From Actinomycetota bacterium (GTDB taxonomy: Bacteria > Actinomycetota > Actinomycetes > Streptosporangiales > Streptosporangiaceae): a stretch of DNA of 64,000 nucleotides. Every line of letters starts with the position of its first letter. Positions within the stretch are counted from its first letter, which is position 1. The stretch spans positions 1 to 64,000 of the forward strand of contig PMSU01000163.1 in the NCBI GenBank assembly GCA_003168255.1, in the 5' to 3' direction. The notes beneath the pieces are model-generated. The model worked only from the letters and a program-made list of their open reading frames with translations. It searched no databases and was not told the origin of the DNA. A program made the translations under genes and the position numbers. Positions 1 to 64,000 of the stretch are shown here, piece by piece.

Positions 1-398
1 ACCGCCTGTACGAGATCGACCGCATCATCAGCCGGGTGATCTCCTATGCGGTGGTCACGGCGCTGCTCGCCGGGGTGTTCGCCGCGCTGGTGGTCCTGGC
101 CACGGATGTGCTCCCGTTCACTTCACCCGTGGCGGTGGCGGCTTCCACGCTGGTCGCCGCGGCGCTGTTCAACCCGCTGCGCACCCGGGTCCAGCGCGCG
201 GTGGACCGGCGGTTCAACCGGGCCCACTACAACGCCGAGGCGATCCTGTCCGTCTTCACCGCGCGGCTGCGCGGGACGGTTGACCTGGACACCGTGCAGG
301 GCGATCTGGTGACAGCCGTCCAGGGTGCCCTCGAGCCCGCTCACGTCTCCGTGTGGGTCAACTCCGGGTGGCTCAAGGACGGTACCGGGTCCGGTTAG
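1..398 (+). CDS. C-terminal part of a membrane sensor / histidine-kinase-like protein (5' end outside window)
   Basis: The frame is open from base 3 with no start in the window, so the 5' end is missing. The visible 132 residues begin RLYEIDRIISR, then a hydrophobic stretch of about 35 residues (two membrane segments), then an FNPLR-RVQRAVDRRFNR segment and the start of what is normally a cytoplasmic region. This layout is familiar from actinobacterial membrane histidine-kinase-like sensors, in which this block links the last membrane helices to a kinase or GAF region. Here the protein stops soon after (WLKDGTGSG), so no kinase domain follows. Whether the missing N-terminus carries more domains cannot be seen. 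Function is inferred from the linker only. Confidence 0.6.
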   Translation, partial: RLYEIDRIISRVISYAVVTALLAGVFAALVVLATDVLPFTSPVAVAASTLVAAALFNPLRTRVQRAVDRRFNRAHYNAEAILSVFTARLRGTVDLDTVQGDLVTAVQGALEPAHVSVWVNSGWLKDGTGSG

Positions 399-527
399 CC
401 GGGCGGGCCAGGCCGGCCGCCCCACTTGGGCGCGATCGGGTCACGCTGCGGGGCTGGGGCAGGACCGGCGTGCTCCGCCCGAGTAGGGTGTGCCGAAGAA
501 ACTGGACACAGTGGTCGTGAGGTTGCC

Positions 528-2165
528 GTGTACGACTATGTCATCATCGGTGCAGGTAGCGCTGGATGCGTCCTGGCCTCACGCCTCACGGAGAACCCCG
601 CCGCGAGCGTCCTGCTTCTCGAGGCCGGGCCGCCGGACGACGCGGAGGAGATACGCATCCCGGCGGCCCTGAACCTGCTCTTCCAGAGCGCCTACGACTG
701 GGATTTCCACACAGTCCCGCAGATGCGGGCCGACGGCCGGTCCATCTACTGGCCCCGGGGCCGCACTCTCGGCGGATCATCGTCGATCAACGCGATGATC
801 TACATCAGGGGCAGCCGCTATGACTACGACAGCTGGCGCGACGACTACGGCTGCACCGGCTGGGGCTACGCTGACCTGCTCCCTTACTTTCTCAGGGCCG
901 AGGACAACTCGCGCGGCAGTTCCGCCTATCACGGCGCCGGCGGTCCGCTACGGGTGCAGGATGGGCGCGCCACGTCGCCCCTGACCAAGGCCTTCGTCGC
1001 CGCCGCACGAGAGTGCGGTCTCGCGGAGAACGACGACTTCAACGGTACGCAGCAGGACGGTGTCGGTTTCTACCAGGTGACGCAGCGCGGCGGCCGCCGC
1101 TGCTCGACGGCGGATGCCTACCTTCGCCCTGCACTGTCGCGGCCAAACCTCACTGTGCGGACAGACGCCCTGGTGACCAAGATCGTGGTTGAGGACGGCC
1201 GCGCCGCGGCGGTGCACTACCTGCGCGGCGGAGTGCAGGAGACGGCGCGCGCGGAGAGCGAGGTCATCCTCGCCGGCGGGGCCGTGAACAGTCCGCAGCT
1301 GCTCATGCTGTCCGGCATAGGTCCGGCGGATCACTTGCGCGAGCTGGGCATCGATGTGGTCGTCGACAGCCAGGGAGTCGGCGCCAACCTCTCCGATCAT
1401 CCGATCGTCACGGCCATGTGGCATACGCCCAAGGTCCGCGGGGTCTGGGAGCAGGCCGGCCCGGTCAACCTGCTGCGCTGGCAGTTGGCACACAACGGCC
1501 CGCTCCAGTCCAACGTGGCCGAGGCGGGCGGGTTCAGCCGTTCGGATCCCTCGCTGCCCGCGCCTGACCTACAGTGGCATGCGCTGCCGGCGCCGTATGA
1601 GAATCAGGGGCTCACCGACCCGGCGAGGCGTGCCCTTTCGCTGCTTGTCACGCTCGTCGCGGTACGCAGCCGCGGCAAGATCACGCTTCGCAGCGCGGAT
1701 CCCCGGCACAAGCCGGCCATAGACCCGTGCTATCTCGCGGACAGCGCCGATATCGAGCCGCTGGTCGCAGGCCTCCAGATGGCCCGGCAGTTCGCGGCTG
1801 CCCGGCCGATGGCCAAGGTCTGCACGAGCGAGTTCGCGCCGGGCGCCGACGTGCGCACCGATGCCGAGCTCCGCGAGTTCATCAGGCAGAATCTCGCCAC
1901 CCTGTACCACCCCGTCGGCAGCTGCGCCATGGGCGGTGACTCGCCGCTGGCCGCCAGCAAGCTGACCAGCGTGGTCGACCCTGAGCTACGGGTACGCGGC
2001 GTGACGGGGCTGCGCGTGGTGGACGCATCGGTCATGCCCGCCGTGCCACGCGGCAATACCAACGCGCCCACGATCGCCATCGCGGAGCGGGCGGCCGACC
2101 TCATCGCCGGCCGGGCGCTGCTCGCGGCGGCTGATCCCGAGCAGGCAGCCGCGCTGGTCCCCTGA
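528..2165 (+). CDS. GMC family FAD-dependent oxidoreductase (choline dehydrogenase-like)
   Basis: The protein has 545 residues from the GTG at 528, which starts directly before YDYVIIGAGSAGCVLA, the N-terminal FAD-binding GxGxxG motif. The frame is open further upstream, but that part reads as non-coding and GTGAGG just before 528 is an acceptable ribosome site. GMC signatures follow: PRGRTLGGSSSINAMIYIRG near residue 80, GAVNSPQLLMLSGIGP near residue 255, and the C-terminal catalytic pair as HPVGSCAMGG (His) and NTNAPTIAIAERAADLI (Asn). Length fits the family (about 530-560). Members oxidise alcohols or choline with FAD in the cytoplasm. The substrate cannot be told, and there is no adjacent betaine-aldehyde dehydrogenase to suggest choline. 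Confidence 0.9.
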   Translation: MYDYVIIGAGSAGCVLASRLTENPAASVLLLEAGPPDDAEEIRIPAALNLLFQSAYDWDFHTVPQMRADGRSIYWPRGRTLGGSSSINAMIYIRGSRYDYDSWRDDYGCTGWGYADLLPYFLRAEDNSRGSSAYHGAGGPLRVQDGRATSPLTKAFVAAARECGLAENDDFNGTQQDGVGFYQVTQRGGRRCSTADAYLRPALSRPNLTVRTDALVTKIVVEDGRAAAVHYLRGGVQETARAESEVILAGGAVNSPQLLMLSGIGPADHLRELGIDVVVDSQGVGANLSDHPIVTAMWHTPKVRGVWEQAGPVNLLRWQLAHNGPLQSNVAEAGGFSRSDPSLPAPDLQWHALPAPYENQGLTDPARRALSLLVTLVAVRSRGKITLRSADPRHKPAIDPCYLADSADIEPLVAGLQMARQFAAARPMAKVCTSEFAPGADVRTDAELREFIRQNLATLYHPVGSCAMGGDSPLAASKLTSVVDPELRVRGVTGLRVVDASVMPAVPRGNTNAPTIAIAERAADLIAGRALLAAADPEQAAALVP

Positions 2166-2195
2166 CCTGCCGGCGGCCGTGCTGGTCCTGGCGTC

Positions 2196-2492
2196 TTAGC
2201 GGTGGGCGAACCAGCGGGACCGGCGGGACCGGCCGGACCTCGATGTGATCAGGTGGTAGGCGAGAAGCAGGACCGCTGCGCCGACGATGGCGGTCACCCA
2301 GGTGGAGAGGTTGAAGAACCCGTGCAGCGTGTGGGTGTGGAATAGCCGGGTAGCGGCCCAGCCGCCGAGCAGCGCCCCGGCGATGCCGATCAAGCAGGTG
2401 AGGATGAGTCCCTGTGATCTCTTGCCGGGGATCAGCATGTTGGCGAGCAGACCTGAGGCCAGGCCGAGAACGATCCAGGCGATGATGCTCAT
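2196..2492 (-). CDS. GlsB/YeaQ/YmgE family small membrane protein
   Basis: 98 residues with three hydrophobic helices. It shows the family pattern of an N-terminal helix, then a glycine-rich GLLANMLIPGK loop and IGIAGALLGGW in helix two. These transglycosylase-associated-type proteins are general-stress membrane proteins of unknown mechanism. The C-terminus is basic (RSGRSRRSRWFAHR), which puts that end in the cytoplasm. It is convergent with the GMC oxidoreductase (31-bp gap). A GGAGT-like ribosome site lies just upstream of the ATG at 2492. Confidence 0.85.
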   Translation of the reverse strand: MSIIAWIVLGLASGLLANMLIPGKRSQGLILTCLIGIAGALLGGWAATRLFHTHTLHGFFNLSTWVTAIVGAAVLLLAYHLITSRSGRSRRSRWFAHR

Positions 2493-2840
2493 TACCGACT
2501 CCTTTAGTCAGCGAGGTGACGTACGCGGCAGTCGGTCATGCTGGATAGATCGCGGTGGAAGAAGTTCTCCCGGGCGTTTTCACTGTCCCGTGGCCGTACC
2601 GTCTTGCCGGCACCGTTCCGTACATAAAAAAACCGGGCCCTGCTGCGGCACCGTGAATATCACGATGTGTGCAGCTGCCGGGTCCGGAGCAACACCCCTA
2701 TTCTACCCTTTCCTGACATTTGGGCATAGGGAATTCCATCGCCAATAACGAGCCCTTCGACACGGTGCACGCTTAGCTTGGCGGGCTACCTGGGCGGGCC
2801 AGGCGCGGGGCCAGGCGCGGGGCCAGGGCCGCCAGCCGAG

Positions 2841-2892
2841 GTGGATGCGGCATGGCCTACCACCGATGGGGGGTGATTTCACATTCACATCG
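2841..2892. repeat. Copy C of a dispersed palindromic repeat (diverged)
   Basis: The reverse complement contains GATGTG, then TGTGAAATCACC, then CGGTGGTAGGCC and TGCCGCATC. It lines up closely with the copy at 60418-60468, which has TGTGAAATTACC, CGGTGGTAGGCC and TGCCACATC, and with the copy at 6366-6415. The central CACCGGTGG palindrome has decayed to CACCGATGG here. It lies in the non-coding stretch between the YeaQ-like gene and a 24-residue hydrophobic ORF. Confidence 0.65.
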
Positions 2893-3046
2893 CCGACCGG
2901 GGATGGGGCCGGGGGTTGAAGCGGGTTAGTGTTGCCGGCCACCGAGTGTTTCACAGGCCCGCGGCCGCACCGTCTGGTCGGCAACCAGCCTCTCCGACAC
3001 CGCGCACGCGCAGTTTGCGGGGAAGCCATTCGCCTAGCTGCGCTTG

Positions 3047-3121
3047 TCAGCGTCGCCGCAGGAGCATGATGATGAGCACGATGATCACAATGAGAACGAT
3101 CGTTCCGAAGCCGAAAAACAT
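3047..3121 (-). CDS. 24-residue hydrophobic single-helix protein
   Basis: ATG at 3121 is preceded by AGAGGAA at good distance. The product is one membrane helix rich in Ile/Val/Leu followed by a basic MLLRRR end and TGA. It is too short for ordinary gene callers. It resembles the tiny hydrophobic proteins often encoded beside stress-membrane genes in actinomycetes. The YeaQ-like gene upstream and the two-helix protein downstream suggest a group of envelope-stress membrane proteins. The role is unknown and expression is not shown. Confidence 0.55.
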   Translation of the reverse strand: MFFGFGTIVLIVIIVLIIMLLRRR

Positions 3122-3225
3122 CTGTGGAGTTCCTCTCGGATGTGCACCGCCTGGCAAGACGGGGCTGTCTTAGCCAGTCGGCCAGCCTCGCAGGAAAATG
3201 GAATCAGCGATCATCTTGGCGAGGC

Positions 3226-3795
3226 TCAAGGCCGGCTTCCGTTCGTGGCTGATATTGCCGGGGCTGACGCTGGGATGTGGACGTCAGGACCGGGCTGGCC
3301 GGCCGGCGATCCCGGTTGCTCGGCCGTGGCCTGCTCGGCCGTGGCCTGCTCGGTAGCGGGCCGGCGTCCGAACAGGCCCGACTTGCTCCGGCGGTGGCTG
3401 CCTGGACTGAGATCGCTGCCAGTGTCTCCAGCAGCCTCGCTGGCCAGCTGGCTAGCCGTATAGGCGCGGGCGGTGTCGCGCTGGTCGATCAGGTCGTCGC
3501 GAGTCTGGCTGACGGTGGCGGTCTCCTGCCGGGACTGCTTGAGCCCGCGTCGTGCGGCGCTGCCGCGGCGGGAGGTCCGGCGCGCTCCGGCCAGCAGCAG
3601 GCTGAGCCCGAACAAGCCGACTGCCCCTACGACGATGCCGTAAAGGAACAGGGTGCCGGTGGAGCCGGTTACGTGGTAGCCGAGCACGGCGAAATCGTGC
3701 GGGAACCCGTGCCCGCTCCCGCCGTTGGTGAGGACGCCGGCGACGGCGACGATCACTGCCGCGACCAGGATGACGAGCCCGACGATTACGATCAT
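3226..3795 (-). CDS. Two-helix membrane protein with a long cytoplasmic tail
   Basis: 189 residues. Helix 1 spans about residues 3-24 (VGLVILVAAVIVAVAGVLTN) and helix 2 about residues 48-68 (LYGIVVGAVGLFGLSLLLAG), with a short loop holding HGFPHDFAVLGYHVTGS. A charged, Ala/Ser/Gln-rich tail of about 115 residues follows and contains the duplicated ATEQ unit ATEQATAEQATAEQ. The hairpin plus tail recalls conserved actinobacterial membrane proteins of unknown function. No enzyme motif is visible. It starts at ATG 3795 and is divergent from the S9 peptidase at 4094, with 298 bp of AT-richer intergenic DNA between them that probably holds both promoters. Confidence 0.7.
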   Translation of the reverse strand: MIVIVGLVILVAAVIVAVAGVLTNGGSGHGFPHDFAVLGYHVTGSTGTLFLYGIVVGAVGLFGLSLLLAGARRTSRRGSAARRGLKQSRQETATVSQTRDDLIDQRDTARAYTASQLASEAAGDTGSDLSPGSHRRSKSGLFGRRPATEQATAEQATAEQPGSPAGQPGPDVHIPASAPAISATNGSRP

Positions 3796-4093
3796 GAAGT
3801 TTCTCCCGAGAGCCGCGTTGTATACCTACAGTCAACGCTTCAGCTAGAGCGATGTCAACACCGTAGACCTACATTGTTAACACTGACCATCGACCATGGA
3901 GCCCGGCCACCGGAGAATGCGTTGCGATGCCCCCGCCGTCGGGCTTGCCGTGTGTGGCGTCAGGGCCGCTGCGAGCTTGGGCCAATGCGCTGCCTGTGAT
4001 GCTCCTGGCACGTCGTGACGAGCGCACGCACCGGAGCGCAGCCGGGGTGTTGCTGGCGATCTTCGGGATGCGCGCTGTGGCAGAGTACCGGGC

Positions 4094-6223
4094 ATGACGG
4101 ACTCCCTTCCCGCCCAGCTGGTCCGCACGCAGCGCTTCACCTTGGGTGTTCCTCAGCAGTTCACCGTGGTGCTGGATGGGGCGGCTGTGGTGTTCTTGCG
4201 CAGCCGCAAGGGAGACGATCCACTGGTGTGCCTGTGGGCGCTCGAGCTTGAGTCCGGGACGGAACGGCTGCTCGCTGACCCCGCCGAGCTGTCAGCCCGG
4301 ATGGGAGCGGCGGAAGGCGATGCAGCGCCGGTGCGGGAGGAGCGGCCCTTGGGGCAGGGTGCGGGGATCGAGTCCTACAGTGCGTGCCCCACGACAGGCC
4401 TGGCTGCCTTCGCGCTGGCCGGCGGCCTGTGGACGGTGGACGTGGCCGGGGGCAGGCCGCGGCGCCTGATCACGCAGCAGCCGGTGGCCGGCCCGCTGCT
4501 GGACCCGGCCGGCCAGCGGATCGCGTATGTGTCGGGTGGCGCGCTCTGGGTGGTCGAGGCAGACGGTACTGGTGACCGCCTTGTCGCAGCATCTGGGAAC
4601 ACGAACGTGGAGTTCGGGGGTGGCCAGGACACCGGCAGCTTCCTGCTGGACAGCCTGCGGGGGTACTGGTGGGCGCCGGACGGTGGCCGGCTCCTGGTGG
4701 CCCGGGTTGACTCCTCCGCGGTGCCAGTGTGGTACATCGCCGATCCGGCCGAGCCCGGGAAGGCACCGCGCACTATGCGCTACCCGGCCGCGGGCACCGC
4801 CAACGCCGAGGTCACGCTCTGGATCGTCGGCACCAGCGGCTCACCTACCCCGGTCGCGTGGGATCGGCGCAACGCCGAGTACCTCGTGGCAGCCGGCTGG
4901 GACGCCCACGGGCCCTATGCCGCCGTGCAGACGCGTGACCAGCGCACCGTCCAGTTCCTCGGCATCGACGCCGCGACCGGCGATACGGCAGTCCTGCACG
5001 AGCAGACCGACGAGTGCTGGGTGCAACTTGTCCCCGGCCTGCCCGCGCGCACCGCCTCCGGTGCCCTGGTTGGCCACGCTGACCGGGACGGCACGCGGCA
5101 CCTGACCGTGGCCGGGGCCACCGTCACACCGCCGGGCCTCCAGCTCCGGGAAATACTCGGCATCGACGGTGAAAAAGTGCTGTTCACCGCGTCGGACGAG
5201 CCCACCCAGACCCACCTGTGGGCCTACCAGCCCGGCCAGGGCAGCCAGCAGCTGAGCGCCGAGCCGGGAGTGCACTCCGGGGTGAGCCTGGGTGGAACGC
5301 TGGTCCATGTCGCACGTGGAACAGACCGGCCAGGCGGCCGGGTGACCGTGCGGCGCGACGGCAGGCCAGCTGTCGGCGTCGCGTCCTTCGCCGAACCGCC
5401 CGTCCTCGATCTCCATGCGACATCGCTGGTCCTCGGACCGCGTTCGCTGCGCGCGGTGTTGTACCTCCCGTCGTGGCACCAGCCCGGCACTGGCAGGCTG
5501 CCAGTCCTGGCCGACCCCTACGGCGGCCCGGCAGCGCAGCGGGTCACCGCCGAACTGGGCCCGTGGTCGCTGCTGTCGCAGTGGTTCGCCGAGCAGGGCT
5601 TTGCGGTCCTGGCCGCGGACGGCAGCGGCACACCCGGCCGCGGCCCGGGCTGGGAACGTGAGGTCTACGGTGACGTGTACGGGCCAGTGCTGGACGACCA
5701 GGTGACAGCGATCCAGCAGGCTGCCCGCCTGCATCCCGACCTCGACCTGGGGCGGGTAGGTATCCGTGGCTGGTCGTTCGGCGGCTACCTCGCAGCCGCG
5801 GCCGTGCTGCACCGGCCAGATGTGTTCCACGCCGCTGTGGCCGGGGCCGGCGTGGCCGACCAGCGCCTCTATCACGCGCACTGGCGCGAGCGCTTCCTCG
5901 GCCACCCAGATGAGTTCCCCGAACGGTACGACGCGTGCTCACTTATCCCGGCCGCGGCGAAGCTCCGCAGGCCATTGCTGCTCATCCACGGCCTCACCGA
6001 CGACAACGTGCACCCCGCCAATACGCTGCGCCTGTCCGCCGCGCTGCTGGCGGCCAGCCGCCCGCACGAAGTGCTGCTCCTGCCAGGCACCGGCCACGGG
6101 GCGATCGGCGCGGCGGGCACCGAGAACCTCCTCTGGCACCAGGTCCGGTTCCTCCAGCGGCATCTGCACGCCAAGCACCCAGCGGGAAATGCCAAAGCCG
6201 GTCCCCTGGGAACTACGCGATAA
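4094..6223 (+). CDS. S9 family serine peptidase (dipeptidyl-peptidase IV type)
   Basis: 709 residues. Residues about 20-440 form a beta-propeller-like DPP IV N-terminal region with repeated Gly/Asp/Trp-containing strands. Residues about 480-700 are an alpha/beta-hydrolase peptidase S9 domain. The nucleophile elbow is GWSFGGYLA (Ser561), the acid lies in LIHGLTDDNVHP and the histidine in LPGTGHGAIG. This is the usual Ser-Asp-His order, and the length fits DPP IV/acylaminoacyl-peptidase-like enzymes. No signal peptide is visible, so it is probably cytoplasmic and trims Pro-containing peptides. It is transcribed alone. A second, unrelated S9 enzyme lies at 35665. Confidence 0.9.
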   Translation: MTDSLPAQLVRTQRFTLGVPQQFTVVLDGAAVVFLRSRKGDDPLVCLWALELESGTERLLADPAELSARMGAAEGDAAPVREERPLGQGAGIESYSACPTTGLAAFALAGGLWTVDVAGGRPRRLITQQPVAGPLLDPAGQRIAYVSGGALWVVEADGTGDRLVAASGNTNVEFGGGQDTGSFLLDSLRGYWWAPDGGRLLVARVDSSAVPVWYIADPAEPGKAPRTMRYPAAGTANAEVTLWIVGTSGSPTPVAWDRRNAEYLVAAGWDAHGPYAAVQTRDQRTVQFLGIDAATGDTAVLHEQTDECWVQLVPGLPARTASGALVGHADRDGTRHLTVAGATVTPPGLQLREILGIDGEKVLFTASDEPTQTHLWAYQPGQGSQQLSAEPGVHSGVSLGGTLVHVARGTDRPGGRVTVRRDGRPAVGVASFAEPPVLDLHATSLVLGPRSLRAVLYLPSWHQPGTGRLPVLADPYGGPAAQRVTAELGPWSLLSQWFAEQGFAVLAADGSGTPGRGPGWEREVYGDVYGPVLDDQVTAIQQAARLHPDLDLGRVGIRGWSFGGYLAAAAVLHRPDVFHAAVAGAGVADQRLYHAHWRERFLGHPDEFPERYDACSLIPAAAKLRRPLLLIHGLTDDNVHPANTLRLSAALLAASRPHEVLLLPGTGHGAIGAAGTENLLWHQVRFLQRHLHAKHPAGNAKAGPLGTTR

Positions 6224-6365
6224 AGACGCTCAGCAGCCAATGATCAGTCAGGATGCCGACAGCGCTTAGGGCACGCAGAGAAGTAAGCCGCAGGTTTCGT
6301 GATCGTCAGGTCGGGCCAGGGCGGGGGATGCGGCCCGGAGGCGCCTCCTTCCGCGTCCTTTCCAT

Positions 6366-6415
6366 GATCGATGTGACGGAGCCCACCACCGGTGGTGGGC
6401 TCTGCCACATCGATC
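6366..6415. repeat. Copy A of a dispersed palindromic repeat (perfect stem)
   Basis: The outer arms are GATCGATGTG (6366-6375) and CACATCGATC (6406-6415). The inner arms form a 24-bp perfect palindrome at 6379-6402 centred on CCACCGGTGG. The whole could fold as one long hairpin with a small internal mismatch. It sits between the S9 peptidase (ends 6223) and the convergent gene ending at 6626, a place suited to a bidirectional terminator or a REP-like element. No T-run follows on either strand. Confidence 0.8.
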
Positions 6416-6625
6416 TTCGGCGGCGCTACGGAAGTCGTGGCTCACGGGGTCGCTGGTGCCGGTGTGACGGGAGTAATCCGGTCGGCAGGGTCCGCGGGCA
6501 CCGCACGATCGTCCGGGATCAGGAAACGACGGTTTACTCCACGACGTGTCCAAAGAGTGTCAACGCTGCCATATCGACGCCGTTCGGCAAGCGGTGAACC
6601 CACCACGGCCAGGATCTGGCTCCGC

Positions 6626-7357
6626 TCAGGCAAGCCGCAGCCAGGCTGCGGCCTCTGCTGTGCCGGACTCCGCATCGAGTACGCGGGCCGGGGCTTCCCT
6701 GCGGGCGGATGGGACGGGTTCCTGACGTGCGACAGTCCGCTCCGCATCGCCCGGCGCCGTCGTTCCCACCGGGATTCCCGCGGGGGTTCCCGCTGGCGGC
6801 CACGGGGCGAGACCAGCGGACGCCTGTCCAGGCAGCTCGCCCGAGGTCCAGGTGGCCAGGTCAGCGTCAACGCTCTGCGGTACATCCCGGTCCGGCGTCT
6901 GCGCCGCATCGGCGGGCGCGGCCTGCTGGCGGCTGACCCGGGCCTGAGCCCACTCCGCTGCCGTTTCGGCGTCCGCGGGCGCCTGCTCGGCCTGCTGCTC
7001 GGCTTGGCCGGAATTACCGGAACTAGCGGCGGCAGTCTCTGCTGTCTGCGCCCCGTTTACCGTGGCCTGCGCCAGACGAGTCTGTGGCTCCGGCTCCCAG
7101 AGCAGGCCCTGGCTGAATCGAGGGTCAGCGCTATTATCCTGCTCGAGAAGGACCGCGAGCTGCTCAGCCTCTTCGGCCCCAAGCCCGAATACAACGCGCG
7201 GCCGCCCCCATGGCTCTGCCAGCGAATATCCGACGTAACTCGACACCGGCTGCGCTTGTTCTGCTGCCAGACCGTGCAGCCGCCGCCAGCGATCCCACGA
7301 CCGCTCGAGCCGCACCGCTGCCCGCTGGGCGCGCGCAACCAACTCTGGATCACCCAT
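6626..7357 (-). CDS. Conserved actinobacterial protein of unknown function
   Basis: 243 residues, ATG at 7357 behind a strong AGGGGGAGGATC ribosome site. Residues 1-75 (RAQRAAVRLERSWDRWRRLHGL, then SSYVGYSLAEPWGRPRVVFG) form the part that looks conserved. The rest is Ala/Gln/Pro-rich and low in complexity, probably disordered. I recall similar N-terminal sequences in Streptomyces genes near bldC, which fits this position, but I know no function. It has no signal peptide or membrane helix. Confidence 0.65.
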   Translation of the reverse strand: MGDPELVARAQRAAVRLERSWDRWRRLHGLAAEQAQPVSSYVGYSLAEPWGRPRVVFGLGAEEAEQLAVLLEQDNSADPRFSQGLLWEPEPQTRLAQATVNGAQTAETAAASSGNSGQAEQQAEQAPADAETAAEWAQARVSRQQAAPADAAQTPDRDVPQSVDADLATWTSGELPGQASAGLAPWPPAGTPAGIPVGTTAPGDAERTVARQEPVPSARREAPARVLDAESGTAEAAAWLRLA

Positions 7358-7637
7358 TGTGCGATCCTCCCCCTGAATGCGGCATCGCGCTCAGCCCTGG
7401 CGGGTGGAAAAGAGCGCTCGTCGCTGCCAAACCCCGTATCCACGCGTCGCGAGCGCGTACTGCCGCTTGGTGCGCGGATGCCAAGCAGGCCGCCGTCTCG
7501 GTAAGCCGGGACCAGCGGCGCCGCTAAGTATGGCAGACCTCACTGCCGGACACGAAGAGTTATCGAAAAAGACTATTTCGATTACTCACCGTATCCAAGG
7601 AGGCGCGCCGGCCGGCGTGTCGCGAATGCGCCCAGGA

Positions 7638-7863
7638 ACGCTGGCGTGACGGACCGCCCCCCCGCAGGGCTCAGGTGCAGGTGGCTGGACCAGGGACGCT
7701 GGCGTGACGGACCGCCCCCCCGCAGGGCTCAGGTGCAGGTGGCTGGACCAGGGACGCTGGCGTGACGGGCCGCCGCCCGCAGGTGCGGGTGGCTGGAGCA
7801 GGGACGCTGGCGTGACGGGCCGCCGCCCGCAGGTGCGGGTGGCTGGAGCAGAGACGCTGGCAT
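7638..7863. repeat. Tandem repeat array, 2 x 58 bp then 2 x 50 bp plus a partial unit
   Basis: Units begin with ACGCTGGCGTGACGG at 7638, 7696, 7754 and 7804, and a partial one begins at 7854. The first two units are 58 bp and identical over their length. The next two are 50 bp and also identical to each other. They differ from the first type by losing a CAGGGCT-type insert and by changing GGACC to GGGCC. The array lies in the 1.1-kb gene-free stretch upstream of the gene at 6626-7357 (minus) and downstream of bldC (minus). No spacers differ between units, so it is not CRISPR. Confidence 0.9.
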
Positions 7864-8447
7864 GGCGGCTGTTGCCGCGGATGCATGTGATTGGAACGGC
7901 TAGGGTCGGCCCCGGCAGCGGCAGCATCGGCGGATATGGCTCCGGTGGCAACACGCTCGCCGCCGGGGCCGACCCCGTTGCCTGACGCGGGACTACGTCG
8001 TCCCGCACCACCGCCGGCGTACGGCCGTTACGCCGACGGTGGCTATAGCTGGATGGTCTGTCATCGCCGCGGGTCATGGCGCCAGGGATGCGCCGCAGCC
8101 GACGATGGCTCGCGGTGTCCCCCGCACGGCCTTGGCTTGTGATACCCCGTGGCTGGGTGATGTGTCTCCCGCCCAGTAGCGGCTGAGGAAGCCCCCGCGG
8201 CCTGGTGATGGTCTGCGGTGTGCCCCGTCCGCCAGCGGCTGCTGCTACCCCGTAGCCTGGCGATTGATATGTGGTGTGGTGTTCCCTTGACTGGCGTGCC
8301 TGCTGGTGTGCAGTGGCCAGACGATGGGCTAACGGGCTTGCCGTCGCCGGACGATGGCTTACGTGACGTCGTCGCCCGGCGATGGCAGGTGACCCTCCGT
8401 CCCCCGGCAGGAGCCCTGCCGCGTGACGGTAGCGGGGAAGCCGAGCG
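7864..8447. other. Gene-free stretch with degenerate short repeats, downstream of bldC
   Basis: About 580 bp with no credible gene on either strand. The open frames here are Pro/Arg/Ala-rich and lack ribosome sites. From about 8100 to 8400 a loose motif of the form CCnnG(G/C)CTGG(T/C)GATGG recurs (GGCTGGGTGATG, GCCTGGTGATGG, GCCTGGCGATTG, GCCGGACGATGG, GCCCGGCGATGG), suggesting a decayed minisatellite. I see no terminator hairpin followed by a T-run. Confidence 0.5.
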
Positions 8448-8651
8448 TCATTCCATGCGCTGCTGCGGAATTCCCGCGAGCAGCGCACGAACCTCGGTCT
8501 CCCGGTACCGGCGGTGACCCCCGAGCGTACGGATGGAGGTCAGCTTGCCGGCCTTCGCCCACCGCGTAACAGTCTTCGGGTCCACTCGGAACATCGTCGC
8601 GACCTCCGCTGGGGTGAGCAGCGGCTCGGCCTCGGGTGTACGTGCAGACAT
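8448..8651 (-). CDS. bldC: BldC-type MerR-like DNA-binding protein
   Basis: 67 residues made up of one winged helix-turn-helix of the excisionase/MerR type: LLTPAEVATMFRVDPKTVTRWAKAGKL followed by the wing TSIRTLGGHRRYRE. Length and sequence match BldC of Streptomyces, a small regulator that binds DNA cooperatively and controls timing of development. The family has no effector domain. The context (dehydrogenase and purine genes downstream) is the same as in Streptomyces as I recall it. ATG at 8651 follows GGAGGAGAGGCC on the minus strand, a strong ribosome site. Confidence 0.92.
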   Translation of the reverse strand: MSARTPEAEPLLTPAEVATMFRVDPKTVTRWAKAGKLTSIRTLGGHRRYRETEVRALLAGIPQQRME

Positions 8652-9067
8652 GTGTACGGCCTCTCCTCCTGGACCGGTACTGCGATCCTGCGGTCTTCGT
8701 TCTTACTTTCCTGGTGCTCCGTCTGGAGCCTGTCGGGATGTCCTATATGGCCAACAGAGACCATATTGCCATCACGACCGGTGACAAGTCGACCACCAGG
8801 AGCAAAGTTTTCGTCGCGGCTTGCCCTGATGTACGGCTGATGCGTGTCACGCTGCGTGATTCTAGCGATACGTACAGTCGCATCGTGGCGGAATCGGAAA
8901 AACTTGCCCGAGCCGGGGCGGTCCCCATCCAGGGCACTGAACACCCGGCTAGCAGCCTCGATCACCCGCTTGCTCACGTGTCGCCGTGACCGCGGGCCGG
9001 CGGGCATACCCTGGACTCCCATCCTGAGTCAGCGAGGACACGGGACCGGACCGGAAGAGTCACCACA
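8652..9067. promoter_or_regulatory. 416-bp intergenic region between bldC and the amino-acid dehydrogenase
   Basis: Divergent promoter region: bldC reads left and the dehydrogenase reads right. Its length is typical for a developmental regulator with a long leader. The 8700-8900 part is clearly poorer in GC than its surroundings. An open frame at 8636-8989 on the plus strand lacks a ribosome site and codon bias, and I do not count it. No clear inverted repeat stood out. Confidence 0.4.
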
Positions 9068-10168
9068 GTGACGCAAGTGTTCGCCACATCAGACAACGGC
9101 AGCGGATCAGCCGATCACTCCGGACACGAGCAGATCGTCTTCTGCCACGACGCCCCGACCGGGCTGCGGGCAATCATCGCGATCCACTCCACGACGCTTG
9201 GCCCCGCGCTCGGCGGTACCCGCTTCTACCCCTATCAGAGCGAATCGCAGGCCCTGGCCGACGCGCTCAACCTGTCCAGGGCCATGAGTTACAAGAACGC
9301 GCTTGCCGGGCTCGATCACGGCGGCGGGAAGGCCGTGATCATCGGCGATCCGGCCCGGCAGAAGTCGGAGGCGCTGCTGCGCGCCTACGGCAGGTTCGTC
9401 GAGTCGCTGGGCGGGCGCTACATCACGGCATGTGACGTCGGCACCTTCAGCGAGGACATGGACGTCGTCGCGCGGGAATGCCGTCACGTGACGGGCCGCA
9501 CGGCCTGGGACGGCGGGGCCGGCGATTCGTCTGTGCTCACCGCCTTCGGCGTGTTCCAGGGCATGCGGGCGGCCGCGGAGCACGCCTGGGGCAGCACCAG
9601 CCTGGAAGGCAGGCGGGTCGGGGTGGAGGGTGTCGGCAAGGTCGGCACCCGCCTGGTGGATCATCTCGCCGAGGCGGGAGCAGAGCTGGTGATCTGCGAT
9701 GTCGACCCGCATGCCGTCGAGCGGATCCGGGCCAGGCATCCGGGCGTCACGCCGGCGGCGGACCGGCGCGCGCTGATCGCCAGGGAGCTTGACATCCTCG
9801 CCCCGTGCGCACTTGGCGGCACTATCGACGATGACACCGTCGGCGCCCTGACCGCGAGGATCGTCTGCGGCGGCGCCAACAACCAGCTGGCCCACGCCGG
9901 CATCGAGAAGATGCTGGCCGACCGAGACATCCTCTACGCGCCGGACTACCTGGTGAATTCGGGCGGCGTGATCCAGGTGGCGGACGAGCTGGCTGGGTTC
10001 TGCTTCGACCGGGCCAAGGCCCGGGCCGAGAAGATTTTCGACACCACCCGCAGGATCTTCGCGCTCGCCGATGAGGAGGGGGTGCCTCCCGCCGTGGCCG
10101 CCGACAGGCTCGCCGAGCGAAGGATGTCCGAGATAGGCAGGCTGCGCGGTATCTGGCTACCGGGCTGA
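9068..10168 (+). CDS. vdh: Leu/Val/Phe-type amino-acid dehydrogenase (probable valine dehydrogenase)
   Basis: 366 residues. It catalyses NAD-dependent oxidative deamination of a branched-chain or aromatic amino acid to the 2-oxo acid. The N-terminal substrate domain shows the family's GGTRFYPY and [21 protein letters not shown], where the latter contains the catalytic lysine in GGGK. The Rossmann motif GVEGVGKVG begins at about residue 186, and GGANNQLAH and PDYLVNSGG follow. Start GTG at 9068 is directly after CACA, and the spacing suggests a weak ribosome site (GAAGAG). The homologous position in Streptomyces holds vdh. Valine preference is inferred from synteny, since leucine dehydrogenase would look much the same. 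Confidence 0.85.
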
Positions 10169-10356
10169 CACCCGGTCAGCGGAGCGCGGGCTTCATAAAC
10201 CGGGTACCGTTATACGGGTACGAAAGGCTGGCACGCGCTGCCCTCCAGACGTTGGAGCGGGCGACGGGTCGGCTTGCTGTGCGGGAAAGCCGGCAAGCAG
10301 GTTAGCGTAAGCAGTGGCCTGACCGGGCCAGAAGAATGTTCAAGGGGGTCGAGCCA

Positions 10357-10560
10357 ATGGGGCGCGGCCGAGCCAAGGCCAAGCAGGTGAAGGTTGCCCG
10401 CCAGCTGAAGTACAGCAGTGGCGGAATGGACCTTGACCAGCTGCAGGCCGAGCTGGGTAGCAGCACGGACCAGCAGGACGAGGACCACGCGGACTCGTAT
10501 TCGGATTTCGGCGATCGCTACGCCGACGAGGAGGGCGAGGGCGCAGACGCCAGCGCCTGA
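10357..10560 (+). CDS. DUF3073 family small protein
   Basis: 67 residues starting MGRGRAKAKQVKVARQLKY, the hallmark of DUF3073. A very acidic tail follows (DQQDEDHADSYSDFGDRYADEEGEGADA). The frame extends 21 bases upstream, but AAGGGGGTCGAGCC gives the proper ribosome site for the ATG at 10357. The family is widespread in actinomycetes, highly expressed in some, and without known function. The basic head and acidic tail suggest nucleic-acid or ribosome contact, which is only a guess. It lies convergent to purM, separated by a minisatellite. Confidence 0.88.
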   Translation: MGRGRAKAKQVKVARQLKYSSGGMDLDQLQAELGSSTDQQDEDHADSYSDFGDRYADEEGEGADASA

Positions 10561-10589
10561 GCGACTACCGCCCAGGCCTGGTGCGTTGT

Positions 10590-10750
10590 GCCAGCGTGCG
10601 TCGGTGCGTGTCGGCCGGTCCCTCCGCCAGCGTGCGCCGGTACCTGTCCACCCCGGGTGCCTCCGCCAGCGTGCGCCGGTACCTGTCCACCCCGGGTATC
10701 TCCGCTAGCGTGCGCCGGTGCGTGTCGGCCGGTCCCTCAGCCAGCGTGCG
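10590..10750. repeat. Minisatellite of 36-39 bp units between DUF3073 and purM
   Basis: GCCAGCGTGCG-type starts occur at 10590, 10626, 10665, 10704 (as GCTAGCGTGCG) and 10740, giving periods of 36, 39, 39 and 36. The two inner units carry GTACCTGTCCACCCCGGGT, and the outer ones carry GTGCGTGTCGGCCGGTCCCTC. The array ends inside the last codons of purM (which ends at 10737, minus). Confidence 0.85.
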
Positions 10751-11804
10751 ACCCGGTTAGCCGTGCGGTACCGCGCGTACCTGGAGCCTGGATAACCTGG
10801 CCGACATGCCAGGCGGGTACGCCGCGCGCGGTGAGCAGGCCAACCGCGCGGTCCGCGTCGTCGGCCGCGACCACGGCTGCCATGCCCACGCCCATGTTGA
10901 AGACCCGCTCCATCTCATCCAGGTCCACCGGGCCGCGGTCGGCAAGGATGCCGAATACCGCCGGCGGGCGCCAGCTGCCGCGGTCCAGCACGGCGGTGGT
11001 GTCCGGCGGCAGCACCCGCGCCAGATTCGCGGCCAGGCCGCCGCCGGTGATGTGCGCATACGCGTGCACGTCGCACTCTCGGGCCAGCGACAGGCAGTCG
11101 CGGGCATAGATCCGGGCCGGCACCAGCAGCTCCTCGCCGAGCGGCTTGTCAAGCCCGGGCAGCTCGGCGTCGAGCCCGAGCCCGGCCCGGTCAATCACCA
11201 TCCGGACGAGCGAGAACCCGTTGCAGTGCAGCCCGGATGAGGCCATGGCGATCACCACGTCACCGGGCCTTACCCGGTCAGGGCCGAGCAGCTCGTCCGC
11301 CTCGACAACGCCGGTAGCCGCCCCGGCCAGGTCGAAGTCATCGCGCCCGAGGTGTCCAGGGTGCTCGGCGGTCTCACCGCCGAGCAGGGCACACCCCGCC
11401 ATGGCGCATCCGTCGGCGACGCCGGAGACGATCGCGGCGACCCGCTCAGGGACAACGGATCCGCAGACCAGGTAGTCGGTGAGGAACAGCGGCTCCGCCC
11501 CGCAGGCCACCAGGTCGTCCGCCACCATGGCGACCAGGTCGATCCCGACCGTGTCGTACCTGCCGAGGCGGCTGGCAATCGCCACTTTGGTGCCCACGCC
11601 GTCGGTGGAGGTGGCCAGCACCGGCCGCCGGTAGGAGGCCAGCTTGCTCGCGTCGAACAGCCCGGCGAACCCGCCGATCCCGCCGATGACCTCGGGCCTT
11701 CCGGTACGGGCGACGTGCTCGCGGATGAGCTCGACCGCAGCCTCCCCCGCGCCGATATCCACGCCCGACGCCGCGTAACCGGCCGGCTGGCTGGCCTGAG
11801 TCAT
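10737..11804 (-). CDS. purM: Phosphoribosylformylglycinamidine cyclo-ligase (AIR synthetase)
   Basis: 355 residues. It converts FGAM plus ATP to AIR, the fifth step of purine synthesis. The AIRS fold is recognisable by SGVDIGAGEAAVELI at the start, the ATP/phosphate region STDGVGTK, the GGETAEHPG loop and the C-terminal HITGGGLAANLARVLP and NMGVGM. Its start ATG overlaps the stop of purF by 4 bases, so the two are translationally coupled. The C-terminus reaches into a minisatellite at 10740. Confidence 0.95.
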   Translation of the reverse strand: MTQASQPAGYAASGVDIGAGEAAVELIREHVARTGRPEVIGGIGGFAGLFDASKLASYRRPVLATSTDGVGTKVAIASRLGRYDTVGIDLVAMVADDLVACGAEPLFLTDYLVCGSVVPERVAAIVSGVADGCAMAGCALLGGETAEHPGHLGRDDFDLAGAATGVVEADELLGPDRVRPGDVVIAMASSGLHCNGFSLVRMVIDRAGLGLDAELPGLDKPLGEELLVPARIYARDCLSLARECDVHAYAHITGGGLAANLARVLPPDTTAVLDRGSWRPPAVFGILADRGPVDLDEMERVFNMGVGMAAVVAADDADRAVGLLTARGVPAWHVGQVIQAPGTRGTARLTGSHAG

Positions 11805-13288
11805 GACCTGACGTCCTCGAGCATGTGCTTGCCGCGCTCGGCCGCGGCGACCGGAATCGGGTACCTACCGTCGAAGCAGGCATGGCAGAGCCGCTCACCG
11901 GGCACGGTGGTGGCTGCGATCAGGCCCTCGAGCGAGACGTACCCGAGTGAGTCGGCGCCGATGGAAGCCGTGATCTCCGCCACCGATGACCTGCCCGCGA
12001 TGAGCTCGTCGCGGGTGGCGAAATCGATGCCGTAGAAGCACGGCCAGGTCACCGGCGGGCTCGAGATCCGCACGTGTACCTGCGCGGCACCAGCCTCGCG
12101 GAGCATGGCCACGATGGCTTGCTGGGTATTTCCCCGGACGATCGAATCGTCGACCACGACTACCCGCTGGCCGGCGATCGCATCCCTGAGCGGATTCAGC
12201 TTGAGCTTGATGCCGCGCTCACGGATGGTCTGGCTGGGCTGGATGAACGTGCGGCCCACATAGGAGTTCTTGACTAGGCCCTGGCCGTACGGGATGCCGC
12301 TTGCCTGCGCATAGCCGATCGCAGCCGGGGTGCCCGACTCGGGCACCGGGATCACCAGGTCGGCGTCGGCCGGATGCTCGGCTGCCAGGGTGCGGCCGAC
12401 CTCTACCCGGGTGGCCTGCACGCCCCGGCCGGCGATCGTGGTGTCGGGCCGGGCCAGGTATACGTACTCGAACAGGCAGCCCTTAGGCTGGGCGGGAGCG
12501 AAGGTGCGCGAAGAGACACCCCGCTCGTCGATGCTGATGAGCTCGCCGGGCTCCACCTCGCGGACGAACGCCGCCCCGACGATGTCCAGCGCGGCCGTCT
12601 CGCTCGCCACCACCCAGCCGCGAGCCAGCTTGCCGAGCACGAGCGGCCGGAACCCCTGCGGGTCACGGGCCGCGTACAGGGTCTTCTCGTCCATGAACAC
12701 CAGCGAGAACGCACCCCGGACCAGGGGCAGCGCGGCAAAGGCCGCGTCACCCAGCCCGCCTGGCGCCAGCCCGCCCGGCGGGTTCGCGAACAGCGCGGCG
12801 AGCACGTCGGTGTCCGAGGTTCCCTTGAGCGCGGCCGGGTGGACAAGCCCGCCGTCGCCGTCGGCCTGGGCCGCGCTGAGGCCCGCGGCGAGCTCTAGCG
12901 TGTTGATCAGGTTGCCGTTGTGACCGAGAGCCAGGCCCGCCGATGGCGTCGCGCGGAACGTCGGCTGGGCGTTCTGCCACACCGAGGCGCCGCTGGTGGA
13001 GTACCTACAGTGACCGATCGCGAGGTGCCCGCGCAGGGTGCTGAGCACCGACTCGTCGAATACCTGGGCCACCAGGCCCATGTCCTTGTAGACGATGATG
13101 CGGGTGCCGTCGCTTACCGCGATCCCGGCCGACTCCTGGCCTCTGTGCTGTAGCGCGTACAGACCGTAATAGGCGAGCTTGGCGACGTCCTCCCCCGGGC
13201 ACCAGGCACCGAACACGCCACAGGCATCGCGTGGAGGGTGGTCAGATGGATCCAGGTCATCCGTCAGCCGACCGTCGGGCTTGACCAC
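11801..13288 (-). CDS. purF: Amidophosphoribosyltransferase
   Basis: 495 residues. It transfers glutamine-derived ammonia to PRPP, the first committed step of purine synthesis. The N-terminal glutaminase nucleophile is Cys23 in PRDACGVFGAW, so a 22-residue propeptide must be removed. RGQESAGI and GHCRYSTSG follow. The PRTase domain has the PRPP loop VVVDDSIVRGNT. The C-terminal CFDGRYPIPV has the Cys that ligates an Fe-S cluster in Bacillus-type enzymes, and other Cys are present (PCFYGIDFATR). Length fits the 4Fe-4S class. It forms the first gene of the purF-purM pair. Confidence 0.96.
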   Translation of the reverse strand: MVKPDGRLTDDLDPSDHPPRDACGVFGAWCPGEDVAKLAYYGLYALQHRGQESAGIAVSDGTRIIVYKDMGLVAQVFDESVLSTLRGHLAIGHCRYSTSGASVWQNAQPTFRATPSAGLALGHNGNLINTLELAAGLSAAQADGDGGLVHPAALKGTSDTDVLAALFANPPGGLAPGGLGDAAFAALPLVRGAFSLVFMDEKTLYAARDPQGFRPLVLGKLARGWVVASETAALDIVGAAFVREVEPGELISIDERGVSSRTFAPAQPKGCLFEYVYLARPDTTIAGRGVQATRVEVGRTLAAEHPADADLVIPVPESGTPAAIGYAQASGIPYGQGLVKNSYVGRTFIQPSQTIRERGIKLKLNPLRDAIAGQRVVVVDDSIVRGNTQQAIVAMLREAGAAQVHVRISSPPVTWPCFYGIDFATRDELIAGRSSVAEITASIGADSLGYVSLEGLIAATTVPGERLCHACFDGRYPIPVAAAERGKHMLEDVRS

Positions 13289-13336
13289 GCTGGTCAGTCT
13301 AGTGGCGCCGGTCCACCGGCCGGGACCACCCCCGCC

Positions 13337-13720
13337 TCAGCGGGCCGGCGGCCGCGTCAGCGGCAGGTACGCAGACACATCCGCCCGGATGCCGCTGGCC
13401 ATGATGCGCCCGTCCGCCGCCGCCGCCGCCCAGGTCAGCCGGCCGGTGGCCAGCTTGATCCAGGTGACCGGATCGGTCTCCACGACATTGGGCGGGGTCC
13501 CGCGGGTGTGCCGCGGCCCGTCCACGCACTGCACCGCGGCATAGGGCGGGATCCTGACCTCGACGGCCCGTCCCGGGGCCCGCGTGGCGAGCAGATCCAG
13601 CAGGTACCGCACCGCGGTGCGCAGTTCCTGCCGCCGCGACGGCTCGCCTGCGTCCAGCGCGGCCAGCACGGCGGCGACTGACTCCTCGCCGCAGCCTGGG
13701 TCGCCGGAGGGCGATGGCAT
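13337..13720 (-). CDS. Sterol-carrier-protein-like (SCP2 fold) small protein
   Basis: 127 residues. The C-terminal half (EVRIPPYAAVQCVDGPRHTRGTPPNVVETDP, then TWIKLATGRLTWAAAAADGRIMASGIRADVSAYLPL) is the form of the SCP2-like protein that sits between purF and purL in Streptomyces as I recall. The motif of a Trp followed by alternating small residues and a SG-x-RAD ending is typical of MDMPI/SCP2 C-terminal folds. It probably binds a small hydrophobic or metal ligand. There is no evidence of a role in purine synthesis beyond the position. Confidence 0.8.
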   Translation of the reverse strand: MPSPSGDPGCGEESVAAVLAALDAGEPSRRQELRTAVRYLLDLLATRAPGRAVEVRIPPYAAVQCVDGPRHTRGTPPNVVETDPVTWIKLATGRLTWAAAAADGRIMASGIRADVSAYLPLTRPPAR

Positions 13721-13737
13721 CGGCGCGGTCCCGCTGA

Positions 13738-16020
13738 TCAGCCGAACAGCGCGGGCAACGTGCCGCCATGCGCCGCCGCGAGCTCGGCCAGGGGGATCTC
13801 GAAGCAGTCCGCCACCAGCAGGCTGTCGCCGCCCACGCTGCCCAGCACCTCGGCCGGCAGGTCATGCTCGGCGGCGAGCGCGGCGAAGGCCGGCTGCGAG
13901 CCGGGCCGCACGGCCACCACAGCGCGGGCCGCCGACTCGCTGAACAGATAACTGAACGGGTCGCCAGGCAGCGTGACCCGGCAGCCGAGCCCACCGCGCA
14001 GGCACGACTCGGCGAGCGCGATGGCTAGCCCGCCGTCGGACAGGTCGTGCGCCGCCGCGAGCAGGCCGCCGCTGGCGGCCGCGATCAGCACCGCGGCCAG
14101 CGAGCGCTCGGCATCCAGGTCCGGCCGCGGCGGCCGCCCGCCCAGGTGCCCATGCGTCACCTGCGCCCACGCGGACCCACCGAGCTCCAGCCTGGTCCGG
14201 CCGAGCAGGACAATGCTCGCTCCGCCGGTAGCGAACCCGATCGACAGCCGCCGCCGCACGTCGTCATGGACGCCGAGCACCCCGACCACCGGTGTCGGGT
14301 GGATGGCGGCGCCGCCGGTCTGGTTGTAGAAGCTCACGTTGCCGCCGGTGACCGGGATGCCGAGCGTCGCGCAGCCGTCGGCCAGCCCGGCGGTGGCCTG
14401 CTCGAACTGCCACATGACACCGGGATCCTCGGGCGAGCCGAAGTTCAGGCAGTTCGTCACCGCGAGCGGCCTGGCGCCGGTGGCGGCGACGTTGCGGTAC
14501 GCCTCGGCGAGGGCGAGCTGGGTGCCGGCGTAGGGATCGAGCTTGCAGTAGCGCCCGTTGCCGTCGGTGGCCAGGGCCACCCCCAGGCCGGTCCGCTCGT
14601 CGATGCGCAGCAGTCCGGCGTCCTCGGGCATGGCCAGCACCGTGTTGCCGCGTACGTAGCGGTCGTACTGCTGGGTGACCCAGGTCTTGTCGGCGAGACC
14701 CGGCGAGGCGAGCAGGTCAAGCAGCGTCGCCCGCAGCCCTGAGCCGGTCGCCGGCCGGGCCAGCCCGGCCGGGTCGGCCGCGGCCAGCGCGTCCTGCCCG
14801 GCGGGCCTGGCCACCGGGCGGTGGTACACCGGGCCGTCGTCGGCCGCGCTGCCCGGCGGCATGTCCACGATCAGCTCGCCGTGCCAGGTCATCTCCAGCC
14901 TGCCGGTGTCGGTCACCTCGCCGATCACGGTCGCCTGCACGCCCCACTTCGCGCAGACCGCCAGGAAGCCGTCGGTGTGCCGCGGCTCCACCACGGCGGC
15001 CATCCGCTCCTGCGACTCGCTCCGCAGGATCTCCGCAGGCCGCAGCGACGCGTCCCTGGTCGGCACGGCGTCCAGGCTGACCCGCATGCCGCCCGTCCCG
15101 GCGGCGGCGAGCTCGGCGGTCGCACAGGAGATGCCGGCCGCGCCAAGATCCTGGATCGCGGTCACCAGGCCGGACGAGTACAGCTCCAGGCAGCACTCGA
15201 TCAGCAGCTTCTCCATGAACGGGTCGCCGACCTGCACGCTCGGCCGCTTCGAAGACTCCCCGCCGTCTTCGGCATTTTGATTTCCGAACGACGCGCTGGC
15301 AAGCACCGAGGCACCGCCGATGCCGTCGGGCCCTGTCCTGGAGCCAAAGAGGACGACCTTGTTGCCCGGACCGGTGGCCGCGGCAAACTTCATGTCGCCA
15401 TGCCGCATCACCCCCACGCACAGGGCGTTCACCAGGGGGTTCCCGGCGTAACACGGATCGAATGCCAGCTCGCCGCCGATGTTGGGCAGGCCGAGGCAGT
15501 TGCCGTAGAACGAGATGCCGCCGACCACACCGGGCAGCACCCGGCGGGTGTCCGCGGCGTCCGCCGGGCCGAACCGCAGCGCGTCCATCACCGCGACCGG
15601 GCGCGCGCCCATCGCGAGGATGTCCCGGACGATGCCGCCCACCCCGGTGGCCGCGCCCTGATAAGGCTCCACGTACGAGGGGTGATTGTGCGACTCGATC
15701 TTGAAGGTGACCGCGTAGCCCTGGCCGATGTCCACCACGCCCGCCTGCTCGCCGATGCCGGCCAGCAGCGCGGCCGACTCCGGTGCCTTATCGGCGAACT
15801 GCCGCAGGTAAACCTTGGACGACTTGTAGGAGCAGTGCTCGCTCCACATCCCGGAGTAGATGGCCAGCTCCGAATCGGTGGGGCGGCGGCGCAGGACGTC
15901 CCGGATCCGGTCGTACTCGGCGGCGGTCAGGCCGAGTTCCGCGAACGGCTGCTGACGTCCAGGGGTGGCCGCGGCCACGCTGACCGTGTCCTGGCCACTC
16001 GGCCCTGGCCCGCCGGTCAT
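13738..16020 (-). CDS. purL: Phosphoribosylformylglycinamidine synthase subunit II
   Basis: 760 residues, the usual size of the PurL that works with separate PurS and PurQ. It catalyses FGAR to FGAM with ATP and ammonia from PurQ. Motifs include [10 protein letters not shown] near residue 60, [23 protein letters not shown] (ATP and FGAR site), [15 protein letters not shown], and [15 protein letters not shown]. The second half has [30 protein letters not shown] and [17 protein letters not shown]. Its ATG overlaps the purQ stop as ATGA, so PurQ and PurL are coupled. Confidence 0.96.
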
Positions 16021-16694
16021 GCGCCCGCCAGTACCGAGATCACCGACGCGAAGAAGCCCAGGCCGTCGCTGCCGGGCCCGGTGAGCTCGTCCACCGCATG
16101 TTCGGGGTGCGGCATCAGGCCTACCACGCTGCCAGAGTCACTGCATATGCCGGCAATGTCGGCTGCGGAGCCGTTCGGATTAATCTCGATATAACGGGCC
16201 ACCACCTGGCCGGCCGCCTCAAGCTCAGCCAGCGTGCCGGGATCCGCGGCGTAGGCCCCCTCGCCGCTCTTGAGCGGCACGACTATCTGCTGCCCAGCCG
16301 TATATCCGCTGGTCCACGGCGTGCGCGCGGTCTCGATTCGCAGCCGCACGTCGCGGCTGATGAAGCGGAGGCCAGCGTTGCGGGTGAGCGCGCCGGGCAG
16401 CAGGTGGGCCTCGCAGAGAATCTGGAAGCCGTTGCAGATGCCGAGCACCGGCAGGCCGGCCCTGGCCGCGGGCACCAGCGCGGACATCACCGGGGCGAAC
16501 CGGGCGATCGCGCCGCACCGGAGGTAGTCGCCGTAGGAGAAACCGCCGGGCAGGATCACCGCATCGACGCCGTGCAGGTCACGCTCCCCGTGCCAGAGCG
16601 GCACCGGTTCGCCGCCGGCCCGGGTCACCGCGCGGGCGGCGTCGGCGTCGTCGAGCGACCCGGGGAACGTCACCACCCCGACCCTGGCCGTCAT
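16017..16694 (-). CDS. purQ: Phosphoribosylformylglycinamidine synthase subunit I (glutaminase)
   Basis: 225 residues from ATG at 16694, chosen because AGGAGGAAACCAGCG precedes it. The longer upstream frame is Pro/His-rich and does not match the family. A class I glutamine amidotransferase: [19 protein letters not shown] at the start, the [12 protein letters not shown] loop, the nucleophile Cys in [10 protein letters not shown], and the His/Glu of the triad in [10 protein letters not shown]. It supplies ammonia to PurL. An anti-sigma-type gene separates it from purS. Confidence 0.95.
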
Positions 16695-16840
16695 CGCTGG
16701 TTTCCTCCTGCGGCACAGGCACGCTGGAGGGTGCGGCATGGGACCTGAATGCGGACCATGGTCGCAGCCAGCGGGCGGGTCGGCACCTGCACGTCCCGCA
16801 GGCATGCCCGGGACGGGTGGTACGCAGGCAGGCTACCCGG

Positions 16841-17446
16841 TCAGCCCACTTCGCGCAGCGCGGCGGTATCCGCCGCGGCGGTCCGGGTGGGCAGGCCGCC
16901 GGCGTGCCGCCCGTTCACGGCGGGAGCCCAGGTGAGCTGCTTGCGCATCGACACCACCGTGCCGCGGGCCGCGGTGCCGCGCAGGGTCAGGTCGTCCACG
17001 CAGGCGCGCATGATGGTGAGCCCGCGCCCGGACTCGGAAATCTGCGAGATGTCCTGATCCGCCTCGGCGCGGGCCGACGAACGCCGCTGCCACATCCGGG
17101 TGCCGCCGCGGAGCGGATGGCCGTTGTGGCGGCGGCCAGGCTTGGTCCCGTTGGCTGACTGCCCGTTGGCGATCTCCAGCAGGCAGTCATCCTTGCCGAC
17201 GCTGGCTGAGACCTCGTACTCGCCGCAGCGCGCGTCATGCTTGAGCACGTTGGTGCAGGCCTCGGTCGCGGCGAGCAGGAGATCGGCCACGCATTCCTCG
17301 TCCGCACCAAAGCCAAGCAGCGTGCCGCCAAGCACCCGCCGCATGACCGGAACACTCAATGCCTCACAGGGAAGCACGAGGCAGAATCTCACGTCCCCAC
17401 CCAGAACCTCGACGTTCTTCACCCCAGTACGCACCAGCCTCTGCAT
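16841..17446 (-). CDS. RsbW-like ATP-binding protein (anti-sigma factor / serine kinase type)
   Basis: 201 residues with a HATPase_c_2 domain (about residues 20-165). The N-box is ATEACTNVLKHD and the G-box is ESGRGLTIMRACVDD. The first 15 residues contain MQRLVRTGVKNVEVLGGD, and the last 40 are Arg/Ala-rich and probably disordered. Family members bind ATP and either hold an alternative sigma factor or phosphorylate an anti-anti-sigma partner. No partner gene lies next to it. Candidates in the window that could act in the same kind of pathway are the PP2C protein at 54107 and the sigma factors, but no link is shown. It is placed between purQ and purS in the same orientation, which is unexpected for a purine cluster. 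Confidence 0.85.
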   Translation of the reverse strand: MQRLVRTGVKNVEVLGGDVRFCLVLPCEALSVPVMRRVLGGTLLGFGADEECVADLLLAATEACTNVLKHDARCGEYEVSASVGKDDCLLEIANGQSANGTKPGRRHNGHPLRGGTRMWQRRSSARAEADQDISQISESGRGLTIMRACVDDLTLRGTAARGTVVSMRKQLTWAPAVNGRHAGGLPTRTAAADTAALREVG

Positions 17447-17553
17447 CCCCCAGCGTCACAGGGAAAGTGACCCATACTGGGAAAGGTTTCCCAAACTCAG
17501 CGCCGAATAACCGCGAACTTTCGATCTTCTTCGCTGCTGGTCACGGGCTGTAG

Positions 17554-17796
17554 TCACACTGTGCGCAGCGAGAAATCCTCAAGGACGGGGTTGGCCAGCA
17601 GCTCGGCCGCCAGCTCGGCGATCCGGGCGAGTGCCGCGTCATCCGCCGGACCGCTGAGCTCTACCTCAAACCGCTTGCCCTGCCGGATCCCGGCTACCTG
17701 GCCGAAGCCGAGACGGCGGCACGCGCCCGCGATCGCCTCGCCTTGCGGGTCATGAATCTCGGGCTTGAGAACCACATCGACGACAACCCTGGCCAC
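17554..17796 (-). CDS. purS: Phosphoribosylformylglycinamidine synthase subunit PurS
   Basis: 80 residues beginning RVVVDVVLKPEIHDPQGEAI. It carries the family's GF-x-x-V-x-x-I-R-QGKRFEVEL motif in the middle and the LLANPVLEDF ending. PurS dimerises and bridges PurL and PurQ. It lies 107 bp before the RsbW-like gene and is divergent from the 2-oxo-acid dehydrogenase operon. Confidence 0.95.
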   Translation of the reverse strand: MARVVVDVVLKPEIHDPQGEAIAGACRRLGFGQVAGIRQGKRFEVELSGPADDAALARIAELAAELLANPVLEDFSLRTV

Positions 17797-17836
17797 ATAC
17801 CCTCCATGCGCCGACTCTCACCGAGGACATATCCTC

Positions 17837-17857
17837 CGTGACACTGACTCTGTCACG
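17837..17857. promoter_or_regulatory. Inverted repeat CGTGACA-N7-TGTCACG in the purS/E1-alpha divergent region
   Basis: Seven-base arms (17837-17843 and 17851-17857) around CTGACTC. It is 40 bp upstream of purS and about 140 bp before the E1 alpha start, so it could act on either. The size and arm spacing fit a homodimeric helix-turn-helix regulator. No regulator gene is adjacent. Confidence 0.5.
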
Positions 17858-17995
17858 ATGACGGTAGTGGACCCGGGCTGGGTGCACTGCGAACAAGGCC
17901 GCGTCCCTGGCGGCGTTACCAGCGGCGCCGGGGGCGAACCAACGGCCGGCCACGGTGATCCCGGCGACCGGCCCCGAGTACGCAAGGAGAGGCAC

Positions 17996-19129
17996 GTGGC
18001 CGTCGACTCCGGCGCTGCAGGCCCGCAAAGGCTGGAAGGAACGGGCGGGGAACTCATCCAGCTTCTCACGCCCGAGGGTGAGCGGGTCGAGCACCCGGAC
18101 TACCCGCTCGACATATCCACCGAAGAGATCAAGGCACTGTTCCGCGACCTCGTGCTCGTCCGCAGGATCGACACCGAGGCGATCGCGCTCCAGCGGCAGG
18201 GTGAGCTCGGCATCTGGGCCTCACTGCTGGGCCAGGAGGCCGCCCAGGTCGGCTCGGGGCGGGCACTCGGCCCGAAGGACATGGCCTTCCCGACCTACCG
18301 CGAGCACGGCGTGGCCTGGTGCCGCGGCCTCGACCCGGCGAAGCTGCTCGAGCTCTTCCGCGGGGTCAGCCACGGCGGCTGGGACCCGAACGAGCACAAC
18401 TTCCACCTGTACACGATCGTGATCGGCAGCCAGACGCTGCACGCCACCGGCTACGCGATGGGGATCCAGCGCGACGGGGCCGTGGGCGAGGACGGCGAGG
18501 CGGTCATCGTGTACTTCGGTGACGGCGCCACCAGCCAGGGCGATGTCAACGAGTCGTTCATCTGGGCGTCGGTCTTCAACGCCCCGGTGGTGTTCTTCTG
18601 CCAGAACAACCAGTGGGCCATCTCCGAGCCGCTCGAGCGGCAGAGCCGGATCCCGCTCTACCAGCGGGCCCGCGGCTTTGGGTTCCCAGGCCTGCGGGTG
18701 GACGGCAACGACGTGCTCGCCTGCCTGGCCGTCACGCGAAAGGCGATGCAGGCCGCGCGGGAAGGCCAGGGACCGACCCTGATCGAGGCGTTCACCTACC
18801 GGATGGGCGCGCACACCACGACCGACGACCCGACCAGGTACCGGCTGGCCGCCGAGCTCGAGTCGTGGAAGCTGAAGGACCCGCTGGAGCGGGTGCGGGC
18901 CTACCTGGTCAGGACCGGGGCCGCGGACGCGGACTTCTTCGCCGCAGTCGATGCGGAGGCGGGCGAGTTGGGCACGCGGGTCAGGAAGTCCTGCCTGACG
19001 ATGCCCGACCCGCAGCCGCTGACCATCTTCGAGAACGTATATTCCGAGCCCAACGCGCAGGTCGCCTACGAACGCGACCGATTCGCCGCGTACCTGGACT
19101 CGTTCGACAGCGAGGAGGTGGGCGCATGA
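17996..19129 (+). CDS. 2-oxo-acid dehydrogenase E1 component, alpha subunit (pyruvate or branched-chain)
   Basis: 377 residues from GTG at 17996, which has AAGGAGAGG six bases upstream. The longer upstream frame crosses the promoter. It decarboxylates a 2-oxo acid with thiamin diphosphate. The ThDP motif is GDGATSQGD-x-NESFIWASVFNAPVVFFCQNNQWAIS, and the phosphorylation-loop region is YRMGAHTTTDDPTRYR. GWDPNEHNFHLYTIVIGSQTLHATGYAMG is characteristic of the actinobacterial PdhA/BkdA group. Whether the substrate is pyruvate or branched-chain oxo acids cannot be decided. The stop overlaps the E1 beta start by 4 bases (ATGA). Confidence 0.92.
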   Translation: MAVDSGAAGPQRLEGTGGELIQLLTPEGERVEHPDYPLDISTEEIKALFRDLVLVRRIDTEAIALQRQGELGIWASLLGQEAAQVGSGRALGPKDMAFPTYREHGVAWCRGLDPAKLLELFRGVSHGGWDPNEHNFHLYTIVIGSQTLHATGYAMGIQRDGAVGEDGEAVIVYFGDGATSQGDVNESFIWASVFNAPVVFFCQNNQWAISEPLERQSRIPLYQRARGFGFPGLRVDGNDVLACLAVTRKAMQAAREGQGPTLIEAFTYRMGAHTTTDDPTRYRLAAELESWKLKDPLERVRAYLVRTGAADADFFAAVDAEAGELGTRVRKSCLTMPDPQPLTIFENVYSEPNAQVAYERDRFAAYLDSFDSEEVGA

Positions 19130-20109
19130 CCACCCTGACCTTGTCCAGGGCGATGAACGAGGGACTGCGCCGCGCGCTGGAGAACGATCCCAAGGTGCTC
19201 GTCATGGGCGAGGACGTGGGCAAACTCGGCGGCGTGTTCCGGGTCACCGACGGGCTGCAGAAGGACTTTGGCGAGGGCCGCGTCATCGATACCCCGCTAG
19301 CCGAATCAGGCATCGTCGGCACGGCGATAGGGCTCGCGCTGCGCGGCTACCGGCCGATATGCGAGATCCAGTTCGACGGCTTCGTGTTCCCCGCCTTCAA
19401 CCAGATCGTCTGCCAGCTGGCCAAGATGCGGCTCCGCTCGCTCGGCCATGTCAGCCTGCCGATCGTCATCAGGATCCCATGCGGCGGCGGCATCGGTGCG
19501 GTAGAGCATCACAGCGAGTCACCCGAGGCGCTGTTCGCGCACATTGGCGGACTGCGGGTAGTCGCCTGCTCCGAGCCCGCCGATGCGTACTCCATGATCC
19601 AGCAGAGCGTCAGCTGCGAAGATCCGGTGATCCTCTTCGAGCCCAAGCGGAGATACTGGGACAAGGGCGAGGTGGACACCGCCGCCGACCCGCAGGCCTG
19701 GCTCTCGCTGAACGCGGCCAGGACCGTGCACCAGGGCAGCGACGTGACCCTACTTGCCTACGGGCCCATGATCAGGACCTGCGTCGAGGCGGCAGTGGCC
19801 GCAGCGAAGGACGGCCGCAGCATCGAGGTCATCGACCTGCGCTCGCTCGCGCCGCTGGACATCGAGACCATCCGCGCATCGGTCCAGCGCACCGGCAGGT
19901 GCGTGGTAGCACACGAGGCACCGGTCACCGGCGGTCTCGGCGCCGAGATCGCCGCGCGGATCACCGAGGAGTGCTTCTACCACCTGGAGGCTCCGGTGCT
20001 GCGGGTAGGCGGGTTCTCCACCCCGTACCCGCCGTCCAAGCTGGAGGACCATTACCTTCCTGACCTGGACCGGGTACTCGATGCCGTCGACCGTACCTTT
20101 GCCTTCTGA
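19126..20109 (+). CDS. 2-oxo-acid dehydrogenase E1 component, beta subunit
   Basis: 327 residues starting MTTLTLSRAMNEGLRRAL. The start at 19126 overlaps the E1 alpha stop, and GAGGAGGTG is the ribosome site. Family features are VMGEDVGKLGGVFRVTDGL, DTPLAESGIVGTAIGLALRG, the EIQFDGFVFPAFNQI region, and RIPCGGGIGAVEHHSESPEA with the conserved His residues. VIDLRSLAPLD and HEAPVTGGLGAEI close the C-terminal transketolase domain. It forms an alpha2-beta2 E1 with the gene before it. Confidence 0.93.
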   Translation: MTTLTLSRAMNEGLRRALENDPKVLVMGEDVGKLGGVFRVTDGLQKDFGEGRVIDTPLAESGIVGTAIGLALRGYRPICEIQFDGFVFPAFNQIVCQLAKMRLRSLGHVSLPIVIRIPCGGGIGAVEHHSESPEALFAHIGGLRVVACSEPADAYSMIQQSVSCEDPVILFEPKRRYWDKGEVDTAADPQAWLSLNAARTVHQGSDVTLLAYGPMIRTCVEAAVAAAKDGRSIEVIDLRSLAPLDIETIRASVQRTGRCVVAHEAPVTGGLGAEIAARITEECFYHLEAPVLRVGGFSTPYPPSKLEDHYLPDLDRVLDAVDRTFAF

Positions 20110-20118
20110 GAGGCGGGC

Positions 20119-21657
20119 ATGACCGAGCTGAAGCAGTTCAAGCTCCCTGACGTCGGCGAGGGCCTCACCGAGGCGGACATCGTCAAGTGGCATGTCCAGC
20201 CGGGTGACAGGGTGACCATCAACCAGATCATCGTGGAGATCGAGACCGCCAAGGCGGTGGTCGAGCTGCCGTGCCCGTTCGAGGGAGTGGTGGCGGAGCT
20301 GCTCGTCGCCGAGGGAACGACCGTGGACGTCGGGATCCCGATCGTCTCGGTCGCCGTCGGCGAGGACGACGGCGAGCCCCCCGCCGGGGCGGCGCCTGCC
20401 GCCGCGGCGCAGACGGCGGCCGTCCCGGGCCGGGAGACGGCCGCTGCTGTGCAGACGCGGACCCACGCCGCCGCGCTGCCAGCAGCCGAGGCCGTGCCCG
20501 GCACACAGGCATCCGCGCCCGAGGGGGAGAAGCGCCAGGCCGTGCTGGTCGGGTACGGGGTGAAGCTCGGCCGCACCACGCGTCGCACGCGCAAGACGTC
20601 CGCGCCTGCGGCTTCCGCGGGGACGGCTTCCGCGGGGACGGCTTCCGCGGGGACGGCTTCCGCGGGGACGGCTTCCGCGGGACCGGCGCCAGCGGCGGGG
20701 GCGGGACGCACACCAGTGGCCGCTGCGGCGGCCGGGGCGGCAGCGGCGCCGCCGGCCAATGGCGCGCAGCGCTCGGCGGGGCCCGCGAGCTCGCGGGCGC
20801 TGGCCAAGCCGCCGGTGCGCAAGCTCGCCAAGGACCTCGGGGTCGATCTGAGCACGCTGACGGGCAGCGGCCCGGAAGGCTCGATCACCAGGGACGACGT
20901 GCAGCAGGCGGTCGGCTCACCGGCGGCCGACGGGCTGGCCGCCGTAACCGCGGTCCCGCGCGAGGAACGCGTACCGGTCCGCGGAGTGCGCAAGCACACC
21001 GCGGCCGCGGTGACCGCAAGCGCTTTCACCGCCCCGCACGTCACCGAGTTCCTGCAGGTAGACGTGACCGCCACGACCGAGGCGCTGGGACGGATCCGTA
21101 ACCTGCCCGAGTTCGCCGACCTGCGCGTCTCGCCGCTGCTGCTGGCCGCGAGGGCGCTGCTCGTCGCGATCGCAAGGCACCCGATGATCAACTCGTCCTG
21201 GGACCAGGAAGCCCAGGAGATCGTGATCCATCACTACGTGAACCTGGGCATCGCGGCGGCCACCGAGCGCGGTCTGGTCGTGCCCAACATCAAGGACGCC
21301 CAGGCGATGTCGCTGCCTGAGCTGGCCGCGGCGCTCGGCCAGCTCGCCCAGACAGCCCGGGCAGGCAAGACTTCCCCGGCCGAGCTGAGGGACGGCACGA
21401 TCACGATCACCAACGTGGGCGTCTTCGGAGTGGACTCCGGTACCCCGATCCTGTCTCCGGGAGAGGCGGCCATCCTGGCGTTCGGCCGGATCAGGGACGC
21501 TCCGTGGGTGCACCAGGGCCAGCTCGCCGTGCGGAAGGTCACCACGCTCGCGCTGTCCTTCGACCACCGCATCGTGGACGGGGATCTCGGCTCCGCGGTG
21601 CTGAGCGAGGTCGGCGCGATGCTGGAGGACCCGCTGCGTATGCTTGCCTGGGCCTGA
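20119..21657 (+). CDS. Dihydrolipoamide acyltransferase (E2) with one lipoyl domain
   Basis: 512 residues. Residues 4-80 are a lipoyl domain with the lipoylated Lys45 in EIETAKAVVEL. A long Ala/Pro-rich linker (about 85-225) follows and includes five TASAG-type repeats. The E3-binding domain is PPVRKLAKDLGVDLSTLTGS (about residues 234-270). The catalytic domain ends with LSFDHRIVDGDLG, whose His and Asp are the acyltransferase residues. It starts at ATG 20119 with AGAGGCGGGC before it. No E3 (lipoamide dehydrogenase) gene is next to the operon, so E3 must come from elsewhere. Confidence 0.94.
   Translation: MTELKQFKLPDVGEGLTEADIVKWHVQPGDRVTINQIIVEIETAKAVVELPCPFEGVVAELLVAEGTTVDVGIPIVSVAVGEDDGEPPAGAAPAAAAQTAAVPGRETAAAVQTRTHAAALPAAEAVPGTQASAPEGEKRQAVLVGYGVKLGRTTRRTRKTSAPAASAGTASAGTASAGTASAGTASAGPAPAAGAGRTPVAAAAAGAAAAPPANGAQRSAGPASSRALAKPPVRKLAKDLGVDLSTLTGSGPEGSITRDDVQQAVGSPAADGLAAVTAVPREERVPVRGVRKHTAAAVTASAFTAPHVTEFLQVDVTATTEALGRIRNLPEFADLRVSPLLLAARALLVAIARHPMINSSWDQEAQEIVIHHYVNLGIAAATERGLVVPNIKDAQAMSLPELAAALGQLAQTARAGKTSPAELRDGTITITNVGVFGVDSGTPILSPGEAAILAFGRIRDAPWVHQGQLAVRKVTTLALSFDHRIVDGDLGSAVLSEVGAMLEDPLRMLAWA
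20611..20685 (+). repeat. 15-bp tandem repeat inside the E2 linker
   Basis: Five in-frame copies of GCTTCCGCGGGGACG (20611, 20626, 20641, 20656, and a last one ending GGGACC) encode the TASAG repeats of the flexible linker. Since the unit is 15 bp, unit number can vary without a frameshift. Confidence 0.95.
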
Positions 21658-21697
21658 CGAGCGCGTCCAGGACGCTACCTAGCGAAGGAGATCCGCA

Positions 21698-21991
21698 ATG
21701 CTCCGCCATGTTGTCTTGCTGGACTGGACGCCGGACGTGACCGAAGAGCAGAAGTACAACTTGACGGAGGCGCTGGACAGGCTGCCTACGCTGATCCCGA
21801 CCATCCGCGACTACCGGTTTGGTCCGGACGCGGGGATCAACAAGGGAACGTTCGACTTCGCCCTGGTGGCCGACTTCGACGACGCGGACGGTTACCGCGC
21901 CTACAGTGACCACCCAGTGCACCGCGACATCGTCGAGCGCTTCATCGACCCGATCGCGGCGCAGCGGGCGTCCGTCCAGTACGAGTTCTGA
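21698..21991 (+). CDS. Dabb-family (stress-responsive A/B barrel) protein
   Basis: 97 residues with the ferredoxin-like Dabb pattern: MLRHVVLLDWTPDVTEEQK at the start, LPTLIPTIRDYRFGPDAGI in the middle, DFALVADFDDADGYRAYSDHPVH and a final QYEF. The start has AAGGAGATCCGC upstream. Such proteins form small alpha+beta barrels. Some are cyclases or isomerases, most are unassigned. It lies 40 bp behind E2 and may be co-transcribed with it. Confidence 0.85.
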   Translation: MLRHVVLLDWTPDVTEEQKYNLTEALDRLPTLIPTIRDYRFGPDAGINKGTFDFALVADFDDADGYRAYSDHPVHRDIVERFIDPIAAQRASVQYEF

Positions 21992-22000
21992 CCTGCCTGG

Positions 22001-23821
22001 TCAGAACGCCGTCTCTGGGATCTCCATCACGTCAAGCCCGGTCTCCTCGGTGATCTGGCGCTCCGCGGCGAGCCTGGGCAGCACGGTGGCAGCGAAGAAC
22101 CGCGCGGCGGCGATCTTCCCGAGATAAAAGTCCTCGTCGGTGACGCCCTGGTCGAGCGCTGTCAGCGCGACCTCGGCCTGGCGGCCGAGCAGCCAGCCGA
22201 TCAGCAGGTCGCCGAGGGCCAGCAGCAGCCGGTTGGTGTTGAGTCCGACCCGGTAGATCTCGGTCGGCCGGTCCATCGCATCGGTGAGGAAGCCGGTCAT
22301 CGCGGTGAGCATGCCCTCGACGTCGGACACCGCGCGGGCCACCGCGGCGCGCTCCGCCTTGAGCCGCCCGTTGCCCGCGTCGGCCGTGGTGAACTCGGTG
22401 ATCTCGCCGAGCAACTGCCGCAACGCCGTGCCGTTGTCCCGGACGATCTTGCGGAAGTACAGGTCCAGGCCCTGGATCGCGGTGGTGCCCTCGTAAAGGC
22501 TGTCGATCTTCGCGTCCCTGATGTACTGCTCGATCGGGTAGTCCTGCAGGAACCCCGACCCGCCGAGTGTCTGCAGGGACAGGGTGAGCATCTCGTACGA
22601 GCGCTCCGAACCGACCCCCTTGACTATGGGCAGCAGCAGGTCGTTCAGCCGGGCCGTCACCTCGTCGGCGGTGCCGTTCGCCGCGGCGATCTGCGCTGCG
22701 TCCTGCATGGTCGCCGTGTACAGGACGAGCGCCCGCATGCCTTCCGCGTACGCCTTTTGCAGCATGAGCATGCGGCGGACATCGGGGTGATGAATGATCG
22801 TGACCCGCGGCGCGGTCTTGTCCATCATCTGGGCGAGATCGGCGCCTTGTACCCGGGTCTTGGCAAAGTCCAGCGCGTTCAGGTAACCGGTGGACAGGGT
22901 GGCGATGGCCTTCGTGCCCACCATCATCCGGGCGTGCTCAATGATCATGAACATCTGCTTGATGCCCTGGTGCACGCCGCCGACCAAGGTGCCCACCGCC
23001 GGGTGCTTCGCACCGAAGCTGAGCTCGCAGGTGGTCGATGCCTTCAGCCCCATCTTGTGCTCGACGCCGGTCGCATAGACGCCGTTCCGCTCGCCGAGCG
23101 TGCCGTCGCCGGCGACCAGGTACTTGGGCACCAGGAACATGGACAGCCCCTTAGTGCCAGGCCCGTGTCCATCGGGCCTGGCCAGCACCAGGTGGAAGAT
23201 GTTCTCGGCCATGTCGTGCTCGGCGCTGGTGATGAACCGCTTGACGCCCTCGATGTGCCAGGTCCCGTCCGGCTGCTCGATCGCCTTGGCCAGGCCCGCC
23301 CCGACGTCCGAGCCCGCATCGGGCTCGGTCAGCACCATGGTGGCGCCCCATACGCGCTCGATGGCGAGCTCGGCGAAACGCTTCTGCTCGGGCGTGCCGA
23401 TCTGCCAGAGCACGTGCGCGAACGAGGGCCCGCCCGAGTACATCCAGACGGCGGGGTTAGCGCCGAGGATCATCTCGCCCACGGCCCAGGCCAGCGAGCG
23501 CGGCGCGCCGGTGCCGCCCAGCTCCGGCGGCAGGTCCAGCCGGTACCACTCGGCGTCCATGAAGGCGCGGAACGACTTCTTGAACGACTCGGGCATCCGC
23601 ACCGAGCCCGTCTCGCGGTCGAAGACCGGCGGATTGCGGTCCCCCTCGGCGAAGGACTCCGCCAGCGGCCCCGACGCCAGCCTGTTCACCTCGGCGAGGA
23701 TGCCCCTGACGGTCTCCTCGTCCAGGTCGGGATAGGGCTCGCTGCCCAGCACATCCTGTCGGTTCAGCACCTCGAAGAGGTTGAACTCGATGTCACGAAG
23801 ATTGCTCTTGTAGTGGCCCAT
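22001..23821 (-). CDS. Acyl-CoA dehydrogenase, FadE5-like
   Basis: 606 residues from ATG at 23821 ([19 protein letters not shown]), with GGAG upstream. Another in-frame ATG lies 12 bases earlier. It resembles mycobacterial FadE5 as I remember it, both in length (about 610) and in the N-terminal block [17 protein letters not shown]-dependent alpha,beta-dehydrogenation of acyl-CoA is expected. Motifs are [28 protein letters not shown] and [20 protein letters not shown], where the E-x-Y-x-R-D-x-K-I block is a family landmark. A C-terminal alpha-helical extension follows. It is divergent from the fused acyl-CoA dehydrogenase at 23994. Confidence 0.92.
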
Positions 23822-23946
23822 CGGAGGCTCCATTGCTCAGCCTGGCACGACCTACCCGCCAGTAACACCATTATGCTACCCACTGGTAACCAGAGCAACT
23901 GTCGTTGTGAGCAGGATCACCCGAGGCTCTATCCTTTCGCTAAACC

Positions 23947-23957
23947 GAACCTCGTTC
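23947..23957. promoter_or_regulatory. GAAC-N3-GTTC inverted repeat in a divergent fadE promoter
   Basis: GAACCTCGTTC lies 37 bp before the fused dehydrogenase start. A second small palindrome-like stretch, CCACTGGTAACCAGAG, lies at about 23879-23894 towards the other gene. Together they suggest TetR-type control of the divergent pair. KstR-type sites have AAC-N2-GTT, so this one differs by a base in spacing. Confidence 0.4.
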
Positions 23958-23993
23958 TAGAGTGTGCAGGGCAGTCAACTGACGAGGTGGGTT

Positions 23994-26300
23994 ATGGCAC
24001 TGGCGGTCACCGAGGAACATCAGGCACTGGCCGAATCGGTGCGAGGCTGGGCCGAGCGGAACGCGGGACCCCCCGCACTGCGGGCCGCGGCCGACGCGCC
24101 CGACGGCGGCGCCGCCAACTACGCCGATTCAGTGCACAGCGCCCTGGCGGCGCAGGGCCTGCTCGGCTTGCACCTGCCCGAGGACCAGGGCGGCCAGGGC
24201 TTCGGCCTGGCCGAGCTCGCGGTCGCGGTGGCCGAGCTCGGCCGTGGGATGCTGCCGGGCTGCTTCCTGCCGACCGTCCTTGCCAGCGCGGCGCTGGCCG
24301 CGTCGGGCACCGGCGGCAAGCTGGTGACCAGTCTCGCGGACGGCACCCGCTGCGGCGCGGTCTGTCTCGCCGCCGGGATCACGGCGACACCGGGCGAGGA
24401 TGGCGGGCTGGTGCTGGACGGCAGCTGCGCGCCCGTACTCGGCGGTTCCGTCGCCGACCTGGTGATCCTGCCCGTCTCCGGCACGGGTGGCGAGACCTGG
24501 GTCGCGGTAGACGCGGCGGAGCTCGACATCACGCAACTGGACAGCCTTGACCTCACCCGGCCCGTCGCGCAGCTGCGCGCGGACAGCCTGGCCGTCCCGG
24601 CCGAGCGGGTGCTGACCGGCCTGCGCCGGACCGTGGTCGCTGACCTTGCCGCCGTGCTGTTCGGCGCCGAGGCAGCCGGGATTGCCGGATGGGCGGTGAG
24701 CACGGCCGCCGAGTACGCCAGGATCCGCCATCAGTTTGGCAGGCCCATTGGCCAGTTCCAGGCGGTCAAGCACCGGTGCGCCCGGATGCTCACCCAGGCC
24801 GAGCAGGCGGACGCGGTCGTCTGGGATGCGGCCCGGGCACTCGATCGCGCCGCTGGCGACGCGGCGCCAGCGGGCTCGGCTGCCGCGGCGCCGTCAGCGC
24901 CTGGGGGCGCGGCGGACAGCGAGGCGCAGGCGGACTTCGCCGCGAGCGTGGCAGCCGTCATCGCAGTTGACGCCGCCGTGGAGTGCGCGCATGAGTGCAT
25001 CCAGGTGCTTGGCGGCATCGGCTACACCTGGGAGCACGAAGCGCACCTGTACTACCGGCGGGCGCTTTCGCTGCGCGCCCTGCTCGGTCCGTCCGGCCGG
25101 TGGGCCCGGCAGGTCGCCGGGCTGGCTACCTCCGGCACCCGCCGGAAGCTCGAGATCGACCTGCCGGACGAGGCCGAACGCTGGCGCACCGAGATCAGGG
25201 CCGAGCTGGCCGAGATCGCCGGGCTGTCGTGGGTCGACCAGATCGAGCGGTTCGCGGCGGGCGGCTGGGTCTCACCGCACCTGCCGCGCCCCTGGGGGCG
25301 CGCCGCCACTCCCCTGGAACAGGTCATCATCGCTCAGGAGCTTCGCGCGGCACGGCTGCGACCGCCCGTGCTGTTCATCGGCTCGTGGGCCATGTCGGCA
25401 CTCGTCGGGTACGGCACACCGGAGCAGCAGGAGCGGTTCCTGCCGCGGACGCTGCGCAACCAGGTCGTCTGGTGCCAGCTGTTCAGCGAGCCCGGAGCGG
25501 GTTCCGACCTGGCCGGCATCACCACCCGGGCGGAGCGGGCGGACGGCGGCTGGCGGCTGACCGGGCAGAAGATCTGGACCTCCCTGGCCAAGCAGGCGGC
25601 GTGGGCGATCTGCATCGCCAGGACCGACCCGAGCGAGCCGCGGCACGACGGCATCAGCTACTTCCTCGTGGACATGTCCTCGCCTGGTATCGAGGTGCGG
25701 CCGCTGCGCGAGATGACCGGGGACGCGCTGTTCAACCAGGTCTTCCTCGACGACGTATTCGTGCCAGATGACTGCGTCGTGGGCGAGATCAACGGCGGCT
25801 GGAAGGTGGCCCGCAGCACGCTGGCCAACGAGCGGGTGTCGCTGTCACAGTCCTGGACGTCGGGATTCGGCGTGGCCGAACTGCTTGACGTGGTCGCCAA
25901 GCAGGATCCCGCAATGGCGCAGGACGCTGAGCTGATCGGCCGGCTGGTGGGCGCCGGGCATGCGATCGACGTGCTCGGGCTGCGGGTAACGCTGAGGCAG
26001 CTGTCCGGAACCGAGCCTGGCGCGACCGGCAGCGTGCGCAAGCTGCTTGGCATGCGGCACGCACAGCAGGTCACCGAATGCTGCTGGTCGCTGGCCGGCG
26101 CGGACGGTGCGCTCGGACCCGGCCGGGAGGGCGGCTGGCGGCCCGGAGACGGCGAGCAGGACCAGGCCAGGCACTGGAGCAAGCAGGTATTGATGACCCG
26201 GGCGCTGACAATCGGCGGCGGCACCACCGATATCCAGCTCAACATCATCGCCGAGCGCATCCTGGGCTTGCCGCGCGACCCAGAGCCGCCTGCGGCATAA
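23994..26300 (+). CDS. Fused double-domain acyl-CoA dehydrogenase (FadE34-like)
   Basis: 768 residues from ATG at 23994 (GAGGTGGGTT before it). The first acyl-CoA dehydrogenase half (about residues 1-385) has GLHLPEDQGGQGFGLAELAVA, YARIRHQFGRPIGQFQAVKH and CIQVLGGIGYTWEHEAHLY. An Ala/Pro linker lies inside it near residue 300. The second half (about 390-768) has LPRPWGRAATPLEQ, LFSEPGAGSDLAGI, KIWTSLA and GGGTTDIQLNIIAERILGLPRD. Fused or heteromeric dehydrogenases of this type act on steroid side-chain or bulky acyl-CoAs in mycobacteria. Only some halves keep the catalytic base, and here I cannot assign it. The substrate is unknown. Confidence 0.9.
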   Translation: MALAVTEEHQALAESVRGWAERNAGPPALRAAADAPDGGAANYADSVHSALAAQGLLGLHLPEDQGGQGFGLAELAVAVAELGRGMLPGCFLPTVLASAALAASGTGGKLVTSLADGTRCGAVCLAAGITATPGEDGGLVLDGSCAPVLGGSVADLVILPVSGTGGETWVAVDAAELDITQLDSLDLTRPVAQLRADSLAVPAERVLTGLRRTVVADLAAVLFGAEAAGIAGWAVSTAAEYARIRHQFGRPIGQFQAVKHRCARMLTQAEQADAVVWDAARALDRAAGDAAPAGSAAAAPSAPGGAADSEAQADFAASVAAVIAVDAAVECAHECIQVLGGIGYTWEHEAHLYYRRALSLRALLGPSGRWARQVAGLATSGTRRKLEIDLPDEAERWRTEIRAELAEIAGLSWVDQIERFAAGGWVSPHLPRPWGRAATPLEQVIIAQELRAARLRPPVLFIGSWAMSALVGYGTPEQQERFLPRTLRNQVVWCQLFSEPGAGSDLAGITTRAERADGGWRLTGQKIWTSLAKQAAWAICIARTDPSEPRHDGISYFLVDMSSPGIEVRPLREMTGDALFNQVFLDDVFVPDDCVVGEINGGWKVARSTLANERVSLSQSWTSGFGVAELLDVVAKQDPAMAQDAELIGRLVGAGHAIDVLGLRVTLRQLSGTEPGATGSVRKLLGMRHAQQVTECCWSLAGADGALGPGREGGWRPGDGEQDQARHWSKQVLMTRALTIGGGTTDIQLNIIAERILGLPRDPEPPAA

Positions 26301-26348
26301 CGGCGTATCGGTGACCCCAGGTAATTCGTCTACTACTATGCAGAAGCG

Positions 26349-26393
26349 AACGAAGAACCCCCGCGCGTCCGGCAACGCGGGGGGTTCTTCGTT
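26349..26393. terminator. Strong hairpin downstream of the fused acyl-CoA dehydrogenase
   Basis: Arms of about 17 bp: AACGAAGAACCCCCGCG and its complement CGCGGGGGGTTCTTCGTT, separated by 10 bases and with one bulge. The right arm is followed by CTTGCTC. It lies between two convergent genes (ends at 26300 and 26479) and could stop both. Confidence 0.8.
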
Positions 26394-26478
26394 CTTGCTC
26401 TCGGGGTAGAAACCGGGCAGGGCGTTGAAAACGCCATATTTCCGTGTCCGTCCCCCACGGCCATCATGGATTGATGGA

Positions 26479-26766
26479 CTAGTTGCTCTGGCCCGAGCCC
26501 TGCTTGCAGCCCGAATCCTGCACCGCAGTAACGCCACCAGGCGAGACGAGGCCCAGGGCACCCGCGAGCTCAGACACGGGAACCTGAACGCCGAGCACGT
26601 TGACCGGGATCTCGTTGCCACAGCCCTGCAGCGGAACCTGGTTGTGGCTGAGGTTAACCAGCCCACCGTTGTCGCCGCCGGTGCCGGCGACAGCCGCCGA
26701 CGCCCACAGGCCGATTGTCCCCGCCGCCATCGTTGCGACGACGAGAATACGGCTTTTTTGGAACAT
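26479..26766 (-). CDS. Small secreted chaplin-like protein
   Basis: 95 residues. A signal peptide of about 27 residues ends ASAAVAG (MFQKSRILVVATMAAGTIGL before it). The mature part is hydrophobic and holds NLSHNQVPLQGCGNEIPVNV, then a stretch of Val/Pro/Leu and a second Cys near the end (DSGCKQ). This resembles chaplins: small secreted, beta-rich surface-active proteins with two Cys and a C-G-N motif. It differs from the textbook chaplin core in the distance between the Cys residues. Single short chaplins are secreted, not sortase-anchored. Other small secreted proteins could look like this, so I am only moderately sure. Confidence 0.6.
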   Translation of the reverse strand: MFQKSRILVVATMAAGTIGLWASAAVAGTGGDNGGLVNLSHNQVPLQGCGNEIPVNVLGVQVPVSELAGALGLVSPGGVTAVQDSGCKQGSGQSN

Positions 26767-27099
26767 ACCTTAATTCTCCCTTTTTGTTGGACCCCCGAAA
26801 CCTGCTGGATCGCTGGTTTCCGCCTTGCCGGTGAAACCTTACTCACTGAGTCCGTGCCTGGAAGCGTATTCGGTGTGTCATTGAAAAATAGGCGGTTACA
26901 AACTGCCAAAACTTCGTATCCGCACACATTCACATGACTCTTAGAGGGCTGGGACATCCGTGATCAGACCACCTGGATGTCGATATTCCGCATTGGGTCG
27001 CCGCTGTGACAGAAAAATCCGTGCCTGCGGTGCGGGACAATGTGCGCGGAGCCTGAGACGATGGTCCTTGGTTCGTACATATGCAAGGGGGAGCATTTC
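26767..27099. promoter_or_regulatory. Divergent intergenic region between two secreted-protein genes
   Basis: 333 bp, poorer in GC than its surroundings. It separates the chaplin-like gene (minus) from the secreted protein at 27100 (plus). It must carry both promoters and long leaders. I see no clear operator or hairpin. Confidence 0.4.
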
Positions 27100-27438
27100 A
27101 TGCAAACTTGGATAAAGAACGGCGTCCGAATGACGATTCTCGTCACCGCTTTCGCCGGCGCGGGGGCAGGCCTTGCCTGCTCCAGCGTGGTAACGGACAG
27201 GTCAGCACGGCTGGCCGGCTGGGCCGGCCGCCGGGGCAGCTCGGACGCCGCAGAGGGCTCGGTCGCCGCGGGGTCGGCCGACCCGAGCGCGGCAGCCGAC
27301 GAAAGCGAGTCGTCCGGCACCGGCGCCCCGATCGGCCGCCTGGTCGGGCTGGCAATCGCCGTGCTCGGCGCAGGCCTGGTAGTCCGCCGCCGCCGCCGCG
27401 GCCGGCATGCCGCCACAGGCCAGGGTGAAGAGGGCTAG
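27100..27438 (+). CDS. Small exported protein with a C-terminal membrane anchor
   Basis: 112 residues from ATG at 27100, with AAGGGGGAG as ribosome site. An N-terminal hydrophobic segment (VRMTILVTAFAGAGAGLAC) is followed by a Ser/Ala/Glu-rich stretch of about 55 residues. A second hydrophobic helix (GRLVGLAIAVLGAGLVV) ends in RRRRRGRH. This is the order of a sorting-signal-like tail, but no LPxTG-type motif is present. The Cys after GLA could be a lipobox (AGLAC), which would make it a lipoprotein. The function is unknown. Confidence 0.6.
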   Translation: MQTWIKNGVRMTILVTAFAGAGAGLACSSVVTDRSARLAGWAGRRGSSDAAEGSVAAGSADPSAAADESESSGTGAPIGRLVGLAIAVLGAGLVVRRRRRGRHAATGQGEEG

Positions 27439-27632
27439 GCAGCCGGGAAGACTAGGCCGTCTCCAGCGCGGCCAACCGGACGGCGCGGGCACGGCGCAGG
27501 GAGCCGGCCCGTGCCGTTCGGTATGTCTATTTTCTCCTGAGGTGGTGACACGCCGCACCGCTGCGGCCTCATGACGCGGCCGGCCGTCTGGTGAGAGGTA
27601 TCCTGCGGGTCAGCCCGGGCTTGGGGGGGTGC

Positions 27633-28895
27633 ATGACCGGCAGCGGCGACGATTCGTACGAGCGTTTCTTCAGGGCTCGTGGCCCCGACGGCTCCGGCGA
27701 CGACGCTGGCGGCGGGTCACCTCCAGCTCTGCCTCCCCCGCCCCGCCCGCCGCACCGCCGCGGCACACCGTCGGCCGCCCAGGAGCGGCTGATGGCCAGG
27801 ATCGCGGCGGGCCGCAGGGCGCGCCAGCGCCGCGCGTTCCTCGTCGCGTCCGGCATCGTGTCCGCGCTCGTGCTGTTCGTGGCCGGCTCTGGCTGGGCGC
27901 TGACCGGGTACGTCAACCACATGGTCGCCCGGGTGAACGCGGGGACCTCCGCCGCGCCCGCGGGGGCGCCGTTGAACATCCTGGTCGCGGGCGTGGACCG
28001 CCGGACCGGGCTCACCCGGCATCAGGAGGCCGTGCTGCACGTTGGCAGCGACGTCACCGCCAACTCGGACACGATGATGCTCGTACACATCTCGCCCGCG
28101 CACAGCCGGGTGACGGTGGTCAGCCTGCCGCGCGACTCGTGGGTGGAGATCCCCGGGCACGGCATGAACAAGATCAACGCTGCCTACGGGCTCGGCGGGC
28201 CTGAACTGATGGTGCAGACCGTCGAGCAGGCAACCGGCCTGACGGTGAACGACTACGTCGAGGTGAACTTCCTCGCCTTCGTCAAGGTCATCGACGCGCT
28301 CGGCGGCGTGGACGTCTGCCTGCCGGAGGCGCTCGACGACCCGTCGAGCGGGGTTCACCTGTCGGCCGGCGAGCACCATGTGGACGGGATCACCGCCCTC
28401 GAATACGCCAGGGACCGGCACTCGTTCCCGCTCGAGGATCTGACCAGGATCCAGGATCAGCAGAGCCTGGTTTCGACCGCGCTCAGCAAGATAATCAGTA
28501 CGGGCACGCTGGCCAATCCCCTCCAGCTGGCCCATCTGCTGGATGCCGTGCTCCCCGCGCTTCGGGTGGACAAGGGGCTTAACGTGTCCGGGCTCGCCGA
28601 CGAGCTACGCGGGATCACGTCGCGTGACGTCGTGTTCCTCACCGTCCCGCTGGGCAACCTGGACTACACCGCGCCGGACGGCGAGGACGCCGTGTTGTGG
28701 AACACCAGTGAGGCGGACCGCGTGTTCAGCGAGATCCGCAGCGATCAGCCGGTGATCAAGCCGGCCGCCAAGCCCCGCCGGTCCAGCTCGTCCCGGCGCA
28801 GCGGAGCGCACGCTTCCGCCAGCCCGCAGCCCCATCATTCGCCGGGCTGGGTACCGCCGGGGACACGGACCGCAGCCCAGGCGGCCTGCCGTTGA
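27633..28895 (+). CDS. LytR-CpsA-Psr (LCP) family cell-wall glycopolymer ligase
   Basis: 420 residues from ATG at 27633 (GGGGGGGTGC just before). The frame is open 42 bases further upstream. A cytoplasmic Pro-rich N-terminus is followed by one membrane helix (FLVASGIVSALVLFVAGSGWAL, about residues 68-90) and an extracellular LCP domain. Signature parts are LNILVAGVDRR, NSDTMMLVHISP, VVSLPRDSWVEIPG, KINAAYGLGGPELMV, and LEYARDRHSFPLEDLTRIQDQQ with the conserved Arg residues. LCP enzymes move polymers from lipid carriers to peptidoglycan. The tail is Ser/Pro/Arg-rich. Which polymer it attaches is unknown. Confidence 0.92.
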   Translation: MTGSGDDSYERFFRARGPDGSGDDAGGGSPPALPPPPRPPHRRGTPSAAQERLMARIAAGRRARQRRAFLVASGIVSALVLFVAGSGWALTGYVNHMVARVNAGTSAAPAGAPLNILVAGVDRRTGLTRHQEAVLHVGSDVTANSDTMMLVHISPAHSRVTVVSLPRDSWVEIPGHGMNKINAAYGLGGPELMVQTVEQATGLTVNDYVEVNFLAFVKVIDALGGVDVCLPEALDDPSSGVHLSAGEHHVDGITALEYARDRHSFPLEDLTRIQDQQSLVSTALSKIISTGTLANPLQLAHLLDAVLPALRVDKGLNVSGLADELRGITSRDVVFLTVPLGNLDYTAPDGEDAVLWNTSEADRVFSEIRSDQPVIKPAAKPRRSSSSRRSGAHASASPQPHHSPGWVPPGTRTAAQAACR

Positions 28896-28928
28896 CCGCA
28901 GGCCAGGTGGCCTGCCGTTAGGCCATGC

Positions 28929-30170
28929 TCAGCGCTGGCCGCCGAGCGTTGCGGGCGCGCCGTAGGGGCGGAGCACTTCGGGCAGGGTGACGGTGCCACT
29001 GGAGTCCTGGAAGTTCTCCATCATGGCCAGCAGCGCGCGGGCCGTCGCGCCCGTCCCGTTGAGCGTGTGCACGTAGTCAAGGCCGCCGGCCCGCCGGAAC
29101 CTGATGTTCAGCCGCCTGGCCTGGTAGTCGGTGGTGTTCGAGCATGAGGTGATCTCCCGGTAACGACCTTGCACGGGAAACCACGCCTCGATGTCGTATT
29201 TCTTCGCCGCAGGTGCGCCCAGGTCGCCCACCGCGATGTTTTGCACCCGGTAGGGCAGCCCGAGCGCCTGCACGATCTCCTCCTCGTAGCCAAGCAGCCG
29301 CTCGTGATACTCCACGGACTCCTCGGGCAGGCAGCACACGTACATCTCCACCTTGTCGAACTGATGCACGCGGAACATGCCGCGGGTGTCCTTGCCCGCC
29401 GCCCCCGCCTCGCGCCTGAAGTTGGTGGAGAACGCCACGTAACGAGCCGGCAGCTCGTCTTCCTCCAGCCGCTCGTCAGCGTGTATGCCAGCCAGCGCCA
29501 CCTCAGACGTGCCGGTCAGGTACAGGTCGTCCTTCTCCAGGTGATAGGTGTTGGACTCCTCGGTGGGCAGGAACCCGGTGCCGTACATCGCCTGCTCGCC
29601 CACCAGCACGGGCGGGAGCACGGGCAGGAAGCCCTTGCTGATCAGCCGGTCCAGGGTGAACCTGTACAGCGCCATCTCGGCGAGCGCCACATCGCCGATC
29701 CGGTAAGCGAACCGCGACCCGGACAGCCGCGCGCCCCGCGCCATGTCTATCCAGCCGGTCTTCGAACCCAGGTCCAGCGGATCCCGGGGAGTGAAGTCGA
29801 ACGCCGGCAGTTCCCCCCAGGTGCGCAGGGTCTGGGCGTCGTCCTCCTCCATGCCGTCCGCGGCGGAGGGGTCAGGAAGGTTCGGAATCGTAATGAGCAG
29901 GTCATTGCGCTCGGTCTCCGCCCTGGCCAGGTCACCCTGCGCCTCGGCAAGCTCCTCCCTGAGCTGCCTGAGCTCGGCGAGCTCGGCCTCGCTCGGAGCG
30001 GACTTAGACGACCTCTTCTGCCTGGCTCGCAGCCCCTCGGCTCGCTCGGTCAGCTCCCGCCAGGAAGCGTCGACGGCGAGCAGGGCGTCAAAGTCTTGGG
30101 CTGCGCCACGGCGGGCAAGCGCGGTACGGAAATGATCGGGATCTTTGCGGGCGGCCTTGAGGTCAATCAC
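28929..30170 (-). CDS. serS: Seryl-tRNA synthetase
   Basis: 413 residues. The N-terminal coiled-coil arm is residues about 1-110 (MIDLKAARKDPDHFRTAL and LRARQKRSSKSAPSEAELAELRQL). The class II core has motif 2 as FRREAGAAGKDTRGMFRVHQFDKVEMY and motif 3 as GTGATARALLAMMENFQ. TGTSEVALAG and SCSNTTDYQARRLNIRFR are family landmarks. It charges tRNA-Ser, and tRNA-Sec if present. Length is standard. Confidence 0.97.
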   Translation of the reverse strand: MIDLKAARKDPDHFRTALARRGAAQDFDALLAVDASWRELTERAEGLRARQKRSSKSAPSEAELAELRQLREELAEAQGDLARAETERNDLLITIPNLPDPSAADGMEEDDAQTLRTWGELPAFDFTPRDPLDLGSKTGWIDMARGARLSGSRFAYRIGDVALAEMALYRFTLDRLISKGFLPVLPPVLVGEQAMYGTGFLPTEESNTYHLEKDDLYLTGTSEVALAGIHADERLEEDELPARYVAFSTNFRREAGAAGKDTRGMFRVHQFDKVEMYVCCLPEESVEYHERLLGYEEEIVQALGLPYRVQNIAVGDLGAPAAKKYDIEAWFPVQGRYREITSCSNTTDYQARRLNIRFRRAGGLDYVHTLNGTGATARALLAMMENFQDSSGTVTLPEVLRPYGAPATLGGQR

Positions 30171-30206
30171 CTGCGAGAGTTTAGTGGAATCCGGTCGCGG
30201 GCCGGG

Positions 30207-30600
30207 TCACGCTCCGGGGCTGTGCTGCCGGGCCAGCACGATGCTCGCGACGAGCACCCAGGCGAAGCCGAGGATGGCGGCGAGCAGCAGGAAGCCGTAA
30301 AGGGGCGATCGGTTGTTCATCGGGCCGAGCAGCGTGGTTGCCGAGGCAACCGATACGACGACCGCGGCCAGGCCCAGCCACCCGGTCCAGCGCGGCAGCA
30401 GCGCTGCGCGGAATGCGAGGATGCTGCCCGCGCCGACCGGCAGCACCATCGAGATCGCGATCGCCTGACCGCCGGTCAGATAGGACATGACGAGCAGCGC
30501 ATGGGCCAGGCGTGGAAGAAGCTGAGCGCCCGGACTTCGGCCACGCTGTGCAGGAAGTAGTCGCGAACGACGGCGGCCGAGGCGTCGGCCGGCGGATAGT
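30207..30600 (-). pseudogene. Broken membrane protein gene (DUF4386-like C-terminus)
   Basis: One frame (30207-30488) reads SYLTGGQAIAISMVLPVGAG and further to ILGFAWVLVASIVLAR, three membrane helices as in the C-terminus of DUF4386-type proteins. A second minus-strand frame just upstream (about 30490-30600) reads NYPPADASAAVVRDYF and LSFFHAW, a natural N-terminal part of the same kind of protein. The two are out of frame, and about 60-80 residues that should lie between them are missing. The N-terminal side runs into GC-rich repeats at 30606. I conclude an internal deletion plus loss of the start. Confidence 0.6.
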
Positions 30601-30605
30601 TGCGG

Positions 30606-30736
30606 CCGCCGGACCCGCGCGCCCGCGTCTACCCGGCTCCTGTTTGACCGCCGGACCTGCGCGCCTGCGGTTTACCCCGGCCTCCTGTTTTGGCCGCCGG
30701 ACCCGCGCGCCCGCGTCTACCCTGGCCTCTCGCCCG
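30606..30736. repeat. GC-rich direct repeats before the nitrile hydratase operon
   Basis: CCGCCGGACC(C/T)GCGCGCC(C/T)GCG starts at 30606, 30648 and 30694 (periods of 42 and 46 bp), with a TACCC(C)GGC(C)TCCTGTTT spacer part repeated in the first two units. A related CCGCCGGACCCGCGCG block recurs at 57914-57946, so this is a dispersed sequence. Confidence 0.75.
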
Positions 30737-30782
30737 CCCCGACACCAGAATGCCGACCAGCCGCCGCGATACCGTTGATTGC

Positions 30783-31058
30783 GTGAGCAGGGTGCATGAC
30801 ATGGGCGGGCAGACAGGTTTCGGGCCAATCGCCGCGGATGACGATGGGCAATTCTTCCACGCCGACTGGGAAGCCCGGGTATACGCGGTTGTCAGGACAC
30901 TGCAGCGCCGCGGCGTGATCAACAAGGAGTTCGACAATCTCCGCGACGCCATCGAGCGCATCCCGCCGGCCGAGTACCTCAGCCTGTCCTACTACGAGCG
31001 CTGGCTCCGGGCAACCGAGATGCTGCTCGCGGAGAAGGGACTGCTGGCAGATGACTAG
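30783..31058 (+). CDS. Nitrile hydratase beta subunit, N-terminal half (separate polypeptide)
   Basis: 91 residues from GTG at 30783. The product MSRVHDMGGQTGFGPI matches the standard beta-subunit opening (M-x-x-hHD-x-GG-x-x-GFG-x-h). It continues FHADWEARVYAVVRTLQRRGV and ERIPPAEYLSLSYYERWLRATEMLL, the helical N-domain of nitrile hydratase beta, and then stops. In ordinary two-subunit enzymes this is joined to the barrel domain that is encoded next. The stop overlaps the next start by 8 bases. Together the three genes give the three-subunit layout seen in toyocamycin nitrile hydratase and, with larger subunits, thiocyanate hydrolase. Confidence 0.88.
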   Translation: MSRVHDMGGQTGFGPIAADDDGQFFHADWEARVYAVVRTLQRRGVINKEFDNLRDAIERIPPAEYLSLSYYERWLRATEMLLAEKGLLADD

Positions 31059-31317
31059 GTTCGCCGCCGGTGCCCGGGTACGCGCCCGCTGCGCCGACCC
31101 CGAGGGCCACACCAGGCTGCCGCGCTACGCCCGCGGCCATGTCGGCGAGGTGCTCGAGATCCGCGGGACCTGGCAGCTGCCCGACCAGGCGGTGCGAGGA
31201 GTCTCGCAGCGCGAGCCGGTGTACGCGGTGCGCTTCCCAGCGGCTGAGCTCTGGGGCTCCGGATCGCACTCGGTGATCCTGGACATGTGGGAGTCGTACC
31301 TGGAGGAGGCGCCGTGA
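31051..31317 (+). CDS. Nitrile hydratase beta subunit, C-terminal (barrel) half (separate polypeptide)
   Basis: 88 residues. MTRFAAGARVRARCADPEGHTRLPRYARGHVGEVLEIRG is the start of the SH3-like beta-barrel of nitrile hydratase beta. PVYAVRFPAAELWG and DMWESYLEEAP finish it. The ATG lies inside the last codons of the N-half gene, and the stop overlaps the alpha start as GTGA. The three proteins are thus made from one tightly coupled message and presumably in equal amounts. Confidence 0.9.
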   Translation: MTRFAAGARVRARCADPEGHTRLPRYARGHVGEVLEIRGTWQLPDQAVRGVSQREPVYAVRFPAAELWGSGSHSVILDMWESYLEEAP

Positions 31318-31898
31318 GCGGCGGGCATGGCGAGCTTCCTGTCGCAGCACGGGTCCGCAGGCTCGAGGAACGGCTGATCGCCGCCGGGCTGGTCACCGAC
31401 GACGAGCTCGACGAGGTGCTGGCTCAGGTGTTCGCCTCTGCCGCCCCGGCCAACGGCGCGCGGATGGTCGCCCGGGCCTGGACGGACCCGGCTTACCGGG
31501 ACCGCCTGCTTGCCGACGGGAATGCCGCGGCGGCCGAGCTCGGCTTCGGTGCCGGCAGCCATGGCTACCTGCTGAAGGTGGTCGAGAACACGGCGAGCGT
31601 GCACAACATGATCGTCTGCACGCTCTGCTCGTGCTACCCGACGGCCCTGCTCGGGCCCTCGCCGAGCTGGTACAAGAGCTTCGCGTACCGCTCCAGGGCG
31701 GTCCGCGAGCCGCGCGGGGTGCTGGCGGAGTTTGGGCTCGAACTGCCGGACGATACCGAGATCCGGGTGTGGGACGCCAACTCCGAGACCCGCTACCTGG
31801 TGCTGCCACAGCGGCCGGAGGCCGCCGACGGGATGGACGAGAACGCGCTTGCGTCTCTCGTAACGAGCAACGGGCTCATCGGCACCGCCGTTCGGTAG
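31314..31898 (+). CDS. Nitrile hydratase alpha subunit, cobalt-type metal site
   Basis: 194 residues from GTG at 31314 (GGAGGAGGCGCC upstream). It hydrates nitriles to amides at a non-haem metal. The metal-binding claw is VCTLCSCYPTALLG (C-T-L-C-S-C, about residues 104-109). A Thr in the second position is typical of cobalt enzymes, where iron enzymes have Ser. WYKSFAYRSRAVREPRGVL and IRVWDANSETRYLVLPQRP are conserved. Thiocyanate hydrolase gamma is homologous and keeps a similar claw, so the substrate may be a nitrile, thiocyanate or a biosynthetic nitrile. No activator/cobalt chaperone is adjacent, which is unusual. Confidence 0.92.
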   Translation: MSGGHGELPVAARVRRLEERLIAAGLVTDDELDEVLAQVFASAAPANGARMVARAWTDPAYRDRLLADGNAAAAELGFGAGSHGYLLKVVENTASVHNMIVCTLCSCYPTALLGPSPSWYKSFAYRSRAVREPRGVLAEFGLELPDDTEIRVWDANSETRYLVLPQRPEAADGMDENALASLVTSNGLIGTAVR

Positions 31899-32051
31899 AA
31901 CTATACGGTTTTGACCTGGGCGCGGGGTGGGCCCCGGAGTTACCGGGAAGGATGTTGGTCGTAGTGGCGGCCAGGACCCTTCCCCATGATGCGGAACACC
32001 GGGCCGTAGCCGGGACGGCAGTTGCGGGGGGGGTCGTCGACTTGCTGCCTG

Positions 32052-33320
32052 CTATTGGTCGCAGGGAACCGGCGGCCAGCGCAGCGGGAGGTGGGTGATC
32101 CCGTTGATGAAGTTAGAGGTCAGCCGCACGGGCTCGCCGTCGAGCGCAATCTCGGGCAGCAGGGCGAGCAGTTCGGTGAAGAAAATCCGCATCTGCAGCC
32201 GGGCGAAGTGGGCGCCCAGGCACAGGTGCGGTCCCTGGCCGAAGGCCAGGTGGTCGTTGGGCTCGCGGGCGATGTCGAATCGGTGGGGATCGGGGAAGGC
32301 GCGCTCGTCGTAGTTGGCCGATACGTGGTAGACGACGACCTTGTCGCCTTGGCGAATGTGCCTGCCGCCGAGTTGGGTGTGCTGGGTGGCGGTGCGCCTG
32401 AAGCTGAGCACCGGCGGGTGCCAGCGCAGCATCTCCTCGATCGCAGTCGGCATGAGCTCGGGATGTGCTCTTAGCCGGCGGTAAGCGTCCGGGTGCTGGA
32501 CGAGGGCGAGCACGCCGCCAGGCAGGGCGCTGCGGACCGTGTCGTTGCCGGCGATCACCAGCAGGAAGAAGAACATGGCCAGCTCGGCGTCATCCAGCGA
32601 CCGGCCGCCGGTGGACGCGCTGGCCAGCGCGGTCATCAGGTCGTCGGACGGATGCTCGCGCTTGTGCGCGGCGAGCTGGCCGGCGTAGCCAAACATGTCG
32701 GCCAGCATCGCGGGCGAGCGGGGGTTAACCGGACGGCCGCTGGCGTCCCTGACCACCTCGGCGTGCTCGGGATCCTGGTAGCCGATGACCCGGTTGGTCC
32801 AGCGCAGCAGGAGCGTGCGGTCGCCGGGCGGGACGCCGAGCAGGTCGGACAGGTTGGTGAGCGGGAAGTCGTCGGTGATCTCGGCCGGCAAATCGCAGCG
32901 CCCGCGGGCGGCCACGGTTTCGATCAGCTCGCGGGCCCGGGCGGTGACCTGGTTCGTTAGGAGTTCGAGCCGGCGGCGGGTGAACGCCGATGTGACGATC
33001 TTGCGCAGCCGGTTGTGTTCCGGCGGGTCCATGTTGAGGATCATCCGCCGGATGAAATCCAGGTCGCCGGGGTCGGGGTCCCGGATCTGGGTGGCGCCAA
33101 GCGAGGAGGAGAACAGGTCAGGGGTGCGCAGCACGTACCTGACATCGGCATACCGGGTCACCGCCCAGTAGCCGGGGCCAGCCGGCCAGCCGAGCACCTC
33201 CGGTTCCTGCTGCCAGCACACCGGATCTGTGTCCCTGAGCCTGCGGAACTCCTCGTGCGGCACCCCGCGGGCGAACACCCGCGGATCGAAGACGTCGGGC
33301 AACGGGGACCGGGCGGTCAT
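32052..33320 (-). CDS. Cytochrome P450 (CYP124/125/142-like)
   Basis: 422 residues from ATG at 33320, directly after the hydrolase stop (TGATG overlap). The haem-binding loop is FGQGPHLCLGAHFAR. The I-helix is LLVIAGNDTVRSAL with the acid-alcohol pair, and EEMLRW-x-x-PV with FRRTAT gives the ExxR and K-helix region. NMDPPEHNRLRKIVTSAFTRR is typical of steroid/fatty-acid omega-oxidising P450s of actinomycetes. No ferredoxin gene is nearby. It is probably co-transcribed with the alpha/beta hydrolase upstream. Confidence 0.92.
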   Translation of the reverse strand: MTARSPLPDVFDPRVFARGVPHEEFRRLRDTDPVCWQQEPEVLGWPAGPGYWAVTRYADVRYVLRTPDLFSSSLGATQIRDPDPGDLDFIRRMILNMDPPEHNRLRKIVTSAFTRRRLELLTNQVTARARELIETVAARGRCDLPAEITDDFPLTNLSDLLGVPPGDRTLLLRWTNRVIGYQDPEHAEVVRDASGRPVNPRSPAMLADMFGYAGQLAAHKREHPSDDLMTALASASTGGRSLDDAELAMFFFLLVIAGNDTVRSALPGGVLALVQHPDAYRRLRAHPELMPTAIEEMLRWHPPVLSFRRTATQHTQLGGRHIRQGDKVVVYHVSANYDERAFPDPHRFDIAREPNDHLAFGQGPHLCLGAHFARLQMRIFFTELLALLPEIALDGEPVRLTSNFINGITHLPLRWPPVPCDQ

Positions 33321-34081
33321 CACACCGTCTTGAGGAACCGCTCGACCACTGTTGCCAGCGCTACCGGAGCCTCGTCTATCGCGTAGTGGCCGGCGTTCGG
33401 GAATACGTCAAGGTCCAGCCTCGGATACCACTGCTGGAAGGTCGCCCGCATGGTCTGCTCGCCGAGCGCGGGATCGTGCTCGCCGACGATGACCTTGATC
33501 GGGATATCGCTGCCCTCGATGTCAGCGTGGAAGTCGGTCCGTCCCCAGGCGGTCAGGTAGTCACCGAACGCGTCTTTGTCTGATTCTTGCAGCGAATGGG
33601 CGACCATCGCGTCCAGCCAGGTACCGGTCAGCCGGTTGCCCGTGGTGAAGTCGATGATCGCCCTGCGGCTGGCCGGTTCCGCCGCGGCGCTGCTGAACAG
33701 CTGCCAGCTCTGCTCGTCGAACGGCACGCCGCTGGCCGGCACGGGCGAGATGCCCACCATGGCCCGCACCCGGTCCGGCGCGTCCGCGTACACGCGCTGC
33801 ATCACCGAGCCGCCCATCGAGTGACCGATCAGCGAGAACCGTTCGAGGCTTAGCTCGTCGGCGGCTTCGAGCACGTCTGCCGCCAGCTCGGCCATGGTGT
33901 GCTGGCCGGCGACACCGCGCCGTGCTCCGTAGCCGCGGTAGTCGGGGAACACATAGCTGAAGGTGTCCCGGTCCAGGTGAGGCCACACCGGCCGCCACGC
34001 CTTCGCCGATCCGAACCACCCGTGCAGCCCGATCACGGCGTGCCCTCCCTCGCCAACGCGCTGATAGTCGTCTCTGGTCAC
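33320..34081 (-). CDS. Alpha/beta hydrolase
   Basis: 253 residues from GTG at 34081 (CTGGAGGCGCG before it). The long open frame beyond that crosses the promoter of the sigma-factor gene. Oxyanion region is GLHGWFGSAK, nucleophile elbow LIGHSMGGSVMQRV, acid in VIVGEHDP, and His in FPNAGHYAIDEAP. The order is Ser-Asp-His as in the family. It is coupled to the P450 by a TGATG overlap, so the two may act on the same compound, for instance an ester or lactone product. Nothing specifies the substrate. Confidence 0.88.
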   Translation of the reverse strand: MTRDDYQRVGEGGHAVIGLHGWFGSAKAWRPVWPHLDRDTFSYVFPDYRGYGARRGVAGQHTMAELAADVLEAADELSLERFSLIGHSMGGSVMQRVYADAPDRVRAMVGISPVPASGVPFDEQSWQLFSSAAAEPASRRAIIDFTTGNRLTGTWLDAMVAHSLQESDKDAFGDYLTAWGRTDFHADIEGSDIPIKVIVGEHDPALGEQTMRATFQQWYPRLDLDVFPNAGHYAIDEAPVALATVVERFLKTV

Positions 34082-34242
34082 CGCGCCTCCAGCCGTCGTA
34101 CATGTTCTTTGTCGGGTGCTTTCGTGGCACCTGAGGTCTGATGCTGTCCGCGGTGGCGGCAGCTTGTCAACGCGCTGGTTCTCGTTCATCCCAATACCGT
34201 GCGGCCGGCTAACCCGCGGGCTGCCTACGGGCACTATGAGGT

Positions 34243-35379
34243 GTGGGGTCGTCCGATGCCGGGAAGTCAGATGCGGACCTGGTGCACGATGCGCTGCAAG
34301 GGGCGAGAGAAGCGCTCGCCGAGCTGGTAAGGCGTCACTGGGACACAGCCGTGTTCCTGACTGCGCGGGTTCTGGGCTCCCCGGATCTTGCGCACGATGC
34401 CGCACAGGAAGCTGCTGTCGCTGCGATGACCGACCTCGCACGGCTGCGCTCGCCGGACAGGTTCGGCGCATGGTTCTGCGGGATCGCGCTCAACGTGTCG
34501 CGACGGTGGCTGCGCCAGCTTAGGTCAGAGGTTCCGGGTATGCCGCCGGATCAGGCGTCGGCCTCTCCCGGGCCGGCCGAGGTCGCGGAGGTCGCCGATA
34601 TGGCGGCCCGGGTCCGGAGCGCTGTCGCAGCGCTGCCCAATGGTCAGCAGCACGCGGTGCTGCTGTTTTACCTCCAAGGTATGAGTCACCGCGAGGTGGC
34701 AGCTGAGCTTGGCATCTCGATAGGGGCCGTCAAGTCCCGGCTACATCAGGCGCGGGCCGCGCTGGCTCCGATGCTCGCGCCGATAGCCGAGATTCCGGAG
34801 GAAAGGATCATGATGGCTGATAACGCAGTGGACTGGATCGATGTATCGGTGTCGGAGATCCGAAGAGCCGAGGGCGAGGACGTCTCGCAGCCTAAGCACA
34901 TCATGGTCCTTCAGGAACGCGGCGGCGAACGTCGGCTGCCAGTGTGGATAGGGCCCTTCGAGGCCACATCGCTCGCCTTGGCAATGGAATCGGTCGAAAC
35001 CCCTCGCCCATTCACCTACAAGCTGGCCGCCAGCCTGGTGCAAGCCGCCGGTTCCCGGCTCGCCGAGGTCAGGATCGCCAGCCTGCTCAACCAGGTGTTC
35101 TACGCGTCCGTCATCGTGCACGGCCAGGCTGGGACGCAGGAGGTCGACTCCCGGCCAAGCGACGCCGTGAACCTGGCCCTCACGGCGGACGTGCCTATCC
35201 GCGTAGACAGTGCGCTGTTCAGCATGGTCTCGGCGCCGGACCGCATGGAGGAACTGTCGTCCCTCCCGGTGGCTACGGCCGAGATAGCGGAAGAAGCCCG
35301 TCAGCTAATGCATGAGTCGATGCAGAAGCTGGAAGAGCGGTGTACGCCTCCGTCAGGTGGCGGCGAGAAGGGCCCCTGA
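34243..35379 (+). CDS. ECF-type sigma factor fused to a bifunctional-nuclease (BFN, DUF151) domain
   Basis: 378 residues from GTG at 34243. Residues about 10-85 are sigma region 2 (ELVRRHWDTAVFLTARVLGS, AHDAAQEAAVAAM, RFGAWFCGIALN). Residues about 122-180 are sigma region 4 (VAALPNGQQHAVLLFYLQGM, VAAELGISIGAVKSRLHQAR). Residues about 195-330 are a BFN/DUF151 domain (VLQERGGERRLPVWIGPFEA and SRPSDAVNLALTADVPIRV). BFN proteins have nuclease activity in plants and archaea as published. The join is in one frame with no stop. An internal ribosome site and ATG near 34810 could also give the BFN part alone. The function of the fusion is unknown. Confidence 0.85.
   Translation: MGSSDAGKSDADLVHDALQGAREALAELVRRHWDTAVFLTARVLGSPDLAHDAAQEAAVAAMTDLARLRSPDRFGAWFCGIALNVSRRWLRQLRSEVPGMPPDQASASPGPAEVAEVADMAARVRSAVAALPNGQQHAVLLFYLQGMSHREVAAELGISIGAVKSRLHQARAALAPMLAPIAEIPEERIMMADNAVDWIDVSVSEIRRAEGEDVSQPKHIMVLQERGGERRLPVWIGPFEATSLALAMESVETPRPFTYKLAASLVQAAGSRLAEVRIASLLNQVFYASVIVHGQAGTQEVDSRPSDAVNLALTADVPIRVDSALFSMVSAPDRMEELSSLPVATAEIAEEARQLMHESMQKLEERCTPPSGGGEKGP
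34796..34812 (+). promoter_or_regulatory. Internal ribosome-binding site and in-frame ATG inside the sigma-BFN gene
   Basis: CGGAGGAAAGGATC is followed by ATG at 34810 and another ATG at 34813. The spacing is ideal and the match to the 16S tail better than that of the GTG at 34243. The ATG is in the same frame (189 codons downstream) and falls between the sigma and BFN domains. A free BFN protein of 189 residues would result. Confidence 0.65.
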
Positions 35380-35407
35380 GCCGGCTGGAACGCCGCTGAG
35401 CGCCTGC

Positions 35408-35558
35408 TTAGTCCTCGGGGCGTTGGCAGCCGTCGTGGATCCAGTCCCCGTCACCAACCTTGCGCGCATCCTGGAAGGGCCTTATTCCCTTGTCGCAGTA
35501 GGCGCAGAACTTGCCGGCCGCGCTGTTGCTTACACTCCTCGCATGGTTTCAGGCTCAT
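35408..35558 (-). pseudogene. Small zinc-ribbon protein gene with a frameshift
   Basis: From ATG at 35558 the first frame gives MSLKPCEECK. A shifted frame continues NSAAGKFCAYCDKGIRPFQD and DWIHDGCQRPED before a TAA at 35408. The two CxxC pairs and the final H-x3-C make one zinc-ribbon module only if a base is added near AAGC. A related-looking small zinc protein is encoded at 41023. It could be a sequencing error or a decayed gene. Confidence 0.45.
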
Positions 35559-35664
35559 CGTGGGATCAGGCGGCCACCGGTCCGCATCGGCCCTTCGGCG
35601 ATGGTGGCTTCTATGAAGGAGTGCTGGCGGCCAGCCGGCCTGCGGCTGCGTTGCGGCCGCCACC

Positions 35665-37527
35665 ATGGTGCCGCAATGGGGCAGCGTGCCCCGGATGAGC
35701 CTTGGTCTAGATCAACTGCTCGCGGTGTCGGTGTACCGCTCCTTCGATATCGACGCCGCGGGCAGGATCCTCAGTGGAACCGACGAAAGCGGCTCGATGC
35801 AGCTCATCGAGATCAGTCCGGACGGCACCGTGGATCGGCTCACCGCTTTGCCCAGCGCATGCGGCGGCCGGTACCTGCCCGGCGAACGGGTCGTCATCGT
35901 GTCGCATGACGATGGCGGCAACGAGCGCCGCCAGCTCTCACTGCTCAGGCTGTCGGCGCCGGACGCCATCCCGGCCCGCCTAGACGACCTCCAACCGCTG
36001 GTCCGCGATCCGCGCTACAGGCACACGCTCACCCAGGTCTCGCCTGGACGGATCTGCTACCTCACGAACCGCGGCAATGGAATCGATTCCGACGTGGTGC
36101 TCCGCGATCTGGCGACCGGTGCCGAGAAGATCCCTTTCACCGGCAGTCCCGGGGTTAGCGAGGCGACCGTTTCGCCGGACGGCCGATGGCTGGCTGTGAG
36201 CCGGCCCACAGACGTCGCCATGTCCGATCAGATCCTGCTTGTCGACCTCGCCGCCCCGGCCGGGGATGGTGAGCCGCGCAGCGTCTCCGGGCCTGCCGAG
36301 CATGCCATCTACATGCGCCTGTGCTGGCTCCCTGGCAGCGAGGGCCTGGTGCTGACGACCAACCGGGAACGGGACTTCACCGCCGTAGCCCGCTATGACA
36401 TCGCCACGGCGGGCTGGACCTGGCTGATCACGGATGACGAGCACGACGTGACCGGCTGGCTGTCGCCGGATGGCTCAATGATCCTCGCCGAGCGCAACGA
36501 CGACGGCCGGTCAGTGCTCACGCTCCACGACGCCGCCACCGGTGCTCGGATCCGCGACGTGGCGCTGCCCGCGGCCGGCTGCATTACCGACGTGCCGTTG
36601 CCCGAGCCGCGCTGGTCACCAGACTCCCGTACGGTCCCGATGTCGATCAGCGCGGACGAGATGCCTGGCGACATCCTGCTGGCGGACGCTGCCGACGGGA
36701 CAGCCCGGCTGCTGACGACGTCGGCGAGGTCACTCGGTGACGCCAGCCCCGCGATACCGGAAGTGCACCGGATCAGGACTGACGATGGCGAGCTGATTCC
36801 CTGCTTCGTGTACCGCGGTACGCAGCCGTCCGATGCCGCGCTAGCAGGCTCGGCCGTACTCGTGGTGCACGGCGGCCCCGAGGGCCAGGCGAAGCGCAAC
36901 TTCAACCCGGTCGTCCAGATGCTGGCGGCGGCCGGCCACACCGTACTCGTACCGAACGTTCGTGGCTCGCGTGGATACGGCAAGCGCTGGTACTCCGCTG
37001 ACGACGTCGAGCTGCGGCTCGACTCTGTCGCCGATCTCGGCGCCATCCACGCGTATCTGCCGGAGATCGGCCTGGACCCGGCCCGGGCCGCCCTGTGGGG
37101 CGGATCGTACGGCGGCTACATGGTGCTTGCCGGGCTCGCGTTCCAGCCGGGCCTCTGGACCGCAGGGGTCGACATCGTCGGTATCTCATCGCTGGTGACG
37201 TTCTTGCAGAACACATCGCCGTACCGGCGGGCGCTCCGCGAGCGCGAATACGGCACGCTGGCGCGGCACCGGGAGTTTCTGCACGCTGCATCCCCGCTCA
37301 CCCGGATCGACGCGATCAGGGCGCCGCTGTTCATCCTGCACGGCGCGAACGACCCCCGGGTCCCGCTGAGCGAGGCCGAGCAGATCCATGCCGCTCTGGC
37401 CAGCCGCGGGCTGGAGTGCGAGTTGCTGGTCTACGGTGACGAGGGCCACGGTCTGGCGAAGCGGGCAAACCGAGCTGACGCCTACCCCAAGGCGCTCGCC
37501 TTCCTCGCCCGGCATCTGGGGCCCTGA
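35665..37527 (+). CDS. S9 family peptidase / prolyl oligopeptidase-like
   Basis: 620 residues if started at ATG 35665. A second ATG at 35695 is equally likely and neither has a strong ribosome site. The N-terminal two thirds are beta-propeller-like, with SPDG-x-x-x-A-type blade ends (VSPDGRWLAVSRP, LSPDGSMILAE). The C-terminal hydrolase domain has HGGPEGQAKRNFNP, NVRGSRGYGKRWY, GGSYGGYMVLAG (Ser481 from the first ATG), LHGANDPRVPLSEAEQ and GDEGHGLAKR. The catalytic triad is complete. It looks cytoplasmic. It is a different subgroup from the S9 enzyme at 4094. Confidence 0.9.
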   Translation: MVPQWGSVPRMSLGLDQLLAVSVYRSFDIDAAGRILSGTDESGSMQLIEISPDGTVDRLTALPSACGGRYLPGERVVIVSHDDGGNERRQLSLLRLSAPDAIPARLDDLQPLVRDPRYRHTLTQVSPGRICYLTNRGNGIDSDVVLRDLATGAEKIPFTGSPGVSEATVSPDGRWLAVSRPTDVAMSDQILLVDLAAPAGDGEPRSVSGPAEHAIYMRLCWLPGSEGLVLTTNRERDFTAVARYDIATAGWTWLITDDEHDVTGWLSPDGSMILAERNDDGRSVLTLHDAATGARIRDVALPAAGCITDVPLPEPRWSPDSRTVPMSISADEMPGDILLADAADGTARLLTTSARSLGDASPAIPEVHRIRTDDGELIPCFVYRGTQPSDAALAGSAVLVVHGGPEGQAKRNFNPVVQMLAAAGHTVLVPNVRGSRGYGKRWYSADDVELRLDSVADLGAIHAYLPEIGLDPARAALWGGSYGGYMVLAGLAFQPGLWTAGVDIVGISSLVTFLQNTSPYRRALREREYGTLARHREFLHAASPLTRIDAIRAPLFILHGANDPRVPLSEAEQIHAALASRGLECELLVYGDEGHGLAKRANRADAYPKALAFLARHLGP

Positions 37528-37714
37528 CGCGTGATTCCGGCGACAACGCGCTGACGGCATCCCCCGATCGCTTGTTCCATAGACCAACCTGCGCTGTCGG
37601 CTCCTCGCTTTGGAAATTGCCGCGATCCAGCGGATTCGACGGCGGCAATCAGGATGGCCAAGCCGGGGAACTCTGTACGTGCAGCGCAGTGCAGGACCGC
37701 GTACTCTCCCTGGC

Positions 37715-37960
37715 GTGATCGTTTACCTTCTGTGGCACGTGAGTCACTCCGCCGAGGACGAGATCGGGAATGTCTGCCATCGCGATGGTGGCGAGACTTC
37801 GATCCGCGAAGACGAAGGTGACGAGGTTGCGCTGCTGGGCATCTACTCAAGCCGCGTGCATGCTGAGCGCCGCATTGCCCGAGCGCGCGTCCTGCCCGGC
37901 TCCCGAAATGCGCCCGAATGTCTCTTGATCGGCGAGTACACGCTGGATCGTGACGAATGA
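37715..37960 (+). CDS. DUF7336-like small protein
   Basis: 81 residues from GTG at 37715. VYLLWHVSHSAEDEIGN, then VALLGIYSSRVHAERRIARA and LPGSRNAPECLLIGEYTLDRDE fit the short family in which a Y-x-L-W-H strand, a G-I-Y-S-S strand and a terminal Y-x-L-D-R-D are conserved. These occur as orphan genes, and some sit beside toxin-like genes. The function is unknown. No neighbour is clearly linked. Confidence 0.6.
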   Translation: MIVYLLWHVSHSAEDEIGNVCHRDGGETSIREDEGDEVALLGIYSSRVHAERRIARARVLPGSRNAPECLLIGEYTLDRDE

Positions 37961-38038
37961 CACCTGGGCTACCTGGCGGCATGCCGGCATCGAGCACCCC
38001 GCGAAAGCGTCGGGCGCCGGATGCTGAGATCATGGGCC

Positions 38039-38665
38039 ATGCGAGATGCTGTGACTGACCTGATGGCGCAGCCGCAACCTCGGGACGGATACGACCGTGG
38101 GCGGCAGGTAACCTTCCTCCTCATCGCGCTGGCCGCCGGTGCCGCTTTCGGAGCAGGCGACCAGTACCTGGGAAGCATCGCACGTTGGCCCATGGCCACC
38201 GCATTCAGCTTGATGTCGGCTCCCTGGCTGCTGCTCCCATTCTGCTTCGGCTGCACGCAGGTCCGGGGTCGCATGGCAGGGCTCATAGGCCTTACCGTCA
38301 CGCTTGCAGCCCTGGCGGGATACTGCGCCATGACACTGAGTCCCATCGAGAACGTGCACCTTAGCCAGGATCCGGGGTTGATCTTCTCCCTGATCCGTTC
38401 CGAGGAGCGGGTGCTGCTGGGCGGCCTCATCGCCGGTCCCATCTACGGCCTGCTCGGGCAGCGATGGCGGACACGCCGGTCGTGGGTTAGCGCGCTTCTC
38501 CTCGGCGGCGCTGTGCTGCTTGAGCCGATAGCGCGTGTTCTTCACCTGGAATACGGCCCGCCCCTGGCGTATATCGCCGAGCTGACGGCAGGCGCACTAG
38601 CCGTCGCCTACTTCCTGACCGCGTTCTCCCGGTCCAACAGGGGACTCGCGCGGCCTTCGGGCTAA
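38039..38665 (+). CDS. DUF6518-like integral membrane protein
   Basis: 208 residues from ATG at 38039 and about five membrane helices (FLLIALAAGAAFGAGDQYLG, WLLLPFCFGCTQ, LIGLTVTLAALAGYCAM, then two C-terminal helices). The SPWLLLPFCFG and MTLSPIEN regions are like an actinobacterial membrane family that I recall as DUF6518. The role is unknown. The ribosome site is weak. Confidence 0.6.
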   Translation: MRDAVTDLMAQPQPRDGYDRGRQVTFLLIALAAGAAFGAGDQYLGSIARWPMATAFSLMSAPWLLLPFCFGCTQVRGRMAGLIGLTVTLAALAGYCAMTLSPIENVHLSQDPGLIFSLIRSEERVLLGGLIAGPIYGLLGQRWRTRRSWVSALLLGGAVLLEPIARVLHLEYGPPLAYIAELTAGALAVAYFLTAFSRSNRGLARPSG

Positions 38666-38685
38666 GCGCGGTCATTCGTCACGTC

Positions 38686-39109
38686 GTGCAGGCGGCCAGT
38701 ATCGGTCCCGGATCGCCGTGGTGGGGCATAACTACGGCGCCACGTACGGCGCGCTGCTCGCTAACACAGATCTCCCGGTGCACGCCGCCGTCCTCGCGAC
38801 TCCGGATGCCACCTGGGGCCATTGGCGTCAAGTACTGGCTGGGCTACACCGGCGAGCGCGCGGCGCGCTATGAAGCCCTATTTGCCAACGTGCAGCCCCG
38901 TGCGCCACGTGTCTCGACTCGGCAGCCGGGAATTGTTCCGGTGGGCCGGCGAAGACATCTACGTCAGCCCCAGCGTGCGGAGACAATTCGCCTGCCATGC
39001 ACCACAGGCGCGGGTTGACTTCTATCCCAATGCTGATCATCAGCTGACCAGTGCTGCACAGGCAGACCGTGACACTTTCCTTGAACACGAACTTGGCCTG
39101 TCGCGATGA
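38686..39109 (+). pseudogene. Degraded alpha/beta hydrolase gene
   Basis: Three frames together rebuild one protein. Frame one gives YRSRIAVVGHNYGATYGALL and PVHAAVLATPDATWGHW (nucleophile region, with Asn where Ser or Asp is expected). Frame two gives VKYWLGYTGERAARYEALFA. Frame three gives ELFRWAGEDIYVSPSVRR and DFYPNADHQLTSAAQADRD with the acid and His. The N-terminal third is absent. At least two frameshifts are needed, so the gene is dead. Confidence 0.7.
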
Positions 39110-39187
39110 TCGGTCCGGCTGAGGGATCCAGCCAGACGTGGCGGTCCACCCGCTGACCCGATCGTGAGCAGCGGCGAGATCACTTGC

Positions 39188-39811
39188 CTATCCGTAGGTG
39201 GGGTGCTGCGGCCAGCCGGGCGGGGAGTCCTCCCAGTCCTGTTGCCGGCCGTACGGGGTGAGGTCGAGGATGTTATGGACGAAGAGGAGCCGGTCCACGC
39301 CGCGGGCGGTCGTGGAATAGGTCCGGTAGACGTCCGCGCCGTCGCGCAGGAACACACTGAGCAGGAAGCCGCCGCTGACGCCGCAGTCGGCGGCGAACGA
39401 CGTGCCATGCGACGACACGAACGGCACCGTCCAGCCCATCCGGGCCTTGTACGCCTCGATCTGGGCGAGCGGCATGTCCGACACGGTCACCCAGGTGACC
39501 CCGGACTCGGCCAGCCCGGCCAGGCCGGGGATGTTGTTCGTGAATCCGGTGCAGCCCGGGCAGTAGTCGTCTGGCCCGTTGTCCATAAACTGGTAGACGA
39601 CGAGCTGTCCCCGGCCGTCGAACAGGTCGAGCAGGCTTTTCGGGCCGGCCGGCGTATCGAACGCGTACCCGTTGCCGAACTTGACCATCGGGAGCCGGCG
39701 GCGCTGCGCGGCAAGCGCGTCCAGCGTGCGGGTGGCTTCCTTCTCGGCCTTGAGCAGCTCGTCGCGGTCTTGCTGCCACTCCTCGGCCGGTACGATCTTC
39801 GGTTTCTCCAT
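39188..39811 (-). CDS. DUF899 thioredoxin-like protein
   Basis: 207 residues from ATG at 39811. Sequence: MEKPKIVPAEEWQQDRDELL, then LLDLFDGRGQLVVYQFM, CPGCTGFTNNIPG (a C-x2-C pair in the thioredoxin position), VSSHGTSFAADCGVSGGF and DLTPYGRQQDWEDSPPGWPQ. DUF899 proteins adopt a thioredoxin fold and are often called thioredoxin-like or calmodulin-stimulated. Activity is not known. GGAGG abuts the ATG, so the ribosome site is closer than usual. Its paralogue at 40040 is divergent and shares the control region at 39957-40010. Confidence 0.85.
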   Translation of the reverse strand: MEKPKIVPAEEWQQDRDELLKAEKEATRTLDALAAQRRRLPMVKFGNGYAFDTPAGPKSLLDLFDGRGQLVVYQFMDNGPDDYCPGCTGFTNNIPGLAGLAESGVTWVTVSDMPLAQIEAYKARMGWTVPFVSSHGTSFAADCGVSGGFLLSVFLRDGADVYRTYSTTARGVDRLLFVHNILDLTPYGRQQDWEDSPPGWPQHPTYG

Positions 39812-39956
39812 CCTCCGATTGTGCCCTGCGGGTCGCAGCCCCGTAGGCACGCCGCAACAACACCAGCGAATCTGACAGCCCGCCGGTGGGGCAAAATCGG
39901 CATCGACGGTCTTGGCCATGCGTCTCCACGGGGCCTCGCGGCCTGGCGGCCTATAT

Positions 39957-39972
39957 GCAACCCAGGAGTTGC
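39957..39972. promoter_or_regulatory. Operator half of a pair: GCAAC-N6-GTTGC
   Basis: GCAACCCAGGAGTTGC. Same architecture as the perfect site at 39985-40010, with the centres 33 bp apart (three helical turns). It lies in the divergent DUF899 promoter, closer to the minus-strand gene. Confidence 0.65.
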
Positions 39973-39984
39973 GAGATAGTTCAC

Positions 39985-40010
39985 GATGTGCAACTCTAGA
40001 GTTGCACATC
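39985..40010. promoter_or_regulatory. 26-bp perfect palindrome in the divergent DUF899 promoter
   Basis: The core is GTGCAACTCTAGAGTTGCAC and three more pairs extend it to 26 bp. It contains GCAAC-N6-GTTGC, matching the site at 39957. The plus-strand DUF899 start is 30 bases downstream. A long symmetric site with a CTCTAGAG-type centre is common for MerR-like and other dimeric regulators. No regulator gene is next to it. Confidence 0.8.
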
Positions 40011-40039
40011 ACTTTGAACCGGAAGGTGGACATCTCGCC

Positions 40040-40708
40040 ATGAAGACACCCCCGATCGTGTCACCAAAGGAGTGGGAGGCTGCCCGCCAGCAACTGCTCC
40101 TGAAGGAGAAGGACTTGACCCGCGCCCGGGACGCGCTGGCCGCCGAGCGTCGGCGGATGCCGCGGCTGGCCGTGGAGAAGGAGTACGAGTTCGACGGACC
40201 CAAGGGCAAAGCGAGCCTGCTCGACCTGTTCGAGGGCCGCCGTCAGCTGATCGTCTACCGCGCCTTCTTCGAACCCGGCGTGTCCGGCTGGCCCGACCAT
40301 GCCTGCCCCGGCTGCTCCCTGGTAGCCGACCAGGTCGCCCACGTCGCCCATCTGAACGCGCGCGACACCACTCTCGCCTTCGCCTCGCGCGCGCCGCAGC
40401 CAGACATCGAGCGCGTGAAGGCGCGGATGGGCTGGAAGATGCCCTGGTACACCATGACCGACGGCTTCGACACCGACTTCGGCGTGGACGAATGGCACGG
40501 CACGAACGCGTTCATCCGCGACGGCGACAGCGTGCTCCGCACCTACTTCATCAACAACCGCGGCGACGAAGCAATGGGGAGCACCTGGAGCTACCTCGAC
40601 CTGACCGCACTCGGACGCCAGGAGGACTGGGAGGACTCACCCGAGGGCTACCCCCAAACCCCACCGTACGCGTGGTGGAACTGGCACGACGAATACGGCA
40701 ACGCCTAG
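40040..40708 (+). CDS. DUF899 thioredoxin-like protein (paralogue)
   Basis: 222 residues from ATG at 40040 with GGAAGGTGG as ribosome site. MKTPPIVSPKEWEAARQQLLLKEKDL, then RARDALAAERRRMPRLAVE, LLDLFEGRRQLIVYRAFF, CPGCSLVADQVAH (C-x2-C), VKARMGWKMPWYT, WHGTNAFIRDGDSV and LGRQEDWEDSPEGYPQTPPY. Both proteins share the C-x2-C, R-W/MGW and DWEDSP motifs. The paralogues are divergent and probably share regulation by the palindromes. Confidence 0.88.
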   Translation: MKTPPIVSPKEWEAARQQLLLKEKDLTRARDALAAERRRMPRLAVEKEYEFDGPKGKASLLDLFEGRRQLIVYRAFFEPGVSGWPDHACPGCSLVADQVAHVAHLNARDTTLAFASRAPQPDIERVKARMGWKMPWYTMTDGFDTDFGVDEWHGTNAFIRDGDSVLRTYFINNRGDEAMGSTWSYLDLTALGRQEDWEDSPEGYPQTPPYAWWNWHDEYGNA

Positions 40709-41022
40709 CCCTGCTGTAGCGACGCCATGGCCAATTTGAGGTGCCCCGCGACTGTTCTTCGAGAATCGGGCGATTAGCGCCGAGGTGGCACACGTCTCCA
40801 GCATCTCGCCTGGTGTCCAGTCGAGGCGCTAGCCTGGGCAGATATGGGCCAGTTCAGATCCAGTGCCCATACGTGGTCACCTATCGTGTCCCAACCCTGA
40901 GGGGCCGGTGCACAAATGCGTGCACCACCGACCACGGCCGGCTTGATGACTCCAGCACCTACCTGCCTCGCGATGAGGCACTCGGAAGTGGAGGCGGACC
41001 GACGCGCCGAGCGGAGGAGCGG
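40709..41022. other. Gene-free 314-bp stretch
   Basis: No credible gene. Several frames are open, but none has a ribosome site. No strong hairpin with a T-run and no repeated unit was seen. Its right end carries GGAGGAGCGG, the ribosome site for the next gene. Confidence 0.4.
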
Positions 41023-41271
41023 ATGCAGATCGGCGAGCGGGTGCGCGCGGCGCACCTAGAGCATTTTTGCCCGGGGGGCATCGGCTTGCCCGTAACAAGC
41101 TCCCGCCCGATCGGGCTCGGCCTGGAAGACACTTCCCCGGCCGGGTTGGACGGTAACGCAGCCCGCGCGGTCGGCGAGCGATGCGGACGTTGCGGACAGC
41201 CGATAGCGCCACGGCAGGATGCCCGCAGGCGCCTCAGCGGGACGTGGGTACACGAGAACTGCCCGGCCTGA
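41023..41271 (+). CDS. Small zinc-ribbon protein
   Basis: 82 residues from ATG at 41023, directly behind GCGGAGGAGCGG. The C-terminal 35 residues hold CGRCGQPIAPRQDARRRLSG then TWVHENC, a C-x2-C plus H-x2-C site that would bind one zinc. The N-terminal half is not recognisable. It resembles other short actinobacterial zinc-ribbon proteins of unknown function and the broken copy at 35408. Confidence 0.55.
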   Translation: MQIGERVRAAHLEHFCPGGIGLPVTSSRPIGLGLEDTSPAGLDGNAARAVGERCGRCGQPIAPRQDARRRLSGTWVHENCPA

Positions 41272-41565
41272 CCGCCTGGAAATAGCCGGATCCCGGCTGC
41301 TGTAGCGGCTGACGTGGCCCCTCTGGCTTCCAGGAGTGACCGTGACTCTGGTACCGGCCCGGAGTTGCGAGGATGACCGGACGCGGGATGACGGGAACGG
41401 CGGACTGTCCGGCACACATACCGCAGGCAGCGCGTCCAGGAAGCAGCCCACCTGACCGACACCGCGCTCCGCCCAGCCCACATCACTGGTCCGACGCGGG
41501 ACCGCAGGACGTCGAGATCGCCGACTACCCCTGCCGGAGATGACGTTCCTAGGTTGCGGAGTGCG

Positions 41566-42015
41566 GTGTCCATCGTCGCGCCGTCACTACTGCCGCAGTT
41601 CTTCGAGGAGATGCAGCAGGTCTTCACCCAGGCCGGGGACGAAGACAGCGTCATCCCGATCCGGATGTTCTACCGCCGATGGGCTGTCACAGTAGCGATC
41701 GAGCGGAAACCCTCGGTCGCAAACCGGCTGCACGCAGCCGAGCTAGCCATCGGGGACCCGGACGCCGAAGTCCGGGCACAGGCAATCAGGGAAGCTGGCG
41801 ATATCGTCCGGGCCGCGCACCGTGAAGTAGCCGGTGACCGACTGGCTCTGGGAGTGCGACCCCGACGACTTGCTAGACGGGCTGCCTCCCGAAGCCGTGC
41901 GGGCGGTCGTGCGCACAGCCGCGTAGGCATCGGCGAGAGCTGGCCCCGGCCACACTGTCTGCGCACGGCTGAGTTTAAGGTCCAGGCGCTTGAGCCCGGT
42001 CAGCGACGGAGATGA
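41566..42015 (+). CDS. Small protein, possibly one half of a decayed toxin-antitoxin pair
   Basis: From GTG at 41566: residues 1-85 read as coding (VAPSLLPQFFEEMQQVF, then SVIPIRMFYRRWAVTVAIERKP and VRAQAIREAGDIVRAAHREV). After that the frame runs into Arg-rich sequence that is antisense to the PIN remnant, so the natural end is probably lost. The start is uncertain because the frame remains open upstream. I do not recognise the family with confidence. The next small reading frame overlaps as if the two once formed an operon. Confidence 0.4.
   Translation: MSIVAPSLLPQFFEEMQQVFTQAGDEDSVIPIRMFYRRWAVTVAIERKPSVANRLHAAELAIGDPDAEVRAQAIREAGDIVRAAHREVAGDRLALGVRPRRLARRAASRSRAGGRAHSRVGIGESWPRPHCLRTAEFKVQALEPGQRRR
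41834..41926 (+). pseudogene. Truncated toxin-like fragment
   Basis: GTG at 41834 opens TDWLWECDPDDLLDGLPPEA followed by VRAVVRTAA and a stop after 30 residues. The W-x-W/x-P-D-x-L-x-G-L-P-P-E-A-V opening is one I associate with small RelE-like proteins of about 90 residues. Here everything beyond RTAA is replaced by sequence that belongs to the opposite-strand PIN remnant. Confidence 0.4.
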
Positions 42016-42151
42016 AGGAAATGACGGCGGGCCGACCTTCAAGGAGGGGCTGGTAGGCGGCGGCAACTGGCCTTCCCCTGGGCGTCAGCCGGGCGCCGTA
42101 CACGCCCGTGTCGATGACAACTGCCCCCGCGAGCTGGGGTTCACTGGTCAA
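41914..42151 (-). pseudogene. Broken PIN-domain (VapC-like) toxin gene
   Basis: From a TTG at 42151 one frame reads LAGAVVIDTGVYGARLTP and AAYQPLLEGRPAVISFISVA. It contains the first catalytic Asp of a PIN nuclease, and then stops. A second frame continues LKRLDLKLSRAQTVWPGPAL and ADAYAAVRT. The remainder, which would hold the other acidic residues, is missing and the sequence joins the fragment above. The TTG overlaps the end of the antitoxin-like gene, as usual for VapBC operons. Confidence 0.65.
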
Positions 42152-42311
42152 GGATGGTAGCGACGAAGATGCGGTCCTCGTCGTCGCTCAGCTCCTCGAT
42201 GACCATCTCGTTACCAGACGGCAGCGGCCGGGCCGCATCAAGCACATCTTCCCGGCTCCGCTCCAAGGTGCCCCCATCGGAGGCAGGCTCATGGGCCTCC
42301 AACTCCGACAT
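42141..42311 (-). CDS. Antitoxin-like 56-residue protein (partner of the broken PIN toxin)
   Basis: ATG at 42311, stop at 42141. Acidic protein with LERSREDVLDAARPLPSGNE, then MVIEELSDDEDRIFVATILDQ. I recall similar short acidic proteins directly upstream of PIN toxins in actinomycetes. The gene is intact although its partner is not. It was missed by length limits. Confidence 0.6.
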   Translation of the reverse strand: MSELEAHEPASDGGTLERSREDVLDAARPLPSGNEMVIEELSDDEDRIFVATILDQ

Positions 42312-42490
42312 CGACTACCCCCTCTTCCCTTCCAAGGTATAGCCACAAACATGATCATCGTTCGTCACCAAGACCTCGGCCAGAGGTGGGTTTGCCAGCC
42401 CCAGCTTGGAGGGCTGCGACTGGACCCTGCCCGACCCGCTCGTGCAGGTCACGAAGTCGGTGGAGTCGGCGTGCGGGCCGCCGCCCTTGA

Positions 42491-42530
42491 CGGTCCTCTA
42501 TCAAAGTGATATCTCTTTGATAGAGGACCG
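42491..42530. promoter_or_regulatory. Large inverted repeat: two 16-bp perfect arms around 8 bases
   Basis: CGGTCCTCTATCAAAG at 42491-42506 and its exact complement at 42515-42530 around TGATATCT. It lies 37 bases before a broken small ORF and 170 bases before a membrane-protein gene. The AT-rich inner ATCAAAG...CTTTGAT part looks like an operator for a dimeric regulator of the PadR/TetR kind. Without a T-run it is less likely to be a terminator. Confidence 0.7.
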
Positions 42531-42566
42531 GCGAGGCCGGACACCGAAGGCCACAGGAGACATCTC

Positions 42567-42696
42567 ATGTACGCACAGAAGGACAACCCCGCTCCCTCGT
42601 CACGGTCGTCCGCCGCAAGGCTGACGGCGCGGTCGGCTCCCTGGAGTTCACCCACCACTTCCGAGAACGTACTTCAACTTCCAGCCGAAGGAATGA
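42567..42696 (+). pseudogene. Frameshifted small ORF behind the large inverted repeat
   Basis: ATG at 42567 follows CAGGAGACATCTC, a good ribosome site. The first residues are MYAQKDNPA. A shifted frame gives LVTVVRRKADGAVGSLEFTHHF, and a third gives YFNFQPKE before TGA at 42694. Joined, they form a convincing 43-residue protein, but two base changes in length are needed. The function is unknown. Confidence 0.5.
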
Positions 42697-42698
42697 TC

Positions 42699-42965
42699 AT
42701 GACCATCAGCCGCGCCACCCTGCGAACCCGCCCGCGCATCCAACGCGCCCTCATCCGGTCCTGGGAGTACATCCAGCCCGTCCGGGTCACCTTCCTGGTC
42801 ATCCGGCTGCTGGTCGTGCTGTGGCTGTTCTTCCTCGGCGCGGTGCTGATGTCGGCAGGCCACGACTGGGCCTGGACTCTGCTAGCTGCCGCCCTGGCCA
42901 TGTTGGCGATTAGCGTCTGGGTGTTCACCACCGCCGCGAAAGGGTGGCCGGTGGCTGACGCATGA
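42699..42965 (+). CDS. Small membrane protein
   Basis: 88 residues from ATG at 42699 (GAAGGAATGATC upstream). An amphipathic, basic N-terminus (RTRPRIQRALIRSWEYIQP) is followed by two membrane helices (VTFLVIRLLVVLWLFFLGAV and TLLAAALAMLAISVWVFTTA). It probably forms an operon with the broken ORF and the operator upstream. The function is unknown. Confidence 0.6.
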   Translation: MTISRATLRTRPRIQRALIRSWEYIQPVRVTFLVIRLLVVLWLFFLGAVLMSAGHDWAWTLLAAALAMLAISVWVFTTAAKGWPVADA

Positions 42966-43003
42966 GTACCAGCCGAAAGATCAACAACTGTATGCAAACG
43001 ATC

Positions 43004-43039
43004 AAGGCCCAGGCCGGGAACGCTCCCTACCTGGGCCTT
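43004..43039. terminator. Hairpin next to the leftmost att copy
   Basis: AAGGCCCAGG (43004-43013) pairs with CCTGGGCCTT (43030-43039), followed by CTCGATG. It ends transcription from the membrane-protein gene and lies 9 bp outside the tRNA-derived boundary at 43049. Confidence 0.7.
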
Positions 43040-43048
43040 CTCGATGAG

Positions 43049-43089
43049 AGCGGGTGACGAGAATCGAACTCGCACTATCAGCTTGGGAA
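43049..43089 (-). repeat. Attachment-site copy 1: 3' 41 bp of tRNA-Gly(CCC)
   Basis: Exact duplicate of 48801-48841, that is, of the tRNA from the anticodon loop to the discriminator base. The sequence on its 3' side diverges from the tRNA. This is the outermost (tRNA-distal) copy and marks the left edge of the island. Confidence 0.92.
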
Positions 43090-43174
43090 CTCGTCCCGCT
43101 CCGCCTGATAGTACCCCTGACCAGCCAGACCCGCCGCCCCTAGGTGACCGTGGTTGACCGCCAGACACCCCGGC

Positions 43175-43196
43175 TAATTGCACGCTAATTGCACGA
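43175..43196. repeat. Pair of 11-bp direct repeats (arm-type integrase sites, set 1)
   Basis: TAATTGCACGC then TAATTGCACGA. The pair begins 126 bp from the start of att copy 1. An identical pair stands at the same distance from copy 2. The flank shares GGTTGACC, GGC and GACGATC with the second set. Confidence 0.75.
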
Positions 43197-43372
43197 CGAT
43201 CATGTCCCGGACCTTGCTGCCTGCACCCGCCAGCGTCCGCCCCGACATGCCGCCGTACCGACTGAACCCCTCACGTCCTACCCGGAGTCGCCGATCGCGA
43301 GACGGAGCGGCCTGAGGCAGGTGTGTACGTGAGCGGGTCACACTGTCGATCGCGCGGGGCGGCGTTGCGAAA

Positions 43373-43440
43373 CTTGGATACCATCGCTGTAATTCCAAGT
43401 TCTGATCCCCTGGCTTGGATTTGTCTCGTAGGATTCCAAG
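43373..43440. promoter_or_regulatory. Two identical-geometry inverted repeats upstream of fic
   Basis: CTTGGAT(A/T)-N11-ATTCCAAG occurs at 43373-43399 and 43414-43440. Half-sites are 21 bp apart in each, and the two sites are 41 bp apart. The second site ends 2 bases before the Fic start, so binding there would block translation start or transcription start. Since the Fic protein has a C-terminal winged-helix segment, autoregulation is possible. Confidence 0.7.
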
Positions 43441-43442
43441 TC

Positions 43443-44636
43443 ATGATGACTTCGTTGGCCGGCTCTCCGATCGGCCAGGTGACAACCATCACCGGCTACG
43501 ATCCCCGGTTCCGCGAGTCATACGAGGTGAAGGCTTTCCTGCCAGATGATCTTCCGGACAAGGTTACCCTCCCGAGTTCAACATGGCTCGTACTCAGCGA
43601 GGCCATGGCTGAGCTAGGACGTTTGGACGCAGCAGCCAGCCTGATACTCAATCCGACACTCGTAACCCGGATGGCCACGAGACGTGAGGCGATCGGCACC
43701 TCTGCCCTCGAAGGCACCTTCGCCGCCCTGGCCGAACTGCTGGCGTCTGAAGTACTCCCAGTCTCGGAGGATGGCACGTCGCTGCCTCCCAATGTACGAG
43801 AAGTTAGGAACTACGCCCGAGCTGCCGACCTCGCCTACACCTGGATCGTAGATCGTCACATCACGCTGGGGATGCTAGCTGCGCTGCAGGCTGAGATCGT
43901 TAAGGACACCGACGGTGACGGCCCAGATGCAGGTGCGCTGCGTGAACGGCAAGTGTTCATAGGTGCGAAGGACCGACGACTGGCGGATGCTCGCTTCGTT
44001 CCGCCTCCCCCCGGAGATCACCTCCGGTCAAGTTGTGAGCGTTGGCTTGCTTGGCTCACTGCGCCAGCGCCGAAGGCCAACATCCAGTTGATAGCTCGCA
44101 TAGCCATGGCTCACTATCAACTGGAATCACTCCATCCCTTCAGCGACGGCAACGGTCGAATCGGCCGCCTAGTCTCAATCCTGCAAATGATGCGCGAAGG
44201 GGCCCTCCGCTCACCTGTGCTATCGGTGTCTTCGTGGCTCAAGGACCACGCCGACGCATACCGAGACCATTTGCTTGCTGTCAGCCAAAGCGGCGAGTGG
44301 GCTCCGTGGATAGAATTCTTTGCCACTGCCGTTCGTGAGGAGGCCCGCAGCGGTCATGATCGCATCATGAACCTCCTGGATTTGCGGACAGAGCTTACAC
44401 ATCGAGTGCGCTCCGCTTTCCCTCGAGCCCGAATCGCGCTAGAAATCGCGGAAGATCTCATTGCCTACCCAATACTAACCGTGGCGGATGCTCACTACCG
44501 CTACGGACGCTCGAATCAGGCGAATCGCAACGCTATTGCCGCGTTGGTTGATATCGGCATTCTCGAACCTTACGGTGCAGCTACCTACGATCGCCTTTAC
44601 TGGAATCAGCAAGTCTTCCAGATCGTGGATCACTAG
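43443..44636 (+). CDS. Fic family protein (AMP-transferase type, class II) - island module A
   Basis: 397 residues from ATG at 43443 (another at 43446). The Fic motif HPFSDGNGRIGR is intact (about residues 232-243), so it should move AMP or another nucleotide part onto a target hydroxyl. The inhibitory helix motif (S/T)-x3-E-(G/N) is present as TSALEGTF near residue 81, so the protein can inhibit itself. The C-terminal part (ILTVADAHYRYGRSNQANRN to LVDIGILEPYG) looks like a winged helix. No antitoxin gene is needed for a class II Fic. GC is slightly lower than that of neighbours and codon use less biased, which fits transfer. Confidence 0.9.
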   Translation: MMTSLAGSPIGQVTTITGYDPRFRESYEVKAFLPDDLPDKVTLPSSTWLVLSEAMAELGRLDAAASLILNPTLVTRMATRREAIGTSALEGTFAALAELLASEVLPVSEDGTSLPPNVREVRNYARAADLAYTWIVDRHITLGMLAALQAEIVKDTDGDGPDAGALRERQVFIGAKDRRLADARFVPPPPGDHLRSSCERWLAWLTAPAPKANIQLIARIAMAHYQLESLHPFSDGNGRIGRLVSILQMMREGALRSPVLSVSSWLKDHADAYRDHLLAVSQSGEWAPWIEFFATAVREEARSGHDRIMNLLDLRTELTHRVRSAFPRARIALEIAEDLIAYPILTVADAHYRYGRSNQANRNAIAALVDIGILEPYGAATYDRLYWNQQVFQIVDH

Positions 44637-44753
44637 ATCACCGGTTCAGCAAGATGCACTTCCTCAGCCGGCGAAGCGGGCCAGTTCGGCAGTCACGGCG
44701 GCCACGTCGCAGCCGGCGAACTTGGCACGGGTCACACCACACCGCAACTCCAC

Positions 44754-44980
44754 ATGATCTTCTACCGGGTCGTGGAGGCGGCCGGGTCAAAATCACGTTC
44801 CACCCTGCTCGGCATTCCACGCTGAGCTACCTGCTCAACTCGGGACAGGTGCCCATCGCGATCGTGGCCGCATGGCAGGTCACGCTGACGGCGGCGCGAC
44901 CGCGCTCAAGCACTACATCCGCACCCGTCCGGGCGACCTGGAGGCCGCGGGACGCCATAGCCGAACTGCTCGGCGCGTAG
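44754..44980 (+). pseudogene. C-terminal remnant of a tyrosine integrase
   Basis: Joined frames give FHPARH (the H-x2-R of the catalytic set), STLSYLLNSGQVPIAIVAAW, then a shifted frame ALKHYIRTRPGDLEAAG (the catalytic Tyr) and AIAELLGA before a stop at 44980. The N-terminal 80% is absent and at least one frameshift is present. The stop is 97 bp before att copy 2, which is where an integrase normally ends relative to its attachment site. Confidence 0.7.
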
Positions 44981-45077
44981 AACAGTTGTGAGAAATTGTG
45001 AGATTCCAGCCCTCAAGGGAGGACCATGAGAGGCTCAAGCTGACTCGGAAAGCGACTTTGAACTGGTGTTTCTTCGG

Positions 45078-45118
45078 AGCGGGTGACGAGAATCGAACTC
45101 GCACTATCAGCTTGGGAA
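45078..45118 (-). repeat. Attachment-site copy 2: 3' 41 bp of tRNA-Gly(CCC)
   Basis: Exact duplicate of 48801-48841. It closes module A (Fic plus integrase remnant) and opens module B (ECF sigma). Confidence 0.92.
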
Positions 45119-45203
45119 ACGGTGCGATACCGGCCGGTTGCGGGCCTGGCCTGGGCAAAGCAATGCCCCTGAGTGCCCGTGGTTGACCACTGCTGACCCT
45201 GGC

Positions 45204-45225
45204 TAATTGCACGTTAATTGCACGA
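45204..45225. repeat. Pair of 11-bp direct repeats (arm-type integrase sites, set 2)
   Basis: TAATTGCACGT then TAATTGCACGA, 126 bp from the start of att copy 2, the same distance as in set 1. Nearly all of the about 30 bp around it is shared with set 1, whereas the DNA between core and arm differs. Confidence 0.75.
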
Positions 45226-45441
45226 CGATCTTGCGCTGACGTGCACCGATCGGGCCCCACCGTCGCATGCTCCTCCCTGTCCTCCTCATAGTTATCGTGC
45301 ATCGGGGAGGGGGGTGCGGCCTGCTTGGAGACTGTGAAGGAGGTCTCGCGACCGAACTTGCACGCGGGTTGTGCTCAACCTCGGCCGGGCCGACGGGATT
45401 CATATAGGTAGAGCACCAGGACCGGTCGGCGGGAGGCGCAA

Positions 45442-45996
45442 ATGCAGCTAGTGAGGGACGCGGCGTCTGATCGCCAGTTCGAGGGCTTCGTTGCCGAGGC
45501 GTCGGACGCCCTGTTCCGCACTGGCTACCTGATGACAGGAGATGCCCGGGATGCCGAGGACCTGGTCCAGGAGACCTTTCTGCGGGTAGCCCGGCGGTGG
45601 AACCGGGTGCGGGCGATGGATCATCCGGCAGCGTACGCCCGCCGGATCCTGATCAACCTGGTGCTGCGCGATGGTGACCGCCGGTCACGCGAGAAGGCAG
45701 AACTGGTCCCGGAGGGCGCGTGGATCGATGCTGCGGACCAGGACGCGGCGCATGTGCTGCGGGCAATCGACGACGTCGCGGAGTTCCGCTGGGCGCTGGC
45801 GCAGCTGCCTGCTCGCCAGCGGGCCGTGCTGGTGCTGCGGTACTGGGCCGACCTGCCCGTCGCCGAAGTCGCCGACATCCTGGGCTGCTCCGCCGGGACA
45901 GTCAAGAGCACCGCATCGCGGGCTGCCGCCCGGCTAGCCGAAACCCTCACCCGCGCTGAGGCGGCATCCCAGCCTGCCGCTCCGGGCCAAGAATGA
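45442..45996 (+). CDS. SigE-type ECF sigma factor - island module B
   Basis: 184 residues from ATG at 45442 with GGCGGGAGGCGC before it. Region 2: FEGFVAEASDALFRTGYLM, DARDAEDLVQETFLRVARRW. Region 4: LAQLPARQRAVLVLRYWADL and VAEVADILGCSAGTVKSTAS. This is the layout of small actinobacterial ECF factors with a linked membrane regulator. The gene after it, 13 bp away, is a single-pass membrane protein that could be its anti-sigma factor. Its place in a tRNA-bounded module makes it part of the mobile cargo. Confidence 0.9.
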   Translation: MQLVRDAASDRQFEGFVAEASDALFRTGYLMTGDARDAEDLVQETFLRVARRWNRVRAMDHPAAYARRILINLVLRDGDRRSREKAELVPEGAWIDAADQDAAHVLRAIDDVAEFRWALAQLPARQRAVLVLRYWADLPVAEVADILGCSAGTVKSTASRAAARLAETLTRAEAASQPAAPGQE

Positions 45997-46009
45997 AAGG
46001 ACGGACCTG

Positions 46010-46642
46010 ATGATCACCGACGAACTCGAAAATGAACTCCGCAAGACCTTCGCCAGAGCCGGAGCTGAAAGCGCGATTCCCGACCAGGCCCGCGAGCGGC
46101 TGCTCCAGCACGACTACCTGCCAGGGCGGAGAAACCGGCGACTCATCGTGAGCATCACCGCCGCCGCGGCCGCCGCTGCCCTGGTCCTGGGTCTTAACCT
46201 GTCCGGCGTGTTCGGCTCTGTGCCAGCGCACCACATGGGCACGATCCGGACCGCGGCATTCACGCTCGTCAGCAACGCCGATGGCACCGCTACCCTGACC
46301 CTCAAGCCGCAGGAGCTATTCGAGCCCGGCACCCTGCAAAGCGACCTGGCGAAAGCTGGCATCCCGGCCAGGGTCACGGTAGGCAGCTTCTGCTCCTCCG
46401 ATCCGACGCCCGCCGGTTTCTCGCAGGCCGTGTCCATCCCGATCCAGCCTGGCCAGGGCATGACCGTGACGATCAATCCCGCAGCGATACCAGCTGGGAC
46501 CGAGCTGAGCTTCGGCACCTTCCAGCTCGCGAGCAACCTGGAGACGACGGCTGCGCTTATCGACACCGGCTCCTACACCTGCACCAGCACCGCACCCACC
46601 ACTCTCCCGACCGGCGGTGCGCTGTTGCACTGGCGGAAATGA
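46010..46642 (+). CDS. Single-pass membrane protein, probable partner of the ECF sigma factor
   Basis: 210 residues from ATG at 46010 (GAAAGGACGG upstream). N-terminal cytoplasmic part of about 45 residues (ELENELRKTFARAGAESAIP), one membrane helix (SITAAAAAAALVLGLNLSGVF), and an extracytoplasmic domain of about 130 residues with two Cys. The position 13 bp behind a sigma factor and the topology fit an anti-sigma factor. The cytoplasmic part lacks the H-x3-C-x2-C zinc motif, so it is not a ZAS protein. Sensing role is inference. Confidence 0.7.
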   Translation: MITDELENELRKTFARAGAESAIPDQARERLLQHDYLPGRRNRRLIVSITAAAAAAALVLGLNLSGVFGSVPAHHMGTIRTAAFTLVSNADGTATLTLKPQELFEPGTLQSDLAKAGIPARVTVGSFCSSDPTPAGFSQAVSIPIQPGQGMTVTINPAAIPAGTELSFGTFQLASNLETTAALIDTGSYTCTSTAPTTLPTGGALLHWRK

Positions 46643-46669
46643 CGTACTGCTACTAGTAAGCGATCCTGT

Positions 46670-46711
46670 CCTGGCCCGGGCCTGGCACTGACAATGCCGA
46701 CCCGGGCCAGG
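46670..46711. terminator. Hairpin terminator of the sigma/membrane operon
   Basis: CCTGGCCCGGG (46670-46680) and CCCGGGCCAGG (46701-46711), perfect 11-bp arms and 20-base loop, followed by GTCTGCTG. It closes module B just before att copy 3. Confidence 0.75.
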
Positions 46712-46808
46712 GTCTGCTGCAGCCCGGCGCGGGTGGCAAGCCGAATGGGGAGGTCGGATCAACAATGCGCCCGACTGGGACGGCGCGGACGCGCCCGGCA
46801 TGGCTGGG

Positions 46809-46849
46809 AGCGGGTGACGAGAATCGAACTCGCACTGTCAGCTTGGGAA
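46809..46849 (-). repeat. Attachment-site copy 3: 3' 41 bp of tRNA-Gly(CCC) with one change
   Basis: Identical to 48801-48841 except one base (CACTGTCAG for CACTATCAG). It separates module B from module C (HipBA). Confidence 0.9.
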
Positions 46850-46950
46850 GTCACTGCCAGTCCAGGCCGATCACCTGCGGCAGCGCTGAACTGGGCCGGA
46901 GCAAGAGCTTCCCCGTGAGTCACCGTGGATCCCCGTGATCACTCGTCCTG

Positions 46951-46972
46951 ACGGGCACGTAACGGGCACGCT
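46951..46972. repeat. Pair of 11-bp direct repeats (arm-type sites, set 3, different sequence)
   Basis: ACGGGCACGTA then ACGGGCACGCT. The period (11 bp) and position (142 bp from the att start) resemble sets 1 and 2, but the sequence differs, suggesting an integrase with another arm specificity. Confidence 0.6.
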
Positions 46973-47029
46973 CCCTCGCCTGCTATCGAGGGCAACCCGT
47001 CGAACCGAGCCTCATCTGGGCTACGGGAG

Positions 47030-47099
47030 TGTGGGGATTTTCGCACAGGACGCGATGTGGAGATATTCTCACATCAAACGATGTGGGGATTTCCTCACG
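47030..47099. promoter_or_regulatory. Three HipB-type operators at a 26-bp period
   Basis: 18-bp sites begin at 47030, 47056 and 47082: TGTGGGGATTTTCGCACA, TGTGGAGATATTCTCACA and TGTGGGGATTTCCTCACG. The middle one is nearly a perfect palindrome, and all fit TGTG-N10-CACA. Starts are exactly 26 bp apart. The last ends 18 bases before the HipB start. HipB-like proteins bind several palindromes upstream of their operon and repress it. Confidence 0.85.
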
Positions 47100-47117
47100 T
47101 AGACCGGAGTGGTGGCC

Positions 47118-47381
47118 ATGGCCCGCAAGACGATCGAGGTGCGCAAGCCACGCGACATCGGCGACGCGATCCGCGTCGTGCGCGAGGCACGCGGCATCTC
47201 ACAGGAGGAACTAGCACTGGCGAACGCCTACGACAGGTTCTACCTCAACAGACTGGAGGCAGGCCGGAGCACGGTGTACATCACCCGCCTCCTGCGCACG
47301 CTGAAGTCGCTCGGCATCACCCTCAGCGTCACGTTCGACACCGGTGAGTCCGTCGCTGGCAAAGGCCCCTCTGATGCCTGA
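47118..47381 (+). CDS. HipB-like antitoxin - island module C
   Basis: 87 residues from ATG at 47118 (GGAGTGGTGGCC before it). A GTG 9 bases earlier is possible. It has an XRE-type helix-turn-helix: IGDAIRVVREARGISQEELA, AYDRFYLNRLEAGRSTVYIT and RLLRTLKSLGITLSV. It should bind the three operators and the HipA toxin. It overlaps hipA by 8 bases. Confidence 0.85.
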   Translation: MARKTIEVRKPRDIGDAIRVVREARGISQEELALANAYDRFYLNRLEAGRSTVYITRLLRTLKSLGITLSVTFDTGESVAGKGPSDA

Positions 47382-48672
47382 CAGGCTAGAGGTGCGTCTC
47401 CACGACGAGCAGGTCGGCTGGATTACCAGAGGCTCCCGGCGGGAGCGCATCGAGTTCGAGTGGGTTGAGGACTACCCCCCCGGACCCGTCACTCTGACGG
47501 AGTCGTTCGGGTCTGTTCGGTCGAAGGCGCCGTCGGCTGAAGCGAGTAGTTTCTTCGGGGGATACGCGCTTGAGGGCCGTCAACGCGAGCGGCTTACTGT
47601 GCGTCGCGGCATCAGCAACCCGACGGATCTGTACGCGATGCTCCGCGAGTTCGGAAGTTCGATCGCCGGCGCCGTGACGATAAGCGACCCAGACGTTGCG
47701 AGCCGGACGCAGCCGCGCTACGAGCCGATCAGTGACGGCGAGATCATTCAGCGCCTCCGCCGGGCCGCGAATGACGGCGACCTCGGCTCCGATGATCAGA
47801 GTCGCTCAATGCTCGCTGGCTACCAGCCGAAGCTGCTGCTCGCCCGGTTCGACGGTAAATGGCACCTTCCCCGCGGCCGCGCGCACTCCACCCACATCCT
47901 CAAGCCGAGACTTCCGGGACGCCGCGACGCGCTCGCCAGGGAGCACTACGGCCACGCACTAGCCGCAGAACTCGGGCTCGCGCGCTACCGAACGGAACTC
48001 GTCGGCAACGGGGCCAACCAGTACCTGGTCATCGAGCGCTACGACCGGGCTGTCAACGGCGAGACCGTTTCGCTGATCCACCAGGAAGACGCTGCACAGG
48101 CACTCGGTCTCGACTGGGTCGATGACCACGCGAAGTTTCAGGACCCTGGTGCGCCGCGTGACTCCCATCGCCCGAGCGCATACCGGATCGCCGAGCTCCT
48201 CGGCTCGCTTCAGGGAGAGGGCAAGCCGGTCGCTGACTTCCTGCGCAGGCTCACATTCACCGTGCTCTTGGGCGATAACGACGCCCACGCGAAAAACTTG
48301 GCCATCTTGCACCTTCCCGGCCGCAGCGTGCTCGCTGACGTATACGACGCGGTCCCGAATCTCTTCCAGGACGGCCGGATCGACTACAACCTCGCGCTCG
48401 CCATCGACGGGAGCTTCGACCACCGGCGCATCAGCGCTGCGCATCTCATCCACGAAGCCGAGCGGTGGAACGCGCTCGGCACCGGCGAAGCAGAGCAGAT
48501 CGTCACCGCGACTGTGGCCGACTTCGCGAAGGCGCTCGACCGTGTAACAGTCCCGCCAGGCGTCCCCGCACTGGCCAGGACACAACTCGCATGGAACGTC
48601 GAGCGATTGCAGGCGGGCTTGGAGATCAACGAGCGACCGAGCGGGTACCGTCGTCGACGCAGTCGTCCTTGA
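47374..48672 (+). CDS. HipA-like serine/threonine kinase toxin - island module C
   Basis: 432 residues from ATG at 47374, which lies inside the last codons of hipB. N-terminal subdomain: RLEVRLHDEQVGWI, then ASSFFGGYALEGRQRERL. The ATP-binding/autophosphorylated loop is SMLAGYQPKLLLAR. The catalytic loop is LLGDNDAHAKNLAIL and the metal-binding segment DVYDAVPN. E. coli HipA phosphorylates GltX and brings dormancy. The target here is unknown. The gene ends 128 bp before the tRNA. Confidence 0.88.
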   Translation: MPDRLEVRLHDEQVGWITRGSRRERIEFEWVEDYPPGPVTLTESFGSVRSKAPSAEASSFFGGYALEGRQRERLTVRRGISNPTDLYAMLREFGSSIAGAVTISDPDVASRTQPRYEPISDGEIIQRLRRAANDGDLGSDDQSRSMLAGYQPKLLLARFDGKWHLPRGRAHSTHILKPRLPGRRDALAREHYGHALAAELGLARYRTELVGNGANQYLVIERYDRAVNGETVSLIHQEDAAQALGLDWVDDHAKFQDPGAPRDSHRPSAYRIAELLGSLQGEGKPVADFLRRLTFTVLLGDNDAHAKNLAILHLPGRSVLADVYDAVPNLFQDGRIDYNLALAIDGSFDHRRISAAHLIHEAERWNALGTGEAEQIVTATVADFAKALDRVTVPPGVPALARTQLAWNVERLQAGLEINERPSGYRRRRSRP

Positions 48673-48800
48673 TCCCAAGTGCACCGGCCAGCCCGGTGAT
48701 CGTCACGGCGTGCCTGACTAGGACGCGGCCTCGCCACCCCTTGATGATCAAGGAATCAAGACTCGCGATAGGGGCCTGACCAGGCAACTCAGGTACTCGG

Positions 48801-48841
48801 AGCGGGTGACGAGAATCGAACTCGCACTATCAGCTTGGGAA
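48801..48841 (-). other. Original attachment site within tRNA-Gly(CCC)
   Basis: The part of the tRNA from anticodon loop to 3' end that is duplicated three times in the island. Integration restores a whole tRNA at this end, so the gene keeps working. Confidence 0.85.
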
Positions 48842-48871
48842 GCTGATGTTCTGCCATTGAACTACACCCGC
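48801..48871 (-). tRNA. tRNA-Gly, anticodon CCC
   Basis: 71 bases on the minus strand, without encoded CCA. Acceptor stem GCGGGTG with CACCCGC, discriminator T. The anticodon loop is TTCCCAA (anticodon CCC) between TCAGC and GCTGA. The T-arm has GTTCGATTC. It reads GGG codons. Its 3' 41 bases recur at 43049, 45078 and 46809, so it is the target of the integrations and the only complete copy. Confidence 0.97.
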
Positions 48872-48962
48872 GCGCCGGGCCGTCCCCGGCCAGATGACCG
48901 GTCACGGCACCGCAATGCTGTGTTCGCCCCGGACATCGTACCGGAACCGGTAGGTTGCCAGC

Positions 48963-49538
48963 GTGCTCCTCTCTGACCGCGACATCAGGGCCGAGATCGA
49001 GTCGGGCCGGGTCAAGCTCGACCCTTACTCTGCCGAACTCGTCCAGCCGTCAAGCATCGACGTCCGGCTAGACCGGTACTTCCGGGTGTTCGAGAACCAT
49101 CGGTACCCGCACATCGACCCGGCGGTCGAGCAGGCGGACCTGACCCGACTGGTGGAGACCAAGGGCGATGAGCCTTTCGTGCTGCACCCGAACGAGTTCG
49201 TCCTGGGCTCCACCTTTGAAGTCGTCACGCTTCCAGCCGATATTGCCGGTCGGCTAGAAGGGAAAAGCAGTCTCGGCAGGCTGGGGCTGCTCACCCACTC
49301 CACGGCCGGCTGGATCGACCCGGGATTCTCCGGCCACGTGACGCTTGAGCTGTCCAACGTGGCCACGCTGCCGATCAAGCTGTGGCCGGGCATGAAGATC
49401 GGCCAGCTGTGCCTGTTCCGGACCAGTTCGCCGGCCGAGCATCCCTACGGCTCGGATGTGTACGGCTCCAGGTACCAGGATCAGCGGGGCCCGACACCGT
49501 CGCGGTCGTACCTGAACTTCTACCGCTCCCCGGTCTAG
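48963..49538 (+). CDS. dcd: dCTP deaminase
   Basis: 191 residues from GTG at 48963. It deaminates dCTP to dUTP. In some actinobacteria the same enzyme goes on to dUMP. Motifs: [55 protein letters not shown], then [22 protein letters not shown] with the catalytic Glu, and SPAEHPYGS. The C-terminal [18 protein letters not shown] is as in family members. It is adjacent to the tRNA-Gly but reads the other way. Confidence 0.95.
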
Positions 49539-49585
49539 ACAGGGCCTAGGGGCTACCGGGTCAGCGAATTCTGCCCTAGCGTGTT

Positions 49586-49614
49586 GTTACCTCCGGGTAC
49601 AACCGGGAAGTAAC
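49586..49614. promoter_or_regulatory. Imperfect inverted repeat before an acyl-CoA dehydrogenase gene
   Basis: GTTACCTCCGGG and CCGGGAAGTAAC, complementary except for two positions, 5 bases between. It is about 40 bases before the gene start. Probably the operator of a fatty-acid-type repressor. Confidence 0.5.
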
Positions 49615-49653
49615 TTGGGGGCAGGTAGAGTCGCGCCGCCGAGGAGGGCCACC

Positions 49654-51570
49654 ATGACACACGTCGATGAACGCCAGGCAAGGAAGGTGGCCGAGGACGC
49701 CAGGGAAACCACCTGGGTCCAGCCGAGCTTCGGCAAGCAGCTCTTCCTCGGCGACCTCCAGCTTGACCTCATTCACCCGCACCCGCAGCCGACCGACGAG
49801 GCCCGCCAGCGCGGCGAGGAGTTCTGCGCCCGGATGCTCGAGTTCGCCGAGACTCACATCGACGGCGCGCTCATCGAGCGCGAATCCCGTATCCCGGACG
49901 AGACCATCAAGGGTCTTGCCGCCCTTGGCGCGTTCGGCATGAAAATAGCCCCCGAATACGGCGGCCTCGGCCTCTCTCAGCTGTACTACAACCGGGCCCT
50001 GATGATCGCCGGATCGGCCTCGGCCGCGGTAGGCGCGCTGCTGTCCGCGCATCAGTCCATCGGCGTGCCGCAGCCGGTGAAGCTGTTCGGCACCGATGAT
50101 CAGAAGCAGCGGTTCCTGCCGAGGTGCGCGCGCGGCGAGGTCAGCGCGTTCCTGCTCACCGAGCCCGACGTCGGCTCCGACCCGGCCCGCCTGCGCACCA
50201 CCGCCACCCCCAGCGCCGACGGCAGCGAGTACGTGATGGACGGCGTCAAGCTGTGGACCACCAACGGGGTCATCGCCGGCCTGCTGATCGTGATGGCCAG
50301 GGTGCCCAAGAGCGAAGGCCACCGGGGCGGCATCAGCGCGTTCGTGGTGGAGGCCGAGGCACCGGGCGTGACGGTCGAGAACCGCAATGCCTTCATGGGC
50401 CTGCGCGGCATCGAGAACGGCGTCACCAGGTTCTACCAGGTGAAGGTGCCGGCCGAGAACCTGATCGGCAAGGAGGGCCAGGGCCTGAAGATCGCCCTCA
50501 CCACCCTGAACACCGGCCGCCTCTCGCTGCCGGCCAGCTGCGCGGCGGCCGCGAAATGGTCCCTCAAGATCGCCAGGGAGTGGTCCAGGGAACGCGTTCA
50601 GTGGGGCCGCCCGGTTGGCGAGCATGAGGCGGTAGCGAAGAAGATCGCGTTCATCGCGGCGACCGCCTACGCGCTGGAGGCCATGGTCGACCTGTCCAGC
50701 CAGATGGCCGACGACAAGCGCCGCGACATCCGGATCGAGGCTGCGCTCGCCAAACTGTTCTGCTCGGAGATGGGCTACAAGGTCGCCGACGAGCTGGTGC
50801 AGATCCGCGGCGGCCGCGGTTACGAGACAGCCGAGTCGCTCGCCGCCAGGGGCGAGCGCGGCGTGCCCGCGGAGCAGGTGCTCCGCGACATGCGGATCAA
50901 CAGGATCTTCGAGGGTTCCTCCGAGATCATGCAGCTGTTCATCGCCAGGGAGGCGGTGGACGCGCACCTGACCGCGGCCGGCCAGCTGATCGAGCCCGGC
51001 GCGCTCCCGGTCAAGGCCCGCGCGGCCGCCAAGGCCGGCGGCTTCTACGCCAAATGGCTGCCTACCCTCGTCACCGGCCAGGGCTCACTGCCCACCTCGT
51101 ACAAGGAATTCGGCGTGCTGGCGTCGCACCTGCGCTACGTGGAGCGGACCAGCCGCAAGCTGGCGCGCGAGACGTTCTACGCGATGGCGCGCTGGCAGGG
51201 CAAGCTGGAGCGCAAGCAGGGCTTCCTCGGCCGGATCGTAGACATCGGCGCCGAGCTCTTCGCCATGAGCGCGACCTGCGTCCGGGCCCAGATGGATGCC
51301 GCCGAGGGGGCAGGCTCACCGCGCGGCGAGAACGCGATCGAGCTCGCCGACGCATTCTGCGGGCAGTCCAGGCTGCGCGTCGACGAGCTGCTGCACCAGC
51401 TCTGGCACAACACCGATGCCACCGACGCCAAGCTGGCCAGCCGCGTCCTGGCGGACCGCTACACCTGGCTGGAGGAAGGGATCGTCGACCCGTCCACGCC
51501 AGGCCCGTGGATCGCCCCGGCCGAGCCCGGGCCGTCCGAGCACGAGAATGTGCACCGCCGCCCCGGCTGA
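49654..51570 (+). CDS. Acyl-CoA dehydrogenase, large with C-terminal extension
   Basis: 638 residues from ATG at 49654 (CCGAGGAGGGCC upstream). The dehydrogenase core is residues about 60-430: GAFGMKIAPEYGGLGLSQLYY, LLTEPDVGSDPARLRTTA, KLWTTNGVIAGLL, GRPVGEHEAVAKKIAFIA, RGGRGYETAESLAARGERG and RINRIFEGSSEIMQLFIARE (E-G-S-S-E holds the usual catalytic Glu region). About 200 helical residues follow, as in very-long-chain and some mycobacterial enzymes. FAD-dependent beta-oxidation step. Chain length is unknown. Confidence 0.93.
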   Translation: MTHVDERQARKVAEDARETTWVQPSFGKQLFLGDLQLDLIHPHPQPTDEARQRGEEFCARMLEFAETHIDGALIERESRIPDETIKGLAALGAFGMKIAPEYGGLGLSQLYYNRALMIAGSASAAVGALLSAHQSIGVPQPVKLFGTDDQKQRFLPRCARGEVSAFLLTEPDVGSDPARLRTTATPSADGSEYVMDGVKLWTTNGVIAGLLIVMARVPKSEGHRGGISAFVVEAEAPGVTVENRNAFMGLRGIENGVTRFYQVKVPAENLIGKEGQGLKIALTTLNTGRLSLPASCAAAAKWSLKIAREWSRERVQWGRPVGEHEAVAKKIAFIAATAYALEAMVDLSSQMADDKRRDIRIEAALAKLFCSEMGYKVADELVQIRGGRGYETAESLAARGERGVPAEQVLRDMRINRIFEGSSEIMQLFIAREAVDAHLTAAGQLIEPGALPVKARAAAKAGGFYAKWLPTLVTGQGSLPTSYKEFGVLASHLRYVERTSRKLARETFYAMARWQGKLERKQGFLGRIVDIGAELFAMSATCVRAQMDAAEGAGSPRGENAIELADAFCGQSRLRVDELLHQLWHNTDATDAKLASRVLADRYTWLEEGIVDPSTPGPWIAPAEPGPSEHENVHRRPG

Positions 51571-51576
51571 CGGCGG

Positions 51577-51963
51577 CTAACGCCGGCTCGGGTCTTGGGA
51601 CTCCATAATTTTTCCGAACGCACGCAGCCGAGCAATCAGCGCGTCGCGCTCGACAATCGCGGCCCGGAGCGCGTCCTGGTCAGCCTCCAGCTGACGGACC
51701 CGCTCTTCGAGCTCGAGGACCCGGCGGACGGCCGCTAGCGTCAGGCCGTCCTGCACCAGCCGCAGGACGTACGCGACGATGGTCACCTCTTGCCGGGTGT
51801 AGCGCCGCTGTCCCCCAGACGACCTGGACGGGCACACGACGCCAAATTCGTCCAGCCGCCGCAGGAACGCGTGCTGCACCTCGAGCGTGGCGGCGACCTG
51901 TCCCACTGTGTACAGCGGCAGGTTCTCGTCATCAATGGGCAGCGAAGGCACGGCAGGCTCCAT
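51577..51963 (-). CDS. MerR/HspR-like regulator
   Basis: 128 residues from ATG at 51963. The winged helix is YTVGQVAATLEVQHAFLRRL, EFGVVCPSRSSGGQRRYTRQ and VTIVAYVLRLVQDGLTLAAV. A coiled coil follows (LELEERVRQLEADQDALRAAIVERD). It resembles HspR, which represses heat-shock operons. Here it lies behind hsp20 rather than dnaK. There is no ribosome site before the ATG, and a strong hairpin ends 6 bases upstream. It may be made from a leaderless message or only by readthrough. Confidence 0.8.
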   Translation of the reverse strand: MEPAVPSLPIDDENLPLYTVGQVAATLEVQHAFLRRLDEFGVVCPSRSSGGQRRYTRQEVTIVAYVLRLVQDGLTLAAVRRVLELEERVRQLEADQDALRAAIVERDALIARLRAFGKIMESQDPSRR

Positions 51964-51969
51964 AAGCAA

Positions 51970-52006
51970 AACCGGGTCCGGACGGCGCTGCCGTCCGGAC
52001 CCGGTT
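51970..52006 (-). terminator. Perfect 17-bp hairpin between hsp20 and the MerR-like gene
   Basis: Left arm AACCGGGTCCGGACGGC, loop GCT, and an exactly complementary right arm. On the minus strand it is followed by TTGCTT, partly a T-run. It lies 12 bases after the hsp20 stop and 6 bases before the regulator start, so it should stop or strongly weaken read-through. Confidence 0.85.
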
Positions 52007-52018
52007 ACGGTACGGCGA

Positions 52019-52435
52019 TCAGGCAGTGATCATCTTCTTGGTGTCGTTGCCGACGTCCACCTTACGGGCCTTGGCCTTCTCGGCCAGCGGCACGCGCACG
52101 GTGAGCACGCCGTTCTCGTAGGCAGCCTCGACCTTGTCGGCGTCGTACGCGTCACCAAGGTAGACGCGACGGCGCAGCGTTCCGGTCACCCGCTCGCGGA
52201 TGAAAGGACGCTCGGAGTCGGACTTCTCCTCGTCCCGCTTCGCGCTGACAGTCAGCACGCCGCGGTCGACGTTCACCTCGATGTCTTCCAGGCTGATGCC
52301 GGGAAGGTCGAACCGCAGCACGATGTCATCCTCGCGGCGGATGCCGTCCATCGGAAGCGCAGTCCGGGCAGATCCGGCAGACCAGCCGAACGCGCGCTGA
52401 GTGTGTACGAACGGATCAAATGATGTCAGGAGCAC
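52019..52435 (-). CDS. Hsp20 / alpha-crystallin small heat-shock protein
   Basis: 138 residues from GTG at 52435 (GGAGGTGAGCC upstream). The ACD domain runs from RREDDIVLRFDLPGISLEDIEV through DRGVLTVSAKRDEE to YENGVLTVRVPLAEKAK, with the GVLTV strand signature. Short N-terminus, and a KKMITA end instead of the I-x-I motif. It holds unfolded proteins soluble. A GAGGTAACCTC palindrome at 52507-52517 lies in the promoter. Confidence 0.93.
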   Translation of the reverse strand: MLLTSFDPFVHTQRAFGWSAGSARTALPMDGIRREDDIVLRFDLPGISLEDIEVNVDRGVLTVSAKRDEEKSDSERPFIRERVTGTLRRRVYLGDAYDADKVEAAYENGVLTVRVPLAEKAKARKVDVGNDTKKMITA

Positions 52436-52506
52436 TGAGGCTCACCTCCATGTAGTTTCCTAGGTCTTCACATCAGGTGCGACCAGGTTTCACGTATCTT
52501 CTACTG

Positions 52507-52517
52507 GAGGTAACCTC
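52507..52517. promoter_or_regulatory. Small palindrome in the hsp20 promoter
   Basis: GAGGT-A-ACCTC. On the minus strand it overlaps a TTGAGG that could be the -35 box, with TACGTG about 17 bases on. The overlap suits repression by the MerR-like protein encoded behind hsp20. It differs from the standard HspR box. Confidence 0.35.
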
Positions 52518-52565
52518 AAACTCTGCTTGTATATTTCCTCTCGCCGCGAGAGAGCTTTCTGATTC

Positions 52566-53708
52566 TCAGCCGACCCGCTCGATGATCGTCGCGTTGGCCT
52601 GGCCGCCGCCCTCGCACATGGTCTGGAGGCCGTACCTGCCGCCGGTGCGCTCAAGCTCATGCAGCAGCTTGGTCATCAGGATCGCCCCGGTGGCGCCCAG
52701 CGGGTGCCCGAGAGCTATCGCGCCGCCGTTCGGGTTGGTCTTCGCCAGCGATGCGCCGGTCTCCTGCGACCAGGCAAGCAGCACCGGAGCGAATGCCTCG
52801 TTGACCTCGAACACGTCGATGTCATCGATCTCGAGCTTCGCCTTCGTGAGTGCCTGGCCGGTCGCCGGGATGGGGCCGGTCAGCATGAACACCGGATCGT
52901 CGCCGGTGACCGCGAGCGCATGGATCCGCGCCCGGGGGGTCAGGCCGTGCCGCTGCACCGCCTCCTCCGAGGCGATCAGCAGGGCGGCCGCGCCGTCGGA
53001 GATCTGCGATGCGGTGGCGGCGGTGAGCTCCCAGCCCTCGCGCAGCGGCTCCAGGCCCGCCAGCTTCTCCTTGGACGTGTTCCGGCGCGGTCCCTCGTCG
53101 GTGCTCAGGCCGGCGAGTTCCACGATCTGACTCTCGAACCTGCCCTCATCGATCGCCCGGACGGCCCGTGCGTGGCTCTCCAGGGCAAAGTCCTCGAGCT
53201 GGTCGCGGGTGATCCCCCACTTCTCGCACATCAGCTGCGCACCGCGGAACTGGGATATCTCCTGGTCGCCGTACCGCTTCTTCCAGCCCTCTCCCCAGGG
53301 CATCGCCATGCCCATCGGCAGCGCGACAGACGAGCCCATCGGGACCATGCTCATGCTCTCGACACCGGCCGCGACTACCAGGTCCTGGGTGCCGGACAGA
53401 ACGCCCTGCGCGGCGAAGTGGATCGCCTGCTGGGAGGAGCCGCACTGCCGGTCGATGCTCACGCCTGGCACGCTCTCGGGCAGGCCGGCCGACAGCCAGG
53501 CGCCGCGCGCGATGTCGAGGCTCTGCGGGCCGATCTGCGAGACGCAGCCCATGATCACATCTTCGACGGCGGCCGGATCTACCTGTGTCCTGCTGATCAA
53601 CTCGGTCAGCACGTGCGCGGCCATGTCCACTGGGTGCACGCCGGACAGGCCGCCGTTCCGCTTTCCGACGGGGGTTCGGACCGCCCCGACGATGTACGCC
53701 TCTGCCAC
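52566..53708 (-). CDS. Acetyl-CoA acetyltransferase (thiolase)
   Basis: 380 residues from GTG at 53708 (GTGGGAGGACGTT before it). The frame is open further upstream. Catalytic Cys is in SIDRQCGSSQQAIHFAA, and the C-terminal motifs are FEVNEAFAPV, GGAIALGHPLGATG (His) and QTMCEGGGQANATIIE (Cys). It joins or splits acyl-CoA plus acetyl-CoA in beta-oxidation. The acyl-CoA dehydrogenase at 49654 could supply the pathway. Confidence 0.94.
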   Translation of the reverse strand: MAEAYIVGAVRTPVGKRNGGLSGVHPVDMAAHVLTELISRTQVDPAAVEDVIMGCVSQIGPQSLDIARGAWLSAGLPESVPGVSIDRQCGSSQQAIHFAAQGVLSGTQDLVVAAGVESMSMVPMGSSVALPMGMAMPWGEGWKKRYGDQEISQFRGAQLMCEKWGITRDQLEDFALESHARAVRAIDEGRFESQIVELAGLSTDEGPRRNTSKEKLAGLEPLREGWELTAATASQISDGAAALLIASEEAVQRHGLTPRARIHALAVTGDDPVFMLTGPIPATGQALTKAKLEIDDIDVFEVNEAFAPVLLAWSQETGASLAKTNPNGGAIALGHPLGATGAILMTKLLHELERTGGRYGLQTMCEGGGQANATIIERVG

Positions 53709-53916
53709 AACGTCCTCCCACTGCTCATCCGAGCGGCCGCTCGCCCATGGCGCTCCGACCGCAAACCGAGTGCCGTTCGGTATTACTACAGAGTAACGCG
53801 TCACCGGGAGCCTGGCACCGGCTGGCCGGGGCTGGCGCTGCCTTGGCCGCCCAGCGTAGGCTTGACACAAGGCCGCCTGCGGGTGCTGGCAGCGGGTAAC
53901 GAGGCAGGAGGAACGA

Positions 53917-54084
53917 ATGCTCACCGGGTTCATCTTGGTGGCGTTTCTTGCCGCTCTCGTCACCTTCGGCGTTACTAAGCTGCGCCGCCGGATGGGACTG
54001 GGCGTGACCAACCGGACGTGGGGAGTCGCCTTCCTCGTCACGGCCGTGATCATCCTGGCGTGCTGGGCGTACGGACACAACTGA
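53917..54084 (+). CDS. 55-residue two-helix membrane protein
   Basis: ATG at 53917 follows AGGAGGAACGA, an ideal ribosome site. Helix 1 MLTGFILVAFLAALVTFGVT, a basic loop (KLRRRMGLG), and helix 2 WGVAFLVTAVIILACWAYG. It is divergent from the thiolase and ends 23 bases before the end of the PP2C gene. It was below common length limits. The function is unknown. Confidence 0.65.
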   Translation: MLTGFILVAFLAALVTFGVTKLRRRMGLGVTNRTWGVAFLVTAVIILACWAYGHN

Positions 54085-54106
54085 CCGGCAGTCCCGACGC
54101 CCGGCG

Positions 54107-56356
54107 TTATTCAGGCCTTGCGGCCCCGTCCACCGGTATCTCGAACCAGACCGCCTTGCCGTCCTTGGTGGGCCTTGACCCCCACCGGGTGGCCAGCTGG
54201 TCTACCAGGTACAGACCCCGGCCGCCCTCGTCAGTCTCGCCCGCGCTGCGGATCCGTGGCAGCCGCAGGTCAGGGTCGAATACCTCTACCCAGATCGCCG
54301 ACGCGCCGCGCCGCAGCCGCAGCGTGAGCTCCTTGCCGGCCGGCCGCAGGATGTCATCGAGCCGGTCCTCCCAGGACTCGGCGAGCATCGCGGCGGCAGG
54401 TGCCACCCCGGCGGTCTCGAACGCGAACTCGCGGCGCGGGCTCGGCGAGGCCGCCGCGTGCAGCACGGCATTGGTGACCACCTCGGAGACCAGCAGGCAG
54501 GCCAGCTTCGCCTGCTCTGGCTCCACCCCCCACCTGACCAGCGTGTGCAGGGCCGACCGGCGTGCTTCGGAGACCCTGATGGGCTCGGCTGGGAACGATG
54601 CCTCCCAGGTGTCCAGATCCACCGGGCTCGACTGGACCACCACGATCGCCATGTCATCATCAATTTCGCCGGGGACCGCCTCCTCGGCGGCCTGGGCGAT
54701 CGACTCGACATCCCGGCGGGCCACCACGCCGACGGCCGCCTTGAGCATCTCCAGCGACTCGGCCTCGGTGTAGTGACCGGGTCCGTCCGGGCGTGTCCGC
54801 CGGTCGGTCAGCCCGTCGGTGTAGAAGACCAGCGTTGCCCCGGGCGGCAGCAGCACGGTTTCCTCGCGGAACGTCGGCACCCCGGCGATCCCCCGGCCGC
54901 GCACGCCGAGCAGCAGGCCCTTGTGCGCGATCTCCATCTCGCCGACCTTGCCGTCAACGATCAGCAGCGGGGCGTCGTGGCCGGCGTTCGCGTACGACAG
55001 CTCGCGCGACCACGGGTCGTACACCAGGTAGGTGCAGCTTACGATCGGCGGATCCCGGGAGTCGTCCCGCTGGCCCGAGTTGGCCGGGCCCAGCGTCCGG
55101 CACCAGTCGTCGAGTTTGCGCAGGATCTCCGCTGGCGGCTTGTCGTCCTGCGCGAAAGCGCGCAACGCGGCGCGCAGCTGTCCCATGATCGCGGCGGCGC
55201 GCGCGCCGCGGCCTTCCACGTCGCCAATGACGATGCCGACCCGCCCGGCGGACAGCGGGATGATGTCGTACCAGTCACCGCCCACCTGGGTCTGGATGCC
55301 CTGCCCGTGTATTTCCAGCGGCTTGGCGGGCACGTACCGCCAGGCCACCTTGAGCCCGTCGACGTCCGGCATGGTCTGCGGCAGCAGGCTCTTCTGGAAG
55401 GCGAGCGCGGTGCGGCGCTCCTCCTCGAACAGCATCGCGTTGTCGATGGCGATCGCAACCCGGCTTGCGATGGCACTCAGGAAGTCGCGGTCATATGCGT
55501 CGTAGTGCTGCTCTTCGCGCTCGGTCAGCCGCGACAGTCCCAGGCTCATCACGCCGAGCAGTTCGCCGCGGGCACAGAGCGGCGCGGCCACGATGGAGAT
55601 CATGCCCACGTCGTCGCACGCCCGCAGGCTCTCCCTGCTTGGCGCGGGATAGTGCTCGTCGGCCATGTCGGCCACCACGACCGCGTCCAGCCGCGCCATC
55701 GCCTGCTGGCAGAAGTGCCCCTCGGGGTACTTGATCTGCTCGCCGACCGCGGCCCAGCTGCCCGGCCGCGGCATCCAGCCGCGGGCGTGCGCCGCCGCGC
55801 GGCGGACGAGCTTGTCCGACTGGAACAGGTCAATGAAGCAATGGTCAGCGAACTGCGGCACCAGGGTGTCCGCCACGTGCCGCAGGGTGACGCCGAGCTC
55901 AAGGGATCCGGCCAGCCGCTCGCCGATGCGCTCGAGCAGTCCGATCCGCTCATGCTCACGCTGGCTGCCGCGCCGGGTGGCCTCGTGGGCGAAGATGACG
56001 ATGCCGTCGATCGCGCCGGATGGATGCCGCAGCGGGACCGCGCTGGCCCGCACGAAAATCCGCGAGCCGTCCGCCCGCCGGCTGGCGATCGTTCCCTCCC
56101 AGGCGCGTCCGCGCAGCACTTGCCTGGCGAGCTCGATGGCCTTGCCGAGATCCTCGACCTCGAAGCCGAGCGAAAGGACAGGGCGGCCAACTAGCTGCTG
56201 CGCATCGGCGGATACGCCGAAGAGTTTTTGCGCGAAAGAGTTCGCATATAGCAGGTTGTTAAGCCGGTCTGTGACAACGACCGCGGTCTCAACCTGATCG
56301 AGAACAGTTTCGGCCGGCAGGTAGGACGGATAAGCGGCGTCTCTCCATCCGGTCAT
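54107..56356 (-). CDS. PAS-GAF-PP2C-HATPase regulator (RsbU/RsbP plus RsbW-like)
   Basis: 749 residues from ATG at 56356 (GAGGTGA 10 bases upstream). A TTG two codons earlier is possible. Domains: PAS (about 18-130, VETAVVVTDRLNNLLYANSF), GAF (about 150-320), SpoIIE-like PP2C phosphatase (about 340-560; VGGDWYDIIPL, GDVEGRGARAA, YANAGHDAPLL, FYTDGLTDRR, DDDMAIVVV with the metal-binding Asp residues), and a C-terminal HATPase (about 600-748; LVSEVVTNAVLHAA, DEGGRGLYLVDQLA). Such proteins dephosphorylate anti-anti-sigma factors. This one could also bind or phosphorylate them through the ATPase. No partner is adjacent. Confidence 0.93.
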   Translation of the reverse strand: MTGWRDAAYPSYLPAETVLDQVETAVVVTDRLNNLLYANSFAQKLFGVSADAQQLVGRPVLSLGFEVEDLGKAIELARQVLRGRAWEGTIASRRADGSRIFVRASAVPLRHPSGAIDGIVIFAHEATRRGSQREHERIGLLERIGERLAGSLELGVTLRHVADTLVPQFADHCFIDLFQSDKLVRRAAAHARGWMPRPGSWAAVGEQIKYPEGHFCQQAMARLDAVVVADMADEHYPAPSRESLRACDDVGMISIVAAPLCARGELLGVMSLGLSRLTEREEQHYDAYDRDFLSAIASRVAIAIDNAMLFEEERRTALAFQKSLLPQTMPDVDGLKVAWRYVPAKPLEIHGQGIQTQVGGDWYDIIPLSAGRVGIVIGDVEGRGARAAAIMGQLRAALRAFAQDDKPPAEILRKLDDWCRTLGPANSGQRDDSRDPPIVSCTYLVYDPWSRELSYANAGHDAPLLIVDGKVGEMEIAHKGLLLGVRGRGIAGVPTFREETVLLPPGATLVFYTDGLTDRRTRPDGPGHYTEAESLEMLKAAVGVVARRDVESIAQAAEEAVPGEIDDDMAIVVVQSSPVDLDTWEASFPAEPIRVSEARRSALHTLVRWGVEPEQAKLACLLVSEVVTNAVLHAAASPSPRREFAFETAGVAPAAAMLAESWEDRLDDILRPAGKELTLRLRRGASAIWVEVFDPDLRLPRIRSAGETDEGGRGLYLVDQLATRWGSRPTKDGKAVWFEIPVDGAARPE

Positions 56357-56413
56357 CGCCAACTAGTCACCTCACCGGGTACGAGACCGTCGGGGAGACA
56401 GGAGCGGCAGCCT

Positions 56414-57133
56414 TCACAGGCGGGCGACGAAGACGTGCATGGCGACATCACGGGGTAGTTCGGCACTGCGACCTTCCGAAAAGTCCTCACACGTCACCCG
56501 CACACCGTCGTGACTCAGCGCGAGAGTTACCTCGCGTCCGGGTTGTATCCCGATGTGCTTGAGTCTAAGCATCAAACCGGCATCGCTTTGGACTTGCTCA
56601 CTTATCCGCCGGACAACAAAGCGCTCGGCGCGGACCGTTGCGGTCTCAGTCATTGCCTCGGCGGGCTCATGGCCGACGGCGAGCGAGCGTGCCCTCGCCT
56701 CCGCGGGCAGGCCGAGTTCCTCCAGCCCGGGGATGAGATTGCCGTGCGGGCAGTGCACCGGATAGCCGAGCAGTTCCACCAGACGGCGTTCCACCTGCTC
56801 GGAAATCACGTGCTCCCACCGGCACGCCTCGATATGAACCTCTTCCCAGGGCAGCCCGATGACACCGACCAGGAGGCACTCGGCTAGCCGGTGCTTGCGC
56901 ATGACCCGGGTGGCAAGCCCCCGGCCGGCCGCCGTCAGCGACAGCTGGCGGTCACCGGCCACCTCGAGCAGCCCGTCCCGCTCCATCCTGGCTACGGTCT
57001 GGCTCACCGTGGGACCGCTCTGCGAGAGCCGCTCGGCAATGCGGGCACGCAGCGGAACGATGCCTTCCTCTTCGAGTTCGAAGACCGTGCGAAGGTACAT
57101 TTCCGTCGTGTCAATGAGCCCGTGTGCCGCCAA
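56414..57133 (-). CDS. DtxR/IdeR-like metal-dependent repressor
   Basis: 239 residues from TTG at 57133, chosen for GGGAGGGAGAACCG just before. GLIDTTEMYLRTVFELEEEG with ARIAERLSQSGPTVSQTVAR is the helix-turn-helix. Metal-binding residues match DtxR: Met in DTTEMY, His/Glu in KHRLAE, His in EEVHIE, and C-x2-E-H in ACRWEH. An SH3-like C-domain (RLKHIGIQPGREVTLALS) follows. With iron bound it should repress uptake genes and manage iron storage. Iron rather than manganese is inferred from the Cys. Confidence 0.9.
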   Translation of the reverse strand: MAAHGLIDTTEMYLRTVFELEEEGIVPLRARIAERLSQSGPTVSQTVARMERDGLLEVAGDRQLSLTAAGRGLATRVMRKHRLAECLLVGVIGLPWEEVHIEACRWEHVISEQVERRLVELLGYPVHCPHGNLIPGLEELGLPAEARARSLAVGHEPAEAMTETATVRAERFVVRRISEQVQSDAGLMLRLKHIGIQPGREVTLALSHDGVRVTCEDFSEGRSAELPRDVAMHVFVARL

Positions 57134-57203
57134 CGGTTCTCCCTCCCCTACCGATGCTATGCCGGCCGGCGGAGAAACAGGACAGTAAGCGATACAGGCC
57201 CGG

Positions 57204-57845
57204 TCAGGGGGACAGCCGGGTAATGACCCAGCCACCGTCAGACCGCTGATACCGCAGCCGGTCGTGCAGGCGGCTTGGCCGCCCCTGCCAGAACTCGAGC
57301 GACTCGGGCACCAGCAGGTAACCGCCCCAGAAATCTGGCATCGGCACCGTCTCACCGGGCGGCCAGCGCCGCTGCATCTCGCCGTAGCGCTCGTCGAGCT
57401 CGGCCCGCGACCCGATGACCGACGACTGCCTGCTCGCCCACGCGCCCAGCTGGGAGCCATGCGGGCGGGACCGGAAGTAGGGCTCGCTCTGCTCCTTGGT
57501 CAGGGCGCTGACCGCACCCTCGATGAGCACCTGGCGCTGCATCGCGTGCCAGGGGAACAGCAGGCACGCCCTGGGCTGCCCGGCCAGGTCCCGGGCCTTC
57601 CGCGAGGTCCGGTTGGTGTAGAACTCAAAACCGGCTGAGCTGTGCTTCTTGAGCAGCACGGTCCTGGCGCGCGGCTGTCCCGAGCCAGACACGGTGGCCA
57701 GCACCATCGCGTTCGGCTCGGGCAGCCCCGCGGCGGTGGCGTCCGCGAGCCAGCCGGAGAACTGGGCGAACGGGTCCGCCGCGAGCATGCCCTCGTCGAG
57801 GCCGGCCGGCGGCTCGGATTCGTGCTGTGCGGCGTCCACGAACAC
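57204..57845 (-). CDS. pdxH: Pyridoxamine 5'-phosphate oxidase
   Basis: 213 residues. FMN enzyme that makes pyridoxal phosphate. Motifs: DPFAQFSGWLADATAAGLPEPNAMVLATV, RTVLLKKHSSAGFEFYTNR, FPWHAMQRQVLIEGAVS, YFRSRPHGSQLGAWAS, EFWQGRPSRLHDRL and the last block W-x-ITRLSP. Length is as in the family. It lies in the familiar actinobacterial neighbourhood pdxH, citA, serC. Confidence 0.94.
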   Translation of the reverse strand: MFVDAAQHESEPPAGLDEGMLAADPFAQFSGWLADATAAGLPEPNAMVLATVSGSGQPRARTVLLKKHSSAGFEFYTNRTSRKARDLAGQPRACLLFPWHAMQRQVLIEGAVSALTKEQSEPYFRSRPHGSQLGAWASRQSSVIGSRAELDERYGEMQRRWPPGETVPMPDFWGGYLLVPESLEFWQGRPSRLHDRLRYQRSDGGWVITRLSP

Positions 57846-57913
57846 CGATCCTCACACAGTCCGGGTCATGCCCGCAGCCGCCGGCCGCACCCGCCGGCCA
57901 CCCCGGCCGACCG

Positions 57914-57979
57914 GCGCACCGCCGCCGCCGGACCCGCGCGGGTCCAGCGCACCGCCGCCGCCGGACCCGTGCGGGCGGC
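57914..57979. repeat. Two 33-bp direct repeats between pdxH and the citrate synthase gene
   Basis: GCGCACCGCCGCCGCCGGAC begins at 57914 and at 57947. The 57914 unit continues CCGCGCGG and the second CCGTGCGG. CCGCCGGACCCGCGCG is shared with the repeats at 30606-30736. Confidence 0.75.
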
Positions 57980-58077
57980 CCTGGCTACCGGGAAGTAGGC
58001 AAGGCGCGATTGAATAGGTCGGCCAGGCACCGTGCCGCGCCACGGCCGCGCCCTACCAGGGAGACGGAGGAACACAA

Positions 58078-60337
<2,260 letters not shown>

Positions 60338-60417
60338 CCGGTGGGCGCAGCCTGCCCGCCCCGCCCATCCCCATCCCCACGCCCACCCCCCACGCCCCGC
60401 CTGAGCCGTCGGGCGAC

Positions 60418-60468
60418 GTCGATGTGAAATTACCTACCACCGGTGGTAGGCCCTGCCACATCGATCTT
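60418..60468. repeat. Copy B of the dispersed palindromic repeat
   Basis: GATGTG, TACCTACCACCGGTGGTAGG (a 16-bp palindrome CCTACCACCGGTGGTAGG extended) and CACATCGATC. The outer arms are GATGTG/CACATC with unmatched AAATTA and CCCTGC between. It is closely similar to 2841-2892 (reverse) and 6366-6415. Located 80 bp after serC and before a small minus-strand ORF. Confidence 0.8.
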
Positions 60469-60494
60469 GAAGCTGCGGGCGGGAGGTGACGCGC

Positions 60495-60578
60495 TCAGTG
60501 CACTATTGCGCCGATGACGACGGCGAGGATGAGGATCGCCAGCACGGAGGGCAGCAGCCAGCGGGGTGCACGATTCAC
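60495..60578 (-). CDS. 27-residue hydrophobic peptide (tentative)
   Basis: GTG at 60578: MNRAPRWLLPSVLAILILAV, then VIGAIVH and TGA. It has one membrane helix after a basic start. The ribosome site is weak, so I am unsure it is translated. Similar tiny proteins occur in actinomycetes. Confidence 0.4.
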   Translation of the reverse strand: MNRAPRWLLPSVLAILILAVVIGAIVH

Positions 60579-60639
60579 GCCACGCAGCCTACGCCGCAAC
60601 CCTGGCCACGCCGCGGCTCAGTCGGCGGCTGAGACCGGA

Positions 60640-61221
60640 TCACGCGGCGTCCTGCGTGGATAACGGACGGGCGCGCAGCGGCCAGCTCCCGATGGACTCG
60701 TACCACGGCTGCGGATCCGGGTGGCTGCGGATCAGGTGAATCCGGCCCGCCGGCCAGGAGCTGCCCGCATAGTCGGCCAGCCTGGCGATCAGCGGCCGGA
60801 CATCGGTTGGTGCCCGGCAGCGAGCCAGGGTGATGTGCGGCCTGAAGCGCCGCCCCTCATCCGGCGATGGCGCGCCCGCGAGCCTGGCACCCGCCGCCAC
60901 TGAGACGGCTATCGCGCGCAGCGCCTGCCGGTCGCCCTGGACTCCGGTCCACAGCACGCTTGCCTTGGGTGCGGACGGAAAGGCGCCGGCACCTGCCGCC
61001 GAAAGGTCGAGACTGGCGTGCCTGGCCGCCGCGCGCTTGAGCCGCGCGGCCAGCGGTGCCGTCACCGCATCGTCCACGTCGCCGAGGAAAGCCAGGGTGA
61101 CGTGCCATGACTGAGGACTGCTCCAGCGCAGCTCCGGCTGGGCGATGCGGAGCGGGGCGACAGCCGCCTCAAGCTCGTCCAGCGCCAGCGCTGGCGGCGT
61201 GATGGCGACGAAGAGTCTCAC
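60640..61221 (-). CDS. thpR: RNA 2',3'-cyclic phosphodiesterase / 2H ligase-like protein
   Basis: 193 residues, MRLFVAITPPALALDELEAAV. Two H-x-T-L motifs are present, HVTLAFLG near residue 40 and HITLARCR near residue 131. This pair is the 2H phosphoesterase signature. Members open 2',3'-cyclic phosphates and were first known as LigT. Length is typical. Confidence 0.92.
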   Translation of the reverse strand: MRLFVAITPPALALDELEAAVAPLRIAQPELRWSSPQSWHVTLAFLGDVDDAVTAPLAARLKRAAARHASLDLSAAGAGAFPSAPKASVLWTGVQGDRQALRAIAVSVAAGARLAGAPSPDEGRRFRPHITLARCRAPTDVRPLIARLADYAGSSWPAGRIHLIRSHPDPQPWYESIGSWPLRARPLSTQDAA

Positions 61222-61281
61222 CCATCATGGGTATCAGACCAGCCCGGGTGCTCCGCAGCGGTTCCCGCGACCCGGTCTGGG

Positions 61282-62547
61282 TTATCGCGCCGGCTTGAGC
61301 AGCATGGCGGGCCGCAGGTAGTCACGGACCCTGAGGCTGCGGCTGTGGGCGAAGATGAGCGCGACTACTCCCGCGGCGACCGCCGAGATCGCTCCGCCCG
61401 CGACCAGGCTGATTCTCGGCCCGAACGCCTGGCCGACCCAGCCGACCAGCGGCGACCCGAGCGGCGCGCCGCCAAGGAAGACGAGCAGGTAAAGCCCCAT
61501 CACCCGGCCGCGCATCTCAGCCGTGGTACCGAGCTGGGTGGCCGAGTTGGCCGCAGTGGTGAAGGTGAGGAGCACCACTCCGATCGGGAACAGCACGACC
61601 AGGAACGACCAGAACGACGGCACCATCCCGCTCAGCACTTCGAGCGTCCCGAAAGCAAACGCCGTCATCACCAGCAGCCGGATCCCGGGGTTCTTCCTGC
61701 GGGCAGCGAGGAGCGCTCCGACCAGCGCGCCAGCCGCGAACACCGTCGAACCCAGCCCGAACGCTCCCGCGCCGGTGTGAAACACCAGGCGGGACATCAG
61801 GGCGTTGGTTACCTGAAAATTCATGCCGAACGTTGCCACGAAGAACACCAGCAGCATCAGCGTCCACAGGGTGGGCCGGGCCTTGACGTACGCTAGCGCT
61901 TCGCGAAGCTGACCCTTTGTCCTGCGCTTCGGCTCGGTCGGATGCAGCTCGGACGGTCGCATGAGCTTAAGTCCGATGATCACCGCGACGTAGGATGCCG
62001 CATTGACCACGAAGGTCACCGGAGTCCCCACCGCGCTGATCACGAGGCCCGCGACGGCCGGCCCGGCGATCCTGCCCATGTTGAAGACGGCACTGTTCAG
62101 GGCGATCGCGTTGGGCATGTCGGCTGGGCCGACCATCTCCACGGCGAACGTCTGCCTTGTCGGGTTGTCCACGACGGTGACGAGTCCCAGCGCGAAGGCG
62201 AGCACATACACGTGCCAGATGCGCACCTCGCCGGTCAGTGCCAGCACGCCGAGAATGAGTGCGAGCCCGCCCATGATGGCCTGCGTGAACATCAGGATGA
62301 GCCGCTTGGGGTACCGGTCCGCGACCACTCCGCCCCACAGGCTGAACAGCAGCAGCGGGAGGAACTGCAATCCGGTGGTGATGCCCAGCGCGGTGCCGCT
62401 GCCGTGGGTCAGGTCCAGGACCAGCCAGTCTTGTGCGACCCGCTGCATCCACGATCCCGTGTTCGAGATGACCTGGCCGGTCGCGAACAACCGGTAGTTG
62501 CGGTTGCGCAGCGAGCTGAAGGTGCGGCCAGACGAGCTAGGAGCTAC
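61282..62547 (-). CDS. MFS transporter (start uncertain)
   Basis: About 12 membrane helices. FSSLRNRNYRLFATGQVISN opens the recognisable part, with GGVVADRYPKRLI as MFS motif A and QTFAVEMVGPADMPNAIALNS. The tail RDYLRPAMLLKP closes it. Similar proteins are exporters of drugs or siderophores (DUF894/EntS group). No ATG, GTG or TTG with a ribosome site precedes FSSLRNRNY: the frame runs open through marR in another phase. I set the edge at the GTA overlapping the marR stop, without claiming it is the start. It is co-transcribed with marR. Confidence 0.8.
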   Translation of the reverse strand, partial: VAPSSSGRTFSSLRNRNYRLFATGQVISNTGSWMQRVAQDWLVLDLTHGSGTALGITTGLQFLPLLLFSLWGGVVADRYPKRLILMFTQAIMGGLALILGVLALTGEVRIWHVYVLAFALGLVTVVDNPTRQTFAVEMVGPADMPNAIALNSAVFNMGRIAGPAVAGLVISAVGTPVTFVVNAASYVAVIIGLKLMRPSELHPTEPKRRTKGQLREALAYVKARPTLWTLMLLVFFVATFGMNFQVTNALMSRLVFHTGAGAFGLGSTVFAAGALVGALLAARRKNPGIRLLVMTAFAFGTLEVLSGMVPSFWSFLVVLFPIGVVLLTFTTAANSATQLGTTAEMRGRVMGLYLLVFLGGAPLGSPLVGWVGQAFGPRISLVAGGAISAVAAGVVALIFAHSRSLRVRDYLRPAMLLKPAR

Positions 62548-62996
62548 GCCTGGCTGAGCTTTTCCAGGACCGGCGCTGCTGCCCGCAGCAAAGCCCGCTC
62601 CTCCAGCGTCAGCTCCTTCAGCCGCTTCGCCAGCCAGGCGTCCCTGCGCCGGCGCGCCTGGTTGACCAGCGCCCTGCCATCCTCGGTCACCGTCAGCACC
62701 ACCTGCCGCCGGTCGGTCGGATGGGGTGCCCGCAGCACCAGGCTCCGTTCCTCCAGCACGGCGATTACGCGCGTCATGGAGGGTGGCTGCACCTTCTCGT
62801 GGTCCGCCAGCTCGCCCGGCGTCATCGGGGAATGCGTGTCCAGCACCGCGAGTGCGGCGAGCTGAGTGTCGGAGAGCGAGACCAGGCCTTCCGCCTGGCG
62901 CTCTACTCGTAGCCGACGGGCGAGACGGCTCACCGAAATCCGAAGGGCCGTGGCCAGGCCCGCGTCTGACCTGGTCTGCGTCGCAGTCATGTTCAT
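62544..62996 (-). CDS. MarR family regulator
   Basis: 150 residues. LATALRISVSRLARRLRVE opens it, then the winged helix MTPGELADHEKVQPPSMTRV with the wing APHPTDRRQVVLTVTEDG. The C-terminal helices form the dimer part. It probably binds the GTTGCTAAC/GTTAGCAAC sites upstream of itself and controls the MFS gene in the same operon. The ligand is unknown. Confidence 0.92.
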   Translation of the reverse strand: MNMTATQTRSDAGLATALRISVSRLARRLRVERQAEGLVSLSDTQLAALAVLDTHSPMTPGELADHEKVQPPSMTRVIAVLEERSLVLRAPHPTDRRQVVLTVTEDGRALVNQARRRRDAWLAKRLKELTLEERALLRAAAPVLEKLSQA

Positions 62997-63013
62997 TAGC
63001 CTGAGTCATTACT

Positions 63014-63062
63014 GTTGCTAACGATATGCCGGCATGCAAGCATTCCGCAAACGGTTAGCAAC
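63014..63062. promoter_or_regulatory. Separated inverted repeat before marR
   Basis: GTTGCTAAC (63014-63022) and GTTAGCAAC (63054-63062) are complementary 9-mers 31 bp apart. Between them is ATGCCGGCAT (63026-63035), a 10-bp perfect palindrome. All lie within 70 bp of the marR start, as expected for autoregulation. Confidence 0.55.
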
Positions 63063-63201
63063 GCGAACGGCGGCGCCCATCGGCGCCCGATTCAAGTACA
63101 CCATGACTTTGGCGACAACTCACGCTGTCACGGCGATCACGCGGAGCCCGGCCAGTGCCGCCGGCAATCCGCGATCATGTGAAGAGGTTAGCCTGTGATC
63201 T

Positions 63202-63555
63202 GTGAACCGTCGGCCCCATCCGGATCCAGACTCTCGCCCAGCGCAGGCGGGTGATCTCGGGCGGGCGGCGGACACCGCCTCGGCGGACACTGCGCTTCGC
63301 GAACCGCCCCCGCCGCTCGAGGCCAATGACCAGCTCGTGACCGCCGTCATCACGGCCGGGTGGGCAATCGCCCTTGTGGTCCTGCTGCTGGTGCGCAGCT
63401 CCATCCCGCCGGGGCAGCGCTGGTGGATATGGACCGCGGTGGCCGGCCTTGTCCTAGGGTTCTTCGGGCTGTTGTATGTCCCGTACCTCAAGCGGGCCCG
63501 GGCACGAGCTGCACAGCGGCATTCGCGCAGCGATACGGGCGATCCTCAGCCGTGA
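63202..63555 (+). CDS. DUF2530 family two-helix membrane protein
   Basis: 117 residues from GTG at 63202. A Pro/Asp-rich N-terminus, PPPLEANDQLVTAVITAGWA (DUF2530 landmark), helix VVLLLVRSSIPPG and helix WWIWTAVAGLVLGFFGLLYV, then YLKRARARAAQRH. Actinobacterial protein of unknown function, often next to MarR/MFS or DUF3027 genes. Its end overlaps the convergent gene by 10 bp. Confidence 0.88.
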   Translation: MNRRPHPDPDSRPAQAGDLGRAADTASADTALREPPPPLEANDQLVTAVITAGWAIALVVLLLVRSSIPPGQRWWIWTAVAGLVLGFFGLLYVPYLKRARARAAQRHSRSDTGDPQP

Positions 63556-64000
63556 TCGAGGGACTCGAAGACCGTCTCCGCCATCGAGACGCCGGGCTGA
63601 TCGACGAGGTCATACCCCAGCTCATCGATGATGGGCGGCATCGCAGGCTCCGCTCCGTGGCCCCCCGTCGCCTCCGAATGCGCTCCGCAGCCATGATCGG
63701 CGGAGACCACCCGGCCATCCTCGGGCGCGTACGCGTTCGCGCACACTCCGAAGACTCCGCCGAGCGGGCCGGCCAGCCGGACCAGGAATCCGCAGCTGGC
63801 GCACTGGGCGGGAGCTGAACGAGTCAGCGGCGTATGCGGGCCGTGATCACCCAAGTACCAGCGCTCGGCCGTGTCATCACGGCCGATGGCGGACAGTACC
63901 CGGGCCTGAGCCGTCTCGGGCTGCTGAGCCAGGTCTACCCCGTCACCGGATTGCCAGTCCTGGAGCCCGTCGCTGCCCTCGCTGGCCACGACGGGAACCA
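63546..64000 (-). CDS. DUF3027 family protein, C-terminal part (5' end outside window)
   Basis: The frame is open to the window edge (VPVVASEGSDGLQDWQSGD), so the N-terminus is missing. Family features are APAQCASCGFLVRLAGPLGGVFGVCANAYAPEDGRVVSADHGCGAHSE, with CxxC, CAN and HGC cysteines/histidine that look like a metal site. The function is unknown. DUF3027 proteins are usually about 280-320 residues, so about half is visible. Confidence 0.85.
   Translation of the reverse strand, partial: VPVVASEGSDGLQDWQSGDGVDLAQQPETAQARVLSAIGRDDTAERWYLGDHGPHTPLTRSAPAQCASCGFLVRLAGPLGGVFGVCANAYAPEDGRVVSADHGCGAHSEATGGHGAEPAMPPIIDELGYDLVDQPGVSMAETVFESLDHG

Follow-up and report, generated by a model that had tools for sequence, protein, structure and literature searches.

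Stacked tRNA-bounded modules behind a tRNA-Gly(CCC) gene in a member of the Streptosporangiaceae: probable remnants of AICE-type elements

How did three small units, each bounded by copies of the 3' end of a tRNA, come to lie in tandem behind one tRNA gene, and are they remnants or working cassettes? The window (the whole stretch of DNA analysed, 64,000 nucleotides) contains a single tRNA identified by ARAGORN, an intact tRNA-Gly(CCC) at 48799..48871 on the minus strand, which is the integration target and adjoins dcd; the flank running rightward from dcd is syntenic in relatives. The other features are given on the plus strand unless stated otherwise. An earlier note on this DNA had claimed four 41-bp copies of the tRNA 3' end; all four are real, and one does carry a single change, but their length is 42 bp. 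Core 1 (43048..43089, the left edge of module A) and core 2 (45077..45118, the A/B junction) are identical to the tRNA 3' end at 42 of 42 positions. Core 3 (46808..46849, the B/C junction) differs by A>G at core position 30, an allele found in other genera, and core 4 (48800..48841) lies within the intact tRNA, as placed by ARAGORN and the repeat positions. The core-to-core spacing reproduces the module lengths given earlier (2029, 1731 and 1992 bp). These cores are the sole sites with three or fewer mismatches in the 7.15-Mb assembly; elsewhere in the window no site lies within 15 mismatches of the core, and the best match in shuffled windows (n=20) has 17. Left of core 1, an inverted repeat forms a hairpin (43004..43039, minus strand), a probable tRNA terminator, and such a hairpin lies to the left of most cores and tRNAs in relatives. 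Partial cores differ from their own host's tRNA by a mean of less than one mismatch in 42 (52 copies). Nothing should conserve the cores of remnants, and this near-perfection hints at more recent movement; an excess of cores near contig ends in draft genomes (12 of 51 observed, 2.2 expected) hints at the same.

Each partial copy is followed by a conserved "head" of approximately 150 bp ending in two repeats with an 11-bp period. The head repeats of modules A and B are two copies of TAATTGCACG (head of A at 43130..43195, with arm repeats CTAATTGCACG CTAATTGCACG at 43174-43195; head of B at 45159..45224, with CTAATTGCACG TTAATTGCACG at 45203-45224). The 11-bp arm repeats previously reported are found in these two modules, but module C has a second type, ACGGGCACG (TA) ACGGGCACG at 46951..46970, which is also present in the tRNA-Gly(TCC) modules of the same genome. 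The right end of module A carries yet another type, TTGTGAGA (AA) TTGTGAGA at 44986..45003, leaving its ends mismatched (TAATTGCACG head, TTGTGAGA tail); similar repeats adjoin the same tRNA in L118. Arm typing of the window modules found no tail arms in B and C; every window module retains its head, while the other end is either bare (B, C) or of a different type (A). Heads follow nearly all partial cores, and their arm repeats keep a near-constant spacing from the core; 39 of 84 heads contain near-perfect direct repeats, compared to none of 84 after shuffling. Judged by sequence, the heads appear to be attP-like, and their integrase-type arm repeats are putative integrase binding sites. The pairing of a tRNA-end core with such a head bears out the earlier proposal of successive site-specific integrations. 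A phage origin of the heads was considered and rejected, as exact IMG/VR scans for two arm-repeat pairs gave no match and the integrase of L064 has only partial phage matches, at less than 60% identity.

Single-function cargo, as first described, holds for all three modules. Module A encodes a SoFic-like Fic protein (43443..44636; Pfam Fic_N/Fic 5e-16, PADLOC SoFic 3e-79), followed by the C-terminal piece of a tyrosine integrase (44786..44985). This tail had been noticed before and is real, but it is frameshifted. It has no Pfam match, shares 82% amino acid identity over 45 aa with a piece adjoining the same tRNA in L118, and shows 46% identity to a complete integrase from another part of the same genome (G000:C97). 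Assignment of the tail to the AICE-type integrases was rejected, since its score is no better than that of shuffled sequence; by sequence comparison, it comes from a different family. Module B encodes a SigE-family ECF sigma factor (45442..45996; TIGR02983 7e-45) and a probable membrane protein with one apparent hydrophobic helix (46010..46642; weak NCBIfam match), the probable partner of the sigma factor. Relatives of this second protein occur in 42 of the 342 genomes of the family. Close to the tRNA-Gly(TCC) array of the same genome there is a further pair of sigma factor and partner. The idea that the module B cargo is a shared cassette was discarded, because members of this family are common in the genome and the other copies have no head-model match beside them.

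Module C encodes a HipB-like antitoxin (47109..47381; TIGR03070 8e-9) and a HipA toxin kinase (47377..48672; HipA_C 2e-33, solved HipA structures 4e-19), with three 17-bp repeats spaced 26 bp apart upstream of hipB (47030..47098) that are likely operators. The HipBA pair recurs in another genus (G034) at 77.7% identity over 1647 bp, and sequence similar to the 17-bp repeats accompanies it. There it occupies an integrase-less unit of 2016 bp at tRNA-Gly(TCC). Matched arm repeats bound this unit on both sides and also bound a neighbouring one of 1.6 kb, likewise without integrase. Cargo has changed heads and tRNA-Gly genes, as HipBA shows: it lies at tRNA-Gly(CCC) here and at tRNA-Gly(TCC) in G034.

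Across the Streptosporangiaceae and Streptomyces, the tRNA-dcd junction holds from none to several modules with differing cargo, and some relatives have no tandem core copy in the fetched flank. The earlier note had held that a conserved order of modules in all relatives would speak against mobility; neither order, number nor cargo is conserved. The cargo of A, B and C was found at tRNA-Gly(CCC) in none of the fetched relatives, where matches are confined to heads and tails. The right flank of the tRNA is syntenic and the left side variable, with the variable island lying between the tRNA and a left chromosomal anchor (8514..26300) that is syntenic in G050, in G049 and, for part of its length, in G046; the distance from anchor to tRNA is 22.5 kb here, approximately 10 kb in G049 and approximately 15.5 kb in G050. 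A second module array occupies tRNA-Gly(TCC) in the same genome. None of 55 modules shorter than 5.5 kb contains a full integrase, while 17 of the 55 keep an integrase C-terminal tail, nearly always beside the next core, and the description of att-bounded modules without a working recombinase is true of most short modules. Both ends could be typed in 19 small modules, and their arms disagree in 13 and match in six. Matched arms are seen in modules of L126, L120 and L152 and in one of L171. Matched arms in several integrase-less modules are also compatible with continuing trans-mobilisation. Four genera share core-bounded VapBC units 0.9 kb long, one unit having a different head type (L072), and cassettes differ by 16-20% although their cores match the host tRNA. 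The VapBC units were not accepted as proof of recent transfer, given that their divergence is close to that of dcd, although their left flanks are unlike.

In relatives, intact tyrosine integrases at tRNA-Gly(CCC) adjoin the same core-head architecture. A clear repeat pair lies within 150 bp of the core in 18 of 20 cases of a full-length integrase beside the tRNA; it sits at or just past the 3' end of the integrase, and the more similar two integrases are, the more similar their repeats (Mantel r 0.60, p 2e-4). Arms of the type found in modules A and B accompany an intact integrase in L064 and L091, and L064 additionally carries RepSA and FtsK; the parents of the modules include AICEs (integrase, RepSA and FtsK/TraB). 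That combination is absent from modules A to C but occurs in the same genome in L240, an intact 13.4-kb AICE at tRNA-Arg(TCT) with 44-bp repeats, integrase, RepSA and FtsK. As the window modules lack matched arms and the genome yielded no integrase of their arm type, they are read as remnants or composites.

We consider it probable that the modules are stacked, deletion-derived, CIME-like remnants of AICE-type elements. Under this explanation, tRNA-Gly(CCC) would be the attachment site for a family of tyrosine-integrase elements, the intact examples examined being AICEs, and elements have integrated successively at the intact tRNA, each leaving a copy of its 3' end, as the anatomy of the locus shows. 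Later deletions would have stripped integrase and transfer genes, in some cases fusing adjacent stacked elements, left end of the one to right end of the other, while sparing the core, the arm-bearing head and a stable cargo such as Fic, HipBA, VapBC or a sigma factor. This step is inferred because of the integrase tails, the missing tail arms and the mismatched arm types. The products would be small, integrase-less, att-bounded modules resembling CIMEs. An integrase acting in trans could excise the ones whose two ends carry matched arms. The three window modules retain a single intact end apiece and are probably fixed, unless a larger composite carries them out.

The earlier description of the locus as a cassette array stands in so far as the modules are site-specific integrants and some elsewhere have matched ends, but those in the window have no matched ends, and a search of the genome gave no matching helper integrase. 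It is nevertheless possible, if rather unlikely, that they are active non-autonomous cassettes with a portable attP head, moved as circles in trans by AICE integrases, with the array as a working platform. The HipBA unit of G034 and its 1.6-kb neighbour, the other matched-arm modules, the VapBC units of four genera, including the L072 copy with its different head type, the match of cores to host tRNAs despite diverged cassettes, and the pile-up of contig ends at cores are all consistent with such activity. However, paired arms of one type are missing from all three window modules, the genome yielded no helper integrase to fit them, mismatched ends are commoner than matched ones, and the similar divergence of VapBC and dcd means that VapBC may be inherited rather than moving. 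The fuller proposal, in which integrases of visiting AICEs capture single-function units (toxin-antitoxin, defence, regulator), re-head them and move them between tRNA-Gly genes, so that Streptosporangiaceae tRNA genes would act as integron-like platforms without a resident integrase, is in our judgement unlikely.

Selection could in principle have kept the partial tRNA copies as terminators, small RNAs or determinants of integration immunity, which would explain their near-perfect sequence and would fit the hairpins left of many cores; yet the copies sit between unrelated genes, their number and position vary freely among relatives, and site-specific recombination alone accounts for their presence, making this very unlikely. 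Integrase-free duplication of the tRNA end by homologous or illegitimate recombination, which the partial copies by themselves would permit, is highly improbable, since it does not lead one to expect heads whose arm repeats keep a near-constant spacing from every core and go with integrase type, and since the same site serves intact elements that carry an integrase. Although the source is a draft assembly in 214 contigs, an assembly artefact is extremely improbable given that the array lies inside a 78.8-kb contig and that many independent genomes carry similar arrays, some of them on long contigs (L135, L171, L111).

The preferred reading, stacked remnants of AICE-type elements, has several precedents. 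CIMEs (cis-mobilizable elements) of the ICESt1 family keep attL and attR, have lost integration and transfer genes, and accrete in tandem at one tRNA (PMC5704250). The window modules likewise have cores at both ends and, except for the frameshifted integrase piece in A, no integration or transfer genes; they differ from CIMEs in that the present modules are far smaller (0.6-3 kb), often with one gene or toxin-antitoxin pair, many have lost one arm or have two arm types, and the phenomenon is family-wide with several arm types. AICEs and defective AICEs (DAICEs) accrete, flanked by repeats, at Streptomyces tRNA genes (PMC9513070), involving the same parent class (int, RepSA, TraB/FtsK) and the same kind of target, but DAICEs keep traB, whereas traB, rep and a working integrase are all missing from the window modules. 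Additive flexible genomic islands of small tRNA-bounded cassettes marked by tRNA-end repeats are described in the available text on Candidatus Actinomarinales (PMC7771536) and Candidatus Methylopumilus (PMC10872708), and the present locus shares variable cassettes at one tRNA, tRNA-end repeats and a number that varies among relatives; the present analysis identifies heads, arm types and intact parents, whereas that text describes no arm sites or parents. In Dehalococcoides, tandem ssrA islands are bounded by 20-bp ssrA repeats, and 15 without an integration module were proposed to be CIMEs (PMC3146451), but those islands have serine recombinases, a tmRNA target and a larger size. Integron gene cassettes look similar to some degree, as single-gene units stacked at one site, whereas tRNA 3' ends mark the limits of the present units and the site is used by AICE-type integrases. 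Tycheposons carry their own tyrosine recombinase at a tRNA, unlike the window modules, which are 1.7-2.0 kb long and have no intact recombinase. Stacking of this kind is already known from CIME accretion, AICE/DAICE accretion and additive-island cassettes, and recombinase-less tRNA-bounded cassettes are already known from additive islands.

The arm repeats should indicate which kind of integrase delivered a module, and the origin, helper and fixation of a module become readable from sequence. This would help to explain the spread and persistence of lone toxin-antitoxin and defence genes (Fic/SoFic, HipBA, VapBC) in actinobacterial chromosomes without an autonomous element.

Comparative analysis confirmed the four copies of the 3' end of tRNA-Gly(CCC) (48799-48871, reverse strand) described in the earlier note, each as a core of 42 bp (starting at 43048, 45077, 46808 and 48800). 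These cores are the sole sites with three or fewer mismatches in the whole assembly, and the best match in shuffled windows still had 17 mismatches. The proposed intervals of 2029, 1731 and 1992 bp (modules A, B and C) also held, as did the assigned cargo: Fic in module A (SoFic-like by PADLOC), an ECF sigma factor with a probable membrane protein in B, and HipBA in C, whose HipA matches solved HipA kinases. A conserved GC-rich hairpin, located at 43004-43039 in the window and to the left of most cores of relatives, closely follows the tRNA 3' end; it is probably a tRNA terminator, carried in by arriving elements.

The locus varies among relatives; each species was represented by a single genome, in many cases a draft or metagenome assembly. 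Synteny is kept on the downstream side of the tRNA, from dcd onwards, and lost upstream, where the left chromosomal anchor (~8.5-26.3 kb of the window) is separated from the tRNA by ~22.5 kb in the window, ~15.5 kb in G050 and ~10 kb in G049. Tandem copies number from none to at least two within a single sister genus. Partial copies differ from the host tRNA by a mean of less than one mismatch (52 copies at 35 loci with an intact tRNA). Contig ends fell within 200 bp of a core in 12 of 51 draft contigs, compared to 2.2 expected, an excess that would arise if neighbouring cells are not alike at this site or if the repeats disturb assembly.

Almost all partial cores, both in the window and in relatives, are followed on their right by a conserved head of ~150 bp, which consists of a CTGACCTG block, a GTGAGTGACCGTGGTTGACC block and a 9-11-bp repeat occurring twice with an 11-bp period. 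The repeat is of type TAATTGCACG in modules A and B and ACGGGCACG in module C, with further types (TAATGGCACG, TAATGGCCCG, TCTGGCACG) in other heads; near-perfect repeats were found in 39 of 84 heads but in none of 84 shuffled heads. Left of many cores and tRNAs there is a second repeat pair with a hairpin. Full-length tyrosine integrases at tRNA-Gly(CCC) in relatives end at a distance of 55-102 bp from the tRNA. For 18 of the 20 beside it, a clear pair of repeats lies at the integrase end or shortly beyond. Repeat sequence tracks integrase sequence (Mantel r 0.60, p 2e-4), although host phylogeny may account for part of this correlation. From their position, period and co-variation with integrases, we infer that the repeats may function as integrase arms.

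Candidate parent elements were also identified. One locus (L064) is AICE-like because it combines an integrase with RepSA (pSAM2 type) and FtsK/TraB-like genes, and an integrase homologue on an 11-kb Micromonospora rosaria plasmid record adjoins a replication initiator and an excisionase. The window's own genome, G000, contains an intact 13.4-kb AICE at tRNA-Arg(TCT) (L240, G000:C113, 3312-16774) with 44-bp repeats, integrase, RepSA, FtsK, a GntR/UTRA regulator and a dynamin/IIGP-like GTPase; its arms are of CTGGCACG type, unlike those of modules A-C. Apart from this one, no full-length integrase close to the tRNA-Gly(CCC) family was found in G000; as the assembly is 93% complete, a helper integrase may have been missed.

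None of the 55 modules smaller than 5.5 kb contained a full integrase; by the same profile, 17 had an integrase C-terminal tail and 36 had no integrase piece (counts that leave out the frameshifted piece in module A, which belongs to another integrase family). Cargo is mixed: besides PIN toxins, HipBA, Fic and a Gp49/HTH toxin-antitoxin pair, it includes photolyase, carbonic anhydrase and SDR, among others. Genes for toxin-antitoxin systems and defence are frequent but not exclusive. A 0.9-kb VapBC unit with 80-84% identity occurs at tRNA-Gly(CCC) in four genera (L058, 7910-8808; L072, 6112-6998; L160, 8896-9852; L172, 9593-10553, reverse strand). Its toxin gene stops a few bases before the next core, right-end arms are absent, and in L172 the unit is oriented opposite to the tRNA. 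Where small modules could be typed at both ends, arm types differed in 13 and agreed in 6, approximate figures given that the classes were set by hand. Module A has a TAATTGCACG head and a right end with TTGTGAGA and the frameshifted integrase piece, which shares 82% identity with a fragment next to tRNA-Gly(CCC) in another locus (L118); no right-end arms were seen in modules B and C. The simplest history of these ends would be serial integration of several elements at tRNA-Gly(CCC), followed by deletions that would either stop at a core or fuse the left portion of an element to the right portion of its neighbour.

Arrays and cargo also extend to other sites. At tRNA-Gly(TCC), G000 has a second array built on partial tRNA copies (L237, G000:C108:17000-36999, reverse strand 9248-13459), which comprises modules of 1598, 1761 and 852 bp. 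In the last, a terminal PIN-domain-like gene abuts the core, a layout shared with the tRNA-Gly(CCC) VapBC units of other genera. The allele of the core at 12607 is not that of its own tRNA but that of the tRNA in genome G034. Just left of this array lies a sigma/partner gene pair (G000:C108:28778-29290) related to module B (32% and 47% amino acid identity), a position that may be due to chance since the family is common in G000. Elsewhere in G000, a 2.8-kb unit flanked by the intact tRNA-Arg(CCG) gene on one side and a partial copy of it on the other (L239, G000:C124, 5234-8094) includes an internal head-like sequence behind a short core-like stretch. A 1.8-kb unit with a TAATTGCACG head and flanking 40-bp repeats lies at the 3' end of a ychF-like gene (L238, G000:C145, 3483-5344); its core corresponds to only the final ~20 bp of that of tRNA-Gly, which suggests integration at a secondary site. 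Only 6 of the 342 family genomes contain the HipBA of module C. In G034, which belongs to another genus, its counterpart (77.7% identity over 1647 bp) occupies a 2016-bp unit without integrase at tRNA-Gly(TCC), with GTGTGGCACG-type repeats at both ends; one cargo is therefore associated with more than one head and more than one tRNA gene. Another HipBA contig (L254, G339:C260) has two identical stretches, 1-206 and 4483-4671, ~4.5 kb apart.

The general kind of array is already known. CIMEs keep att sites, have lost integration and transfer genes, and usually occur by tandem accretion (PMC5704250); AICEs and defective AICEs accrete at one tRNA in Streptomyces (PMC9513070); tandem islands without an integration module occur at Dehalococcoides ssrA (PMC3146451); and additive islands contain small cassettes bounded by tRNA (PMC7771536, PMC10872708). 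To these the present findings add a head with integrase-specific repeats, very small units, hybrid ends and cargo common to different tRNA genes.
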